In this document: positions 1-42,752 of the stretch, in pieces
How the letters are laid out: each line of letters starts with the position of its first letter
Position numbering within the stretch: the first letter of the stretch is position 1
Virus record (IMG/VR): IMGVR_UViG_3300037247_001217
Coordinates: 1-42,752 of that record
Direction: 5' to 3' (one strand)
From: a virus
Length of the DNA: 42,752 nucleotides
Made by a program: the position numbers and the translations under genes
The notes under the pieces: model-generated
The model's input: only the letters and a program-made list of their open reading frames with translations
Told to the model about the DNA's origin: nothing
Database searches by the model: none

Positions 1-127
1 TCTTGCGTGCGATCGTATCGGGATCGCTGTCCTCGCAAGCTTAGCAGCCGGGCACACGTTCGATTTCCGCGCGCTGAGCTTTGCCCTACGGAAAGAGGCG
101 GCATGACGCGCACTTGGATGGACGCGG
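1..127. repeat. Terminal direct repeat, left copy (circular contig overlap)
   Basis: Bases 1-127 are identical to 42626-42752. The repeat lies inside the coding region of the last tail gene and crosses its stop codon. A 127-base overlap equals a common maximum k-mer of short-read assemblers, so it most likely marks circular closure of the contig and not a physical phage terminus. The unique genome would be 42,625 bp. Confidence 0.95.
2..106 (+). CDS. 3' end of tail protein (continues from 42009-42731)
   Basis: This is the last 34 codons plus the TGA stop (104-106) of the glycine-rich tail protein that starts at 42009. It appears here only because the circular contig is cut inside the gene. 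It should be merged with the copy at the right end when the genome is re-circularised. Confidence 0.9.
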   Translation, partial: LACDRIGIAVLASLAAGHTFDFRALSFALRKEAA

Positions 128-132
128 CCTAA
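103..132 (+). CDS. 9-codon micro-ORF between tail genes
   Basis: An ATG at 103 overlaps the TGA of the upstream tail gene in an ATGA arrangement and reads MTRTWMDAA before TAA at 130-132. The next gene starts one base later, at 134. No function is known for a peptide this short. It may only keep ribosomes moving to the next gene, which lacks a clear Shine-Dalgarno sequence. It could also be chance. Confidence 0.3.
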   Translation: MTRTWMDAA

Positions 133-133
133 A

Positions 134-853
134 ATGTCGGTTCTTGTCCTCCTCGATAGCAAATCTCGGATCACGATCTGCCCGCCGCTGACGGATAAGC
201 CCACGGCGGCCAGCCCTGAAGCGCCGCTCTCGAAGGACATCGAACACATCCTCCAGGGGCGCGCCCGGCTGATCGCTCAGTACGTCGGGAAGCCGCGACT
301 CGATGATCTGCTCTGCATCTACATCGATCAGATCCAGCTCCTCGAGGACGCGCTCTGGGATCTCGCGACGCTTCGAACGATCGACGCCGGCGAAGGCGTT
401 CAGCTCGACGGGATCGGCGACATCGTCCGTCAGGAACGCCAGGGGTTCTCCGATGACGACTATCGGCCGTTGCTCCGGGCCCGTGTCCGCGCGAACAAGT
501 CGGAGGGGACCGCACCCGACATCATCGCCGTCGCGGTCGCCGCGATGAACGAGCCGCCACTGGGTCAAATCGAGTTCGAATCACTTCCGCCGGCTGGCTT
601 CGAGCTTCTCATTACAGATCAACTCATCTTTCCCGAAGAGATCCTGAATGACCTGATCCAAGACGCGACCTTGGCAGGCGTCCGGGCGAACGTGATCGTC
701 ACGCTCACGGCAGCGGAGATCAATCGATTCGATTTCGCAGACGGGGTTGGGGATGACAATGTCTTCGACGCCGATAGCGGGTTCGACAGTGCTACAACCC
801 CGGGAACGGGGAACGGTGAGTTTTCCAGGGCCCTGGGCCCATCGACGGGGTAA
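134..853 (+). CDS. Baseplate/tail protein, DUF2612-like
   Basis: This 239-aa protein is acidic and lacks membrane segments. Residues about 75-115 contain LDGIGDIVRQERQGFSDDDY, the conserved pattern I associate with DUF2612-type phage tail proteins: a test for sample origin followed by a regular arrangement of hydrophobic residues. DUF2612 proteins sit at the end of myophage baseplate operons, after baseplate J, and are thought to form part of the baseplate or the fibre attachment. The position fits: on the circle it follows baseplate J (40360-41544) and two tail genes, and it precedes the fibre at 857. No good Shine-Dalgarno is seen, so translation is probably coupled to upstream genes. Function is inferred from family and position. 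Confidence 0.75.
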   Translation: MSVLVLLDSKSRITICPPLTDKPTAASPEAPLSKDIEHILQGRARLIAQYVGKPRLDDLLCIYIDQIQLLEDALWDLATLRTIDAGEGVQLDGIGDIVRQERQGFSDDDYRPLLRARVRANKSEGTAPDIIAVAVAAMNEPPLGQIEFESLPPAGFELLITDQLIFPEEILNDLIQDATLAGVRANVIVTLTAAEINRFDFADGVGDDNVFDADSGFDSATTPGTGNGEFSRALGPSTG

Positions 854-856
854 CCA

Positions 857-2065
857 ATGGGACGACCACAAGGGGACGCGAACTGGGCGACAAGCGCTGT
901 ATTCAATGCACCCGCGAAGTCATGGGATGGCGACCCGAACAAGATCGAGCCCACGCAAGGCCGAAAGAACAACGGCTGGGAACCGACCCAAAAGCCGCCG
1001 TCCGGATTCCTCAATTTCTGGATGAACCAGGCCTATCTCCTCTCCGATTACATCGTGAACATTCAGGCGATGGATTTCCGGCCGTGGGGGACACATCCAT
1101 CGACCGTCGGGGCCCTGTTCTTCATCGGGGCCGCAGCCGCCTCTGGTTCATCCTCGAGGTGGTATTCCGGCGAAACCGTTGCAGGGCAGCGCGTCCGGTT
1201 CTCTGACGACTGGGGGCGCAGTTGGACGACCGCGACGACCGATGTCCCCGCCGGCGAAACGTTCCATCGTTTCGATGAGAGCGCTGGAGAGGTTCTCGTC
1301 ATGACGCACACGGCTGCGGCAGATTCCAACGTCTTCCGCTCGACCGATAACGGCGTGACCTGGGTCGACGTGACACCGGTCTGGGGCGGCGCCACGACGA
1401 TCCCTGACGATCTCTGGTTCGACGGAACGGTCGGCGGGGGATCGGGAACCTGGCTCGCGTCGACGGACAGCACGATCATTCAGCGCTCAGTCGATGGTGG
1501 GGCGACCTGGGCCGTCCTGACGACGCCGCCGGGCCGCGCCGACATCTTCGCTGGCGACAAGGCCGGGACGATCCTCGCGGGCGGAGGGACGCCGGGGATC
1601 TATCGATCCACCGACGGCGATACATTCGCCTCAGTCCTGACCGACTTCTCCGGTCTGGGGGTGGTTTCGATGCACTGGGCATCGGGGATCGGCCTGTTCG
1701 TCGTGACCGGCGTTGATGGCAACGGCACGGATAACGTCTGGACGTCGCCGGATGGCTCGACCTGGACGCGCCACGACGACGCGTTCGTCGCGGCGTTAGC
1801 GGGCGGGATCCGAGAGGTCGTCGACGATGGAGGCGATCTCCTCATCGGGCGTGTGGATGAAGGCGGCGTCGGGGCGAATGACCGAACCGTCTTCTCGATC
1901 GACCGCGGGATCACGTGGCGCGACGGGCTCCCGCCGAATGCTGGGAACCAATTCGTTTTCTTTCAGAGCGCCGATCGCCGGGGCAGCGACGGGGGCCGCT
2001 TCTGGCTCGATCTCGATGACGTCGGCGGCGTGACCGAGTTCTACGCGTCAATCGGCGTCGCGTGA
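857..2065 (+). CDS. Tail fibre with Asp-box (BNR) beta-propeller
   Basis: This is a 402-aa receptor-binding candidate. Residues 1-70 are rich in Trp/Asn/Pro, as in attachment domains of phage fibres. After that, six Asp-box repeats (S-x-D-x-G-x-T/S-W type) occur near residues 116-124, 162-169, 211-218, 251-257, 297-303 and 347-354. The 35-50 residue spacing predicts one beta-propeller blade each. Asp boxes occur in sialidases and many carbohydrate-binding propellers, but they alone do not prove enzyme activity, and I see no sialidase catalytic set. It lies four bases after the DUF2612-like gene. Likely role: binding, or less surely trimming, of a host surface glycan. Confidence 0.75.
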   Translation: MGRPQGDANWATSAVFNAPAKSWDGDPNKIEPTQGRKNNGWEPTQKPPSGFLNFWMNQAYLLSDYIVNIQAMDFRPWGTHPSTVGALFFIGAAAASGSSSRWYSGETVAGQRVRFSDDWGRSWTTATTDVPAGETFHRFDESAGEVLVMTHTAAADSNVFRSTDNGVTWVDVTPVWGGATTIPDDLWFDGTVGGGSGTWLASTDSTIIQRSVDGGATWAVLTTPPGRADIFAGDKAGTILAGGGTPGIYRSTDGDTFASVLTDFSGLGVVSMHWASGIGLFVVTGVDGNGTDNVWTSPDGSTWTRHDDAFVAALAGGIREVVDDGGDLLIGRVDEGGVGANDRTVFSIDRGITWRDGLPPNAGNQFVFFQSADRRGSDGGRFWLDLDDVGGVTEFYASIGVA

Positions 2066-2117
2066 CGGGCGAGCGGGCGGCCGACTGCCCGACTGAACGA
2101 CGGCCGTCCTGGGGTGC

Positions 2118-2123
2118 TAGGCT
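2118..2123 (+). promoter_or_regulatory. TAGGCT -10 box, leaderless promoter candidate
   Basis: TAGGCT is followed by seven bases and a GTG start at 2131. A transcript starting about seven bases after a -10 box would begin at the start codon. No convincing -35 is visible. The box lies after the stop of the fibre gene at 2065. Confidence 0.55.
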
Positions 2124-2130
2124 CTCGAAT

Positions 2131-2457
2131 GTGGCGAACTCGAACGGGTCCAAGTCGATGCTTCAGACGGTCATCACATCGGTAGTCATCGCTTCTCTGC
2201 TGTCCGCGGGAGGAGCCTACGTCTCCACGTCTGTGATGAGCGCCGAGCTCGACCGTGCTCAGGCAGACCTCACGAGCGCAGAGGTGACGATCACACTGAA
2301 CCGGGAGCAACTCGTCGCCCTGAAGGCCGCGAAGGCCGTCGCCGATGAACGTGACGATCAGCGATGGGATGATGTGAAGCAGGAACTCTCGAAGATTCGG
2401 GTCACCCAGGGGAAGATCCTGCTCGCCCTCCCAGAGCGCTGGAGAGAATCCGACTAG
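2131..2457 (+). CDS. Small membrane-anchored coiled-coil protein
   Basis: The protein has about 108 aa from the GTG at 2131. That start places a short polar leader before one hydrophobic segment (about residues 12-30), and the rest is a charged heptad-rich helix. A longer frame opens at 2062, overlapping the fibre stop, but its first 23 residues look like non-coding translation and the TAGGCT box argues for 2131. It is the first gene of the lysis region. A single N-terminal membrane segment plus external coiled coil is compatible with a lysis accessory or spanin-like role. No family was recognised. Confidence 0.6.
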   Translation: MANSNGSKSMLQTVITSVVIASLLSAGGAYVSTSVMSAELDRAQADLTSAEVTITLNREQLVALKAAKAVADERDDQRWDDVKQELSKIRVTQGKILLALPERWRESD

Positions 2458-2466
2458 CGGCGGTGA

Positions 2467-2472
2467 TAGGCT
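2467..2472 (+). promoter_or_regulatory. Extended -10 promoter candidate (TGATAGGCT)
   Basis: TG one base before TAGGCT gives an extended -10 box. It lies ten bases after the stop of the upstream gene and about 85 bases before the membrane protein at 2557, which has its own Shine-Dalgarno. It could drive the lysis genes. Confidence 0.45.
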
Positions 2473-2510
2473 GGCCGCGGTCCGGTCGGCCTTGATGTCG
2501 GGATCCCCTT

Positions 2511-2531
2511 CGGCCGGCGCTCCGCTGGCCG
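2511..2531 (+). terminator. Hairpin in the leader of the holin-like gene
   Basis: CGGCCGGCG (2511-2519) pairs with CGCTGGCCG (2523-2531), with one G-T pair and a 3-base loop. No T-run follows. It may be a terminator for the upstream gene or an mRNA structure in the leader of the gene at 2557. Confidence 0.4.
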
Positions 2532-2556
2532 GGCCACTTGAACCAGGAGAACGAAC

Positions 2557-2898
2557 ATGGGCCTCGAACTTTTCATCAGCTGGCAAGCGGTCGTCCTGGC
2601 CGCGATCGTCGTCACCGTCACCGCGGGCGTGAAGACGCTCGTCTGCCTCGCATGGAAGGGATGTAAGAAGAGCCGCGTCGGCTCGAACATCGTCCTTCCC
2701 ATGATCCCGCTCGTCCTCGCCGCTCTCGCTGGCGCGTTCATCCCGCTCCGCCCGGAGGCGGTCGTCGAATACGTCTCGAGTCACACTTCGGGATTCGGCT
2801 CGACCGTCGCCTATGCCGCTTGGGGCTTCGTCGCCGCGGGGATCTTCGGTGCGTGGCTCTTCGATCGCGCGAAGGACTTCGTCACCCACGGAAAATGA
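2557..2898 (+). CDS. Holin-like small membrane protein
   Basis: This 113-aa protein has three hydrophobic stretches (about residues 8-30, 46-62 and 82-102) and a positively charged segment, WKGCKKSR, between the first two. Its size, topology and position before the endolysin suit a holin, but no specific holin family was recognised. AGGAGA lies 7 bases upstream of the ATG. Its TGA overlaps the ATG of the next gene (ATGA), indicating coupled translation. Confidence 0.6.
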   Translation: MGLELFISWQAVVLAAIVVTVTAGVKTLVCLAWKGCKKSRVGSNIVLPMIPLVLAALAGAFIPLRPEAVVEYVSSHTSGFGSTVAYAAWGFVAAGIFGAWLFDRAKDFVTHGK

Positions 2899-3233
2899 AA
2901 GCCGCTTGGACATGGGTGCGGAAGTGGTCGGGGCTGATCCTCGGCGGCGTCCTGGTCGTCTTCGGCGCGGGCTGGCTTTGGCGGCGCGAACGTGCGAAGC
3001 GGCTCAGCGCTGAGGCCCAGGCCGAAGTGAACGCGCTTCGAGAGGAGATCGCCGGGGCGAAGGTCGTTCGTCAGAACTTCATCGACGATGCGGAAGACCA
3101 TACCCGGGCGATTGATGTGCTCGACAGACGAATCGAAGAGCGGGAGCGGGCGATTCTGAACGCCCACGACGAACCACTCGAAGGGCTGAGCCGTGATGAA
3201 ATCAGACAGCGACTCCGCGCTCTCGGCTTCTGA
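2895..3233 (+). CDS. Spanin-like membrane/coiled-coil protein
   Basis: A 112-aa protein starting at the ATG that overlaps the previous stop. It has one N-terminal membrane segment (about residues 12-29) followed by a long charged helix with heptad character. That is the layout of inner-membrane spanins (Rz-type), although small phage membrane proteins of other roles look the same. The next gene starts inside its 3' end, as in Rz/Rz1 pairs. If a real spanin, it would imply a host with an outer membrane. Confidence 0.5.
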   Translation: MKAAWTWVRKWSGLILGGVLVVFGAGWLWRRERAKRLSAEAQAEVNALREEIAGAKVVRQNFIDDAEDHTRAIDVLDRRIEERERAILNAHDEPLEGLSRDEIRQRLRALGF

Positions 3234-3687
3234 GTCCCTGGTCATGGCGCTATGGGTCGTGACGATCGCGGTCTTCATCCTCGGGGTCGCCTCGACCTGC
3301 CAAGCAGATTGCCGCGAGGGGATCGCCGACAGGCTCATCGACCAGATCCATGAGGGCGTCGAGGGATTCTTCCTCACCACTGCGGATGCCGAATGCTTCG
3401 CTCGACAGGCTCAGATCATGGGAGACCTCGAGGCCCAGGTCGCCGAGCTCACCGCACGCGCGGGGATCGCGGACGCTCGCTATGTGGCGATGCTCGAAGC
3501 GACGGCGCGAGGGGCCGAGGTCATCGCGACCCAGGAAGAGGCGCTCGCGGCATCCATCCGGCGGGCGATCACGGCGGAGAGGCGGGAGGAATCGATCCTC
3601 CGCTCGCCGCTTCTGTGGTTCACGATCGGCGTTGCAGTCACAGCAATCGTTGGCGTCGTCGTCTCGGTTCTGGTAGATGCGCCGTGA
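3196..3687 (+). CDS. Two-pass membrane protein with central helix
   Basis: About 163 aa. A hydrophobic segment near residues 16-34 is followed by VASTCQADC, then a long alanine-rich helical region, then a C-terminal membrane segment (about residues 138-160). The N-terminal part resembles a signal sequence, but the residue before the first Cys is Thr, so it is not a standard lipobox. The shape recalls unispanins, weakly. A GTG at 3193 is an alternative start. The gene overlaps the spanin-like gene by about 38 bases and the next gene by a GTGA overlap. Confidence 0.5.
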   Translation: MKSDSDSALSASESLVMALWVVTIAVFILGVASTCQADCREGIADRLIDQIHEGVEGFFLTTADAECFARQAQIMGDLEAQVAELTARAGIADARYVAMLEATARGAEVIATQEEALAASIRRAITAERREESILRSPLLWFTIGVAVTAIVGVVVSVLVDAP

Positions 3688-4154
3688 GATGGATTCTCTT
3701 CGCTGTCGCTGCCCCCTTTGCCGTCCCCGTCGGGTGGGGTTTCGTCGCTCTGACGATGCTGATCGGCGCATCGCACAATCCGAACTGGGGGCGATATGGA
3801 CGGCTTCGGGCGACGTGGAAGTCGTGGGTCGGTCGACGGGGCTTCCACCGATCGGTGACATTCGGCTTCGGGAAGATCTTCACGCCAGCAGCCGCTGACG
3901 ATTCCATCGTCGCCGCTCACGAGGAGATCCATTCCGAGCAGATCGAGGATCTGATGATGCTGTCGCTGATCATCGGCTCCGCGGTTGGATTCATTGGATG
4001 GAACGGCTGGATCGGTCTCGGGGTCTACCTCAGCGGCGGCGCGTGGCAGCTCCCGAACTATCTGACGGCGAAGCTCCGCGGCGGTCGACCTCTTCACGAG
4101 CGTCACGCCTACGCCGAAGAGGACGAAGTCACGCCGATTCAGCCGGCGCTATGA
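3684..4154 (+). CDS. Membrane protein with HExxH metallopeptidase-like motif
   Basis: From the GTG that overlaps the previous TGA, the protein has 156 aa. Residues 2-28 form a membrane segment. HEEIH (residues 79-83) matches the HExxH zinc-peptidase motif and is followed by SEQIEDL, then hydrophobic segments about residues 91-122. The end contains a conserved-looking PNYLTAKLRGG and HERHAYAEEDE, where Glu or His could supply a third metal ligand. I infer a membrane-bound zinc peptidase fold, but activity is unproven. Its place between holin-like genes and the endolysin suggests a lysis or envelope role. ATGA overlap leads to the next ORF. Confidence 0.55.
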   Translation: MRWILFAVAAPFAVPVGWGFVALTMLIGASHNPNWGRYGRLRATWKSWVGRRGFHRSVTFGFGKIFTPAAADDSIVAAHEEIHSEQIEDLMMLSLIIGSAVGFIGWNGWIGLGVYLSGGAWQLPNYLTAKLRGGRPLHERHAYAEEDEVTPIQPAL

Positions 4155-4402
4155 TCTCGTTCGTCGTCGGCTGCCTTGTCGGAGCGGGGTATGCTCTGGT
4201 CGGCGTTCAGATCTATCGATGGGAGCGAGAGCATGCGACGCAAGGTGATCGACAAATACGATGGGCCGACCACGCTCGGAATCGATGTGAGCCGGTGGCA
4301 GGGGCGGATCAACTGGCCGGAGGTCGCGGCCGACGAGGACGAGATCCGGTTCGCGATCTGCCGGACGGGAGATGGCGGGGGCCGAGACCGACGCTTCACT
4401 GA
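4151..4402 (+). CDS. Small single-pass membrane ORF overlapping the endolysin
   Basis: The ATG at 4151 overlaps the previous stop. Residues 1-22 (MISFVVGCLVGAGYALVGVQ) form a clear membrane helix followed by a polar stretch. From about residue 33 the composition becomes Arg/Gly-rich, as expected from out-of-frame translation of the endolysin gene. It may be a small membrane protein whose tail happens to overlap the endolysin. It may also be that only the coupled start matters. Confidence is low to moderate. Confidence 0.35.
   Translation: MISFVVGCLVGAGYALVGVQIYRWEREHATQGDRQIRWADHARNRCEPVAGADQLAGGRGRRGRDPVRDLPDGRWRGPRPTLH
4190..4195 (+). promoter_or_regulatory. TATGCT -10-like box before endolysin
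   Basis: TATGCT lies 37 bases before the endolysin ATG at 4233. A transcript from it would keep the GGGAG ribosome site. No good -35 is seen and the box lies within the preceding small ORF. Confidence 0.3.
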
Positions 4403-4982
4403 GAACGTGGAGGGAGCTCGCGACGCCGGGCTCGTGGTCGGCTCGTATCACTATCTGCGCGCCGACCGCGACGGGACAACCCAGGCGGAGATCGTCGCCG
4501 ACCTCTGGGAGCACGCCGGGGGGTTCCGGCCGGGGACCGACATCCCGCCGGCGCTCGATCTCGAGGCGGGGATCCGGACGAATCTCCCCGGTGGCGTCTT
4601 CGAAGGTCCAGGTCGCTTCGTCCCGCTCGACGTCGTCGTCGAAGAGGCCCTCGAGTTCCTCTCCCAGATCGAGACGTTCCTCGGAGCTCGGCCGATCATC
4701 TACACGGGCCAGGCGTTTCACTGGTGGTTCAGCCAGGGGAATCCCGATCTGGCCGCCAAGTTCGCCGACTGGCCGCTCTGGCTCGCGTCCTATTCGAAGC
4801 GGCCGAGGATGCCGGTCGACAAGGGCGGCCAGGGATTGCCCTGGGATCAGTGGACCTTTTGGCAATTCACGGGGAGCGGGGAAGCCGACGGCATCCGGGG
4901 TGATCTCGACCTTGATCTCTTCCGGGGCTCTCGAGATGAGCTCATCAGGTGGACTAGCGAGACCGTCTCCCGTTGCGACTAG
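4233..4982 (+). CDS. Endolysin, GH25 muramidase
   Basis: This 249-aa protein is a glycoside hydrolase family 25 lysozyme that cuts the MurNAc-GlcNAc bond of peptidoglycan. The family signatures occur in order: GIDVSRWQG (residues 16-24), a GSYHYLRAD strand (70-78), PALDLE (106-111) with the DxE catalytic acids Asp109 and Glu111, PIIYTG, PLWLASY and WTFWQFTG near the end. The domain fills the protein and I see no separate cell-wall-binding domain or signal peptide, so export would rely on a holin. The start at 4233 is chosen because GGGAG precedes it at good spacing; upstream in-frame ATGs at 4176 and 4191 give a poor leader. Confidence 0.9.
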   Translation: MRRKVIDKYDGPTTLGIDVSRWQGRINWPEVAADEDEIRFAICRTGDGGGRDRRFTENVEGARDAGLVVGSYHYLRADRDGTTQAEIVADLWEHAGGFRPGTDIPPALDLEAGIRTNLPGGVFEGPGRFVPLDVVVEEALEFLSQIETFLGARPIIYTGQAFHWWFSQGNPDLAAKFADWPLWLASYSKRPRMPVDKGGQGLPWDQWTFWQFTGSGEADGIRGDLDLDLFRGSRDELIRWTSETVSRCD

Positions 4983-5001
4983 TCCACCGCCCCCGTAGCC
5001 T
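4973..5001 (+). promoter_or_regulatory. Promoter TTGCGA-17-TAGCCT
   Basis: TTGCGA (4973-4978), a 17-base spacer and TAGCCT (4996-5001) are followed by seven bases and the ATG at 5009. It is one of the best sigma-70-type matches in the window. It suggests a leaderless transcript for the secreted protein, separate from the endolysin gene in which the -35 lies. Confidence 0.6.
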
Positions 5002-5008
5002 CCGGCCC

Positions 5009-5767
5009 ATGCGAAACCGAATCTCGATCCCCTGGGTCGCTCTGCTGGTCTGGCTCGCCTTCGGCGGGATCCTCGCGGCGGACGTCCCCCCTCGCTCCGA
5101 GGCCCTGAGAGCGCCTGAGAGAGTTGCGGCTCCCAGACGGCCACCCGTCCAGGCCGGGTCCTCTCCGGTCGCCGTGGCTGATCCTCGCCCAGCCGCGACC
5201 CCAATTCCGGCCTCTCAGGCGATGCCCCGCCGCGCGCGCCGGGACCCGCTCCCGTCCGATGCCCCGTCGAAGGCCCTTTTCATCGCCCGCCTCTACGTCG
5301 TCGAGAGCGATGTTCACCGTCCAATCGACCGGGCGATCATGGTCCACATCCTCGACGACCGGCGGGAAGTCCTCCGCGAGCTCTGGGGGCGTCCCATCAG
5401 CCTCGTCGAAGCTGCGGACCTCTATTCGAGCGGGACTCTCAGGCTCCGGCCTCGAGGCCGCTTCGGGCGTCTGAGGTGGATCCTCGAGGTCGATGACTCA
5501 GGCGTGCGGCCCGAAGCCTTCCCAGCCCGCTGGAGCTGGGAGCGTTTCTCCGCTGGCTTCGAGGAGGTTCTCGTCGAGGCCGCGGGCCACATCGCTGGCG
5601 AGCGACCGCCTGATCCGTGTGAGGACCTCGCCGGATCCTGGGGAGGGGGCCGCGGCCTGGAACTGACGAGCGACCGGCCCCGCGCATCGATGGAACGCAT
5701 CGTCTGCCACGAGGATCAGATCCTCAGGACCTACTCGACGGCTCGGACGCGGCGGCGCGCTCGGTAG
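5009..5767 (+). CDS. Secreted protein of the lysis region, possible hydrolase fold
   Basis: From ATG 5009 the protein has 252 aa and a signal-peptide-like start: MRNR, a hydrophobic core to about residue 22, then an Ala-rich cleavage site. Residues 28-80 form a Pro/Ala/Arg-rich linker. The remaining domain (about 85-250) contains IARLYVVESDVHR, a helix with a candidate acidic residue, and later PDPCEDLAGSWGG. I see a faint resemblance to phage lysozyme/cell-wall-hydrolase-like proteins, not enough to name a family. The promoter directly upstream and the position after the endolysin suggest envelope breakdown. The gene ends exactly where the convergent DpdA-like gene ends. Confidence 0.5.
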   Translation: MRNRISIPWVALLVWLAFGGILAADVPPRSEALRAPERVAAPRRPPVQAGSSPVAVADPRPAATPIPASQAMPRRARRDPLPSDAPSKALFIARLYVVESDVHRPIDRAIMVHILDDRREVLRELWGRPISLVEAADLYSSGTLRLRPRGRFGRLRWILEVDDSGVRPEAFPARWSWERFSAGFEEVLVEAAGHIAGERPPDPCEDLAGSWGGGRGLELTSDRPRASMERIVCHEDQILRTYSTARTRRRAR

Positions 5768-6367
5768 CTACCAGACGAATCCGCCCTGATTCGCCTCCGC
5801 GTCCAGCATCGGGAGCGTCTTCGCGAACCGAGAGACGCTGCTTCCGTCGGTGCTATCTGCTCCCGCCTCGTGGCAGCGACGTATCCGAATGCGCGTATTT
5901 ACCCTAGCTACATGGAAATGACACCCGCGACTCCGCGCAAGTTCGCCCCACGAACGCATGGTGTCGAGCTTCCAGGCTGTCGACCCTCCGAGGAAGATCC
6001 CAATCTCGGGCCCGAGAATCGCCCGGACATCATCGGCGGCCATCCCATCCTGAACCGGAAGAAGAAGCTCGCCCTTCAGCCGTGATGCCCAGGACATCGA
6101 TAGGCGGAGCGACTCGAGGCCACCTCCGACGACATCCGGGAGGGCAATCCAGTCAGCTCCGGCGCCCAGCTTCTCCACGAGACTCTCGAAGGCGGGCACG
6201 TCGAAAGGCTCGCCCTTCTGATATGCAGTCCAGGCGCCGTTATCGATCGCGTATGGGAAGCCCTCAGCGCGATGGACACCCCGAGCTGAGACCAGGAGAC
6301 GCCAACCCGCGGCCCTGAGCACGGCCAGGTTGCGCCGCGTCCCGGTCCTGCTGGCGTACATGATCAC
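5768..6367 (-). CDS. dpdA: DpdA-like DNA 7-deazaguanine transglycosylase
   Basis: From the GTG at 6367, which overlaps the QueD stop as GTGA, the protein has 199 aa. An ATG at 6361 is also possible. It resembles compact phage DpdA proteins, relatives of tRNA-guanine transglycosylase that exchange guanine in DNA for preQ0 or a derivative. Visible elements: IDNGA (41-45), a LPD strand (76-78), LPVQDG (103-108), GGST (127-130), HVARVN (152-157), and GADSTDG (169-175), which carries the likely catalytic aspartate. The neighbours QueD and QueC make the precursor. This matches the known phage module for 7-deazaguanine in DNA, which blocks host restriction. The exact base made cannot be read from sequence. 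Confidence 0.8.
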   Translation of the reverse strand: MIMYASRTGTRRNLAVLRAAGWRLLVSARGVHRAEGFPYAIDNGAWTAYQKGEPFDVPAFESLVEKLGAGADWIALPDVVGGGLESLRLSMSWASRLKGELLLPVQDGMAADDVRAILGPEIGIFLGGSTAWKLDTMRSWGELARSRGCHFHVARVNTRIRIRRCHEAGADSTDGSSVSRFAKTLPMLDAEANQGGFVW

Positions 6368-6729
6368 GGAAACCAGATCGCGTTTGCTCGGGCCGTCTCC
6401 TTGACCTCTACGGAATGCAGGACCACGCGATCGGCAAGCCATTCGAGCCGGTCTATGATCCGTTCGCCGAACCACCGCGCTGCATTTTCGGCGGTGGAGT
6501 TTTCGATCTCATCGTTGATGTTGCGGTGATCGAGCCGGTCGATCAGCGGCTGGACGATTCCGTCGAGCACGTCGTAATCCAGGACCATTCCGTCCACGAG
6601 AGCGTCCGCCTGTAGTGTCACGAGCACACGGTAGCTGTGACCGTGGAGCCGCTTGCATTTGTGATCGTCGGCGACGAGCGGAAGGCTATGCGCGGCCTCG
6701 AACGTGTAGGTCCGCGACACGCGGTACAT
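6364..6729 (-). CDS. queD: QueD, 6-carboxytetrahydropterin synthase
   Basis: 121 aa, the usual length for the family. QueD converts dihydroneopterin triphosphate to 6-carboxy-tetrahydropterin in preQ0 synthesis. Zinc-binding histidines appear in FEAAHSL and in CKRLHGHSY, which also holds the catalytic Cys, and DHRNIND plus EVKET complete the fold. The start at 6729 follows AGGAGG at ideal spacing; an upstream in-frame ATG at 6753 lacks one. It overlaps the QueC end by 44 bases and the DpdA-like start by GTGA. Confidence 0.93.
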   Translation of the reverse strand: MYRVSRTYTFEAAHSLPLVADDHKCKRLHGHSYRVLVTLQADALVDGMVLDYDVLDGIVQPLIDRLDHRNINDEIENSTAENAARWFGERIIDRLEWLADRVVLHSVEVKETARANAIWFP

Positions 6730-7390
6730 GGGGATCCTCCTCTCCGGCTTCATCGAAACCCTTCCGCCTCAGGACGCATGCTGGACACGTTCCGCATGAC
6801 CGAACTTCGTGGATTCGAGGGCCCGTCTTCTGGGGGTCGTAACAGGTCCAAGTGTCGGTGAGCGCTTGCCAGCATTCCGGCCCTAGCTCGCGAGCCAATC
6901 GTACGATCGCGGCCTTCGGGAGCTGGACGAGCGGGGCTTCGATCCGGAAGTGATATTCGAGGCCAATGAGAAGGGCGCGCTCCATCGCTGTGATGAACTT
7001 CGGACGGCAATCGGGGAAGGCCGCATGGTCATCAGCGCCGCAGCCGATGACGACGCGGCCGAGTTCGTGCGCCTTCGCGTAAGCACTGGCGATGGTGAGG
7101 AACATCGCGTTCCGGCCTTCGACGACGACATTCTCAATTGTCACCTCGCCGTCTTTCGATGTGAGCGCTGACCGGAGGCCGAGGCCTTGCGCCCCGAGGG
7201 TTTCGCCCTGAAAGGCATCCACCTTGATCGCTCTGGCCACCCTGCGGGCCGATGTCGCCTCGACCCAATGCCGCTGGTGGTAGTCGATGAAGAGCGCGTG
7301 AAGCGGACGCCCCCATTCCCGGAGCGCGAAGTGAAGACATGTCGTCGAATCCTGGCCTCCGGACAGAAGAACGACGGACCCCGCGTTCAC
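6686..7390 (-). CDS. queC: QueC, 7-cyano-7-deazaguanine synthase
   Basis: 234 aa. QueC makes preQ0 from 7-carboxy-7-deazaguanine using ATP and ammonia. The ATP-pyrophosphatase loop SGGQDSTT is at residues 10-17. The C-terminal zinc site SCGTCPACVLRRKGF has the expected CxxCxxC, with TWTCY before it. The protein is full length. It begins with GTG at 7390, overlapping the stop of the 19-aa micro-ORF (GTGA). In phage, preQ0 from QueC feeds DpdA. No QueE or FolE gene was found in the window, so earlier steps would come from the host. Confidence 0.93.
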   Translation of the reverse strand: MNAGSVVLLSGGQDSTTCLHFALREWGRPLHALFIDYHQRHWVEATSARRVARAIKVDAFQGETLGAQGLGLRSALTSKDGEVTIENVVVEGRNAMFLTIASAYAKAHELGRVVIGCGADDHAAFPDCRPKFITAMERALLIGLEYHFRIEAPLVQLPKAAIVRLARELGPECWQALTDTWTCYDPQKTGPRIHEVRSCGTCPACVLRRKGFDEAGEEDPHVPRVADLHVRGRA

Positions 7391-7446
7391 GAGTCGTCCC
7401 CAAACACGCGTCGCTCCTCTTCCTCGGTGCTTTGGCTACCCATCAT
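7387..7446 (-). CDS. 19-aa micro-ORF copying the RecT C-terminal tail
   Basis: The ORF reads MMGSQSTEEEERRVFGDDS. Its ATG overlaps the stop of the coiled-coil gene (ATGA) and its TGA overlaps the QueC GTG (GTGA), so it sits in the translation relay on both sides. Its last 12 residues equal the last 12 of the RecT protein (9042-9899). At DNA level 40 of 41 bases are the same (7387-7427 and 9042-9082). It could be a free copy of a protein-interaction tail or a relic left by a rearrangement between recT and queC. Confidence 0.5.
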   Translation of the reverse strand: MMGSQSTEEEERRVFGDDS

Positions 7447-8078
7447 GCCTCCTCGGCTCTGAGTGCTTCGCGGGCGGTGCGAAGATGGCCTACTGAGCAT
7501 TCCTCGTCGTGCCCGTCGTCCTCGCTCCACTCGCAGAATACGCATTGGCCCACGTCTTCGACCCATGACAGGGCGCCATCACCAACAGCACACGCTGCGA
7601 GCATGAGGCGGGTGCGGGCCGTGCTACCGCTAGTGTTGAAGCCGTTCTGCCTGTAGAGCGCCGCATTCTCCGCAGCCAGCCGCCGGTTCTCCTCGCGTAG
7701 CTGGTCGCGTTCGGCTTCGAGTTTCAGAAACGCCGCAGCCCAGATGGCGTCCTTCGTCTCCAGCTCACCGATCCGAGCATGGAGACGGACGAGTTTCTCC
7801 GCCTGCATCCGGTCGGCGCGTGCCTTCTCCCCCTGCCATTCGCGTTCTGTTGTTTCGAGTAGGCCCTCCGCCTTGTCGGCGCGGGCTTCGACTTCTTTCC
7901 GTCTCGTGAATGCGTACACGTATTGTCTCGCGAATGCAGCGCGGTCCGCCTCGTGCTCTGCCAGCGCCGCGTCTCGTTCGTCGCTGAGTCTCCGAATCGT
8001 CTCGACGTGCCAATCGTTGTCCGCGGCGAGGCTTTTGATCTCGGCCTCGGCGGCTTCGATGAGATGGCGGTCGTTCAT
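7443..8078 (-). CDS. Coiled-coil protein with C-terminal cysteine cluster
   Basis: 211 aa. Residues about 5-145 are almost continuous charged heptads, predicting a long coiled coil. After TRLMLAACAVG a compact domain carries CVFCEWSEDDGHDEEC followed by VGHLRTAREAL, which could bind one zinc. The same TRLMLAA element and a similar Cys/AREA end occur in the protein at 21381-21755. Function unknown. It overlaps the exonuclease stop (ATGA) and precedes the micro-ORF. A linker or scaffold role at the recombination/replication complex is speculation. Confidence 0.65.
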   Translation of the reverse strand: MNDRHLIEAAEAEIKSLAADNDWHVETIRRLSDERDAALAEHEADRAAFARQYVYAFTRRKEVEARADKAEGLLETTEREWQGEKARADRMQAEKLVRLHARIGELETKDAIWAAAFLKLEAERDQLREENRRLAAENAALYRQNGFNTSGSTARTRLMLAACAVGDGALSWVEDVGQCVFCEWSEDDGHDEECSVGHLRTAREALRAEEA

Positions 8079-8794
8079 GGGCCGTCTCGGACATCGAATG
8101 GAAGCTCACCAGCAAAATCCACCAGCACGGATTGCCGGACCTGCTTCCACCAGACCTTGCGATCGCCGTCCCATCGGAAGCCGGCATCTTTCGCAAGCTG
8201 TCGATCGTTATAGGATACGCAAGCGATCAGCTCTTGCCGGGGCTCCATGGCTCGTTCGTACCAGAGTCGGAGCCCGCCCTCGATCTCGTGAACGCGGGAG
8301 AGCACGGCGGCGAGCGTCAAGCAATCCTCGATCGCGCGGTGAGCTCGGATGATGCCGACGTCATAGGCGAGCGCGATAGCCGTGAGGGACCCGGTCTCGC
8401 CGGGGACGCGTGGCCAGATGGCGTCTTCGTAGGTGCAGAGCCACTGACCCTGAAGTCGCGGGAGCCATCGGCGATCGAACTCAGCGCCGTGGGCCACGGG
8501 AACACACCCGCCGCGCGCGCCTTGGCCACGGCTCATCATCGTTTTCAGAACCGGATGCGGGTCAGCGTCTCCTTCGGAGCTTCGTAGGCCCCACTCCTGG
8601 ACCGCCCGCTCGGGGATGCGATTGATGCTCTCGGCCGCGTTCGCCTCCGCGTGGAGGAGGAACGCCTGGTGGTCAATCGTGATGCCGATCACCGGATCGA
8701 ACAGCACCGCCGCGACCTCGATGAGGTGATCGGTCTCCGGGTCGAGGCCGGTCGTCTCGGTGTCGACGATGAGGAACGCGGGAAGCTCGCTCAT
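8075..8794 (-). CDS. DnaQ-like 3'-5' exonuclease with C-terminal DUF5710-like region
   Basis: 239 aa of the DEDDh exonuclease superfamily. Motif I is DTETTG with Asp11 and Glu13, motif II is the Asp in GAEFDRRW (about residue 104), and motif III is HRAIED with the general-base His near 151. These remove nucleotides from 3' ends. After residue 185, a segment ending in GFRWDGDRKVWWKQV resembles the small domain often called DUF5710, possibly DNA-binding. It is followed and preceded by ATGA overlaps. It probably works with the exonuclease and RecT proteins upstream in the operon. Confidence 0.85.
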   Translation of the reverse strand: MSELPAFLIVDTETTGLDPETDHLIEVAAVLFDPVIGITIDHQAFLLHAEANAAESINRIPERAVQEWGLRSSEGDADPHPVLKTMMSRGQGARGGCVPVAHGAEFDRRWLPRLQGQWLCTYEDAIWPRVPGETGSLTAIALAYDVGIIRAHRAIEDCLTLAAVLSRVHEIEGGLRLWYERAMEPRQELIACVSYNDRQLAKDAGFRWDGDRKVWWKQVRQSVLVDFAGELPFDVRDGP

Positions 8795-9039
8795 GGTTTT
8801 GCTCTCGGTTCGTTCTCATCAGGACCGCCGTGACCCGGGCATGCCAGCCCCGGGACGTATCCGCTGTAGCGACCGTCGAGGCGCAGAACCTCGCCACTGG
8901 ACGCGTTGCGGAAGGTCTCGGATGGCGGCTGCTCGCCGTAGGCCGGCTTATCGCAGAACCCGGCGGGCACCCCATGTCGCCACATCGGGACGGAGCACTT
9001 CCCGTCGCCGTCCGCCAGGGTCTCGTGATGCTGACTCAT
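8791..9039 (-). CDS. Small cysteine-rich protein, probable zinc ribbon
   Basis: 82 aa. It has Cys/His pairs in CSVPMWRHG, GFCDKPAYG and GLACPGHGG, consistent with a metal-binding fold. The latter two blocks look like those in a family of short phage and proteobacterial proteins that I recall but cannot name. ATG 9039 lies three bases after the RecT stop and the TGA overlaps the exonuclease ATG. Function unknown. Confidence 0.7.
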   Translation of the reverse strand: MSQHHETLADGDGKCSVPMWRHGVPAGFCDKPAYGEQPPSETFRNASSGEVLRLDGRYSGYVPGLACPGHGGPDENEPRAKP

Positions 9040-9041
9040 CC

Positions 9042-9899
9042 TCACGAGTCGTCCCCAAACACGCGTCGCTCTTCTTCCTCGGACATCTCGCCGGCGGCCG
9101 GGTCGTGGTCGAGATCGGTCGGGATGTCGATGACCGCCTCGCCGATGTCGAAGGTCTGATCGAGGTTCGCGTCGGCCTGCTCGTCGATGTTGATCGCCGT
9201 GTGGAGCGTCCGCGATTCGGGCGTCTGAGGGACGTATTTCAGCGCGCGCCGAAGCGCCGTCTTCCGCGCCATCATCGGAAAGTCGGTATGCCAGGGCGAG
9301 TCGTTCCGCCCTCCGTCGGCGTACTGGAAAGCGCGAGACCGCCGCATGATGCGCTCGATCTCGTCGCGCCACATCCATTCGATATTGGGGACGGGAGCGT
9401 TCAGCAGCCGGACGACGGCGTAGGCCGCGACGACTTCCGACTCTTCCCGCTTCGGCTGCGGCGAGTGAACGATCTTCGGGTCGGTCCCCATCATCGGGGG
9501 CTCGAAGATGTCGGCGTCTCGAACGTCCCAGGCCTGAACGTTTTGGACGATGCCCGATCGGTACGCGAGCGCGACGAGGCCTTTGTATCCGAAGACCACC
9601 GTCGCGGTCATCGTCCCTTTGACCTTGAACGGAATCAGCCATGCCTGACCGAGATGCGAGCCGATCTCGAGGCCACAATGGGAGACCTGTAAGAACCCCC
9701 CGATCAGGCTCGCCGACGAACACTGAAGCAGCTTAGGAACGCGCTGGATCTCAGTCGCGAAGATGCGAGCGAGGCGCGTCCCGTCGACCATCTTCGGGAG
9801 AGCGCGCTGAATCTGGTCGAGGTTCGCATTCAGCCACTTTTCGACGCTCTCGCCTCCCGCACCGACGCGGATGATCTGACCCTTCGGATTGACTGCCAT
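9042..9899 (-). CDS. recT: RecT single-strand annealing protein
   Basis: 285 aa. It resembles RecT/Redbeta-family recombinases, which anneal complementary single strands exposed by a partner exonuclease. The diagnostic core is at residues about 55-115: a CSSASLIGGFLQ stretch, then LEIGSHLGQAWLIPF, then VFGYKGLVALAYRSG. The partner, a YqaJ-type nuclease, is encoded next to it, sharing one base (TGATG). The acidic tail EEEERRVFGDDS is repeated in the micro-ORF at 7387. Acidic C-terminal tails in annealing and single-strand-binding proteins often bind partners, and I infer that here. A GTG one codon upstream is also a possible start. Confidence 0.9.
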   Translation of the reverse strand: MAVNPKGQIIRVGAGGESVEKWLNANLDQIQRALPKMVDGTRLARIFATEIQRVPKLLQCSSASLIGGFLQVSHCGLEIGSHLGQAWLIPFKVKGTMTATVVFGYKGLVALAYRSGIVQNVQAWDVRDADIFEPPMMGTDPKIVHSPQPKREESEVVAAYAVVRLLNAPVPNIEWMWRDEIERIMRRSRAFQYADGGRNDSPWHTDFPMMARKTALRRALKYVPQTPESRTLHTAINIDEQADANLDQTFDIGEAVIDIPTDLDHDPAAGEMSEEEERRVFGDDS

Positions 9900-10978
9900 C
9901 ACTTCACCTTCCTGATGTGGGAGGTCGTTCGCGCCTCCGTCCCCTTCACGCTCACGTCGAGGCCTTCGAGAGCCTTCGCCGCGGCCATGACCCCGACGCT
10001 TTCATCGATGACGATCTCGCGTAGGCGCGCCCCGAGAGTATCGAGCCGATCGCCGATGACGACCATCGGCAACGCTCCCTGATTCTTGACGACGAGCTTC
10101 GCTCTCGTGTTCCGCGTGATGACCTTCCAGGCGCCGACGTTTTCGCCAGGTAGGTTCCCGCGCTCTGCGTTGCCCATCATCAGACGGATCTTCTGCTTCA
10201 GTTCCTTCTCTCGCTTCTCGAGGGCCTTCCGCTGGCCAGCCAGCTCGGCGATCTCCTCGGTCATCAGGAAGGCATCGATCCCGAGCTCGACCGTCTTCCC
10301 CGCGGTCGCGGCAACGTCGACGGACCGATCGTCCTCCTCGCTCCCGTCGGGATCGGGTGGGTCCCCGTCCTGGACGCGCTTCCAGAACGCCTCACCCCGT
10401 TCGATGAGCTGGCCGATCCGTTCCTCGTCGCGGTCGACCCAGATGAAGAGCGGGGGGGCGCCGAAGAGCGTCACGCCGACGAGGGACTTCGGCGCGTCGG
10501 TGACCAGCATCTGATGCTGAACCTGGGCGTCGACATGATCCGGGATGCCATCTGCCCAGAGCTCGGCGATCACCGGGGAGCGCGTCGTCTTCACCTCGAA
10601 GGGGAAATCGCCGGCAAGGCGTTCAACGGGTTTCATCGGTCGAACCCACCCATCGAGTGTCACGCCCGCCCACGGATGCCGCGTCGAGCGAAGCAGGACG
10701 TTCTCGGGGTGAGCGTCGAGCTTCAGGCGCCGCCTCAGGTTCCGAATGATCGATTCCTGCTGGTCGGTCCCCCAGTCGAGCGTCTCCCGATTGTTCAGCG
10801 CATCGACGTCGTCCTGGGTCGGCGCGCCCTTCCGCATCCGGATGTAGCTCGACAGGAGCGAGCCGTACCGGTGGACGCCGAGGAGCTGGGGCGCGACCGT
10901 CCCGGTGACGAGCTTCCGCCGTTCGGCGAGCCACTCGGGATCGGTGTCGCGGCAGACGATCTCGAAAGCGGCGCTCAC
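9899..10978 (-). CDS. YqaJ-type (lambda-exo-like) recombination nuclease
   Basis: 359 aa. The N-terminal 200 residues show the YqaJ/lambda-exonuclease pattern: EWLAERRKLVTGTVAPQLLG near the start, ATLDG-type VTLDGW about residue 106, FEVKTT (about 126-131) with the metal ligands, and HVDAQVQHQML (about 146-156). The enzyme should resect 5' ends to feed RecT. The C-terminal third is a helical extension with repeats of Lys/Glu. Neighbour relations: ATGA overlap with the helical protein upstream, TGATG with RecT downstream. It acts in recombination-dependent replication. Confidence 0.85.
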   Translation of the reverse strand: MSAAFEIVCRDTDPEWLAERRKLVTGTVAPQLLGVHRYGSLLSSYIRMRKGAPTQDDVDALNNRETLDWGTDQQESIIRNLRRRLKLDAHPENVLLRSTRHPWAGVTLDGWVRPMKPVERLAGDFPFEVKTTRSPVIAELWADGIPDHVDAQVQHQMLVTDAPKSLVGVTLFGAPPLFIWVDRDEERIGQLIERGEAFWKRVQDGDPPDPDGSEEDDRSVDVAATAGKTVELGIDAFLMTEEIAELAGQRKALEKREKELKQKIRLMMGNAERGNLPGENVGAWKVITRNTRAKLVVKNQGALPMVVIGDRLDTLGARLREIVIDESVGVMAAAKALEGLDVSVKGTEARTTSHIRKVK

Positions 10979-11460
10979 TTGGCCAATCCCACTGCATCGC
11001 GGAGCGATTTCACGACTTCGCCGGCCAAGCGCTCATCGACGTAGCCGCGCACCTTGTCGCGGATCAGTTTCATCTCGGATTTGAATGCCTTCTCGACGTG
11101 TGTCGTGAACGCTTCGCGCGCGATCTTGCCTCCGAGGCTGGGGGTGCCGTGCGGGCGGGTTTTCATCATGTCCTCCACCGACTTGCGCACGTAGCTCTCG
11201 AAGCTGACGACCGGGCCCTTGCGGTCGCCCCAGTGGTCGTATTGCGGGAAGCCGGCGGCGATCACCTCCTCGATCACTGACCGCACCTTCTCGGCCACGA
11301 CGTCGCGCACCAGCTCCTCGCACGACTCGCGCACCATCGTCGCGACGGTCTCCTCGACGCGCTCCTGGAGACCAGTCCGGTACTCGCTTCCCCAGCAATC
11401 GCGAAGGATCCGCTCGACCGCGGCCTCGTGAACCTTCTCCTCGTCGATGACCAGATTCAC
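10975..11460 (-). CDS. Conserved-looking helical protein, unknown function
   Basis: 161 aa from the GTG at 11460, which overlaps the previous TGA. Almost all helix: acidic first half (VEETVATMVRESCEELVRD) and basic second half with a FPQYDHWGDRKGPVVSFESYV turn. No catalytic motif or membrane segment. Its location between a small gene and the recombination nuclease suggests a DNA-recombination accessory. I do not recognise a family. Confidence 0.6.
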   Translation of the reverse strand: MNLVIDEEKVHEAAVERILRDCWGSEYRTGLQERVEETVATMVRESCEELVRDVVAEKVRSVIEEVIAAGFPQYDHWGDRKGPVVSFESYVRKSVEDMMKTRPHGTPSLGGKIAREAFTTHVEKAFKSEMKLIRDKVRGYVDERLAGEVVKSLRDAVGLAK

Positions 11461-11627
11461 GATGCGCTCGTCTTCGTCTGCTTCACGAACCACTTCACGA
11501 CGAGGAGCTCTCCGTCCTTCGTCTTCGAGATGTGGAGCGTCGCGTTCTTCGGAATATCGATCCCGCGGTCCTTCAGCATCCCGATCACCTGAGACTTTTC
11601 GAGCTTGATGCTCTGTTCGATTTCCAT
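11457..11627 (-). CDS. Small basic protein, unknown function
   Basis: 56 aa, too short for most ORF cut-offs. GGAGG precedes ATG 11627 at good spacing. The sequence alternates charged and hydrophobic residues (LHISKTKDGELLVVKWF at the end looks like a beta hairpin). Its stop overlaps the next GTG. It is the first gene after the hairpin at 11654-11683, so it may start a sub-operon. Confidence 0.6.
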   Translation of the reverse strand: MEIEQSIKLEKSQVIGMLKDRGIDIPKNATLHISKTKDGELLVVKWFVKQTKTSAS

Positions 11628-11653
11628 GTCCAACCCCTCCGGTTGAAAGTGGC

Positions 11654-11683
11654 CGCCCCCGAAAGACCAAACCCCCGGGGGCG
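11654..11683 (-). terminator. GC-rich hairpin between early genes
   Basis: CGCCCCCG (11654-11661) pairs with CGGGGGCG (11676-11683); loop of 14 bases, extended by a further GG/CC after a mismatch. No T-run. CCGGTTGA occurs on both sides (11639-11646 and 11685-11692). It may act as an attenuator or as a processing site between the genes at 11705 and 11627. Confidence 0.5.
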
Positions 11684-11704
11684 ACCGGTTGACGACAGCG
11701 GAAC

Positions 11705-12112
11705 CTAGCCGGATTGCCGGATCCCGATGCTCCTCTGCCGCTGGTTGGCGATGAGCTCCGCCGCGAGCGCGCGCCGAATCTCCCCCTCGCGGTCCTTAGC
11801 GAGCGTGCCAGCCCCGGCCCCGCCGTTCTCTTCGAGTTGTTTCGCGATGTTCGCATCGAAGAACTCGACGATCGTCCCCCGCCACGCGGTCATCTTTTCG
11901 CGGCTCCGCCAGCAGGGCGACGGGACGTAGTTGTAGACGTAGGCCACGATCGAGTGAAGCGCGGGCAGGTCTTCCTCGGTCGAGAGCGCGAACGCCTCGT
12001 TCAGCTCGTTCTTCAGGACGGCTTCGACGAAGGTCCCGGGCCACGTTGCGATCGCGGCCCACTCATCGATCTCCGAACGGACCCAGTCGGGGATGGTGCT
12101 GTAATCGATCAT
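11705..12112 (-). CDS. Conserved phage protein of unknown function
   Basis: 135 aa. The pattern WPGTFVEAVLKNELNEAF, then LPALHSIVAYVYNYVPSPCW is one I have seen in small phage and prophage proteins of unknown role (hydrophilic, soluble). The Cys and Trp in SPCWRS are part of the pattern. ATGA overlap with the gene upstream. Its neighbours are a zinc ribbon and a methyltransferase. Confidence 0.6.
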   Translation of the reverse strand: MIDYSTIPDWVRSEIDEWAAIATWPGTFVEAVLKNELNEAFALSTEEDLPALHSIVAYVYNYVPSPCWRSREKMTAWRGTIVEFFDANIAKQLEENGGAGAGTLAKDREGEIRRALAAELIANQRQRSIGIRQSG

Positions 12113-12456
12113 CTTCCAGCCCTCAGGCTTTGGAGACGATCGGTCAGATCTTCAAGCAACACCGAGAGGCCGCCTGGGTTTGAGTTCAGGCCCTTCGGTT
12201 CCGTGTATGGCGTGATCACATCGACGAACTGGTCGATGATGGTCCGCCAAAGGCGGAGCTCGCTCAGCGCAGAGCGGAGATCTTCGCTTCGGACTACGAC
12301 GAATCCGCCCATGGAACAGGCCGATTCGAGACGTTTCTGTTCGGCGCATCGCTCGCAGACGTCCCCCTCCGGGGTGCTGTGGTCGGGACGCGCGATGCGG
12401 CGCCCGCAATAGATGCACGCCTCCGGCTCATCGGCTTCTGTCCATTCGTCTGTCAT
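12109..12456 (-). CDS. Zinc-ribbon protein
   Basis: 115 aa. CIYCGRRI near residue 14 and CERC near 34 form a classical CxxC...CxxC zinc ribbon. The rest is helical with a Leu-rich segment (RSALSELRLWRTIIDQF). Zinc ribbons of this size often bind DNA or regulatory partners in phage early operons, which is the inference here. ATGA overlaps link it to the methyltransferase upstream and the gene downstream. Confidence 0.7.
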   Translation of the reverse strand: MTDEWTEADEPEACIYCGRRIARPDHSTPEGDVCERCAEQKRLESACSMGGFVVVRSEDLRSALSELRLWRTIIDQFVDVITPYTEPKGLNSNPGGLSVLLEDLTDRLQSLRAGR

Positions 12457-13187
12457 CGGAACGCCTCGACGATTGCGTGACCGATGACCTCAGCCACCTG
12501 AGGGACTACGGCGTTTCCGAGGGCTCGATATCGGTCCAACCCGGGGGGAAACCCATCAGGACCTCTGTCAGCAACACCGGCAGGTACCGCTCGAAGTCGT
12601 CCGCGTAGTGTTCGGGTAACATCGAACGCGTCGGGCGAGCTCGGCGCACCTTCGCAAGAGATGCAATCGAGTATTCCCCGACTCTCTTCGCGTCGGAAGC
12701 CAGGGGCGTAGGCCACCGCAAACAACCGCTCCCGGAGATGAGGGAGACCAACATCCGACGCGCGAAGCACCGCCCATTCCGCATCGAACCCGCACGCGGC
12801 CAGGTCTCCGATGACGCCGGCGAAGCCCATGGAAAGGAGCCTTGGAACGTTTTCCAGGACAACGAGGCGTGGTCGTAACTCGCGAATGACTCGCGCGTAT
12901 TCTTGCCAAAGACCGGAGCGGTCGTCGGCCATGCCCTCGCGGTGGCCGGCATCACTGAACCCCTGACAGGGGAATCCCCCGCAGATGAGGTCGACGGGGG
13001 CGAGCTCTCCGGCTCCGACTGTTCGGACATCTTCGAACCTCTCAGCATGGGGCCAATGTTCCGACAGCACGGAACGACAGAACCTGTCGTTTTCTACTTG
13101 CCAGAGCACGGGGCCGAGGCCTGCTCGTTCGAGGCCGAGTTCGAGACCGCCGATTCCCGCGAAGAGGCTCCCGATCGTCAAAGACAT
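12453..13187 (-). CDS. dcm: C5-cytosine DNA methyltransferase (Dcm-like)
   Basis: 244 aa from ATG 13187 (a GTG at 13196 is also in frame). It methylates cytosine C5 in DNA with SAM. Motifs: I, GSLFAGIGGLELGL; IV, GGFPCQGFSDAG with the catalytic Cys; VI, LENVPRLL; VIII, RERLFAVAY; IX-X, RALGNAVVPQVAEVIG. The target-recognition region is short and the protein is shorter than the usual 300-400 aa, which is common in phage enzymes. No cognate restriction enzyme is nearby, so it probably protects phage DNA. The 5' end overlaps the zinc-ribbon microprotein gene. Confidence 0.93.
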   Translation of the reverse strand: MSLTIGSLFAGIGGLELGLERAGLGPVLWQVENDRFCRSVLSEHWPHAERFEDVRTVGAGELAPVDLICGGFPCQGFSDAGHREGMADDRSGLWQEYARVIRELRPRLVVLENVPRLLSMGFAGVIGDLAACGFDAEWAVLRASDVGLPHLRERLFAVAYAPGFRREESRGILDCISCEGAPSSPDAFDVTRTLRGRLRAVPAGVADRGPDGFPPGLDRYRALGNAVVPQVAEVIGHAIVEAFR

Positions 13188-13348
13188 CCGAAGCACACAT
13201 CCCCATCAGGATTTTCAGGAGCTGGATCGGTGTACTGACAGCCACAGACACAACACACATGCTGATCGTCGTCCCGTGGCATGGACGGACGTCGGTTGTC
13301 GTCTCGCTTAGGGCCGTTTTCACGGCTGGCATCGGTCTGCTTTGTCAT
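13178..13348 (-). CDS. Zinc-ribbon microprotein, first gene of early operon
   Basis: 56 aa. Start chosen because GGAGG precedes ATG 13348. The N-terminal half is polar (no order predicted); the C-terminal half has CCVCGC and ends in CFGCL, giving CxxC pairs for zinc. It is the first gene after the leftward promoter, and its last codons overlap the methyltransferase start, so it couples translation of that gene. A regulatory role is possible but unproven. Confidence 0.65.
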   Translation of the reverse strand: MTKQTDASRENGPKRDDNRRPSMPRDDDQHVCCVCGCQYTDPAPENPDGDVCFGCL

Positions 13349-13387
13349 CTCTCGGCCTCCTGGTTCGGTCCGCTATCGTCGAATCTG

Positions 13388-13416
13388 AAGGTAAACCGAG
13401 CGTCAAGACATGTCAA
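13388..13416 (-). promoter_or_regulatory. Leftward early promoter TTGACA-17-TACCTT
   Basis: On the minus strand, TTGACA (13416-13411), 17 bases, then TACCTT (13393-13388). This is the best sigma-70-type promoter in the window and sits about 40 bases before the zinc-ribbon microprotein start. It should drive the whole leftward recombination and modification operon. Confidence 0.75.
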
Positions 13417-13418
13417 GG
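13402..13418. promoter_or_regulatory. Candidate operator GTCAAGACATGTCAAGG
   Basis: GTCAAGA and GTCAAGG are direct repeats 10 bases apart, and GACATGTC (13407-13414) is a perfect 8-base palindrome that overlaps the leftward -35 box. A repressor bound here would block the leftward promoter. The XRE-type protein encoded at 13465 is the natural candidate. Binding is inferred. Confidence 0.5.
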
Positions 13419-13430
13419 CCATTTTACATC

Positions 13431-13457
13431 TCGACACCCACTCCGTCTCGTGATAGT
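13431..13457 (+). promoter_or_regulatory. Rightward promoter TCGACA-15-GATAGT
   Basis: TCGACA (13431-13436) and GATAGT (13452-13457) precede ATG 13465 by seven bases. The 15-base spacer is short, so the -10 may work alone in a leaderless manner. It would start the rightward operon with the HTH gene. Confidence 0.5.
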
Positions 13458-13464
13458 GAATCGC

Positions 13465-13719
13465 ATGCCCAATATCCGCTCAGACCTCACCTTCGCCGCC
13501 TGGCTCCGCGGGCGCCGGGCTCAACTCGGTCAGCGCCAGGAAGACGCATGCCGCGCCGTAGGCATCTCGAGGCCCACCTGGGTCGGGTGGGAAAAGGGAA
13601 CCATCCTCCCAACGAAGGTCGCTGACCTCCATAAGCTCGCCGATTGGGGTGACGTCGAGACGAGCGATCTCCTCCGAATCACCACGCCTGAAGTTCCTGA
13701 GACGCCCGCTGCCGGCTGA
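13465..13719 (+). CDS. XRE/Cro-type helix-turn-helix regulator
   Basis: 84 aa. The start at 13465 fits the HTH domain exactly: LRGRRAQLGQRQEDACRAVGISRPTWVGWEKG is the five-helix XRE pattern with the recognition helix SRPTWVGWE. A longer frame opens at 13342, but its first 41 residues lie in the promoter region. Cro/CI-type proteins switch divergent phage promoters. Without an integrase the protein is more likely a timing regulator than a lysogeny repressor. Confidence 0.85.
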   Translation: MPNIRSDLTFAAWLRGRRAQLGQRQEDACRAVGISRPTWVGWEKGTILPTKVADLHKLADWGDVETSDLLRITTPEVPETPAAG

Positions 13720-13725
13720 TGGCGG

Positions 13726-14628
13726 ATGCCTTGGACTCGGATCGACGATGGGTGGAGCGCCCACCGAAAGGTAGCGCGCGCGGGTCCTGAGGCCTGTGGG
13801 TATTGGCTGGCTATGTGCTGTTACGCGAATCGACATTTGACCGACGGCCACGTCCCCAAATCAGACCTCGGGCTCATCTTCCCGGGTGTGAACTCGCGAC
13901 GGAGTGGTCGGTTGACTGCTCGTCTACTGGCCGTCGACCTACTGGTCGACCACGAGTCCACGCTCGAAATAAACGACTTCCTCCATTACAACGATAGCCG
14001 GGAAATCATCCTAAGAAAACGCAAGGTTGCGCGCCAAAAGAAGAGCCGGCAGAGGGCCGTGTCCCGGGGGGACAGTCCAGGGGACTCGCGCGGGCGCGTT
14101 CCCGACCCGACCCGACCCGACCCGTTACTACCACCCCCCAGTAGCCCCCCAGGGGGGGCCGTCACTGTTCAGGGAGATCTGGAACTCAAGAATCCGGAGA
14201 CCGGCGAGGGGCTTTCCGACGACCAGTCGATCCGGATTGTCTTCGCGACCTGGGTATCGCTGCACGTCGCTGAGAAGGTCCGTAGTCGCGCCGTGCTGAC
14301 GCCTAAGCGCCGCAAACGCATCAAGGCGAGGCTGGGGGAGGGTTACACCGCGGGGCGCTTACAGGCCGCCCTGAGGGGCGCGCTGGCCGACCGCTGGCTC
14401 ATGGGCCTCGACCCGAAGAGCCCGCGCGCCTATCGCGACATCGAGACCCTCCTCCGGGACGGGAGCCAGGTCGAGCGCCTCGAGGCCCTGGACGGCGAGC
14501 CACCGGCAGATCCGAGCGGCGCAGCTCCCATTAGCGACTTCTCAGACGTGGACGAAGAGGCCGAGATGGAGCGGTTCCACGCCGAACTCGCGGAACGGAA
14601 ACGACGAAAGGCGGCCAAGGATGGGTGA
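13726..14628 (+). CDS. Replication initiator/replisome organiser
   Basis: 300 aa. Residues 1-95 contain TRIDDGWSAHRKV and ANRHLTDGHV, the winged-helix DNA-binding pattern of phage replication proteins. A Pro/Arg-rich linker (about 110-145) is encoded by tandem CCCGA repeats. The rest (ARLGEGYTAGRLQAALRGA) is helical and could bind helicase or loader. The next gene, a DnaC-like ATPase, overlaps by 8 bases, as in lambda O/P pairs. GGCGG lies just upstream of the ATG. DnaD-like homology is a possible alternative. Confidence 0.7.
   Translation: MPWTRIDDGWSAHRKVARAGPEACGYWLAMCCYANRHLTDGHVPKSDLGLIFPGVNSRRSGRLTARLLAVDLLVDHESTLEINDFLHYNDSREIILRKRKVARQKKSRQRAVSRGDSPGDSRGRVPDPTRPDPLLPPPSSPPGGAVTVQGDLELKNPETGEGLSDDQSIRIVFATWVSLHVAEKVRSRAVLTPKRRKRIKARLGEGYTAGRLQAALRGALADRWLMGLDPKSPRAYRDIETLLRDGSQVERLEALDGEPPADPSGAAPISDFSDVDEEAEMERFHAELAERKRRKAAKDG
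14101..14158 (+). repeat. Tandem CCCGA and C/G tracts, possible origin region
   Basis: Four CCCGA units (14101-14124) are followed by two CCCCCCAG units (14134-14141 and 14145-14152) and a G7 run. The segment is inside the initiator gene between its two domains, as the lambda origin lies inside O. It is not AT-rich, so iteron function is uncertain; a protein-linker cause or G-quadruplex formation is also possible. Confidence 0.4.
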
Positions 14629-15283
14629 GAGTCTGAAATCGATCATCGACGCGACGAGGATCGCCACGGAAGCCGCGAAGGCCGCCGAGGCCGCCTCGAT
14701 GGGCGTCACCTCCGCCGAGCTCGAAGACGAGCAACGCGCCCAGAAAGAGATCGCGACTCGGTCCGGGGCGATCGTCGGCTCGGGGATCCTCATCGCCGGC
14801 GACGACGTCGCGGCGATCGCCAGCAAGCACCACCGTCAGACGAAGGCCCTCGTCTCGGTCGCGGCTTGGTCGGAACGGAAGACGGCGAAGTTCCTCTTCC
14901 TCTGCGGCGGCGTCGGGACGGGGAAGACGTTCGCGGCGGCTTGCGCGATCGCCTCGCTCGGCGGAGGGACTGCGGTCAGGTCAGCGAACCTCACGCGCCG
15001 GATCCATCCGACGTACGCCGACACCGTCGCCGGCTATGAGAAGCTGAACCTCCGGAATGCGCTCGTCGTCCTCGACGACCTCGGGACAGAGCGCGACCAC
15101 GCCGGCGCGAAGTGGGGCGACGCGTTCGCTGAGTTCGTCGAACAACGCGTGATGTTCGGGCGGACGATCATCACGACGAATCTGAAGTGGGACGAGATCA
15201 GCCGACGCTACGGCGACCGCATCGCGGATCGTCTTCGGGCTCACTCGATCGCCGTCGAGTTGACCGGGAAGTCGATGCGCTGA
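14621..15283 (+). CDS. DnaC-like AAA+ helicase loader
   Basis: 220 aa. An N-terminal helical region (1-60) is followed by an AAA+ ATPase: Walker A GGVGTGKT (96-103), Walker B ALVVLDDLG (147-154), sensor TIITTNL about residue 185, and arginine-finger area RYGDRIADRL near the end. DnaC-type loaders place the host DnaB helicase on the origin. The gene overlaps the initiator by 8 bases and shares its last base with the next ATG. Confidence 0.88.
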   Translation: MGESLKSIIDATRIATEAAKAAEAASMGVTSAELEDEQRAQKEIATRSGAIVGSGILIAGDDVAAIASKHHRQTKALVSVAAWSERKTAKFLFLCGGVGTGKTFAAACAIASLGGGTAVRSANLTRRIHPTYADTVAGYEKLNLRNALVVLDDLGTERDHAGAKWGDAFAEFVEQRVMFGRTIITTNLKWDEISRRYGDRIADRLRAHSIAVELTGKSMR

Positions 15284-15498
15284 TGCCGGCCTGTCGATCA
15301 TGCGGCGCCTGGCTCCAGTTCGTGAAGACCGAGAAGGGGAAGACCATGCCCGTCGAGAAGCAGTTCGGAGGAAACCTCCTCATCAGGGCTGACCTCCTCG
15401 GTGAAGACGTCGTTCAGCACGTCGGCGACGGGAAGGGGACGCACGTCTCGCATTTCGCGAATTGCCCGGACGCCGCAAAGTGGCGGGGCGGGTCGTGA
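15283..15498 (+). CDS. Small zinc-binding protein, unknown function
   Basis: 71 aa, starting at the ATG that shares a base with the loader stop. MPACRSCGAWLQFVKTEKGKTMPVEKQ, split here as a CxxC near the start, then GK and MPVE, is a pattern I have seen in small phage proteins; the end has HVSHFANCP, giving further His/Cys. Likely one zinc site. GTGA links it to the methyltransferase gene. Confidence 0.65.
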   Translation: MPACRSCGAWLQFVKTEKGKTMPVEKQFGGNLLIRADLLGEDVVQHVGDGKGTHVSHFANCPDAAKWRGGS

Positions 15499-16772
15499 TC
15501 CGAATCATCACCGGCGATTGCCTCGAAGCGATGGGCGAGCTCGACGCGGCAAGCGTGGACGCCATCGCGACGGACCCTCCGTACGGCCTCGGTTTCATGG
15601 GCCGCGCGTGGGATGCCGGTGTTCCTGGTGCGCCGTTCTGGGAAGCGGCCCTACGCGTCGCAAAGCCCGGTTCCCATCTCGTCGCATTCGGGGGAACGCG
15701 GAAGTTTCACCGGCTCGCGTGTGTGATCGAGGATGCCGGGTGGGAACTCCGCGATTGCCTGTCATGGCTTTACGGGTCGGGCTTCCCCAAGTCGCACAAC
15801 ATCGCGATCGCGATCGATAAACAGGCGGAAGCGATGGACCATCGCGGCAAAGCGATCCGAATGGTCACGCAGGCACCGGAAGAGCAAAATGATCTTGAGG
15901 CTCCCGATCCTCCGCCGGACCACGCGCCGATCACGGACTCGGCCAAAGCATGGAAGGGATGGGGGACGGCACTCAAGCCCGCATGGGAGCCGATCATCCT
16001 GGCCCGAAAGCCGCTCACCGGAACCGTCGCGGAGAACGTCCTCGAACACGGGACGGGGGCGGTGAATGTGGATGGCTGTCGGGTCGGAACCGGAAAGGAT
16101 GTCCCGGCCTCGGTGTCGAGCCGCGGCATGCAGGCCAAGCGTGCAAGCGTCTATGGGACCTATGGGATTGAGACGGGATCAGAATCGGGGCACGATCCCA
16201 ACGTCGGCCGCTGGCCCGCCAACCTGATCCTCGGCTGCGCATGCGAGGGCGAGCACGATCCGGGGTGCGCGGTGGCGATGGTGGACGAGGCGAGTGGGAA
16301 AGGTGTCAGTCGACGAGGGGGCCCGAGGAAGAGCGCCGGCCCCGGGGCAGGCTACGGCATGGCCCACACCGGCGCAGAATACGATGATGCCGGCGGCGCC
16401 TCCCGTTTCTTCTACACGGCGAAGGCGAGCCGCGCAGAGCGAGAGGCGGGTCTCTTCGGCGCGAGCTCGGTCGTGAACGACGGGCGCGAGACCTCGATCG
16501 ACAACCCGTACCAGCGGGGCGATACCCTCCGGCGGAACACCCATCCGACCGTGAAGCCGATCGCGCTCATGCAGTGGCTTGTCCGCCTCATCACGCCACC
16601 GGGCGGGACCGTCCTCGATCCGTTCTGCGGATCGGGCTCGACGCTGATCGCTGCCGACCGCGAAGGCCTCGACGCCATCGGCATCGAGATCAATCCCGGC
16701 TACGCCGCGATTGCGCGCGACCGGGCCAAAGGCGACTGTCCGCTATTCGCGGACGTGAAAACGGAAGGGTGA
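15495..16772 (+). CDS. DNA methyltransferase, DPPY type (N6-A or N4-C)
   Basis: 425 aa from the GTG that overlaps the previous TGA. ATDPPYGLGFMG (DPPY, residues 27-30) precedes DPFCGSGST (about 375-383), the SAM-binding motif, so the order is that of the beta class, with the target-recognition region in between (about 100-330). HPTVKPIALMQWLV just before motif I also fits. Substrate could be adenine N6 or cytosine N4; DPPY is compatible with both. No restriction enzyme is adjacent. It probably protects phage DNA, together with the C5-cytosine enzyme and the 7-deazaguanine module. Confidence 0.9.
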   Translation: MIRIITGDCLEAMGELDAASVDAIATDPPYGLGFMGRAWDAGVPGAPFWEAALRVAKPGSHLVAFGGTRKFHRLACVIEDAGWELRDCLSWLYGSGFPKSHNIAIAIDKQAEAMDHRGKAIRMVTQAPEEQNDLEAPDPPPDHAPITDSAKAWKGWGTALKPAWEPIILARKPLTGTVAENVLEHGTGAVNVDGCRVGTGKDVPASVSSRGMQAKRASVYGTYGIETGSESGHDPNVGRWPANLILGCACEGEHDPGCAVAMVDEASGKGVSRRGGPRKSAGPGAGYGMAHTGAEYDDAGGASRFFYTAKASRAEREAGLFGASSVVNDGRETSIDNPYQRGDTLRRNTHPTVKPIALMQWLVRLITPPGGTVLDPFCGSGSTLIAADREGLDAIGIEINPGYAAIARDRAKGDCPLFADVKTEG

Positions 16773-16777
16773 ACGAC

Positions 16778-17053
16778 ATGGCACGCAAACCACGACAGAC
16801 AGAAGTACCCGGAACTGAGCGTCCGAAAGACGAGGAACTCTCCGCCGCATGCGCGGACCTGAAAGACCTCCGGACGAAGCGAACCAAGCTGAAAGAGAAG
16901 CTCGACGCGTCAGCAGAACGCCTCGAGGAGATGATGATCGAGAAGGGAATCGAGGTGTACGTCGATGCCGAGCTCGAACTGAAGGTCACCCTGAGCGACC
17001 TGAAAAAGCTCTCGCTGACCGAGTTCAAGGTGAAAGAGACGAGCGTCGAATGA
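16778..17053 (+). CDS. Small coiled-coil protein, unknown function
   Basis: 91 aa. Residues 20-60 form a charged coiled coil (LKDLRTKRTKLKEKLDASAERL), followed by VDAELELKVTLSDLKKLSLTEFKV, probably beta. GGAAGGG is about ten bases upstream of ATG 16778. The stop overlaps the 10-codon micro-ORF. Function unknown; similar small proteins occur near phage resolvases. Confidence 0.6.
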   Translation: MARKPRQTEVPGTERPKDEELSAACADLKDLRTKRTKLKEKLDASAERLEEMMIEKGIEVYVDAELELKVTLSDLKKLSLTEFKVKETSVE

Positions 17054-17082
17054 TCGACATCGAGCTCAAAGAGGACGGATGA
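17050..17082 (+). CDS. 10-codon micro-ORF in the translation relay
   Basis: MIDIELKEDG. The ATG overlaps the previous TGA and the TGA overlaps the next ATG, both as ATGA. This resembles the micro-ORFs at 103 and 7387. It may only couple translation of the resolvase to the coiled-coil gene. Chance cannot be excluded. Confidence 0.3.
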   Translation: MIDIELKEDG

Positions 17083-17873
17083 CCGCTGACGCCCGATTTG
17101 TCGTGACGGGGACGCCGATCCCGTATGCCCGCGCGCGGACGGTGGCGCTCCCGAACGGATCGACGCGGTACTTCACTGACAAGCGGTCGAAGAAGTATCG
17201 CCAGCGTGTCGCGGGGGCAGCTCACAACGCGGCGCGCTGGGTTCGGGAGGGCGCGAAGCTCGTCCGCCGGTCGCCGCCGTGGGCTGATGAATCGAAGTGC
17301 CGGAAGGTCATGGCGAGGGCGACGCGGCGGCGCGGACAGAAGCTCCCGGCCTGCGAATGCCCATGGTGCTCCACCGAGTACCGTCTGAAGCTGAACATCA
17401 TCCTTCCGAACAAGCGGACGCGCGACCTCGACAACATCGAGAAGAACATCCTCGACGCATGCACCGGGGTGCTGTGGTGGGATGACCGTCAGGCATTCGT
17501 CGAGTCGAAGGAACGGTCATTCTCGAAGGCGAATCCGCGCATCGAGATCGAGGTTCGAATCGTCATCCATCAGACGGAACTCGGTCTCTCGGAGGAGGAA
17601 AACCCATTCCCCGGCGAGGGATGGGAGACGATGCGTGCGAGGGAATGGCTGAACTGGGCGGCCCTCCACTCCGCCGACGAACGAACCCACGAAGAGGTCG
17701 CAGGGAATCTCGCCGCGCTCCTCCGCGACTGCTGGGCCTCAGGATTCCTCGAGGGAATGGATCAGGGAGATCTGACCGAACCCCCGCCCGAACCGCAGCC
17801 CGGCGACGCGGCCCGACTCGACCAGCGCATGTTTCGCCCGTCCCACCTGAAGCTCGTCCCGCCGGAAAACTGA
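17079..17873 (+). CDS. rusA: RusA-like Holliday-junction resolvase
   Basis: 264 aa. The start VVTGTPIPYARARTV and, near residue 116, DLDNIEKNILDACTGVLWWDD match the RusA family, where Asp residues in DxDN and the later WDD bind metal. It should cut four-way junctions made by RecT-type recombination and replication. A CECPWC loop near 93-97 is an insertion and may bind zinc, and the C-terminal 90 residues are an extra region that ends in a charged tail. Overlaps the micro-ORF upstream and shares one base with the next gene. Confidence 0.85.
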   Translation: MTADARFVVTGTPIPYARARTVALPNGSTRYFTDKRSKKYRQRVAGAAHNAARWVREGAKLVRRSPPWADESKCRKVMARATRRRGQKLPACECPWCSTEYRLKLNIILPNKRTRDLDNIEKNILDACTGVLWWDDRQAFVESKERSFSKANPRIEIEVRIVIHQTELGLSEEENPFPGEGWETMRAREWLNWAALHSADERTHEEVAGNLAALLRDCWASGFLEGMDQGDLTEPPPEPQPGDAARLDQRMFRPSHLKLVPPEN

Positions 17874-18109
17874 TGGAAGGTATGGACGACATCACGCGGG
17901 CGATCATTGGTCACGTCGACGTGCGGTCGCGGTTTCGTCGCCTGGTCGCTGCGAAAGGCCAGGACGAGGCGTTTCGCATCCTCGAGGCCGCTCTCCGAGA
18001 CGGTTTCGGCGGACTCGCCGGCCGGAAGGTGAAAGACATTCGGGTCGATGAGATCCGCGACATCGTCCTCGATGCGCTCCACGAGGCCGCGAAGGGAGGG
18101 GCGAACTGA
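17873..18109 (+). CDS. Small helical protein, unknown function
   Basis: 78 aa. ATG 17873 shares a base with the resolvase stop; ATG 17882 with GGAAGG before it is an alternative. RFRRLVAAKGQDEAFRILEAAL and EIRDIVLDALHEAA are amphipathic helices. No motif recognised. TGATG joins it to the next gene. Confidence 0.55.
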   Translation: MEGMDDITRAIIGHVDVRSRFRRLVAAKGQDEAFRILEAALRDGFGGLAGRKVKDIRVDEIRDIVLDALHEAAKGGAN

Positions 18110-18336
18110 TGGGACTCGCCGAACGATTCGTTCTCCGCCTCCGAGCTGGCCGCACCGAGGTCGCGATCATTCCGCGCGACGAAGGCGCCCTCTTCCACCC
18201 CGGTCCCATGGGGAAGGCCCAAGTCCGCGAACGCTGGAAGGCCGATGCGATCGAGATCATCGCCCAGGCGCTCGATGATCCGGAGATCCGCGCCGCATTC
18301 CGCGACAAGGGGCTTCAGCTGGTGGTGGTGAAGTGA
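18109..18336 (+). CDS. Small protein, unknown function
   Basis: 75 aa, basic start (MGLAERFVLRLRAGRTEVAI) then a helical ERWKADAIEIIAQALDD. Probably soluble. Operon position (resolvase, DNA metabolism) is the only clue. Confidence 0.5.
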   Translation: MGLAERFVLRLRAGRTEVAIIPRDEGALFHPGPMGKAQVRERWKADAIEIIAQALDDPEIRAAFRDKGLQLVVVK

Positions 18337-18566
18337 CCGACGACGATGATCGCATTCCGAAGACCTATGCCGGTGAGCTTCGCGCGATGGGCCTCGGCAT
18401 CCCTGAGGGCATTCCCGATTGCGCCTGGGTTCCAGCGGCATCGATTCAGTGGGTGATGGATGGGATCCCAGAATCTCAGCCTGATGGCCGATTCACCATC
18501 CAAGCCAGCGCTACATTCACCGAAGCGTTTCAGTGGGTTCGGGTGAGCGGTACCATTGAGCCATGA
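18333..18566 (+). CDS. Small protein, unknown function
   Basis: 77 aa from a GTG that overlaps the previous TGA (GTGA). GIPEGIPDCAWVPAASI followed by QWVMDGIPE looks like a pattern shared by small phage proteins of unknown role. Its stop overlaps the next ATG. Confidence 0.5.
   Translation: MTDDDDRIPKTYAGELRAMGLGIPEGIPDCAWVPAASIQWVMDGIPESQPDGRFTIQASATFTEAFQWVRVSGTIEP
18551..18556 (+). promoter_or_regulatory. TACCAT -10 box, leaderless promoter candidate
   Basis: TACCAT is followed by six bases and ATG 18563. It lies at the end of the previous gene. No clear -35 (TTTCAG 17 bases upstream is weak). Confidence 0.35.
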
Positions 18567-18799
18567 TCCCCGCCCAGCTCGCCACCGACGACCCGCTCCA
18601 GATGATTCGGTGCAACCCCTACCGAGCCTGGCTCTCCAAGCGCGCATGCGGCCTTCGCTTCAAGCTCTCGAAGAGACTCCGCCGGAATCCGAGAAAGGGC
18701 CCCCAGAAGACCAGCCGGACCGAGGTGGCGCGATCATGCGGGCTCTGCATCGGCTGCCCCGCCGGGAAGGAAAACCGCCCTCATGGCCGGACGCCGTAA
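18563..18799 (+). CDS. Small cysteine-rich protein, possible zinc finger
   Basis: 78 aa. A Cys near residue 17 (IRCNPYRAWL), one near 29 (ACGLRF) and CGLCIGC near 59 can form a zinc site; the start and the NPYRAWLSKRACGLR pattern recall small phage transcription factors. The middle is very basic. Regulation of late genes is a guess. Confidence 0.6.
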   Translation: MIPAQLATDDPLQMIRCNPYRAWLSKRACGLRFKLSKRLRRNPRKGPQKTSRTEVARSCGLCIGCPAGKENRPHGRTP

Positions 18800-18953
18800 A
18801 ATCACCATCATCATTCTCGACGAGGCCGGGAATCCGCGCGACCTCGGGATCGAGGCGCCCCGGTGCCAGGTTTGCGGCGAGCCATTCACCGTTCTCGATG
18901 CCAAGCGAGGGCCGGTCAGCCACGCATGCAAGGATCCCCATGGCCGGACGTAG
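18783..18953 (+). CDS. Small zinc-finger-like protein
   Basis: 56 aa. CQVCGEPF and VSHAC give three Cys and a His. MAGRRKITIIILDEAG is a beta-rich N-terminus. Overlaps both neighbours (18563-18799 and 18940-19503). Function unknown; it precedes the candidate small terminase. Confidence 0.55.
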   Translation: MAGRRKITIIILDEAGNPRDLGIEAPRCQVCGEPFTVLDAKRGPVSHACKDPHGRT

Positions 18954-19503
18954 CAAGCCCTGGGACCGACAGGAGAAGGAGACCGAACCGGCCTTCCACG
19001 CCTTCGTCGTCTACCGTGACATGGGCGCTGAACGCAGTCTGACCGCCGCCGCCATCGAAGCTGGGTACTCACGTCAGCAGATGGCCGACTTCTCGCGAAA
19101 ATACGACTGGGTCGCGCGGGTACGCGCCTGGGTACGAAGACAGGATCAGGCGAAGACGCGGTCGGAGCTCGGCGAGATCGAGAAGATGCATCGGCGACAT
19201 GTGCGGCTTGCGCTTCAGCTCCAGGACGTGACCGCGCTCGATCTCGAGAGGCTCATCGCGCGGAAGGAACGTGAGATCGAACGAGACGAGGACGGCAACA
19301 TCGCATCGGCGAACGAGCTCGCGAAGGTGGCGGAACGCGCGGTGAGAATCGAACGACTGGCGAGAGGCGAGGTCACTGAGCGCGTGGAGACGACCTGGGA
19401 CCTGTCGCGGCTCAGCGTGAAGGACCTCCGCGAGCTGAAGAGATTGCGGGCCCTGATGGGCTCAGAAGGGGAAACCGATGGAGGAGACGAAGACGAAGCC
19501 TGA
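18940..19503 (+). CDS. terS: Candidate small terminase subunit (HTH)
   Basis: 187 aa. FVVYRDMGAERSLTAAAIEAGYSRQQMADFSRKYDWVARVRAW is an HTH-type region (given here as a description: residues about 20-60) similar to phage small terminase N-terminal domains. A charged helix follows (about 90-150). The large terminase starts 2.3 kb downstream after several small genes, so the link is by family pattern and by order. GAT precedes ATG 18940; an upstream frame is longer but poor. Other HTH proteins could look the same. Confidence 0.55.
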   Translation: MAGRSKPWDRQEKETEPAFHAFVVYRDMGAERSLTAAAIEAGYSRQQMADFSRKYDWVARVRAWVRRQDQAKTRSELGEIEKMHRRHVRLALQLQDVTALDLERLIARKEREIERDEDGNIASANELAKVAERAVRIERLARGEVTERVETTWDLSRLSVKDLRELKRLRALMGSEGETDGGDEDEA

Positions 19504-19711
19504 TCCGATAGTCCATCTCAGGGCCCGAACGAAGATCACGATCGAACATGGGCGCGACGGCTTCACCGCGGAGTTCGAGACGGCCGGCCGCAGCGTCCTG
19601 GTTCGCGGCGTGAACGCACACGAGGCGCTCTCGAAGGCGGGCCAGATCATCGACGACTTGGCGCACGTGATCCGCACGTACATGGAGGACGCGGCTCATG
19701 GCGAAACGTAG
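19478..19711 (+). CDS. Small protein, unknown function
   Basis: 77 aa. Starts inside the end of the previous gene with GGGGA upstream. Mixed alpha/beta, acidic; ends in MEDAAHGET. Its end overlaps the next ATG. No family recognised. Confidence 0.5.
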   Translation: MEETKTKPDPIVHLRARTKITIEHGRDGFTAEFETAGRSVLVRGVNAHEALSKAGQIIDDLAHVIRTYMEDAAHGET

Positions 19712-19862
19712 GAGCGCCCGCCACTCGCTCGGGAAGGTCGAGCGTCACAAGGTCGAGAAGTGGCTCGCGCGAAAGCTGAAACAGTCGCTCTACAGCGGTC
19801 GCGTCGAAGCAGCCGCGGCGCTGGCTGAAATGCTGTGCGTGTTTCAGGAGAAGGAAGAATGA
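19698..19862 (+). CDS. Small basic helical protein
   Basis: 54 aa. Start MAKRRSARHSLGKVERHKVEKWLARK is strongly basic (shown for character only), then an Ala-rich helix. Could bind nucleic acid. Its TGA overlaps the next ATG. Confidence 0.5.
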   Translation: MAKRRSARHSLGKVERHKVEKWLARKLKQSLYSGRVEAAAALAEMLCVFQEKEE

Positions 19863-20014
19863 TCGCCCCGATGAACGAGGAGCGCTCCCCCTGGTGGGAC
19901 CTCGCGATCGCCATCGTCCCCGCGCTGGTCGCCGCGGCTGCGATCGTCGTCCCGTGGGCTATCGACAGGCGCGAGCGGAAGCAATCGTCGGAGGGGAAGG
20001 ACGATGACGCCTGA
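19859..20014 (+). CDS. Small single-pass membrane protein
   Basis: 51 aa. One membrane helix, WDLAIAIVPALVAAAAIVVPW (about residues 14-34), then a basic tail. ATGA links it to the previous gene. Adjacent to another membrane gene, it may act in the envelope during infection. Function unknown. Confidence 0.5.
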   Translation: MIAPMNEERSPWWDLAIAIVPALVAAAAIVVPWAIDRRERKQSSEGKDDDA

Positions 20015-20309
20015 GGAAGTGGTCGCACGCCGGGTCGCTGAGTTCGGGGGCGCGGTTCTCGGCGCTTGCATCCTTGCGGCCGTAACGGACTGGCAGGGTG
20101 CGGTGATCGGGGCGGCCATCTGTGGGGTGCTCCAATGCCGGTGGCTTCTCGCGATCGATGCGCTCGGAGGTGACGCGGCCAGATATCAAAAGGACCAGGA
20201 GTTCTGGTCCAAGCGCCATCCGGCATGGGAGCAACGGTCGATTGCCTGGACGACCGGGATCGGCGCTCTGGCCCTCATCACCTTGGCCGCATTGCTGGGA
20301 AACCGATGA
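20004..20309 (+). CDS. Small membrane protein
   Basis: 101 aa, with three hydrophobic segments at about 15-28, 31-50 and 80-98. GGAGGGGAAG precedes ATG 20004. ATGA links it to the next gene. It could form a pair with the membrane protein just upstream. No family recognised. Confidence 0.5.
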   Translation: MTPEEVVARRVAEFGGAVLGACILAAVTDWQGAVIGAAICGVLQCRWLLAIDALGGDAARYQKDQEFWSKRHPAWEQRSIAWTTGIGALALITLAALLGNR

Positions 20310-20515
20310 CCCGCCGATACGACGTCGAAGAGGTGACCGTCATCACGTCCCGCCATCTGGCTCAGGGCGAGATCGCCCGGTGCGTGGTAGCCTGCATCCG
20401 CAAGCCTGAGGCCTTCGAAGGGGTCGACGGTCTTCTCGACGCGCAGCTCGCGAGACACTTCCTCGAGGTCGCGAACGGGATACTGAACAGAGAGGAATCA
20501 GATGAACCAGAATGA
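20306..20515 (+). CDS. Small protein, unknown function
   Basis: 69 aa. ATG 20306 overlaps the previous stop. VITSRHLAQGEIARCVVACI then helical. No motif recognised. The next ORF starts before its end. Confidence 0.5.
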   Translation: MTRRYDVEEVTVITSRHLAQGEIARCVVACIRKPEAFEGVDGLLDAQLARHFLEVANGILNREESDEPE

Positions 20516-20624
20516 TGAACGCGACCCGCGCGGCTACGACGGGAGCATTCGAGTCGGACGGCTTCTCGACGCCCTCTCGTCATCGAGTGCAGGGGTCACG
20601 GGGATCAATTCGAGGCCGAGATGA
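20502..20624 (+). CDS. Microprotein (40 aa)
   Basis: GAGAGGAA precedes ATG 20502 at good spacing, and its TGA overlaps the ATG of the next gene (ATGA). Sequence is polar with a short helical VGRLLDALSS. It is supported by ribosome site and coupling, not by any family. Function unknown. Confidence 0.4.
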   Translation: MNQNDERDPRGYDGSIRVGRLLDALSSSSAGVTGINSRPR

Positions 20625-20815
20625 ATCGCCGCGCGGATTGGTTGAAGCTCGGAAACAAAGCCAGGAAAGACCGAGATCGCTATGCCGAGACCCTCGTCTT
20701 CGTCCGCCAAACCATCCATCAGGCTCATCACGAGGGCCCCATCGAGGCGTGCCCCAAGAACACGTGCGACGCTATCGCCCAGGCGCTCGGAGAGCGCGTC
20801 CAGAGGACAGCATGA
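20621..20815 (+). CDS. Small protein, unknown function
   Basis: 64 aa. Basic start (MNRRADWLKLGNKARKDRDR), later ACPKNTCDAIAQALG with two Cys. ATGA overlaps on both sides. A nucleic-acid role is possible. Confidence 0.5.
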   Translation: MNRRADWLKLGNKARKDRDRYAETLVFVRQTIHQAHHEGPIEACPKNTCDAIAQALGERVQRTA

Positions 20816-21381
20816 ATCAGAAGAACGGAAAGTCCGCAGCCCCGCCCCAGACCCCCTTCCAGGCGCTCGCTCAGATGATCCTGGGCCTCGGCGCCGCGAG
20901 GACGAAGCAGGAAGCCATGGCCCGCCTCGCGGCCTGTCAGAAGCTCCTCCATGGCATCGAGCAAGCGTTCGGGATCCAGTCTCAGAAGATGGGGCACCTC
21001 CAGAACGTTCTCCTCGCGATGACCGAGGGGGAGTTCCGCCACCTGTCGCTGAACATCGAGGGCGACGTCGAGGGCTACGTCTTCACCGATTCGGAGGGGA
21101 AGCCCGTCTGGGTTGTGGATGCGAGCCGCGGGATGGTTCTCATCACGCCCGAGCACGTCGAGCCGATCGTCGTCACCGTGAAGATGAAGGACGGGACGGA
21201 GAAGAAGATCGAGATCAACCACCTCGGGAATGAGGAGGAGGGCGCGGAACCGCCAGCAGATCACGAACGGCTCCGGGTTCCGGTGGGCGAGGTGGCGACC
21301 AGCGGACCGATCGAAACCGACCCGGCCGGCCTTCCCGCCGACTTGGATGGGGCAAACCAGGCTGACGAGGAGACAGGCTGA
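20812..21381 (+). CDS. Protein of unknown function before the terminase
   Basis: 189 aa from the ATG that overlaps the previous stop. Residues 15-70 are helical (ALAQMILGLGAART); then FRHLSLNIEGDVEGYVFTDSEGKPVWVVDASRGMV, a beta-rich central domain (shown as 85-115), and an acidic C-terminus. Its last base is shared with the next ATG. A role in packaging or head assembly is possible by position only. Confidence 0.5.
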   Translation: MNQKNGKSAAPPQTPFQALAQMILGLGAARTKQEAMARLAACQKLLHGIEQAFGIQSQKMGHLQNVLLAMTEGEFRHLSLNIEGDVEGYVFTDSEGKPVWVVDASRGMVLITPEHVEPIVVTVKMKDGTEKKIEINHLGNEEEGAEPPADHERLRVPVGEVATSGPIETDPAGLPADLDGANQADEETG

Positions 21382-21755
21382 TGAACGTATGCAGCATCCA
21401 CAACCTGCTGAAGCCGTGCTCCGTTTGTGCTGAAGGCGAGTTGCGCGATACCCGGGACGAGCTCGAAAGCGCACGAGACGCGGCGCGCGTAGAGGAGACG
21501 TTGCGGATGGAAGCCGAGGCCGAGCGGGATCGGCTCGCGGCCGAAAGCGCGGGCGTCATCTCGGGGCGCTGCGACGAATGCGCGCCCATCATCCCCGAAG
21601 CCCTCGAACCCCGCACCCGCCTCATGCTCGCGGCATACGCACTGCTGCCCCATGCCCTCGACTGCGATAGATGTGAGACAGGGGTCGGGTGCGTCGTCTT
21701 TGAGCGGCTGCGAGGTGAGGCCCGCACCGCCCGCGAAGAGGTCGTGACAGACTAG
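21381..21755 (+). CDS. Coiled-coil protein with cysteine clusters
   Basis: 124 aa. CSIHNLLKPCSVC at the start, a coiled coil (about 20-55), CDEC, then TRLMLAAYALL and CDRCETGVGC near the end. The TRLMLAA element with a following Cys cluster is shared with the protein at 7443-8078, including a stretch of about 20 bases. Probably zinc-binding, function unknown. Confidence 0.55.
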   Translation: MNVCSIHNLLKPCSVCAEGELRDTRDELESARDAARVEETLRMEAEAERDRLAAESAGVISGRCDECAPIIPEALEPRTRLMLAAYALLPHALDCDRCETGVGCVVFERLRGEARTAREEVVTD

Positions 21756-21759
21756 CGGA

Positions 21760-23349
21760 ATGGACGCCGCCACGGGCCGCCCGGTCGAGCTCCCCAGCGA
21801 TGCAGAGATCGATCTCCGGATCGTCGAGAAGGGCGGGCTTCACGGATTCACCGAAGTCGCCTGGCCTCAGGTCCAGAAGGCAGCCCCATTCCTCGACAAT
21901 TGGCACGTCGGCGAGATCTGCGCGCACCTCGAGGCTGTCAGCGCGGGCGAGTTCCGGAACCTGATCATCAACATCCCGCCCGGGTGTTCGAAGTCCACGA
22001 CCGTCGCGGTTCTCTGGCCGGCCTGGGAGTGGGCCGAGGTCGACCCGGCGCGTCAGTACATCTTCGGGACCTACTCCTCGACGCTCTCTCGGCGCGACGC
22101 GATCAGGCACCGAAATCTCGTCGGCTCGAAGTGGTTTCGCCGTCGATGGCCCGGGGTGTCCATCCCGTATCAGAACACGCGATCGGCGACGAATTTCCAG
22201 AACAACAAAGGCGGGCGACGGATCTCTACCTCGGTCAAGGGCGGGATCATCGGCGAGCACGGCAATACGATCGTGGTCGATGATCCGCTGAGGCCTCTCG
22301 ACGGCGAAGGGCGGCGCGCCGTTCTCGGGACCGAGCTCGATGGTTGTATCGACTGGTGGGGCGGAACGCTCTCGACGCGTCAGGCCAACCCGAGGACGAC
22401 GCGTCGCGTGATCATCATGCAACGGCTGAACGTGCGAGATCTCGCCGGCCATGTCCTCGAGGAAGAGGGCGAAGAGGAGTGGGTTCACCTCCGCCTTCCG
22501 ATGGAGTTCGAGAGCCGCTACCCGTGCGTCACGCGGCCGATCCGGAAGCGATACCTCGAGGACGACGCCACCGAGGATGACCCAACGCCGCGCTTCGAGA
22601 TCGGCGGTGATCCGCGCACCGAGGAAGGCGAGCTCATCTGGCCGGAGCACTACGACCGGAAAGCCGTCGACACGCTGAAGCGCCGGCTCGGGCCTCGAGG
22701 AACAGCGGCCCAGCTCCAGCAGCGACCGAGCGCTCTTGAGGGGGCGATCTTCAAGGCCTACTGGATCCAATATTGGGGGTATCCCGGCTCCCGCTACGCC
22801 GAGCTCCCCGAGCGCCTGAGGCTGATTCAGTCCTGGGACATGACGTTCAAGGGCAAGCCGACCGGGGGCCAGAAGCGCTCGTGGGTCTGCGGTCAGGTAT
22901 GGGGCGCCCGCGGCGCGGACATGTTCCTTCTCGACCAGGAGCGCGGCCAGTGGGAGCTCGTCGAACAGCTTCAGGCGCTGGCCCGGCTCACGCGGCGCTG
23001 GCCGAAGGCTCACCGCAAGCTCATCGAGGATGCTGCGAACGGGGCCGCCGTCGTCTCAGCTGCGAAGAGAAAGGTCGCTGGCCTGAAGCTCGTCCCCACT
23101 GGCGGCGGGAGCGAGGCGCGCGCCCAGGCGGCGGCGACGTTCTTCGAGGGCCCCGAGGAGTTCGAACCCGGGAACGTCTGGCTCCCCCATCCGACGATCG
23201 CGCCCTGGGTTCCCGACTACGTCGCGGAGCTCCTCGCGTTCCCGAACGGCGCGAACGACGACCAGGTCGACTCCACGACTCACGCCGTCGTATACCTGGG
23301 CGGCGGCGCGGCTAGACTGTATTCCGAAGCGATGGCGAATCTGGGGTGA
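21760..23349 (+). CDS. terL: Large terminase subunit
   Basis: 529 aa. The packaging ATPase/nuclease. Walker A IPPGCSKST (72-80), Walker B TIVVDD (170-175), a probable motif III STRQANPRTTRRV (about 205), and C-terminal RNase H-like nuclease with SWDMTF (first acid, about 354), IEDAANG (about 428), and NGANDDQVDS near the end (metal-binding Asp). Packaging type (cos, pac) cannot be read from the sequence alone. The gene follows a run of small genes by 4 bases and precedes the portal by 4 bases. Confidence 0.92.
   Translation: MDAATGRPVELPSDAEIDLRIVEKGGLHGFTEVAWPQVQKAAPFLDNWHVGEICAHLEAVSAGEFRNLIINIPPGCSKSTTVAVLWPAWEWAEVDPARQYIFGTYSSTLSRRDAIRHRNLVGSKWFRRRWPGVSIPYQNTRSATNFQNNKGGRRISTSVKGGIIGEHGNTIVVDDPLRPLDGEGRRAVLGTELDGCIDWWGGTLSTRQANPRTTRRVIIMQRLNVRDLAGHVLEEEGEEEWVHLRLPMEFESRYPCVTRPIRKRYLEDDATEDDPTPRFEIGGDPRTEEGELIWPEHYDRKAVDTLKRRLGPRGTAAQLQQRPSALEGAIFKAYWIQYWGYPGSRYAELPERLRLIQSWDMTFKGKPTGGQKRSWVCGQVWGARGADMFLLDQERGQWELVEQLQALARLTRRWPKAHRKLIEDAANGAAVVSAAKRKVAGLKLVPTGGGSEARAQAAATFFEGPEEFEPGNVWLPHPTIAPWVPDYVAELLAFPNGANDDQVDSTTHAVVYLGGGAARLYSEAMANLG
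23313..23318 (+). promoter_or_regulatory. TAGACT -10-like box before portal gene
   Basis: TAGACT lies 35 bases upstream of the portal ATG, inside the end of the terminase gene. A start site near 23325 would leave a short leader. No -35 is clear. Confidence 0.3.
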
Positions 23350-23353
23350 GCTG

Positions 23354-25549
23354 ATGGGCAAGATCGTGAAGCGAATCGGGAAGACAGAGGTCGTCCACAA
23401 GCGAGGCGACAGCGCGGATTCGCCGGTCGTCTCGATCTGGTCACGTGTCCAGGCGCGCTTCGATTCCTGGTTCAACCTCCTGACGGGCATCGGCGTTCCG
23501 GGCATCGACGCCGGCTCCGCGACCGACTTCTCGCCGACGGTGCGCCTACCCGACGCGTTCCTCGAGAGCCTCTACAACGGGGACGACATCGCCGCGAAGA
23601 TCATCGATGCCGTCGTCGATGACGCGCTTCGGAAGGGATACGAGATCGTCATCGAGCCCGAGGACGCCGAAACGGGCGAGGCGAATCTCTCGGAAGCGAA
23701 AGAAATGGGCGGCGATGTGAAGCGGTTCCTCGAGGACGAGCTCGGGGCCACCGAGAAGCTCTCCGAGGCCTGGGCATGGGGCCGCCTCTTCGGCGCCGGC
23801 GCGCTGTATCTCGTCGTCGATGACGGCCCGGACACCGACCAGGCGGAGGAGCTCGTCCCCGAGAGTGTTCGCAAAGTCGAGGCGCTGACCGTCCTCGACA
23901 AACAGGATCTCGATCCGGCGTCGTTCTACGATGACCCGAGTCACCCGAAGTTCGGTGAGGTCGAGACGTATCGGATCAGCACCTTCGGCCCATCGGGCAA
24001 CATCGCTGGCCAGATCACGAACCTCCAGATCCACGAGACGCGGCTGATTCTCTTCGAGGGCGTTCGGACGACGAACCGCCGAAAGCAGATCAACGAAGGA
24101 TTCAGCCTGTCGGTTCTTCAGCGCGTCTTCGAGGTTCTCAAGCAGTTCAATATCAGCTGGTCGGCGCTGTCGAACATGCTCCAGACCGCGTCCCAAGGCG
24201 TCTTCAAGATGGAAGGCCTGATCGAGATGATCGCCGGCGGTGAATCGGCGGTCATGCAGCAACGCATGCAGCTCGTCGACCTTCAGCGCTCGGTTGCGCG
24301 GTCGCTCCTCATCGACTCCGAGACCGAGAGCTTCGAGAGCGTGGATACGAACGTTGTCGGCGTCCCTGATGCGCTCAGGGTTTTCATGATCCGAATCGCG
24401 GGCGCGGCGAACATGCCGCTCACCCGTCTCCTCGGAATGTCGCCAGCGGGGTTGAACGCGACGGGCGAGAGCGACCTTCTGATCTGGGCGTCCATCGTCG
24501 AGGCCGAACAGAACCGCGTGCTCCGCCCTCGGATGATGCGCCTCGTCGAGCTGGTCATGACGTCGAGCGAGGGCCCGACCGGCGGCCAGGTCCCCGAGCG
24601 ATGGGGGATCATCTTCCCGGAACTCATCCAGTCGACGGAAAAAGAGCAAGCCGATGTCCGGAAGCTCACCGCGGATGCCGATGCGATCTGGATCGATCGC
24701 GGCGTCCTGCTCCCCGAAGAGGTCGCGATCAACCGATTCACGGCGGACGGCTTCAGCACATCGACCACAATCGAAGTCAGCGATCGCGAAGCGATGCTCG
24801 CGCCCGGACCGGAGCCGGAGCCAAGGCCCGCCCCGGAACCCGTCCCCGATCCATTGATCGAGAAGGTCACCGATCCCGAGGCGGTCGATCCGACCACGGC
24901 TCTGAACGGCGCTCAGGTGAAAGCGCTTCAGGATCTCGTTCTCGCGGTGGCGGATGGCACGCTTCCGAAGACGACAGTCCAGCGGATGATCGTGGCGAGC
25001 TTCCCGATCTCCGAGGTCAACGCCGCAGCCATCCTGAAGGACGTCGAGGAGCCGAGCGATGACGAGCCCGGTGGGGGCGGTCCACCGCCGACGCCACCGC
25101 CTCCCCCCTTTGGCGGCCCCCCCGCGCCACCTCCGCCGGGCACTTCCCCGGGCTCAGGGCACGAAGAGGAGGAGCTCGACCTCGCGGCCGAACGAGATGA
25201 CTCTCGCGTCTGGCGCGCCGATCGCGTCGAGAAGAACGGCCCCGAGGGCAAGCCGTTTTGCGTCGTCTCTGAGGCCGGAGAGCGGATTGCCTGCCACGCG
25301 ACCAAGGCGGCGGCGAACCGTCAACTCGCGGCCATCGAGGCAGCGAAAGCGGCGCGCGGCGATCAGGCCGAGCACGTTCACTCGATCCCCGGCGGCGGGG
25401 TCACCGGTCCGGCGGGCCTCGGCGAGCACAGTCATTCGCTGCCCGGTGGGGGGCGTACGGGCTCTGCTCAGTCGGGAGCGGGGCATACGCATAGCCTCCC
25501 GGACGGCGGGCAGACAGGCGGTCCCAGGGCCGTCACAGATGACGATTAG
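23354..25549 (+). CDS. Portal protein, DUF1073 type
   Basis: 731 aa. The dodecameric ring at the packaging vertex. LPDAFLESLYNGDDIAAKIIDAVVDDALRKG (described as residues about 68-98), WAWGRLFGAGALYLVV and KVEALTVLDKQDLDP match DUF1073 portals; MPLTRLLGMSPAGLNATGESD is also typical. After residue 490 comes a Pro-rich, low-complexity link (about 590-620), a small domain CVVSEAGERIACHATKAAA, and three His-rich repeats H-x-HS-I/L-P-x-GG-x-TG at 674, 692 and 711. These C-terminal additions are not part of the core portal. The next gene overlaps by 11 bases. Confidence 0.85.
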   Translation: MGKIVKRIGKTEVVHKRGDSADSPVVSIWSRVQARFDSWFNLLTGIGVPGIDAGSATDFSPTVRLPDAFLESLYNGDDIAAKIIDAVVDDALRKGYEIVIEPEDAETGEANLSEAKEMGGDVKRFLEDELGATEKLSEAWAWGRLFGAGALYLVVDDGPDTDQAEELVPESVRKVEALTVLDKQDLDPASFYDDPSHPKFGEVETYRISTFGPSGNIAGQITNLQIHETRLILFEGVRTTNRRKQINEGFSLSVLQRVFEVLKQFNISWSALSNMLQTASQGVFKMEGLIEMIAGGESAVMQQRMQLVDLQRSVARSLLIDSETESFESVDTNVVGVPDALRVFMIRIAGAANMPLTRLLGMSPAGLNATGESDLLIWASIVEAEQNRVLRPRMMRLVELVMTSSEGPTGGQVPERWGIIFPELIQSTEKEQADVRKLTADADAIWIDRGVLLPEEVAINRFTADGFSTSTTIEVSDREAMLAPGPEPEPRPAPEPVPDPLIEKVTDPEAVDPTTALNGAQVKALQDLVLAVADGTLPKTTVQRMIVASFPISEVNAAAILKDVEEPSDDEPGGGGPPPTPPPPPFGGPPAPPPPGTSPGSGHEEEELDLAAERDDSRVWRADRVEKNGPEGKPFCVVSEAGERIACHATKAAANRQLAAIEAAKAARGDQAEHVHSIPGGGVTGPAGLGEHSHSLPGGGRTGSAQSGAGHTHSLPDGGQTGGPRAVTDDD

Positions 25550-26438
25550 ATTCGACCAGACCGGGACCGAACGCCGACAAGCCGAGCTCAGGGCCCGGCG
25601 TGCGATGGCACGGGCCGCGTCGATGCGGCGACCGAGACGAACCGTCCGCGTCCCCCGTCAGAACTTCCCGCGAGGCGTCCGGCTCGAATACCAGCGCTCG
25701 ATCCTGAAGCTCGTTCGCGAGGTCGCCGAGAAGATCCGCGATGAGATCCTCCCGAACGTGCGCCGCCTCGTCGATCAGACGCGGCAGACCGATCCGAGCG
25801 TTCGTCAGGATGCCCCCGCGGACGAGGCGGCCGAGGCCCTCGAGGATCTGAGCGGGACCGTTCTCGAGACGAGCCGGCGAGGCATCACGGCCGCGGCGAC
25901 GGCGAGCGTCCGGGGCGTGTCGGGCTTCAATCAGCGCGAGCTCGATCGGGTCTTCGAGCGGACCCTCGGCGTGGGGATTCCCGCGTCGGAGCCCTACCTC
26001 GACGACTTCATCATCGCGGCGACGCGCGAGAACGTCCGGCGCGTGACGGCCCTCCTCGAATCGGAATTCGTCGAGGCCGAGAACGTCATCCTCTCCGGAT
26101 TCCGGCGCGGCCTGAGGTTCGAGGAGATCGCTCGGACCCTCGACGAGCGCTTCAGCATCGTGGAAAACCGAGCTCGTCTCATCGCGCGCGATCAGGTGGC
26201 CAGCCTGAACGGGGAGCTGAACAGGCTCCGACAGACGAACCTGGGGGTCGAGTCCTACATCTGGAGAACGAGCCAGGATGACCGCGTCCGAGAAGAGCAT
26301 GAGGCCCTCGAGGGCGAGCGCTTCACCTGGGCTCAGGGATCGCCCGAGGGTCATCCCGGCGAGCCGATCAACTGCCGGTGCATCGCGGAGCCCGTCCTCG
26401 GCGATCTCATCGAAGCGACCGACCCGACTTTCATATAG
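25539..26438 (+). CDS. Minor head protein, SPP1 gp7/Mu F-like
   Basis: 299 aa starting inside the end of the portal gene. The C-terminal region (about 160-290) contains ARLIARDQVASLNGELNRLRQ and W-x-TSQDDRVREEHEALEG followed by EPINCRCIAEP, the conserved pattern of the phage head-morphogenesis (gp7/MuF) domain with its Cys pair. These proteins enter the prohead and may be ejected with DNA. N-terminal part is Arg-rich. Order terL-portal-MuF is standard. Confidence 0.85.
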   Translation: MTIRFDQTGTERRQAELRARRAMARAASMRRPRRTVRVPRQNFPRGVRLEYQRSILKLVREVAEKIRDEILPNVRRLVDQTRQTDPSVRQDAPADEAAEALEDLSGTVLETSRRGITAAATASVRGVSGFNQRELDRVFERTLGVGIPASEPYLDDFIIAATRENVRRVTALLESEFVEAENVILSGFRRGLRFEEIARTLDERFSIVENRARLIARDQVASLNGELNRLRQTNLGVESYIWRTSQDDRVREEHEALEGERFTWAQGSPEGHPGEPINCRCIAEPVLGDLIEATDPTFI

Positions 26439-26441
26439 GCT
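26436..26441 (+). promoter_or_regulatory. TAGGCT -10-like box downstream of the MuF-like gene
   Basis: TAGGCT overlaps the end of the MuF-like stop. It would start transcription just before the 14-codon ORF and the hairpin at 26474-26510. No -35 is clear. Confidence 0.35.
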
Positions 26442-26470
26442 TGGCTCGACGCCTCCTCCACGGTCTCGGG

Positions 26471-26515
26471 ATGGGCGCCCCGGTCGGCTGGCGTCACTGG
26501 CCGGGGCGCCGCTAA
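26471..26515 (+). CDS. 14-codon ORF inside a hairpin, possible leader peptide
   Basis: MGAPVGWRHWPGRR, ending at a TAA that overlaps the next -10 box. Most of it is encoded by the hairpin 26474-26510. Two Trp codons and a His codon recall leader peptides that sense translation, but this may be chance from a GC-rich hairpin. Confidence 0.2.
   Translation: MGAPVGWRHWPGRR
26474..26510 (+). terminator. Strong GC hairpin between MuF-like and protease genes
   Basis: GGCGCCCCGGTC (26474-26485) pairs with GGCCGGGGCGCC (26499-26510) with one mismatch; loop of 13 bases. Long GC stem without a T-run. It could end transcription from the portal operon before the leaderless protease promoter. Confidence 0.6.
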
Positions 26516-26518
26516 GGT
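26513..26518 (+). promoter_or_regulatory. TAAGGT -10 box, leaderless promoter candidate
   Basis: TAAGGT, six bases, then GTG 26525. It follows the hairpin directly, giving a terminator-promoter arrangement. No clear -35. Confidence 0.5.
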
Positions 26519-26524
26519 GAACCC

Positions 26525-27976
26525 GTGGACCTGACCGAACTCCAGAACAGCGGGCGCGAACTCCGGATCGATGTCGGCTCTCTCCGGTCTCGAGGACGCC
26601 GCACGCCTCAGGGCTTCCTGAAGGTCCCGGGCAACCTGACCCGAACGGGCGTGCTCACCTACTACCGCGCCGATGGCTCGAAGTTCCGCGAGCTCCGCCA
26701 TCCCGATGAGGTTTTCAACGCCGACTCTCTCGGGACGCTCGCGTTCGCTCCCGTGACTGAGCGCCATCCGGGCGGCCTCGTCTCGCCGAAGAACGTCGCG
26801 AAGGTCCAGGTCGGGATCGTCACCGATGCGCGGCGCGACGGGCGTTTCGTTGCCGGCGATCTCGTCGTTCAGAACGACCAGACGATCTCCCGCGTCCTCG
26901 GTGGCAAGCTCCGCGAGCTCTCCCCGGGGTACACGTGCCGGATCGACCACGTCTCCGGCGAATGGAACGGCGAGCATTACGACGGCGTCCAGCGCGGGAT
27001 CATCTACAACCACCTGGCGATCGGGCCTCGAGAGTGGGGCCGCGCCGGCCCGGAGGTCGCTCTGAAGCTCGATGACGCGAGTCGTCAGGCTGCCGGCGCC
27101 CTGGTCGCCTTCGAGCGTTACGACACCCACAGTGGCGCGGCAGCGGGATTCGTCCGCCAGCAGATGGAGCTCCGGTCGATGGCGGTTCGGGACCTAGCTG
27201 AGACCGCAGGCCTCGAGGAGTTTCGCCTCGCTGTCATCGTGGACGGATTCGATCCTCCGACCGACACGGAAGCGCGAGCGATTTCGCAGGCGCTTGGCCT
27301 GGACCCCGCTCTTCTGATAAACCAAATCCCAGACGCCGACAGGCGAGACAACCGAGGAGCTCCGAGAATGGAAACCCGCACGATTCGCGTCGACTCGATC
27401 GACGTCCAGGTCCAGGCGTCGCACGCGTCGCTGATCGAGAAGGCCATCGCCGATCGGGATGCACGGATCGACGAGCTCTCGAAGCGCGCCGACGAGGCCG
27501 ACGGAAAGCTCGACGGTCTGACGACCGAACGCGACGAGCTGAAGACGAAGCTCGACGAGGCCACCGATCCGAAGCAGATCGCGAAGGCGGTCGCGTCCCG
27601 GGTCGATCTCGAGAAGGGCGCGCGGAAGATCCTCGGCCCCGAGGTCAAGCTCGACGGGAAGACGGACCGAGAGGTCAAGGTCGCCGTCCTGATGAAGACC
27701 GACGAGGCCTTCGATCCCAAGGATCGCTCCGACGACTACGTGAACGGCCGGTTCGATCACGTCGTCGCCGCGGCTCCCGACCGGAACCACTCCCGGGATG
27801 ACACGCGGCGTGCGATCGCGGGCGGGCGCAAGCCACCGACCCAGCGTCAGGACGGCGTCGGGGAGGGCGACCCGAATGCCGACGAGCGCATCGACAGCGC
27901 GGAGAGCGCGAAGGCACGCGCCCGGCGTCAGGCCGCCGAGCTCGGATCGAAGAAGCTCCGCGTCTCGGTCGTCTGA
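26525..27976 (+). CDS. DUF2213 prohead protease with HTH-like segment and scaffold end
   Basis: 483 aa from a GTG. Residues 20-190 match DUF2213: RTGVLTYYRADG, RHPDEVFNADSLGTLAFAPVTERHP, ELSPGYTCRIDHVSGEW, YDGVQRGIIYNHLAI. This family is a phage prohead maturation protease fold. Residues about 222-272 (VRDLAETAGLEEFRL, VDGFDPPTDTEARAISQALGLDPALL) look like an XRE helix-turn-helix, which is unusual here. Residues 282-483 form a charged coiled coil (scaffold-like) and may be made separately from the internal start at 27368. Leaderless-type promoter precedes the gene. Confidence 0.8.
   Translation: MDLTELQNSGRELRIDVGSLRSRGRRTPQGFLKVPGNLTRTGVLTYYRADGSKFRELRHPDEVFNADSLGTLAFAPVTERHPGGLVSPKNVAKVQVGIVTDARRDGRFVAGDLVVQNDQTISRVLGGKLRELSPGYTCRIDHVSGEWNGEHYDGVQRGIIYNHLAIGPREWGRAGPEVALKLDDASRQAAGALVAFERYDTHSGAAAGFVRQQMELRSMAVRDLAETAGLEEFRLAVIVDGFDPPTDTEARAISQALGLDPALLINQIPDADRRDNRGAPRMETRTIRVDSIDVQVQASHASLIEKAIADRDARIDELSKRADEADGKLDGLTTERDELKTKLDEATDPKQIAKAVASRVDLEKGARKILGPEVKLDGKTDREVKVAVLMKTDEAFDPKDRSDDYVNGRFDHVVAAAPDRNHSRDDTRRAIAGGRKPPTQRQDGVGEGDPNADERIDSAESAKARARRQAAELGSKKLRVSVV
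27368..27976 (+). CDS. Nested scaffold protein (internal start in protease gene)
   Basis: GAGGAG at 27354-27359, eight bases, then ATG 27368, in frame with the protease. The 202-aa product is almost all charged coiled coil, ending in a Lys/Arg-rich tail, as expected for a head scaffold. Lambda Nu3 is nested in gene C in the same way. The internal ribosome site is as good as most in this genome. Its use is inferred. Confidence 0.6.
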   Translation: METRTIRVDSIDVQVQASHASLIEKAIADRDARIDELSKRADEADGKLDGLTTERDELKTKLDEATDPKQIAKAVASRVDLEKGARKILGPEVKLDGKTDREVKVAVLMKTDEAFDPKDRSDDYVNGRFDHVVAAAPDRNHSRDDTRRAIAGGRKPPTQRQDGVGEGDPNADERIDSAESAKARARRQAAELGSKKLRVSVV

Positions 27977-27980
27977 TCTA

Positions 27981-27993
27981 CGCCGGCCCGGCG
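27981..27993. terminator. Short palindrome between convergent genes
   Basis: CGCCGGCCCGGCG is a perfect palindrome with one central base between the stops of the protease (27976) and the minus-strand lectin-like gene (27999). It may be a small bidirectional terminator. Confidence 0.35.
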
Positions 27994-27998
27994 AAGGC

Positions 27999-29153
27999 TC
28001 ATATCGGCGCGCTCGCGAGCGGGTAGAGCTCGGTCATCGAGCCGTGATATGGGTCGTTCAAGCTCGTGCGCGTGGCGCCAATCTGAAACAGCGTGAGCCC
28101 GGCCCAGTCGCCAGCCGCAGTGATGTCTACGGTCCCGTTGCCGGAGAGGAACCCGTCGAGACGCATCTCCGCGTTCACCCAATCGATCACGATCGTGAGT
28201 ACGGCGTCCCTGGCCCACGCGACCCCGCGGGACACAGCCACCCCATCACCGTCAATGCGGAGCACATTGCCAACATGAAAGCGCAGGGCGTTTTGGGAGC
28301 TGTTGGAGACCAGGTATTGGCGCATCCCCTCCGCCCCGTGCTCCACGCTTGAGAAGCGAGGCCGCAAGTAGAACCAGAAACCCTCTTCCTGGATTGGGTT
28401 CCCGCTGGCGACCGCACACTCGAGGTCGTCCGATTCACTCGTCGCCGCCCCGCCGCTCGTCTCGACAAGCGACTTCGCGAACGCGCCTACGCCGACCTGC
28501 GCACCGTACACGCCCACGTCGCGAGCTTCGGCACTATGGTTTCCGATCCGCTGCTGTGGAGTCGTTACTCCGCCGCCGGAGTCAACTGCGACCCCGAGCA
28601 TCCGCTGCCATGCGATGTCGTCGATTACTGACTCGGTGTTGTCCGCAAACGGATTGCCATCCCAGTCCGAAAAGCGCCCAACTGGCCCGTCCAAAGACCA
28701 CGGGGTTCCTACTCGCCGGCCGAAAAAGCTGGTAACGATGTTGACGCTCTTAGGCAGGCCCGCGTCGAGCGCATCCGTAAATCGCCCCGCCGCCGACGCT
28801 GGCATCGTGACAACCCCCGCAGAAAGAGCGAGACCGTCTGGTCCGGTGATGCTGAGATCGTCGAACGTCGACCCGCCCCCGCCGGCCCAGCCGGTATTCA
28901 TATCGGACTGCACGCTGTAGTTCGTGTGCCCCCCTTCAAGCCCGTACGCGCGGAGGCCGTTGATCGGAACGACCCGACGCAGCACGCCCGTACCGTACCT
29001 CCGCAGGATGTTTGCCCACAGCGCGTCATCCCACGTCGCTGCACTCGCGCGCGCGAACGCGGCGTCAGGGCCCGTGAACGGGACGATGGGTTGTTGGCCT
29101 GGGAACCACAACCTGCCCAAAGAAAAGGCATTGCCTTGGACGATCTCGGCCAC
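27999..29153 (-). CDS. Lectin-like (concanavalin-A/LamG-type) surface protein on reverse strand
   Basis: 384 aa from a GTG, with GGAAGA-like bases before it. No membrane segment or signal. The C-terminal part (about 285-384) has the pattern of a jelly-roll lectin: NALRFHVGNVLRIDG, VLTIVIDWVNAEMRLDGFLSG, LTLFQIGATR, followed by a conserved SMTELY end. The N-terminal part (about 1-120) is Asp/Gly-rich. It is read against all surrounding head genes, and its codons (more TTG, AGG, CCA, TCT) look less biased than its neighbours, consistent with transfer. It probably is a virion-attached fibre or decoration, or a moron-like gene. Function inferred. Confidence 0.55.
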   Translation of the reverse strand: MAEIVQGNAFSLGRLWFPGQQPIVPFTGPDAAFARASAATWDDALWANILRRYGTGVLRRVVPINGLRAYGLEGGHTNYSVQSDMNTGWAGGGGSTFDDLSITGPDGLALSAGVVTMPASAAGRFTDALDAGLPKSVNIVTSFFGRRVGTPWSLDGPVGRFSDWDGNPFADNTESVIDDIAWQRMLGVAVDSGGGVTTPQQRIGNHSAEARDVGVYGAQVGVGAFAKSLVETSGGAATSESDDLECAVASGNPIQEEGFWFYLRPRFSSVEHGAEGMRQYLVSNSSQNALRFHVGNVLRIDGDGVAVSRGVAWARDAVLTIVIDWVNAEMRLDGFLSGNGTVDITAAGDWAGLTLFQIGATRTSLNDPYHGSMTELYPLASAPI

Positions 29154-29154
29154 T

Positions 29155-29433
29155 TCAGTCTTCCGCGATCACACTCACGTCAGGCGAACTGACGCCCCGT
29201 ATCCATAGCTCGCGCACCTGGCGGTCGAGACGAAGTCCGGCGCTCGGTGTCCCGGGGACGAGCTTCGCGTCGTCGCTCGCCCCGTCGAACGAGACGAAAG
29301 CAACGGCGTTCGGGGAGATCGCTTCGTTCACGATCAGAATCGCCCGCGCGTTGAAGGTGAACGACACGTTTGCTGACCCGGGATACGCGGCGGGCGCGGA
29401 GGCAATTTCGACGAGCTCGGTTCTCTTCGCCAT
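29155..29433 (-). CDS. Small partner protein of the reverse cassette
   Basis: 92 aa from ATG 29433, chosen because TAGGCT lies seven bases upstream on the same strand. VSFTFNARAILIVNEAISPNAVAFVSFDG is beta-rich and resembles small virion decoration proteins. It ends two bases before the lectin-like start (TGAAGTG). Together they form a two-gene cassette. Function unknown. Confidence 0.5.
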   Translation of the reverse strand: MAKRTELVEIASAPAAYPGSANVSFTFNARAILIVNEAISPNAVAFVSFDGASDDAKLVPGTPSAGLRLDRQVRELWIRGVSSPDVSVIAED

Positions 29434-29440
29434 GGAGGGC

Positions 29441-29446
29441 AGCCTA
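29441..29446 (-). promoter_or_regulatory. TAGGCT -10 box, leaderless promoter for the reverse cassette
   Basis: On the minus strand TAGGCT, seven bases, ATG 29433. It shares the 46-base gap with the rightward TATAGT box. No -35 is clear. Confidence 0.5.
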
Positions 29447-29465
29447 CCCCTCATCCGATTTGCCG

Positions 29466-29471
29466 TATAGT
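29466..29471 (+). promoter_or_regulatory. TATAGT -10 box, leaderless promoter candidate
   Basis: TATAGT, eight bases, ATG 29480. It is the closest match to a consensus -10 in the head region. The divergent box lies 20 bases to the left. Confidence 0.5.
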
Positions 29472-29479
29472 GGGCACCG

Positions 29480-29783
29480 ATGGCTGTCCCACCGAAGGTT
29501 CTCGCCGATGGAGCTGGCGTCTATATGACCGACGCGAAGCAGGCCGGGATCACGACTGTAGACAGATCCGGTGGTCATCGCCGATGTTCCAGCCACGTTC
29601 ACGACCGTCACCGGACTTCCGGGCTTTACGGGGGACGGGACGGACGGGTATATCGAATATCGAACGGCATCAGGATTCCTCGTCCGCGCGGGGTCATGGC
29701 GTCGGCAAGGCTTTCCGATTATCCTGAGCGCGGGAAGTTGGGCAAGCGAGATCATCGACTTCGAAGTCCACGACCATCTCTGA
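29480..29783 (+). CDS. Small head protein with apparent frameshift
   Basis: From ATG 29480 the first 29 codons look coding (MAVPPKVLADGAGVYMTDAK and on), but the same frame then turns Arg/Ser-rich to 29791. The +1 frame, open from 29562 and ending with TGA at 29781-29783, gives VVIADVPATFTTVTGLPGF and a good coding pattern. A +1 shift near 29550-29571, or a one-base assembly error in the CCGGTGG region, would join the two into one protein of about 100 aa. A separate GTG-started gene at 29571 is the alternative. Function probably virion decoration, by position only. Confidence 0.5.
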
Positions 29784-29795
29784 GGAGCTGAGAAA

Positions 29796-30293
29796 ATGAG
29801 CCAGACCGCATACACGCAGGACCCCGCCGTCGCGATCGAGGGGATGCTCGCCGATCTCGGCCCCACGGATGTTCGGACCGCGATCGCGGACGAGGCGATC
29901 GCTTTCGGTCTGGGCGTGACCCGGGCAGCCGGTGGTGCAGCGGACGATCGACCGCCACGCGCGGCACTGCCCGCCGCCGCGGGAGATGTCACGAGCGGCC
30001 TCTTCCTGGGCATCGCCCGGGCCGACACGACGATCGAGCAGGCAGCGACGCCGATCGGCTACGCGGTCGACCAGGAGTTCGCCTATCTGCGATCGGGTCA
30101 CATCTGGGTCAACGCGGTGACGGTCGTCGCCTTGGGCGATGCTCTTTTCATTCGCCATACGACATCGGATTTCGGCTCGTCGAGAAACGACAACGCCGCC
30201 GGCGATGCCGATCAGGTCCCCGGAGCATCCTTCCGGTCTGCGACCGCGGCGATCAACAGCCTCGCTCTCGTCGAGTTGAAGGGTCAGATCTAA
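29796..30293 (+). CDS. Cement/decoration head protein
   Basis: 165 aa. The start AYTQDPAVAIEGMLADLGP and the later AALGDALFIRHT/VTSGLFLGIARADT blocks match small structural proteins placed before capsid genes in myophages, often called cement or decoration proteins. GAGGAGCTGA gives the ribosome site. It probably binds the outside of the capsid. Family name not certain. Confidence 0.65.
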   Translation: MSQTAYTQDPAVAIEGMLADLGPTDVRTAIADEAIAFGLGVTRAAGGAADDRPPRAALPAAAGDVTSGLFLGIARADTTIEQAATPIGYAVDQEFAYLRSGHIWVNAVTVVALGDALFIRHTTSDFGSSRNDNAAGDADQVPGASFRSATAAINSLALVELKGQI

Positions 30294-30345
30294 GGGCGGC
30301 GAGCTCGCCGAACCGATTCGAAGGGTCAGGAAAGGTACACCGACA

Positions 30346-31323
30346 ATGCTCACGCCCGAACAGATGAACATCGACGAGCGCCACATCGATCACGCGAGCC
30401 GCCTCCTGTGGGATGTCGGCGAGCGACGTTTCGACGTGAACGAGACCGCGCACTTCGCGCGGCAACTCGAGTTCGTCAAGGCCCAGACCTACGACATCGC
30501 GTTCGGGAAGCTGAAGAGCCTTCAGTTCATCCCGCTCGACACGAGCGCGCCGGAAGGGGCGGATTCCGTCACCTACCAGCAGTGGAACGAGGTCGAGGCG
30601 GCCGTCGTGGTCGCGAACATGGCGGACGATCTCCCTCAGGTCGACGTCTTCGCCCGGGAGTTCACGAGCCCCGTGAAGTCGCTCGGCTCGTCCTATGCCT
30701 GGTCGATTCAGGACATCCGCCGCGCCGCGATGGCCGGGACGCAGTTCAACCTCCGGAAGGCTCGCGCTGCCCGGATGTCGATCGACCGGCGCATCGATGA
30801 GGTCGGCGCGAACGGGATCCCCGAGTGCAACACGACCGGCTTCCTGAACAACGCGAACGTGCCCATCTTCGTCTTCCCGAACGCTGGCGCATGGGACACG
30901 ATCACGACGGCTCAGGTTCTCGAGAATCTGAACGCCCTGGCTCAGTCGATCGTCGACGCGACCATCGAGATCGAAGAGCCGAACGCGATGATCCTCCCGA
31001 CGACCGAGTTCGGGATCATCGCCGCGCGCCCCATGCTGGGCGGAGACGGGACCGACACGATCCTTCAGGTCTTCCTGAAGAACTCGCCCTACATCACGCA
31101 GCTCGACCAGTGGGCGAAGCTCGAAGGCGCCGGCGGCGGCGGTTCGAACCGGTTCGTCGCATACGACCGGAGCGATCGCGTCCTCCAGTTCAACATGCCG
31201 CTCCTGTTCGAGCAGCTCCCGCCGCAGCCGAAGAACCTCGCGTTCAAGGTGCCCGTCCATGCGCGCGCGGGTGTCGTCGAGATGCACTATCCGCTCGCCG
31301 TGGCATACGCCGACCGGCTGTAA
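30346..31323 (+). CDS. Major capsid protein, DUF2184 type
   Basis: 325 aa. The HK97-fold capsid subunit. Typical features of the DUF2184 group: FVKAQTYDIAFGKLKSLQFIPLDT, EFTSPVKSLGSSYAWSIQDIR, IPECNTTGFLNNANVP and ILPTTEFGIIAARPM, then YITQLDQWAKLEGAG and MPLLFEQLPPQPKNL near the end. No scaffold domain is visible at the N-terminus. AGGAAAGG precedes ATG. Follows cement gene and precedes connectors. Confidence 0.85.
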   Translation: MLTPEQMNIDERHIDHASRLLWDVGERRFDVNETAHFARQLEFVKAQTYDIAFGKLKSLQFIPLDTSAPEGADSVTYQQWNEVEAAVVVANMADDLPQVDVFAREFTSPVKSLGSSYAWSIQDIRRAAMAGTQFNLRKARAARMSIDRRIDEVGANGIPECNTTGFLNNANVPIFVFPNAGAWDTITTAQVLENLNALAQSIVDATIEIEEPNAMILPTTEFGIIAARPMLGGDGTDTILQVFLKNSPYITQLDQWAKLEGAGGGGSNRFVAYDRSDRVLQFNMPLLFEQLPPQPKNLAFKVPVHARAGVVEMHYPLAVAYADRL

Positions 31324-31370
31324 GACATCGCGCCGCCGCGAGCGCTGATCGCGGAAACGAAGGGATCGCT

Positions 31371-31835
31371 ATGTCTGAACAGATGACCGTGCTCGTGAAC
31401 CGAGCGTCTATCTTCTGGCTTCCTGCCATGAGAGGGGAGCCGAACGCCGAAGGGGCCAGGCCCTCGCTGTGCGGGAAGTTGAAACTCATTCCGGGAACGA
31501 ACATCATCTCGCGAAAGCGCTGGGAGATGAGCGCCGACCATCCCGCCGTGAAGGTGTACATCGAGCTCGGGACGCTCGTCCTCGACCCAAGCGCAGCGGA
31601 GAAGACCGAGCACACGCACACGCCCGACAATCTGTCAGGGCTGAAGGGCCTCTCGATTCCGAAGGCCGCGGTCTGGATCGAGGCATGTTCCGAACTGAGG
31701 CAGCTCGAAAAGTGGCGGAACGCCGACGACCGAAAGGGCATCCATGCGGCGATCGATGCGCGGATCGCCGAGCTGAACGAAGACGAGCCCGACGAAGGCG
31801 ACGACGATTCTCTCGCCGACGAGGATTTCGAGTAA
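31371..31835 (+). CDS. Structural protein of unknown role after the capsid
   Basis: 154 aa from ATG 31371 with GAAGGGA before it. KLIPGTNIISRKRWEMSADHPAVKVYIELGTLVL is beta-rich; the rest is acidic and helical. It sits where a small head-completion protein is common. The next promoter box overlaps its stop. Confidence 0.55.
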   Translation: MSEQMTVLVNRASIFWLPAMRGEPNAEGARPSLCGKLKLIPGTNIISRKRWEMSADHPAVKVYIELGTLVLDPSAAEKTEHTHTPDNLSGLKGLSIPKAAVWIEACSELRQLEKWRNADDRKGIHAAIDARIAELNEDEPDEGDDDSLADEDFE

Positions 31836-31838
31836 GCT
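31833..31838 (+). promoter_or_regulatory. TAAGCT -10 box, leaderless promoter candidate
   Basis: GTAAGCTGA, then GTG 31845 six bases after the box. It overlaps the stop of the previous gene. The same block occurs 350 bases later at 32183. Confidence 0.5.
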
Positions 31839-31844
31839 GATCGG

Positions 31845-32180
31845 GTGGCGGTCGATTTCACCTCGTTCGTGGTCGCGTTTCCGGCGTTCAGAAACACGGA
31901 CCGCCCTCGCGTCGAGGTGAAGATCGCCGAGGCGAAACGTCAGGTCGACGAAGCCGTCTGGGGGGAGCTCACAGATGACGGCGTCGGCTATCTCGCCGCC
32001 CATCTGCTCGCGATCATGCCCGGGGGCGAGCACGCGCGCCTGATCCCTCGGAATGCGAAGCCGGTTCGAGGAGAGGCTCTGACGACGTATGAGCGCGAAT
32101 ACAAGCGCCTGATGCGACAGGTCGCGAGCGGCTTCCGGGTCACCGGCCCCGACCAGACAGCGGCGGCCGGCGAGACGTGA
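31845..32180 (+). CDS. Head-tail connector, DUF4054-like
   Basis: 111 aa from GTG. FTSFVVAFPAFRNTDRPRVEVKIAEAK, VDEAVWGEL, DDGVGYLAAHLLA and a late RLMRQVASGFRV match DUF4054 adaptor proteins. They link portal and tail in myo- and siphophages. Order capsid-adaptor-tail completion fits. Promoter box directly upstream. Confidence 0.75.
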   Translation: MAVDFTSFVVAFPAFRNTDRPRVEVKIAEAKRQVDEAVWGELTDDGVGYLAAHLLAIMPGGEHARLIPRNAKPVRGEALTTYEREYKRLMRQVASGFRVTGPDQTAAAGET

Positions 32181-32182
32181 GG

Positions 32183-32188
32183 TAAGCT
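32183..32188 (+). promoter_or_regulatory. TAAGCT -10 box, leaderless promoter candidate
   Basis: GTAAGCTGA, then GTG 32195 six bases after the box. Nine bases before and nine bases after are the same as at 31833-31845 and 31845-31853. No -35 found. Confidence 0.5.
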
Positions 32189-32194
32189 GAGGTC

Positions 32195-32626
32195 GTGGCG
32201 GTCATCGTTCGCGACCTCGGATTCAACGCCCTCCTCGCGCGTCTTCGGATGATGGGGGTCTCGGCGCTCACCGTCGGGATCCACGATGACGCCGGCGAGG
32301 CGGGCGACGGGTTGACAGTCGCCCAGGTCGCGGCCTTCCACGAGTTCGGAACGGTGAGAGTCCCCGAGCGATCGTTCATCCGCTCGACGCTCGATAACCA
32401 GCGGACTTCCATCGAGGCGCGCGTGAGGGACATCACCCGAAGCGTCATCTCGAACCGGCGTCGACTTACGCCCAAAGCTGCCCTGGGGATCCTAGGTCTC
32501 GACCTACAGCGCCGGATTCAAGAGACAATCCGCCGCGGTATTCCGCCCTCGCTCGTCTCGCGCGAAGGGACCCCGCTCATCGATACGGGGCAGCTGATAC
32601 AGTCCATCACGTTCAAGGTGACCTGA
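32195..32626 (+). CDS. Tail completion/neck protein, HK97 gp10-like
   Basis: 143 aa from GTG. VAAFHEFGTVRVPERSFIRSTLD is the hallmark EFGT...PERSF pattern of HK97 gp10-like/virion-morphogenesis proteins. The end LIDTGQLIQSITFKV also fits. It probably closes the tail end of the connector. Shares one base with the next ATG. Confidence 0.8.
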   Translation: MAVIVRDLGFNALLARLRMMGVSALTVGIHDDAGEAGDGLTVAQVAAFHEFGTVRVPERSFIRSTLDNQRTSIEARVRDITRSVISNRRRLTPKAALGILGLDLQRRIQETIRRGIPPSLVSREGTPLIDTGQLIQSITFKVT

Positions 32627-33228
32627 TGAGCTCCACGCTGACGACGAGCCCCCAGATGTGGGAGGACGGACTCGAGAGGCTCTTCGAGAAAATCGGAGAT
32701 GGCCTCCCGGTTTGCTGGAAAGAGCAGGAGCGGCCCTACGCGCCCGACGGGATCATCCTCCTCCGGGTGATCGGCGATCTCTCCCTCGGGACCGACAACT
32801 ATCGGATGGACATCGATACGTCTCTCCTCACGTCCTCGCCGCCGACAGAGATCCAGCCGACGTCCAACGGGAACGCCGTCGTCACGCTTCAAGTTCAGGT
32901 CGAGACCTTCGACCAGCACGCCTCCGGCCGGGCTCGAACGTTCCTCCGGAAGATCCGCCAGCGTCTCAGGCTCCCGAGCTCGATCGCCCACCTGAAGACG
33001 ATCGAGACGAGCCTCGCCGAGATTCTCACGGTGCCCGTCGTCGACAAGCTCGAAGACAACCGTCAGTATTCACTCGCGACGATGGACGTCCGCCTCAATA
33101 CGATCCAGGTCGAGAACGACGTTCCCTTCGGCCGGATCGACTCGATCGCCATTCAACCGACGCTTGCCGATGAGGTCGGAGGCGCTATCACGACCCCGCC
33201 CTTTACGATCGACCTTCCCGACCCGTAG
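32626..33228 (+). CDS. Neck/tail terminator protein
   Basis: 200 aa. LFEKIGDGLPVCWKEQERPYAPDGIILLRV and a long YSLATMDVRLNTIQVENDVPFGRIDSIAI pattern match the LIC_12616-type tail-terminator group. It should cap the tail tube at the neck. Its order just before the sheath is standard. The stop is near a TAGGCT box. Confidence 0.7.
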   Translation: MSSTLTTSPQMWEDGLERLFEKIGDGLPVCWKEQERPYAPDGIILLRVIGDLSLGTDNYRMDIDTSLLTSSPPTEIQPTSNGNAVVTLQVQVETFDQHASGRARTFLRKIRQRLRLPSSIAHLKTIETSLAEILTVPVVDKLEDNRQYSLATMDVRLNTIQVENDVPFGRIDSIAIQPTLADEVGGAITTPPFTIDLPDP

Positions 33229-33231
33229 GCT
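33202..33231 (+). promoter_or_regulatory. Promoter TTTACG-18-TAGGCT before sheath gene
   Basis: TTTACG (33202-33207), 18 bases, TAGGCT (33226-33231). Start would be near 33238, leaving about 35 bases with GGAG before the sheath ATG at 33274. It could provide extra transcription for abundant sheath and tube. Confidence 0.5.
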
Positions 33232-33273
33232 CTCGGGTAGAACAGAGTCGGCGCCCACGCGGAGATTTCTGAA

Positions 33274-34590
33274 ATGCCCTCACTCGATAGCATCGTTTCG
33301 GTCACGATCACGGCGACGACCGTCACGCCCAGCCGAGCAGGCTTCGGGACGCCTCTCGTCGCGGCGTTCTTCCCGACGTCGATCTTCGCTGAGCGCGTCA
33401 GGGGGTATTCATCGATCACCGGGATGACCGCTGACGGGTTCCTCGCGACCGATCCCGTCGTCCGTGCTGTGACCGCCGCCTTCTCTCAGAATCCCAGGCC
33501 GCCGACCGTGAAGGTGGGACGACGCGCGAGTGCCCCAACTCAGTCGATCAAGCTGACCCCGGACAACATCCTCGAGGGCTTCGACGTCACCGTGACGATC
33601 GTGTCCCCGGATGGGACATCGACGGTCGTCTCGCGAGTGAACGGCCCGGCCGAGACGGTGGACACGATTGCGACCGCGCTTCAACCACTGATCGATGCGG
33701 TCGTCGATCTGACCGCGACGGATAACACCGGCTCGGTCTCCGCGGACGCCGACAACCTCGGGGAGTTGTTCGACTTCCGCGCCGTCCGCGGTCTCGAGAT
33801 CCTCGACGAGACACCGGATCCAGGACTCGCGGCCGACATCGCAGCGATCGAAGCGGAGGACGCGGACTGGTACGGCTTCGCCCTCGATTCGAACTCGAAG
33901 GCGGAGGTCGCCGTCGCTGCGGCATCGATCGAAGCGCTGACGAAGATCTTCATCGCCACCTCCGCCGATCAGGAAGTTCTCGACGACACGGCCGGGAACA
34001 TCGCGGAGACCCTCGAGACCGCGGCCTTCGCTCGGACGGCGCTCCTGTGGAGCCGAGCGGTTCTGTCCTACGCGGGCATGGCTTGGTTGGGGAAGATCCT
34101 TCCGACCGATCCAGGCTCGGCGACCTGGGCCCTGAAGACGCTGGCGGGGATCACGGTCGACGACCTGACCGACACCGAGATCGCGGCCATCGAATCGAAC
34201 AACGCGAATCACTATACGTCGGTGGCCGCGGTGAACGTCACCCGTCAGGGGACCACGGCCGACGGGGACTTCATCGACATCCAGCGGACGATCGACGCGC
34301 TCACGGCCCGGATCCAAGAGGACATCTTCGCGATCCTCGTGAACCTGAAGAAGCTCCCCTACACCGATGGCTCCGTCTCGCTCGTGAAGGGAACGATCCG
34401 CGGCGCGCTTCGGGCCTTCCAGGACACAGGCGCCCTGAACCCCGAAGTCGACCCCACGGTGACTGCGCCGCTCGTCGCCACCATCGCGACCGCGGACCGC
34501 GCGAACCGGATCCTCCCAGACGTCGAGTTCACGGCTCAGCTGGCCGGGGCGATCCACAAGGTCAACGTTCAGGGGACCCTGACAATCTGA
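33274..34590 (+). CDS. Contractile tail sheath, DUF3383
   Basis: 438 aa. The sheath contracts to drive the tube through the envelope. SIVSVTITATTVTPSRAGFGTPLVAA, WYGFALDSNSKAEVAVAAASIEAL, ATSADQEVLDD, LSYAGMAWLGKILPTDPGSATWALKTLAGI and a C-terminal DVEFTAQLAGAIHKVNVQGTL match the DUF3383 sheath family. GGAG lies seven bases upstream of ATG. This gene identifies the myovirus morphology. Confidence 0.9.
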   Translation: MPSLDSIVSVTITATTVTPSRAGFGTPLVAAFFPTSIFAERVRGYSSITGMTADGFLATDPVVRAVTAAFSQNPRPPTVKVGRRASAPTQSIKLTPDNILEGFDVTVTIVSPDGTSTVVSRVNGPAETVDTIATALQPLIDAVVDLTATDNTGSVSADADNLGELFDFRAVRGLEILDETPDPGLAADIAAIEAEDADWYGFALDSNSKAEVAVAAASIEALTKIFIATSADQEVLDDTAGNIAETLETAAFARTALLWSRAVLSYAGMAWLGKILPTDPGSATWALKTLAGITVDDLTDTEIAAIESNNANHYTSVAAVNVTRQGTTADGDFIDIQRTIDALTARIQEDIFAILVNLKKLPYTDGSVSLVKGTIRGALRAFQDTGALNPEVDPTVTAPLVATIATADRANRILPDVEFTAQLAGAIHKVNVQGTLTI

Positions 34591-34604
34591 GGAGCTGACG
34601 AACG

Positions 34605-35039
34605 ATGCCCGGATTCAAGACTTACAACGCCGACGAAGTGAAGATTTCCATCGCGGGGATCCCCATCAATAGCGGATACGCAGACGGGGAATTCCTCCGC
34701 ATCGAGCGGGACACGCCTGCCTTTGAGGACGTCGTCGGGACCGATGGTGAGGTCACCCGTTCGAAGACAAAAGACAACCGAGCCACCGCAACGCTTCTTC
34801 TCATGCAAACGTCCGATGGAAACAACCTCCTCTCGGCGCTCCACAACACGGACAAGGCGAGCCCCGGCGGTGCCGGCGTCGGCCCGTTTCTCGTCGAGGA
34901 CCTGAACGGACTCACCATCCACGAGGCGGCGGAGTGTTGGGTTCAGGGCTCCGCGCCGAGTACCTACGATCGAACGCCGACCGCACGCGAGTGGCCCATT
35001 CGGATCGCGAACCTGATCGACTTCATCGCTGGCACGTAA
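34605..35039 (+). CDS. Tail tube protein, DUF3277-like
   Basis: 144 aa. Small beta-rich protein (DEVKISIAGIPINSGYADGEFLRIE, HEAAECWVQGSAPSTYDRTPTAREWPIR) next to the sheath, matching the DUF3277 tube family. Hexamers stack to form the inner tube. GAGGAGCTGA overlaps the sheath stop and supplies its ribosome site. Confidence 0.85.
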   Translation: MPGFKTYNADEVKISIAGIPINSGYADGEFLRIERDTPAFEDVVGTDGEVTRSKTKDNRATATLLLMQTSDGNNLLSALHNTDKASPGGAGVGPFLVEDLNGLTIHEAAECWVQGSAPSTYDRTPTAREWPIRIANLIDFIAGT

Positions 35040-35075
35040 CCGCGACGACATAGCTCGTCCACCGAAGGGGAACCG

Positions 35076-35627
35076 ATGGCACGAAAGACAGAGACCCGAG
35101 AGTTCGGGGACAACTATTTCCGCGCGAAGCAGCTGAAGGTCCGCAAGGCGAACCGGGTCCTCGAGAGGCTGTTGAAGATCGTCGGCGAATCGCTCGGCGC
35201 GCTGGCTGACAACGTCGGGACCGGGAAGACTGAGACGAGCTCCGCGCTCATCGGCGACTTGCAACGTGGCGCGCTTTCCGATGCCGCTCAGAAGCTCGTC
35301 AAGAACCTCGGGGGCGACGATCTGAACTGGCTGGTCGACGAGCTCCGCGTCTCGATCTCATACCAGACGCCCCAGCTCCGGGAGTCGGACGAGAACAAAT
35401 TCGTTCCCATGACTGGAGACATCTGGGACGAGGCCTTCGCCGGCGAGCTGATGCTTCAGTTCAAGGTGATCGCCTGGATCCTTCAGCTGAACTTCGGCAG
35501 TTTTTTCGCCGGAGTGGGCGGCCTCGCCGGCGCCGCCCGCCAGTTCGTGACGCCGACGAAATCACGCTCGACCTCCCAGACGACCCCGAAGTCTGGCTCT
35601 GGGGACTCGCCACCGCAGAGCGTCTGA
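35076..35627 (+). CDS. Tail assembly chaperone (short product)
   Basis: 183 aa without frameshift. The first 140 residues are helical with a conserved NYFRAKQLKVRKANRVLERLLKIVGE, matching G-type tail-assembly chaperones found between tube and tape measure. The last 40 residues are low-complexity. A slippery T TTT TTC at 35501-35507 gives the longer product. AGGGGA precedes ATG. Confidence 0.8.
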   Translation: MARKTETREFGDNYFRAKQLKVRKANRVLERLLKIVGESLGALADNVGTGKTETSSALIGDLQRGALSDAAQKLVKNLGGDDLNWLVDELRVSISYQTPQLRESDENKFVPMTGDIWDEAFAGELMLQFKVIAWILQLNFGSFFAGVGGLAGAARQFVTPTKSRSTSQTTPKSGSGDSPPQSV

Positions 35628-35782
35628 ACGTCACGCCCGCCGAGATCGAAGAGCACTGGAGCCTCGATGATGTCTGGCTCGCTCACGCGTGGCTCGACGC
35701 GTATGCTGACGCGGAGGCGGAGCAACGGAAGAAGCTGAAGCCGCGAGGAAAGCGCGGCGGGGGTCGAGGCCGGAGACGATAG
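35076..35782 (+). CDS. Tail assembly chaperone, -1 frameshift fusion (GT-like)
   Basis: At 35501-35507 ribosomes can slip back one base on T TTT TTC and read the -1 frame to TAG at 35780. This frame has no own start codon but a strong protein-like pattern, DPEVWLWGLATAERLNVTPA and HWSLDDVWLAHAWLDAYADA, ending in a Lys/Arg/Gly-rich tail. The fusion is about 235 aa. Lambda gpG/gpGT uses the same arrangement to help assembly of the tape measure, which starts directly after the stop. Confidence 0.8.
35501..35507 (+). promoter_or_regulatory. Slippery site TTTTTTC for -1 frameshift
   Basis: The zero-frame codons are AGT TTT TTC, so the heptamer is X XXY YYZ-type (T TTT TTC). A run of six T is rare in this GC-rich genome. 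Downstream GC-rich sequence may form a structure that promotes slipping; I did not compute it. Confidence 0.8.
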
Positions 35783-37267
35783 ATGCTGAGAGAGATCCTC
35801 GCGAGGTTCGGAATCCGGGTCGATACCGCACCCCTGACAGGGGCGAATGCGGCGACCCAGGGCTTCATCGGAAACCTGAAGCTGATGGGTGGCCTGCTCG
35901 CCGGCGGCCTCATCGTCCGCGGGCTCAGGAACTTCGTCACCGAGATGATCAACCTCGGCGACGACACCGCGAAGTCGGCTCGTCAGCTGGGCATCAGCGC
36001 ACGAGAGCTCGCTGGATGGCAGTTCGCGGCCAACCGAGCGGGCGTCGAGGGCTCTCAGCTTGTGAACGGCTTCCGTCGCCTTCAGCGGAACATCGTCGAT
36101 GCGAACGAAGGTCTCTCGACGGCCGTCCGGGCTTTTGATTCCCTCGGCGTGTCCACGAAAGACGCAGAGGGGAACGCCCGGGAGCTCCTCGACATCATGC
36201 CCCAGCTCGCGGATGCGTTCGTCGGGCTGTCGACCGCCACCGAGCGCAGCGCGCGGGCTCAGCAGATCTTCGGCCGCGCCGGCGCTCAGCTCCTCCCGTT
36301 TTTCGAAGAGGGATCCGAAGGGATCCAGGAGATGCTCGAACGCTTCGAGCGTTTGGGCATCGGTCTCGAGGACGATTTCTTCGGGAGCGCCGAGGTCGCT
36401 CAGGATGCGCTGGCTGACTTCGACCTGGCGATGAGCGGTCTGAAGGCGACCATCGCAACGGACATCCTTCCAGCGGTGTCTCGGTTCGCGGTCACCGTCG
36501 CGGAGCTCGTCGCCGACTTCAACAGCGCGACCGAGGAGACGGGCGTTTGGCAGGCTGCCCTGATCGCCCTCGGCGCGGTCGCGGTCGCGGTCGGGATCGC
36601 CATGCTCGCCGCCTTCATCGAGCCGATCGCCGCGATTCTCCTCATCGCCGCCGTGATCTTCCTGCTCGTCCTCGCGGTCGATGACTTCCTGACTTTCATG
36701 GAGGGCGGCGACAGCGTGATCGGGGAGTTCTTCCGATCGCTCGGGATCAACGTCGACAAGGCGCGCGGCGGCTTTCAACGGTTCTTCGACGATCAGAAAC
36801 TCTTCTGGGGAGAAGAGTTCCCCAAGTTCCTAAACAATGCCGGCACTGAGATTTCGACATTCGCCGATCTCTTCGTCGAGGTCTGGGGGAAAGCGTTCGA
36901 CGACGTAGGGCAATTCCTGACAAGGGTGAAAGACGATTTCCTTCAGTTCTGGACAATCGATGTTCCTGAGGCGATCTCATCGGCGCTCTCTTTCATCGGC
37001 ACTTCAGTCGATGCGGTGACCGATTTTCTCGGTCTCGCTCGGGTGGGCTCGACCGCTCCGACAGCGGCACCGGCCGCTCGCGTGCCAGGCGTCGCGCCTC
37101 GAGGCGGAGCGAACGCGAACATCCAACAGGACGTGAGCGTCACGATCGACAACCGAGGCGGAGGCGATCCGCGCGGCGTCGAGGGCGCGGTTCGCGAGGC
37201 CGTCGCGAAGGCGAATCAGTCCGCCATCCGGAACGCGCAACGGGCGCTGACCCAGGTGGTCGATTGA
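35783..37267 (+). CDS. Tape measure protein
   Basis: 494 aa, helical, with hydrophobic segments (about 28-45 and 255-305) as usual for tape measures. It starts right after the chaperone fusion stop. ISARELAGWQFAANRAGV and TATERSARAQQIFGRAGA are typical patterns. At about 0.15 nm per residue the tail would be near 74 nm, short for a myovirus. It shares one base with the next small gene. Confidence 0.85.
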   Translation: MLREILARFGIRVDTAPLTGANAATQGFIGNLKLMGGLLAGGLIVRGLRNFVTEMINLGDDTAKSARQLGISARELAGWQFAANRAGVEGSQLVNGFRRLQRNIVDANEGLSTAVRAFDSLGVSTKDAEGNARELLDIMPQLADAFVGLSTATERSARAQQIFGRAGAQLLPFFEEGSEGIQEMLERFERLGIGLEDDFFGSAEVAQDALADFDLAMSGLKATIATDILPAVSRFAVTVAELVADFNSATEETGVWQAALIALGAVAVAVGIAMLAAFIEPIAAILLIAAVIFLLVLAVDDFLTFMEGGDSVIGEFFRSLGINVDKARGGFQRFFDDQKLFWGEEFPKFLNNAGTEISTFADLFVEVWGKAFDDVGQFLTRVKDDFLQFWTIDVPEAISSALSFIGTSVDAVTDFLGLARVGSTAPTAAPAARVPGVAPRGGANANIQQDVSVTIDNRGGGDPRGVEGAVREAVAKANQSAIRNAQRALTQVVD

Positions 37268-37368
37268 TGAAGCTCGCGATTGCTGTATGTCGCATCTGTG
37301 ACCGGCTCTGCTGGGTCGGCCGCTTCGTCGAGGCTCCGGCTTGCCCCAATTGCTGGGAGGCGGGCTAG
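37267..37368 (+). CDS. Zinc-ribbon microprotein between tail genes
   Basis: 33 aa, from an ATG that shares one base with the tape-measure stop and with the next ATG directly after its TAG. CRICDRLCW and CPNCWEAG give two CxxC pairs, an almost minimal zinc ribbon. Unusual in a tail operon. It is small enough to be missed by gene finders. Function unknown. Confidence 0.55.
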   Translation: MKLAIAVCRICDRLCWVGRFVEAPACPNCWEAG

Positions 37369-38034
37369 ATGGTCGAGATCACCTTTGAGCTCGCGAACGG
37401 TCAGATCCAAGCGATCGAGATCGACGCGACGACGAACGAGACGCATGAGGCTTCGGCGGAGGTGACCGAGCATCCGGTCGAGAGGGGGGCGGACATCTCC
37501 GATCACGCCCGGAAGAACCTCGACGCGATCACGCTTCAGGTAGTCGTCTCGAACCAGCCTATCCGGCAACCGGGAACTCAGATGGATGGGGTTCAGAGCG
37601 AACAGCGGGGCCTTGAGATCAGCGATCCCACGACGGGGCTCGTCCTCGCGACGGCGAACGTCCTCGCCTTCGATGGAGAGTTCGATCGGGTTCGGACCGT
37701 CTACGGTGAGCTTCTGCGGCTGATGGAGGAGAGCGTCGTCGTCGGCATCATCACGAGCCTTCGCGAATACGAGAACATGCTCCTTCGCCGCGTCTCTCCC
37801 ATCCGGGAGGCTTCGACCGGTGACTCTCTTCGATGCACGGTCGAAGCGACCGAGGTCCGCATCGTCGATTCAGAGGTCGTGGACGTTCCCGATCCGGAAG
37901 AGACTCGGGGCAGAGACGCGCGCAACCGTGGCCGGCGGAACAACGAAGAGGCCGACGACGAGACGGGAGAGCGAAACACCTCCATTGCCCGGGGACTCCT
38001 CGACAGCATCATCAGCTGGAACGCGGGGCCGTGA
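37369..38034 (+). CDS. Baseplate protein, Dit-like (DUF6046-type)
   Basis: 221 aa. EVTEHPVERGADISDHARKNLDAITLQVVVSNQPI matches the start of Dit-like baseplate proteins in myophages. The rest is beta with an acidic, Asn/Arg-rich C-terminus. It likely sits where the tube meets the baseplate. Order tape measure-Dit-like-hub is standard. Confidence 0.75.
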   Translation: MVEITFELANGQIQAIEIDATTNETHEASAEVTEHPVERGADISDHARKNLDAITLQVVVSNQPIRQPGTQMDGVQSEQRGLEISDPTTGLVLATANVLAFDGEFDRVRTVYGELLRLMEESVVVGIITSLREYENMLLRRVSPIREASTGDSLRCTVEATEVRIVDSEVVDVPDPEETRGRDARNRGRRNNEEADDETGERNTSIARGLLDSIISWNAGP

Positions 38035-38037
38035 CCG

Positions 38038-38409
38038 ATGCCTGAGATCCTCGATACGTCGATCGAGCTCAGCGACTATCGCCAGGTGACGACGCTCGAC
38101 GGGCGCGACTACACGCTCCGGTTCCTCTTCAACCAACGTGAGGGCAAGTGGTACATGAGCCTGTCGGACGAGAGCGACGACTCGATCGTCCACGGCGTGA
38201 AGATCGTCCCGCTGATCTCTCTACTCCGGAAGGTGACCGATGCGCGTCGGCCTCCCGGCGTTCTGATGGCGCGCGATACCACGGCGGCTGACATCGACTT
38301 CGGAGCTGGGGAAAAGGTGGCCGACCTCGATCCCGGCCTGAACGATCTCGGCGCGCGTGTGCTCCTCTTCTACTTCCCCGAGGACGAGCCCCTCGAGGCG
38401 GCGGCGTGA
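38038..38409 (+). CDS. Baseplate plug-like protein (DUF6983/Pam3 gp18-type)
   Basis: 123 aa. TTLDGRDYTLRFLFNQREGKWYMSLSDE and IVHGVKIVPLISLLR match small baseplate proteins of the cyanophage Pam3 plug type. About four bases after the previous stop. Assignment from family pattern and order. Confidence 0.7.
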   Translation: MPEILDTSIELSDYRQVTTLDGRDYTLRFLFNQREGKWYMSLSDESDDSIVHGVKIVPLISLLRKVTDARRPPGVLMARDTTAADIDFGAGEKVADLDPGLNDLGARVLLFYFPEDEPLEAAA

Positions 38410-39270
38410 ATGCCACGCCTCTTCGGCAGATCAGCCGCTCTCACGGTAGGCATCGGGTCGAGCCAGGCGCTTCGATTCACTGAAGTCGATTTCGCCTTCA
38501 CGATTCAGAAGACCCTCGACCGATCGCCGAACACGGCTGAGATCCGGATCTTCAATCTGAGCCAGCAGAGCCGGACCCAGATCGAAGAGACTGAGATCCA
38601 GCAGATCCAACTCGAAGCCGGCTACCAGACCGAGGGCGGCCTCTCGACGATCTTCGTCGGCGACAAGCGCAAGGCCTCATCGATGCGTTCCGGCGTCGAC
38701 ATCATCACAACCATCGAGGGGGCGGATGGGGAGCGCGCGGCGCGGCAGCGCCGGATCAACCGCTCGTTCGGTCCCGGGACCCTCCTGGATAGCGTGATCG
38801 AAACCGTCGCCGGCGTCATGGGTGGAGAGGGCGGGATAGGTCTCGGGAATCTGACCGAGCTCACGCGGAACTCGCTCGACTTCGAGGGGAACGGAGCCGA
38901 GTTTCCCGAGGGGACCGTCGTCAGCGGGAACGCGATGGATATCCTGCGAGGCCTCGTCACGGCCGCCGGCGCGGAGCTGAGCGTTCAAGATCAGAACTTC
39001 CAGATCCTTCGGCGCGGCCAGAACCTGCCCGAGCAAGCCGTCGTCCTCCGCTCGGATACGGGTCTCATCGAGAGCCCCTCAGTCGATTCTGAGGGCGTCG
39101 TGTCGGCCCGCGCGCTCCTGATCCCGGGCATCTTCCCGGGTCGACAGGTCCAGCTACTCAGCGAGTTCGTCTCCGGATTCTTCCGAGTCCAGAAGGCGAC
39201 GTACACTGGCGATACCTCGGTGGGCGCGAACGAGTGGTTCGTCGACATCGAGGCGAAGGCGGCGACCTGA
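38410..39270 (+). CDS. Baseplate hub protein, gp27-like
   Basis: 286 aa. DFAFTIQKTLDRSPNTAEIRIFNLSQQSR and later GNAMDILRGLVTAAGAELSVQDQNFQI match the phage hub (gp27/XkdQ-like) pattern. It forms the ring beneath the tube that holds the spike. One base is shared with the spike gene. Confidence 0.8.
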   Translation: MPRLFGRSAALTVGIGSSQALRFTEVDFAFTIQKTLDRSPNTAEIRIFNLSQQSRTQIEETEIQQIQLEAGYQTEGGLSTIFVGDKRKASSMRSGVDIITTIEGADGERAARQRRINRSFGPGTLLDSVIETVAGVMGGEGGIGLGNLTELTRNSLDFEGNGAEFPEGTVVSGNAMDILRGLVTAAGAELSVQDQNFQILRRGQNLPEQAVVLRSDTGLIESPSVDSEGVVSARALLIPGIFPGRQVQLLSEFVSGFFRVQKATYTGDTSVGANEWFVDIEAKAAT

Positions 39271-39968
39271 TGGCTCTCGATCTCATCACCGATTCACCGG
39301 ACCTGGCCACGATGATCGGCCAGGCGCTCGACTCGAAGCTGGTCGATGTCCACACCGCGATGCCTGGGCGCGTCGAGTCCTATGACAAGGGGAAACAGGT
39401 CGCCAACATCCGGCCTCAGCTGAAGCGGGTCCTTCGCCGTCGCGATGGCTCACGCGTCGCCGAGGAGCTCCCCGTTCTCCCGTGTGTCCCCGTCCGCTTC
39501 CCTCGAGTCGGCGCGTTCTTCATCCACTTCCCCGTGAAGGAGGGAGACTTCGGTTCGCTCATCTTCCACGAATACAGCATCGGCCGATGGCGCTCGATCG
39601 GCGACCAGGTCGATCCGGGGGACACCCGTCGTCACGACCTATCAGGCGCCGAGTTCGTCCCGGGCGTCTTCCCCTCTTCGCTCGCTCTGCCCGATGGCGA
39701 CCTCTCCGACGATCAGATGCGATTCGGAGCGGCCGGGGCCTACGTCATCGAGATCAACAATGCCGGTGAGATCCAGATGCCAGCCGGGGCATCGACGAAA
39801 CTCACCCGCGACGACAGGCTTCAGGCCGAGCTGACGACGCTCCTCGCGGCCATCTCCGGGGCGGGAACGACGACAGGCGATGGCGGGGCCGCTTTCAAGG
39901 CGGCTATCCTTGCAGCGCTGACCACGTGGCCTGGAGCGACCGCTTCGGATACGGTCAAGGGGACCTGA
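39270..39968 (+). CDS. Baseplate spike/puncturing protein, gp138/gpV-like
   Basis: 232 aa. AMPGRVESYDKGKQVANIRPQLKRVL and VPVRFPRVGAFFIHFPVKEGDFGSLIFHEYS, then GDTRRHDLSGAEFVPGVFP match the OB-fold of Gp138-type spikes. GEIQMPAGAST near residue 180 is the start of the spike's beta-helix. Central spike that pierces the outer envelope. Shares a base with both neighbours. Confidence 0.85.
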   Translation: MALDLITDSPDLATMIGQALDSKLVDVHTAMPGRVESYDKGKQVANIRPQLKRVLRRRDGSRVAEELPVLPCVPVRFPRVGAFFIHFPVKEGDFGSLIFHEYSIGRWRSIGDQVDPGDTRRHDLSGAEFVPGVFPSSLALPDGDLSDDQMRFGAAGAYVIEINNAGEIQMPAGASTKLTRDDRLQAELTTLLAAISGAGTTTGDGGAAFKAAILAALTTWPGATASDTVKGT

Positions 39969-40360
39969 TGAATCTGGAGCTCGTCGAAAGCGTGGACGCC
40001 GACAATCTGATCGAGGGCGATCTCCGCCTGACGAATCACCAGTTCACGTTCACGGTGCCCCGGTCATCGACCGCGATCGCCCAGAAACTTCGGAACCGCC
40101 TGAAGTTCTTCCTCGCCGAATGGTTCCTCGACCGCCGGCAGGGGCTCCCGTTCTATCAGCGGATCCTCGTGAAGAACCCGAACAGCCGGGCCATCCGGTC
40201 GATCTTCCGACAGACCATCCTCACGACGGCGGGGATCGCGAGCGTCGACGAACTTCAGCTGACGATCAACGCGGACCGGACTTCGAGGCTCGACTTCCGA
40301 GCGGCGCTCGACGATGGGTCCGAGCCCCTGGTATTCAGTGATTTCATTTTGGGGGTCTGA
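39968..40360 (+). CDS. Baseplate wedge protein, gp25-like
   Basis: 130 aa. SSTAIAQKLRNRLKFFLAEWFLDRRQGLPFYQRILVKN and ILTTAGIASVDELQLTINADR match the gp25/W family (EWFLDRRQGLP is the core). It is the wedge part next to the baseplate J gene. TGATG links it to the spike and to the next gene. Confidence 0.85.
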   Translation: MNLELVESVDADNLIEGDLRLTNHQFTFTVPRSSTAIAQKLRNRLKFFLAEWFLDRRQGLPFYQRILVKNPNSRAIRSIFRQTILTTAGIASVDELQLTINADRTSRLDFRAALDDGSEPLVFSDFILGV

Positions 40361-41544
40361 TGTCGTTCGGACTGACAGCTACGGGATTCAATCGGAAGAC
40401 GGTTCAGGACATCCTCGGCGAGATCGAGGCGAGCCAGAAGTCGCTGATCGATCCCGAGATGGACGTCTCGAGTGAGACGCCGATCGGTCAGCTGAACGGC
40501 ATCTTCGCGGACAAGCTCGGGGAGGAATGGGAGCTCGCCGAGGCCGTCAACGCGAATCAGTACCCCGACACGGCGAGCGACTTCGGTCTCGATGGGGTGA
40601 GCTCGATCACTGGGACCTTCCGCCGGGCGGCGACGAAGGGAACGGTCACGCTCGACCTGAGCCTGAATGCGGGCGTCACCGTCCCGACGGGCTCGATCGC
40701 TGAGGTCACCGGGGATTCGACGAACCGATGGGTCACGACGGCCGACGCCACGAACAGCACGGGATCGCCAGCAGTCGTCCCAGTTGAGGCCGAGGCCGAG
40801 TTCGCCGGCGCCACCGCAGCGAACGCCGGAACGATCGCGGTGATCTCCACGCCGATCGCTGGATGGACGGCGGTCACGAATCCCCTGGACGCCGAGATCG
40901 GCACCGAGATCGACACCGATGCCCAGCTTCGGCTGAGGCGCGAACAGGAGCTTTCCCTCGCCGGCTCCGGAACGGTGAACGCGATCCGCGCCGATCTCCT
41001 CGCGGTCGAGGACGTGACGAGCGTCACGGTCTTTCACAATCCGGGCGACGCTATCGACGTGAACGGACTCCCGCCTCATTCGGTCGAGGCGATCGTTCTG
41101 GGCGGGGCAGACGTTGACGTTCGCGAAGCGCTCTTCGCCACGGTGGGCGGCGGGATCCGCACGATCGGATCAATCACCGGGACCGTCATCGATGACCAGG
41201 GATTCACTCAGGCCTCGAACTTCAGCCGCCCGACGAACGTCCTGATCTGGCTCGAAATCGACATCGACATCACGCCCGCCGACTACCCTTCGAACGGTGA
41301 CGATCTCGTGAAGGCCGCTGTCGTGCTCTTCGGTGCGACGAGCTACATCGTCGGCGGAGACGTCGTCCTTTCGAATCTGAACGTCCCGATCTTCTCGATC
41401 GCAGGCGTCGAAGATGTGACAGAAATCCAAGTCGGCCGAGCCGTCTCCCCCAGCTCGACCGTGAATGAAGTCATCGCGGCGCGCGAGCTCGCGATCCTCG
41501 ACACGACCCGGATCGTGGTAGCTACTTCCGTATTTGTCCCCTGA
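40360..41544 (+). CDS. Baseplate J-like wedge protein
   Basis: 394 aa. DILGEIEASQKSLIDPEMDVSSETPIGQLNGIFADKLGEEWELAEAV and GTEIDTDAQLRLRREQELSLAGSGTVNAIRADLLAVEDV are the Baseplate_J hallmarks. It is the largest wedge subunit. It shares one base with the gp25-like gene. Confidence 0.9.
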   Translation: MSFGLTATGFNRKTVQDILGEIEASQKSLIDPEMDVSSETPIGQLNGIFADKLGEEWELAEAVNANQYPDTASDFGLDGVSSITGTFRRAATKGTVTLDLSLNAGVTVPTGSIAEVTGDSTNRWVTTADATNSTGSPAVVPVEAEAEFAGATAANAGTIAVISTPIAGWTAVTNPLDAEIGTEIDTDAQLRLRREQELSLAGSGTVNAIRADLLAVEDVTSVTVFHNPGDAIDVNGLPPHSVEAIVLGGADVDVREALFATVGGGIRTIGSITGTVIDDQGFTQASNFSRPTNVLIWLEIDIDITPADYPSNGDDLVKAAVVLFGATSYIVGGDVVLSNLNVPIFSIAGVEDVTEIQVGRAVSPSSTVNEVIAARELAILDTTRIVVATSVFVP

Positions 41545-41556
41545 GGAGCTGAAACG

Positions 41557-42009
41557 ATGTCCGCGACCGCTACATCAGTAACCCGTCAGCTCGACGCCTC
41601 CGGCGATTCGATCAAGGGATTCCTGGACGCCGGGAACCGGGTCGTCCAAGGCGTCGTCATCGATCCGGAAGTCGGCGCCGGCGTTCTGACGAGATTCGCG
41701 ACGGCCGGGACCGGCGAGGTCGCCATCCTTATCTCGGCGGCGGCCAGGCGCATCTACCAAGCCGATGTCATAACCGCCGTCGGGGCAGCGGATCCGACCT
41801 GGCTGATGCTCTTCAACACAACGATCGCCCCGGTCGCGACGGACGTTCCCATTTGGAGAGCGCGCGTCGGCGGTGGCTTCGCATCGATTGACGTCGGCGT
41901 CTTCGGCATCGAGCTTACCAGCGGCCTCGGCGTTGCCCTTTCGACGACGCCCGACACGCTGACGCTTGCCGGAGCGAACGACGCATTCTTTCAGGTGGGT
42001 TGGGCCTGA
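41557..42009 (+). CDS. Structural protein after baseplate J, unknown role
   Basis: 150 aa, Ala/Thr/Val-rich, no membrane segment. LISAAARRIYQADVITAVGAADPTW is a small beta pattern. GAGGAGCTGA supplies the ribosome site. Probably a fibre-related or baseplate decoration protein by position. Shares one base with the next gene. Confidence 0.5.
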   Translation: MSATATSVTRQLDASGDSIKGFLDAGNRVVQGVVIDPEVGAGVLTRFATAGTGEVAILISAAARRIYQADVITAVGAADPTWLMLFNTTIAPVATDVPIWRARVGGGFASIDVGVFGIELTSGLGVALSTTPDTLTLAGANDAFFQVGWA

Positions 42010-42731
42010 TGGGCATCTCAGCGGGTGGCGGAGGCGGCGGAGGCGATACGCTTTTTATGAAGTGGAACGGTATCGACACTAGCCAGTTCGAGGCGAGTCC
42101 CGCGTTTCTCCCGTCCGGGTGGTCGGCGCCGTCGCTATCCGTTGTTGCTGACCCGTTGGCGCCGAGCGGGAACGTTCTACGTCTTCAGTTCACGGCGACC
42201 GCCGGCGCGGCGACGATCTATTGGTTGCTCGCAGCCACGCCGCCATGGGAACCGGAGGCAATATCAAAAGACAATCGATCGTTCGACTACGTGCAAGACT
42301 TGACGATCCCCTCCGCGTCCGTCGCGGTGGGACCGGCGTATCTGTGTGACGTATCGGGCACATTCCATGGGCACGCGCATTGCCAGAATGCCATCAACGG
42401 CGTCGCGTCTCGTGTCGACAATGGAGTTGAGACAACGGGTGTCACTCTCGGAACCAAAGGCGAGCCACAGGCAAGCCTGCATGAATACAAAACACATGCA
42501 GGTAAGCAGGCGGGGGCGCCGCCGACGTGGCTTCAGGTCGTCAAAGGCGCGTCGCCCTCCCAAGAGTTGACTATTCGCGAGGACCAGACTGCTGTCGGAG
42601 GTGCGCCGGGCGCGACGTGGAATAGTCTTGCGTGCGATCGTATCGGGATCGCTGTCCTCGCAAGCTTAGCAGCCGGGCACACGTTCGATTTCCGCGCGCT
42701 GAGCTTTGCCCTACGGAAAGAGGCGGCATGA
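42009..42731 (+). CDS. Glycine-rich tail fibre/decoration protein (split by contig ends)
   Basis: 240 aa from ATG 42009. An alternative TTG at 42000 is in frame. ISAGGGGGGGDTLF at the start, then a beta-rich domain with Trp and His clusters; the end (from base 42626) also appears at 2-106. Resembles small fibre or adhesin tips, no family recognised. Codons are less strongly biased than in the neighbouring baseplate genes. ATGA overlaps the micro-ORF at 103 on the circle. Confidence 0.6.
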   Translation: MGISAGGGGGGGDTLFMKWNGIDTSQFEASPAFLPSGWSAPSLSVVADPLAPSGNVLRLQFTATAGAATIYWLLAATPPWEPEAISKDNRSFDYVQDLTIPSASVAVGPAYLCDVSGTFHGHAHCQNAINGVASRVDNGVETTGVTLGTKGEPQASLHEYKTHAGKQAGAPPTWLQVVKGASPSQELTIREDQTAVGGAPGATWNSLACDRIGIAVLASLAAGHTFDFRALSFALRKEAA

Positions 42732-42752
42732 CGCGCACTTGGATGGACGCGG
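42626..42752. repeat. Terminal direct repeat, right copy (circular contig overlap)
   Basis: Identical to bases 1-127. See the left copy. Confidence 0.95.

Follow-up and report, generated by a model that had tools for sequence, protein, structure and literature searches.

Why does a free-standing ORF of 19 codons in a phage operon end in the same 12 residues as RecT, the single-strand annealing protein encoded further upstream in that operon? We addressed this question in a 42.75-kb phage contig that carries 127-bp terminal repeats at its ends (the window hereafter, meaning the whole stretch of DNA that was analysed). The operon lies on the minus strand and runs in the order yqaJ, recT, p83, a DnaQ-like exonuclease gene, p211, the micro-ORF, queC, queD, and a dpdA-like gene, nearly all of them linked via overlaps of stop and start codons. 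The recT gene (9042..9899; Pfam RecT 1.7e-31, PHROG 148 9.5e-55) is preceded by its upstream partner, which encodes a YqaJ/RecE-type exonuclease (9899..10978; PF09588 1.2e-16, PHROG 434 7.6e-51). Behind recT come p83 (8791..9039), which encodes a small protein and has a possible alternative start at GTG 9045, the gene for the DnaQ-like 3'-5' exonuclease (8075..8794; PF00929 1.5e-9, PHROG 192 2.9e-20), and p211 (7443..8078). The 211-aa product of the latter is a coiled-coil protein with a Cys-rich C-terminal part, for which Pfam and NCBIfam searches returned no match and PHROG gave a weak match to a family of unknown function. The genes that follow the micro-ORF are queC (7-cyano-7-deazaguanine synthase, 6686..7390; TIGR00364 1.7e-45, above cut-off), queD (6364..6729; PF01242 1.9e-26, with TIGR03367 at 3.7e-22 falling below cut-off), and the dpdA-like gene (DNA guanine transglycosylase-like, 5768..6361). 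A tblastn comparison linked this last gene to phage proteins annotated as DpdA-like (E 2e-8); it has 80 IMG/VR relatives at 41-68% identity, with no match among PDB sequences.

The micro-ORF (7387..7446, minus strand) reads ATGATGGGTAGCCAAAGCACC...GACTCGTGA from 7446 to 7387 and translates to MMGSQSTEEEERRVFGDDS, that is, seven codons of other origin (MMGSQST) followed by the 12-codon tail of recT, whose product has the C-terminus EEEERRVFGDDS. Its ATG overlaps the stop codon of p211 as ATGA (7446-7443) and, at the other end, its own stop shares a GTGA with the start of queC (7390-7387), and hence -4 nt overlaps of stop and start, a hallmark of translationally coupled pairs, are present on both sides. 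An AGGAGG motif sits a mere 1-4 nt upstream of its two ATGs and, judged from the sequence, translation of the micro-ORF is plausible. The ORF, the 12 residues in common with the RecT end, and both overlaps were exactly as described in the original prediction, which had proposed that a separate copy of the acidic tail could serve as a decoy and had named, as the alternative, a scar from a rearrangement between recT and queC. Programmed frameshifting out of p211 as a route to the tail was rejected, since the last 60 codons of p211 contain no X XXY YYZ slippery site.

At the DNA level, what the two places share is a gene junction of 41 bp, consisting of the final 12 codons of recT, the TGA stop, and an overlapping GTG. 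Copy 1 (9042..9082, minus strand) is the recT end itself, where the GTG (9045-9043) is in frame with p83 (GTG AGG ATG AGT); copy 2 (7387..7427, minus strand) stops 1 nt beyond the GTG start codon of queC. The duplicated segment includes the final 39 nt of recT. Alignment of both copies bore out the expected identity at 40 of 41 bases with abrupt ends: 30 bp are uninterrupted, the single mismatch, GAG/GAA, leaves the amino acid unchanged, and the sequences that adjoin the copies on either side are unrelated. Leaving the terminal repeat aside, no other exact repeat in the genome is as long as the 30-bp core (in 60 Markov-simulated genomes, the longest repeat averaged 17.7 and reached 23 at most), and a direct repeat at these gene boundaries thus exceeds chance, as a mosaic border should. 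The micro-ORF agrees with the recT tail in the stop codon and at 11 of the 12 codons before it. Because the same codon choice would be improbable under independent coding with the codon usage of this genome (p ~6e-6), we read the match as a recent duplication of DNA, one too recent for its lone synonymous difference to reveal selection on the peptide. The window holds a second notable repeat, of 24/25 bp, between p211 and the gene preceding the terminase; it was rejected as a further copy of the junction and is read as a shared domain combined with codon bias.

The closest relative of this RecT, and the sole close one found, is 67% identical and encoded on contig IMGVR_UViG_3300023199_000205 (G003). 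Its tail, LSAEEEERMARELAERESRS, lacks VFGDDS and retains only S-EEEER of the recT tail. As this relative has both S-EEEER and the TCGTGA stop/start overlap, yet a different gene behind recT, recT itself is the likely source of the duplication. No such micro-ORF is present in this relative, and p83, the exonuclease, p211, queC, queD, and dpdA are not detectable on its contig; in this one relative, different genes thus occupy the same border. The genes behind recT in the window also differ from it in codon usage, with a GC3 of 0.82-0.85 for recT and yqaJ versus 0.72-0.77 for the next six genes, and a CAI of 0.67-0.70 versus 0.51-0.64. When the structural genes are included with recT and yqaJ, GC3 spans 0.80-0.85, and both the p83-exonuclease-p211 block and queC-queD-dpdA lie lower (0.72-0.77).

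The two copies enclose a block of 1.6 kb made up of p83, the exonuclease gene, and p211. When the DNA between them was deleted in silico, the RecT protein was unchanged, queC overlapped the recT stop, and the adjacency of recT and queC was restored. The GTG at which queC starts is supplied by copy 2, and queC homology sets in ~4 codons downstream; in other phages, QueC proteins start 2-6 codons ahead of the first conserved motif.

We consider it probable that the repeat is a duplicated recT junction that stems from the gain or exchange of a cassette and not a copied functional peptide, the peptide being incidental and the ORF possibly coupling queC. The block p83-exonuclease-p211 would have come to lie between recT and queC, by gain or by exchange, through short-homology or illegitimate recombination of the kind that RecT-family proteins favour, and each of these two genes would have been left with its own copy of the junction. 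The micro-ORF would have been born in this event, when the recT tail came to lie in frame after a leader of seven codons just behind p211. Since no relative with an empty recT-queC junction was found among the relatives and contigs searched, nor any other contig with the same junction, this order of events is tentative. Once in place, the junction may also allow the block to be removed again: the 30-bp core should suffice for Red/RecT-type annealing, by which the 1,655-bp unit could be lost with recT and queC intact. The minimal pairing segment of Red-beta is 23-27 bp (PMC3945230), and RecET is able to join homologies of 5-13 bp (PMC2327257).

The micro-ORF would then act in cis. It spans the 52 nt that separate the p211 stop from the queC start, overlapping each neighbour by 4 nt, and such a bridge may keep queC, queD, and dpdA translationally coupled. 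Reinitiation or coupling is nearly gone once the spacing reaches ~20 nt; for reinitiation, the final 15 nt of an upstream gene are enough (PMC10666635). Because these 15 nt suffice, the duplicated end of recT can carry a working coupling junction. Counting against our reading, the Shine-Dalgarno sequence within the repeat is a weak GGGG, and the hairpin predicted across the queC start was no better than in shuffled sequences (z -1.07); the RNA fold near queC adds nothing.

Similar repeats occur beside dpdA in a number of unrelated phages. A scan for relatives of dpdA yielded 80 IMG/VR loci, the usable ones forming 68 non-redundant clusters, which have the dpdA query in common by construction. 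Direct repeats of at least 16 bp flanked dpdA in 10 of the 68 clusters, where 2.3 would be expected from equal intervals within the same loci. In six repeats, at four loci, a Shine-Dalgarno sequence and a start codon lay in register in both copies, versus ~0 expected; all six lie in the dpdA direction and end 0-6 nt beyond the start codon. We also applied a criterion independent of dpdA, namely a repeat of at least 18 bp with an in-register start codon within its final 11 nt. Across 30 contigs (1.16 Mb), a set that included contigs already known to carry repeats, it returned eight pairs against 0.06 expected, the repeat of the window among them, and all eight were located within ~3 kb of dpdA. 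The absence of pairs away from dpdA is unbiased in this set; the rate near dpdA is taken from the 68-cluster and Shine-Dalgarno/start counts instead.

Two of these loci illustrate the pattern. Locus L038 has the gene order yqaJ, recT, one gene, queC, dpdA, and its longest non-palindromic repeat, the 18-bp TCGGAGGGCGGCATGCGT, is found at the junction before queC and again at the dpdA end, where both genes upstream of the repeat junctions end in GGRHA. Locus L096 contains a 24-bp repeat, and here dpdA and the preceding gene both end in PEWRQEG, with an ATGA overlap at each. The tails copied at the two loci, GGRHA and PEWRQEG, are unrelated in sequence. The repeats of the window flank p83-exonuclease-p211, whereas in most other loci it is dpdA that is flanked. 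More tentatively, duplicated coupling junctions could represent recombination sites for the insertion and clean loss of accessory cassettes in phages with short-homology annealing proteins, especially of 7-deazaguanine DNA-modification genes (queC, dpdA), with shared tails and micro-ORFs of this type as their footprint. Viewed as a recombination footprint, the micro-ORF is ordinary, and the interesting part is the pattern of junction repeats.

The alternative named at the outset, that of a scar left where recT and queC were rearranged, is supported by these data. The scar may be a mere by-product of illegitimate recombination, with queC initiating on its own and the micro-ORF having no role. 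Mosaic borders at gene boundaries are indeed commonplace in phages (PMC3233612), an in-frame fusion is expected by chance in one case out of three, and the RNA structure near queC is ordinary. However, such a by-product would account neither for the exact 4-nt overlaps on both ends of the micro-ORF nor for the recurrence of repeats ending in start codons in other phages, and queC, without a strong Shine-Dalgarno of its own, is a poor fit to self-initiation. We therefore regard this explanation as unlikely.

The functional-peptide proposal, in which the free tail would act as a decoy or modulator by binding some partner of RecT, such as the YqaJ nuclease, draws on the open reading frame, its ATGA and GTGA overlaps, and its location in the recT operon. 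The comparative data did not support it, and we judge it highly improbable. The identity is recent and at the level of DNA, the nearest RecT is devoid of the tail, and very different tails are copied at other loci. The solved RecT structure 7ub2 matches residues 70-251 only, which places the tail outside the matched fold. Neither the same micro-ORF in related phages nor conservation of the peptide apart from its DNA could be found, given that both are missing from the one relative and that the motif occurs in no related IMG/VR contig: a degenerate search of 2.9 million viral contigs for EERRVFGDD returned just two matches, both AT-rich and unrelated. The exact repeat core likewise had no match in genome contigs, no relatives of QueC, the exonuclease, or p211 were confirmed by tblastn, and the region showed no DNA-level match to GenBank phages.

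We attach an equally low probability to the idea that the 41 bp were retained in either place for a regulatory role in binding or initiation, comparable to that of Start-Associated Sequences. A start codon follows both copies, and at another locus (L101) there is a multi-copy start-associated repeat; against this, the segment is mostly recT coding sequence and is present in two copies only, no third being found in the window even with up to 3 mismatches allowed (0/100 in shuffles). An assembly artefact is scarcely credible: in a metagenomic contig a 41-bp repeat, though shorter than a read, can be mis-joined, but the copies can be told apart by one base and by their unique flanks, the 127-bp terminal repeat closes the contig, and over 9,995 bp elsewhere in the genome, though not at the repeat, an independent contig agrees at 99.99%. 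A transposable element with target-site duplication was rejected, as the block contains no transposase and is not bounded by inverted repeats.

The duplicated junction can be placed among several known systems. It resembles the module borders and conserved boundary sequences of mosaic phages, at which annealing proteins of Red/RecT type carry out homologous or relaxed recombination, in having a short repeat that coincides exactly with a gene boundary, variable genes behind recT, a phage-encoded annealing protein, and a homology above the minimal segment of Red-beta. It departs from them in that a single genome holds the boundary twice, most of it is coding sequence, and it spans a coupled stop/start overlap; a second phage with exactly the same boundary was not found in the contigs searched. 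T4-type phages reportedly carry PeSL mobile regulatory cassettes (Arbiol 2010 and Comeau 2014, both cited in PMC4503421), promoter-terminator elements that flank accessory genes and are said to have been proposed as shuffling sites. The likeness lies in repeated expression signals around accessory genes, and the difference in that those are promoter-terminator elements and ours is a translational stop/start junction. The Start-Associated Sequences (SAS/ESAS) of cluster K mycobacteriophages, with a 13-bp consensus upstream of many starts, are also repeats at translation starts of non-structural genes (PMC3203893). Here, by contrast, two 41-bp copies run through the start codon and extend into the upstream coding sequence, and with two copies only, mostly coding, the repeat was not classed as an SAS. 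The -4 nt ATGA and GTGA overlaps flanking the micro-ORF are those of termination-reinitiation coupling (PMC10666635, PMC6728339), the bridge in this case being a chimeric 19-codon ORF and not a conserved gene. Boundary sequences, PeSL cassettes, and start-associated sequences are already known; a duplicated stop/start junction as the border of an accessory cassette, concentrated beside dpdA, is a variant for which we found no description in the literature searched.

If the junction reading is true, a seemingly meaningful micropeptide is the footprint of recombination, and annotators should avoid taking shared tails of neighbouring phage genes as a sign of shared partners. Recombination at a coupling junction would preserve the upstream stop and the downstream start on both gain and loss. 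The wider pattern would offer a testable route by which anti-restriction genes may enter tightly overlapping operons with translation unbroken.

The window carries a queC-queD-dpdA module at 5768–7390, with a predicted role in 7-deazaguanine modification of DNA. Neither queE nor folE was noted near this module, and the corresponding steps may therefore be supplied by the host. Across the IMG/VR dpdA loci that we compared (L022–L101), direct repeats of 16–50 bp flank phage dpdA genes far more frequently than expected by chance, often terminating at a start codon or just beyond one. These include repeats at 2251/3136 in L027, 5333/6590 in L038, 5505/6606/8537 in L046, 5972/6625 in L096 and 5762/6808/7335 in L101.

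On the minus strand of 7351–7450, the part of the 19-codon micro-ORF that copies the recT end is able to form a long hairpin by base-pairing with the opening codons of queC. The queC start sits in the loop of this predicted structure, which was no stronger over the same minus-strand interval than that of shuffled sequence. The neighboring gene p211, encoding a 211-aa coiled-coil protein, contains an inverted match of 24/25 bp (7594–7618) to positions 21610–21634 in the 124-aa gene preceding the terminase. Since both genes encode RTRLMLAA and then a Cys-rich part, their products probably have a domain in common.

As judged by a 99.99% match of window positions 17789–27783 (9,995 bp) to the contig IMGVR_UViG_3300043256_000423 (L007/L017), the phage recurs in another assembly.

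Finally, two more DNA methyltransferase-like genes are found at 12453–13187 and 15498–16772, one being a Dcm-like cytosine methyltransferase according to TIGR00675 and the other assigned by eye only. Among the window genes measured, codon adaptation was lowest in the Dcm-like gene. Given these two further genes, DNA modification may be stacked in several layers within one phage.
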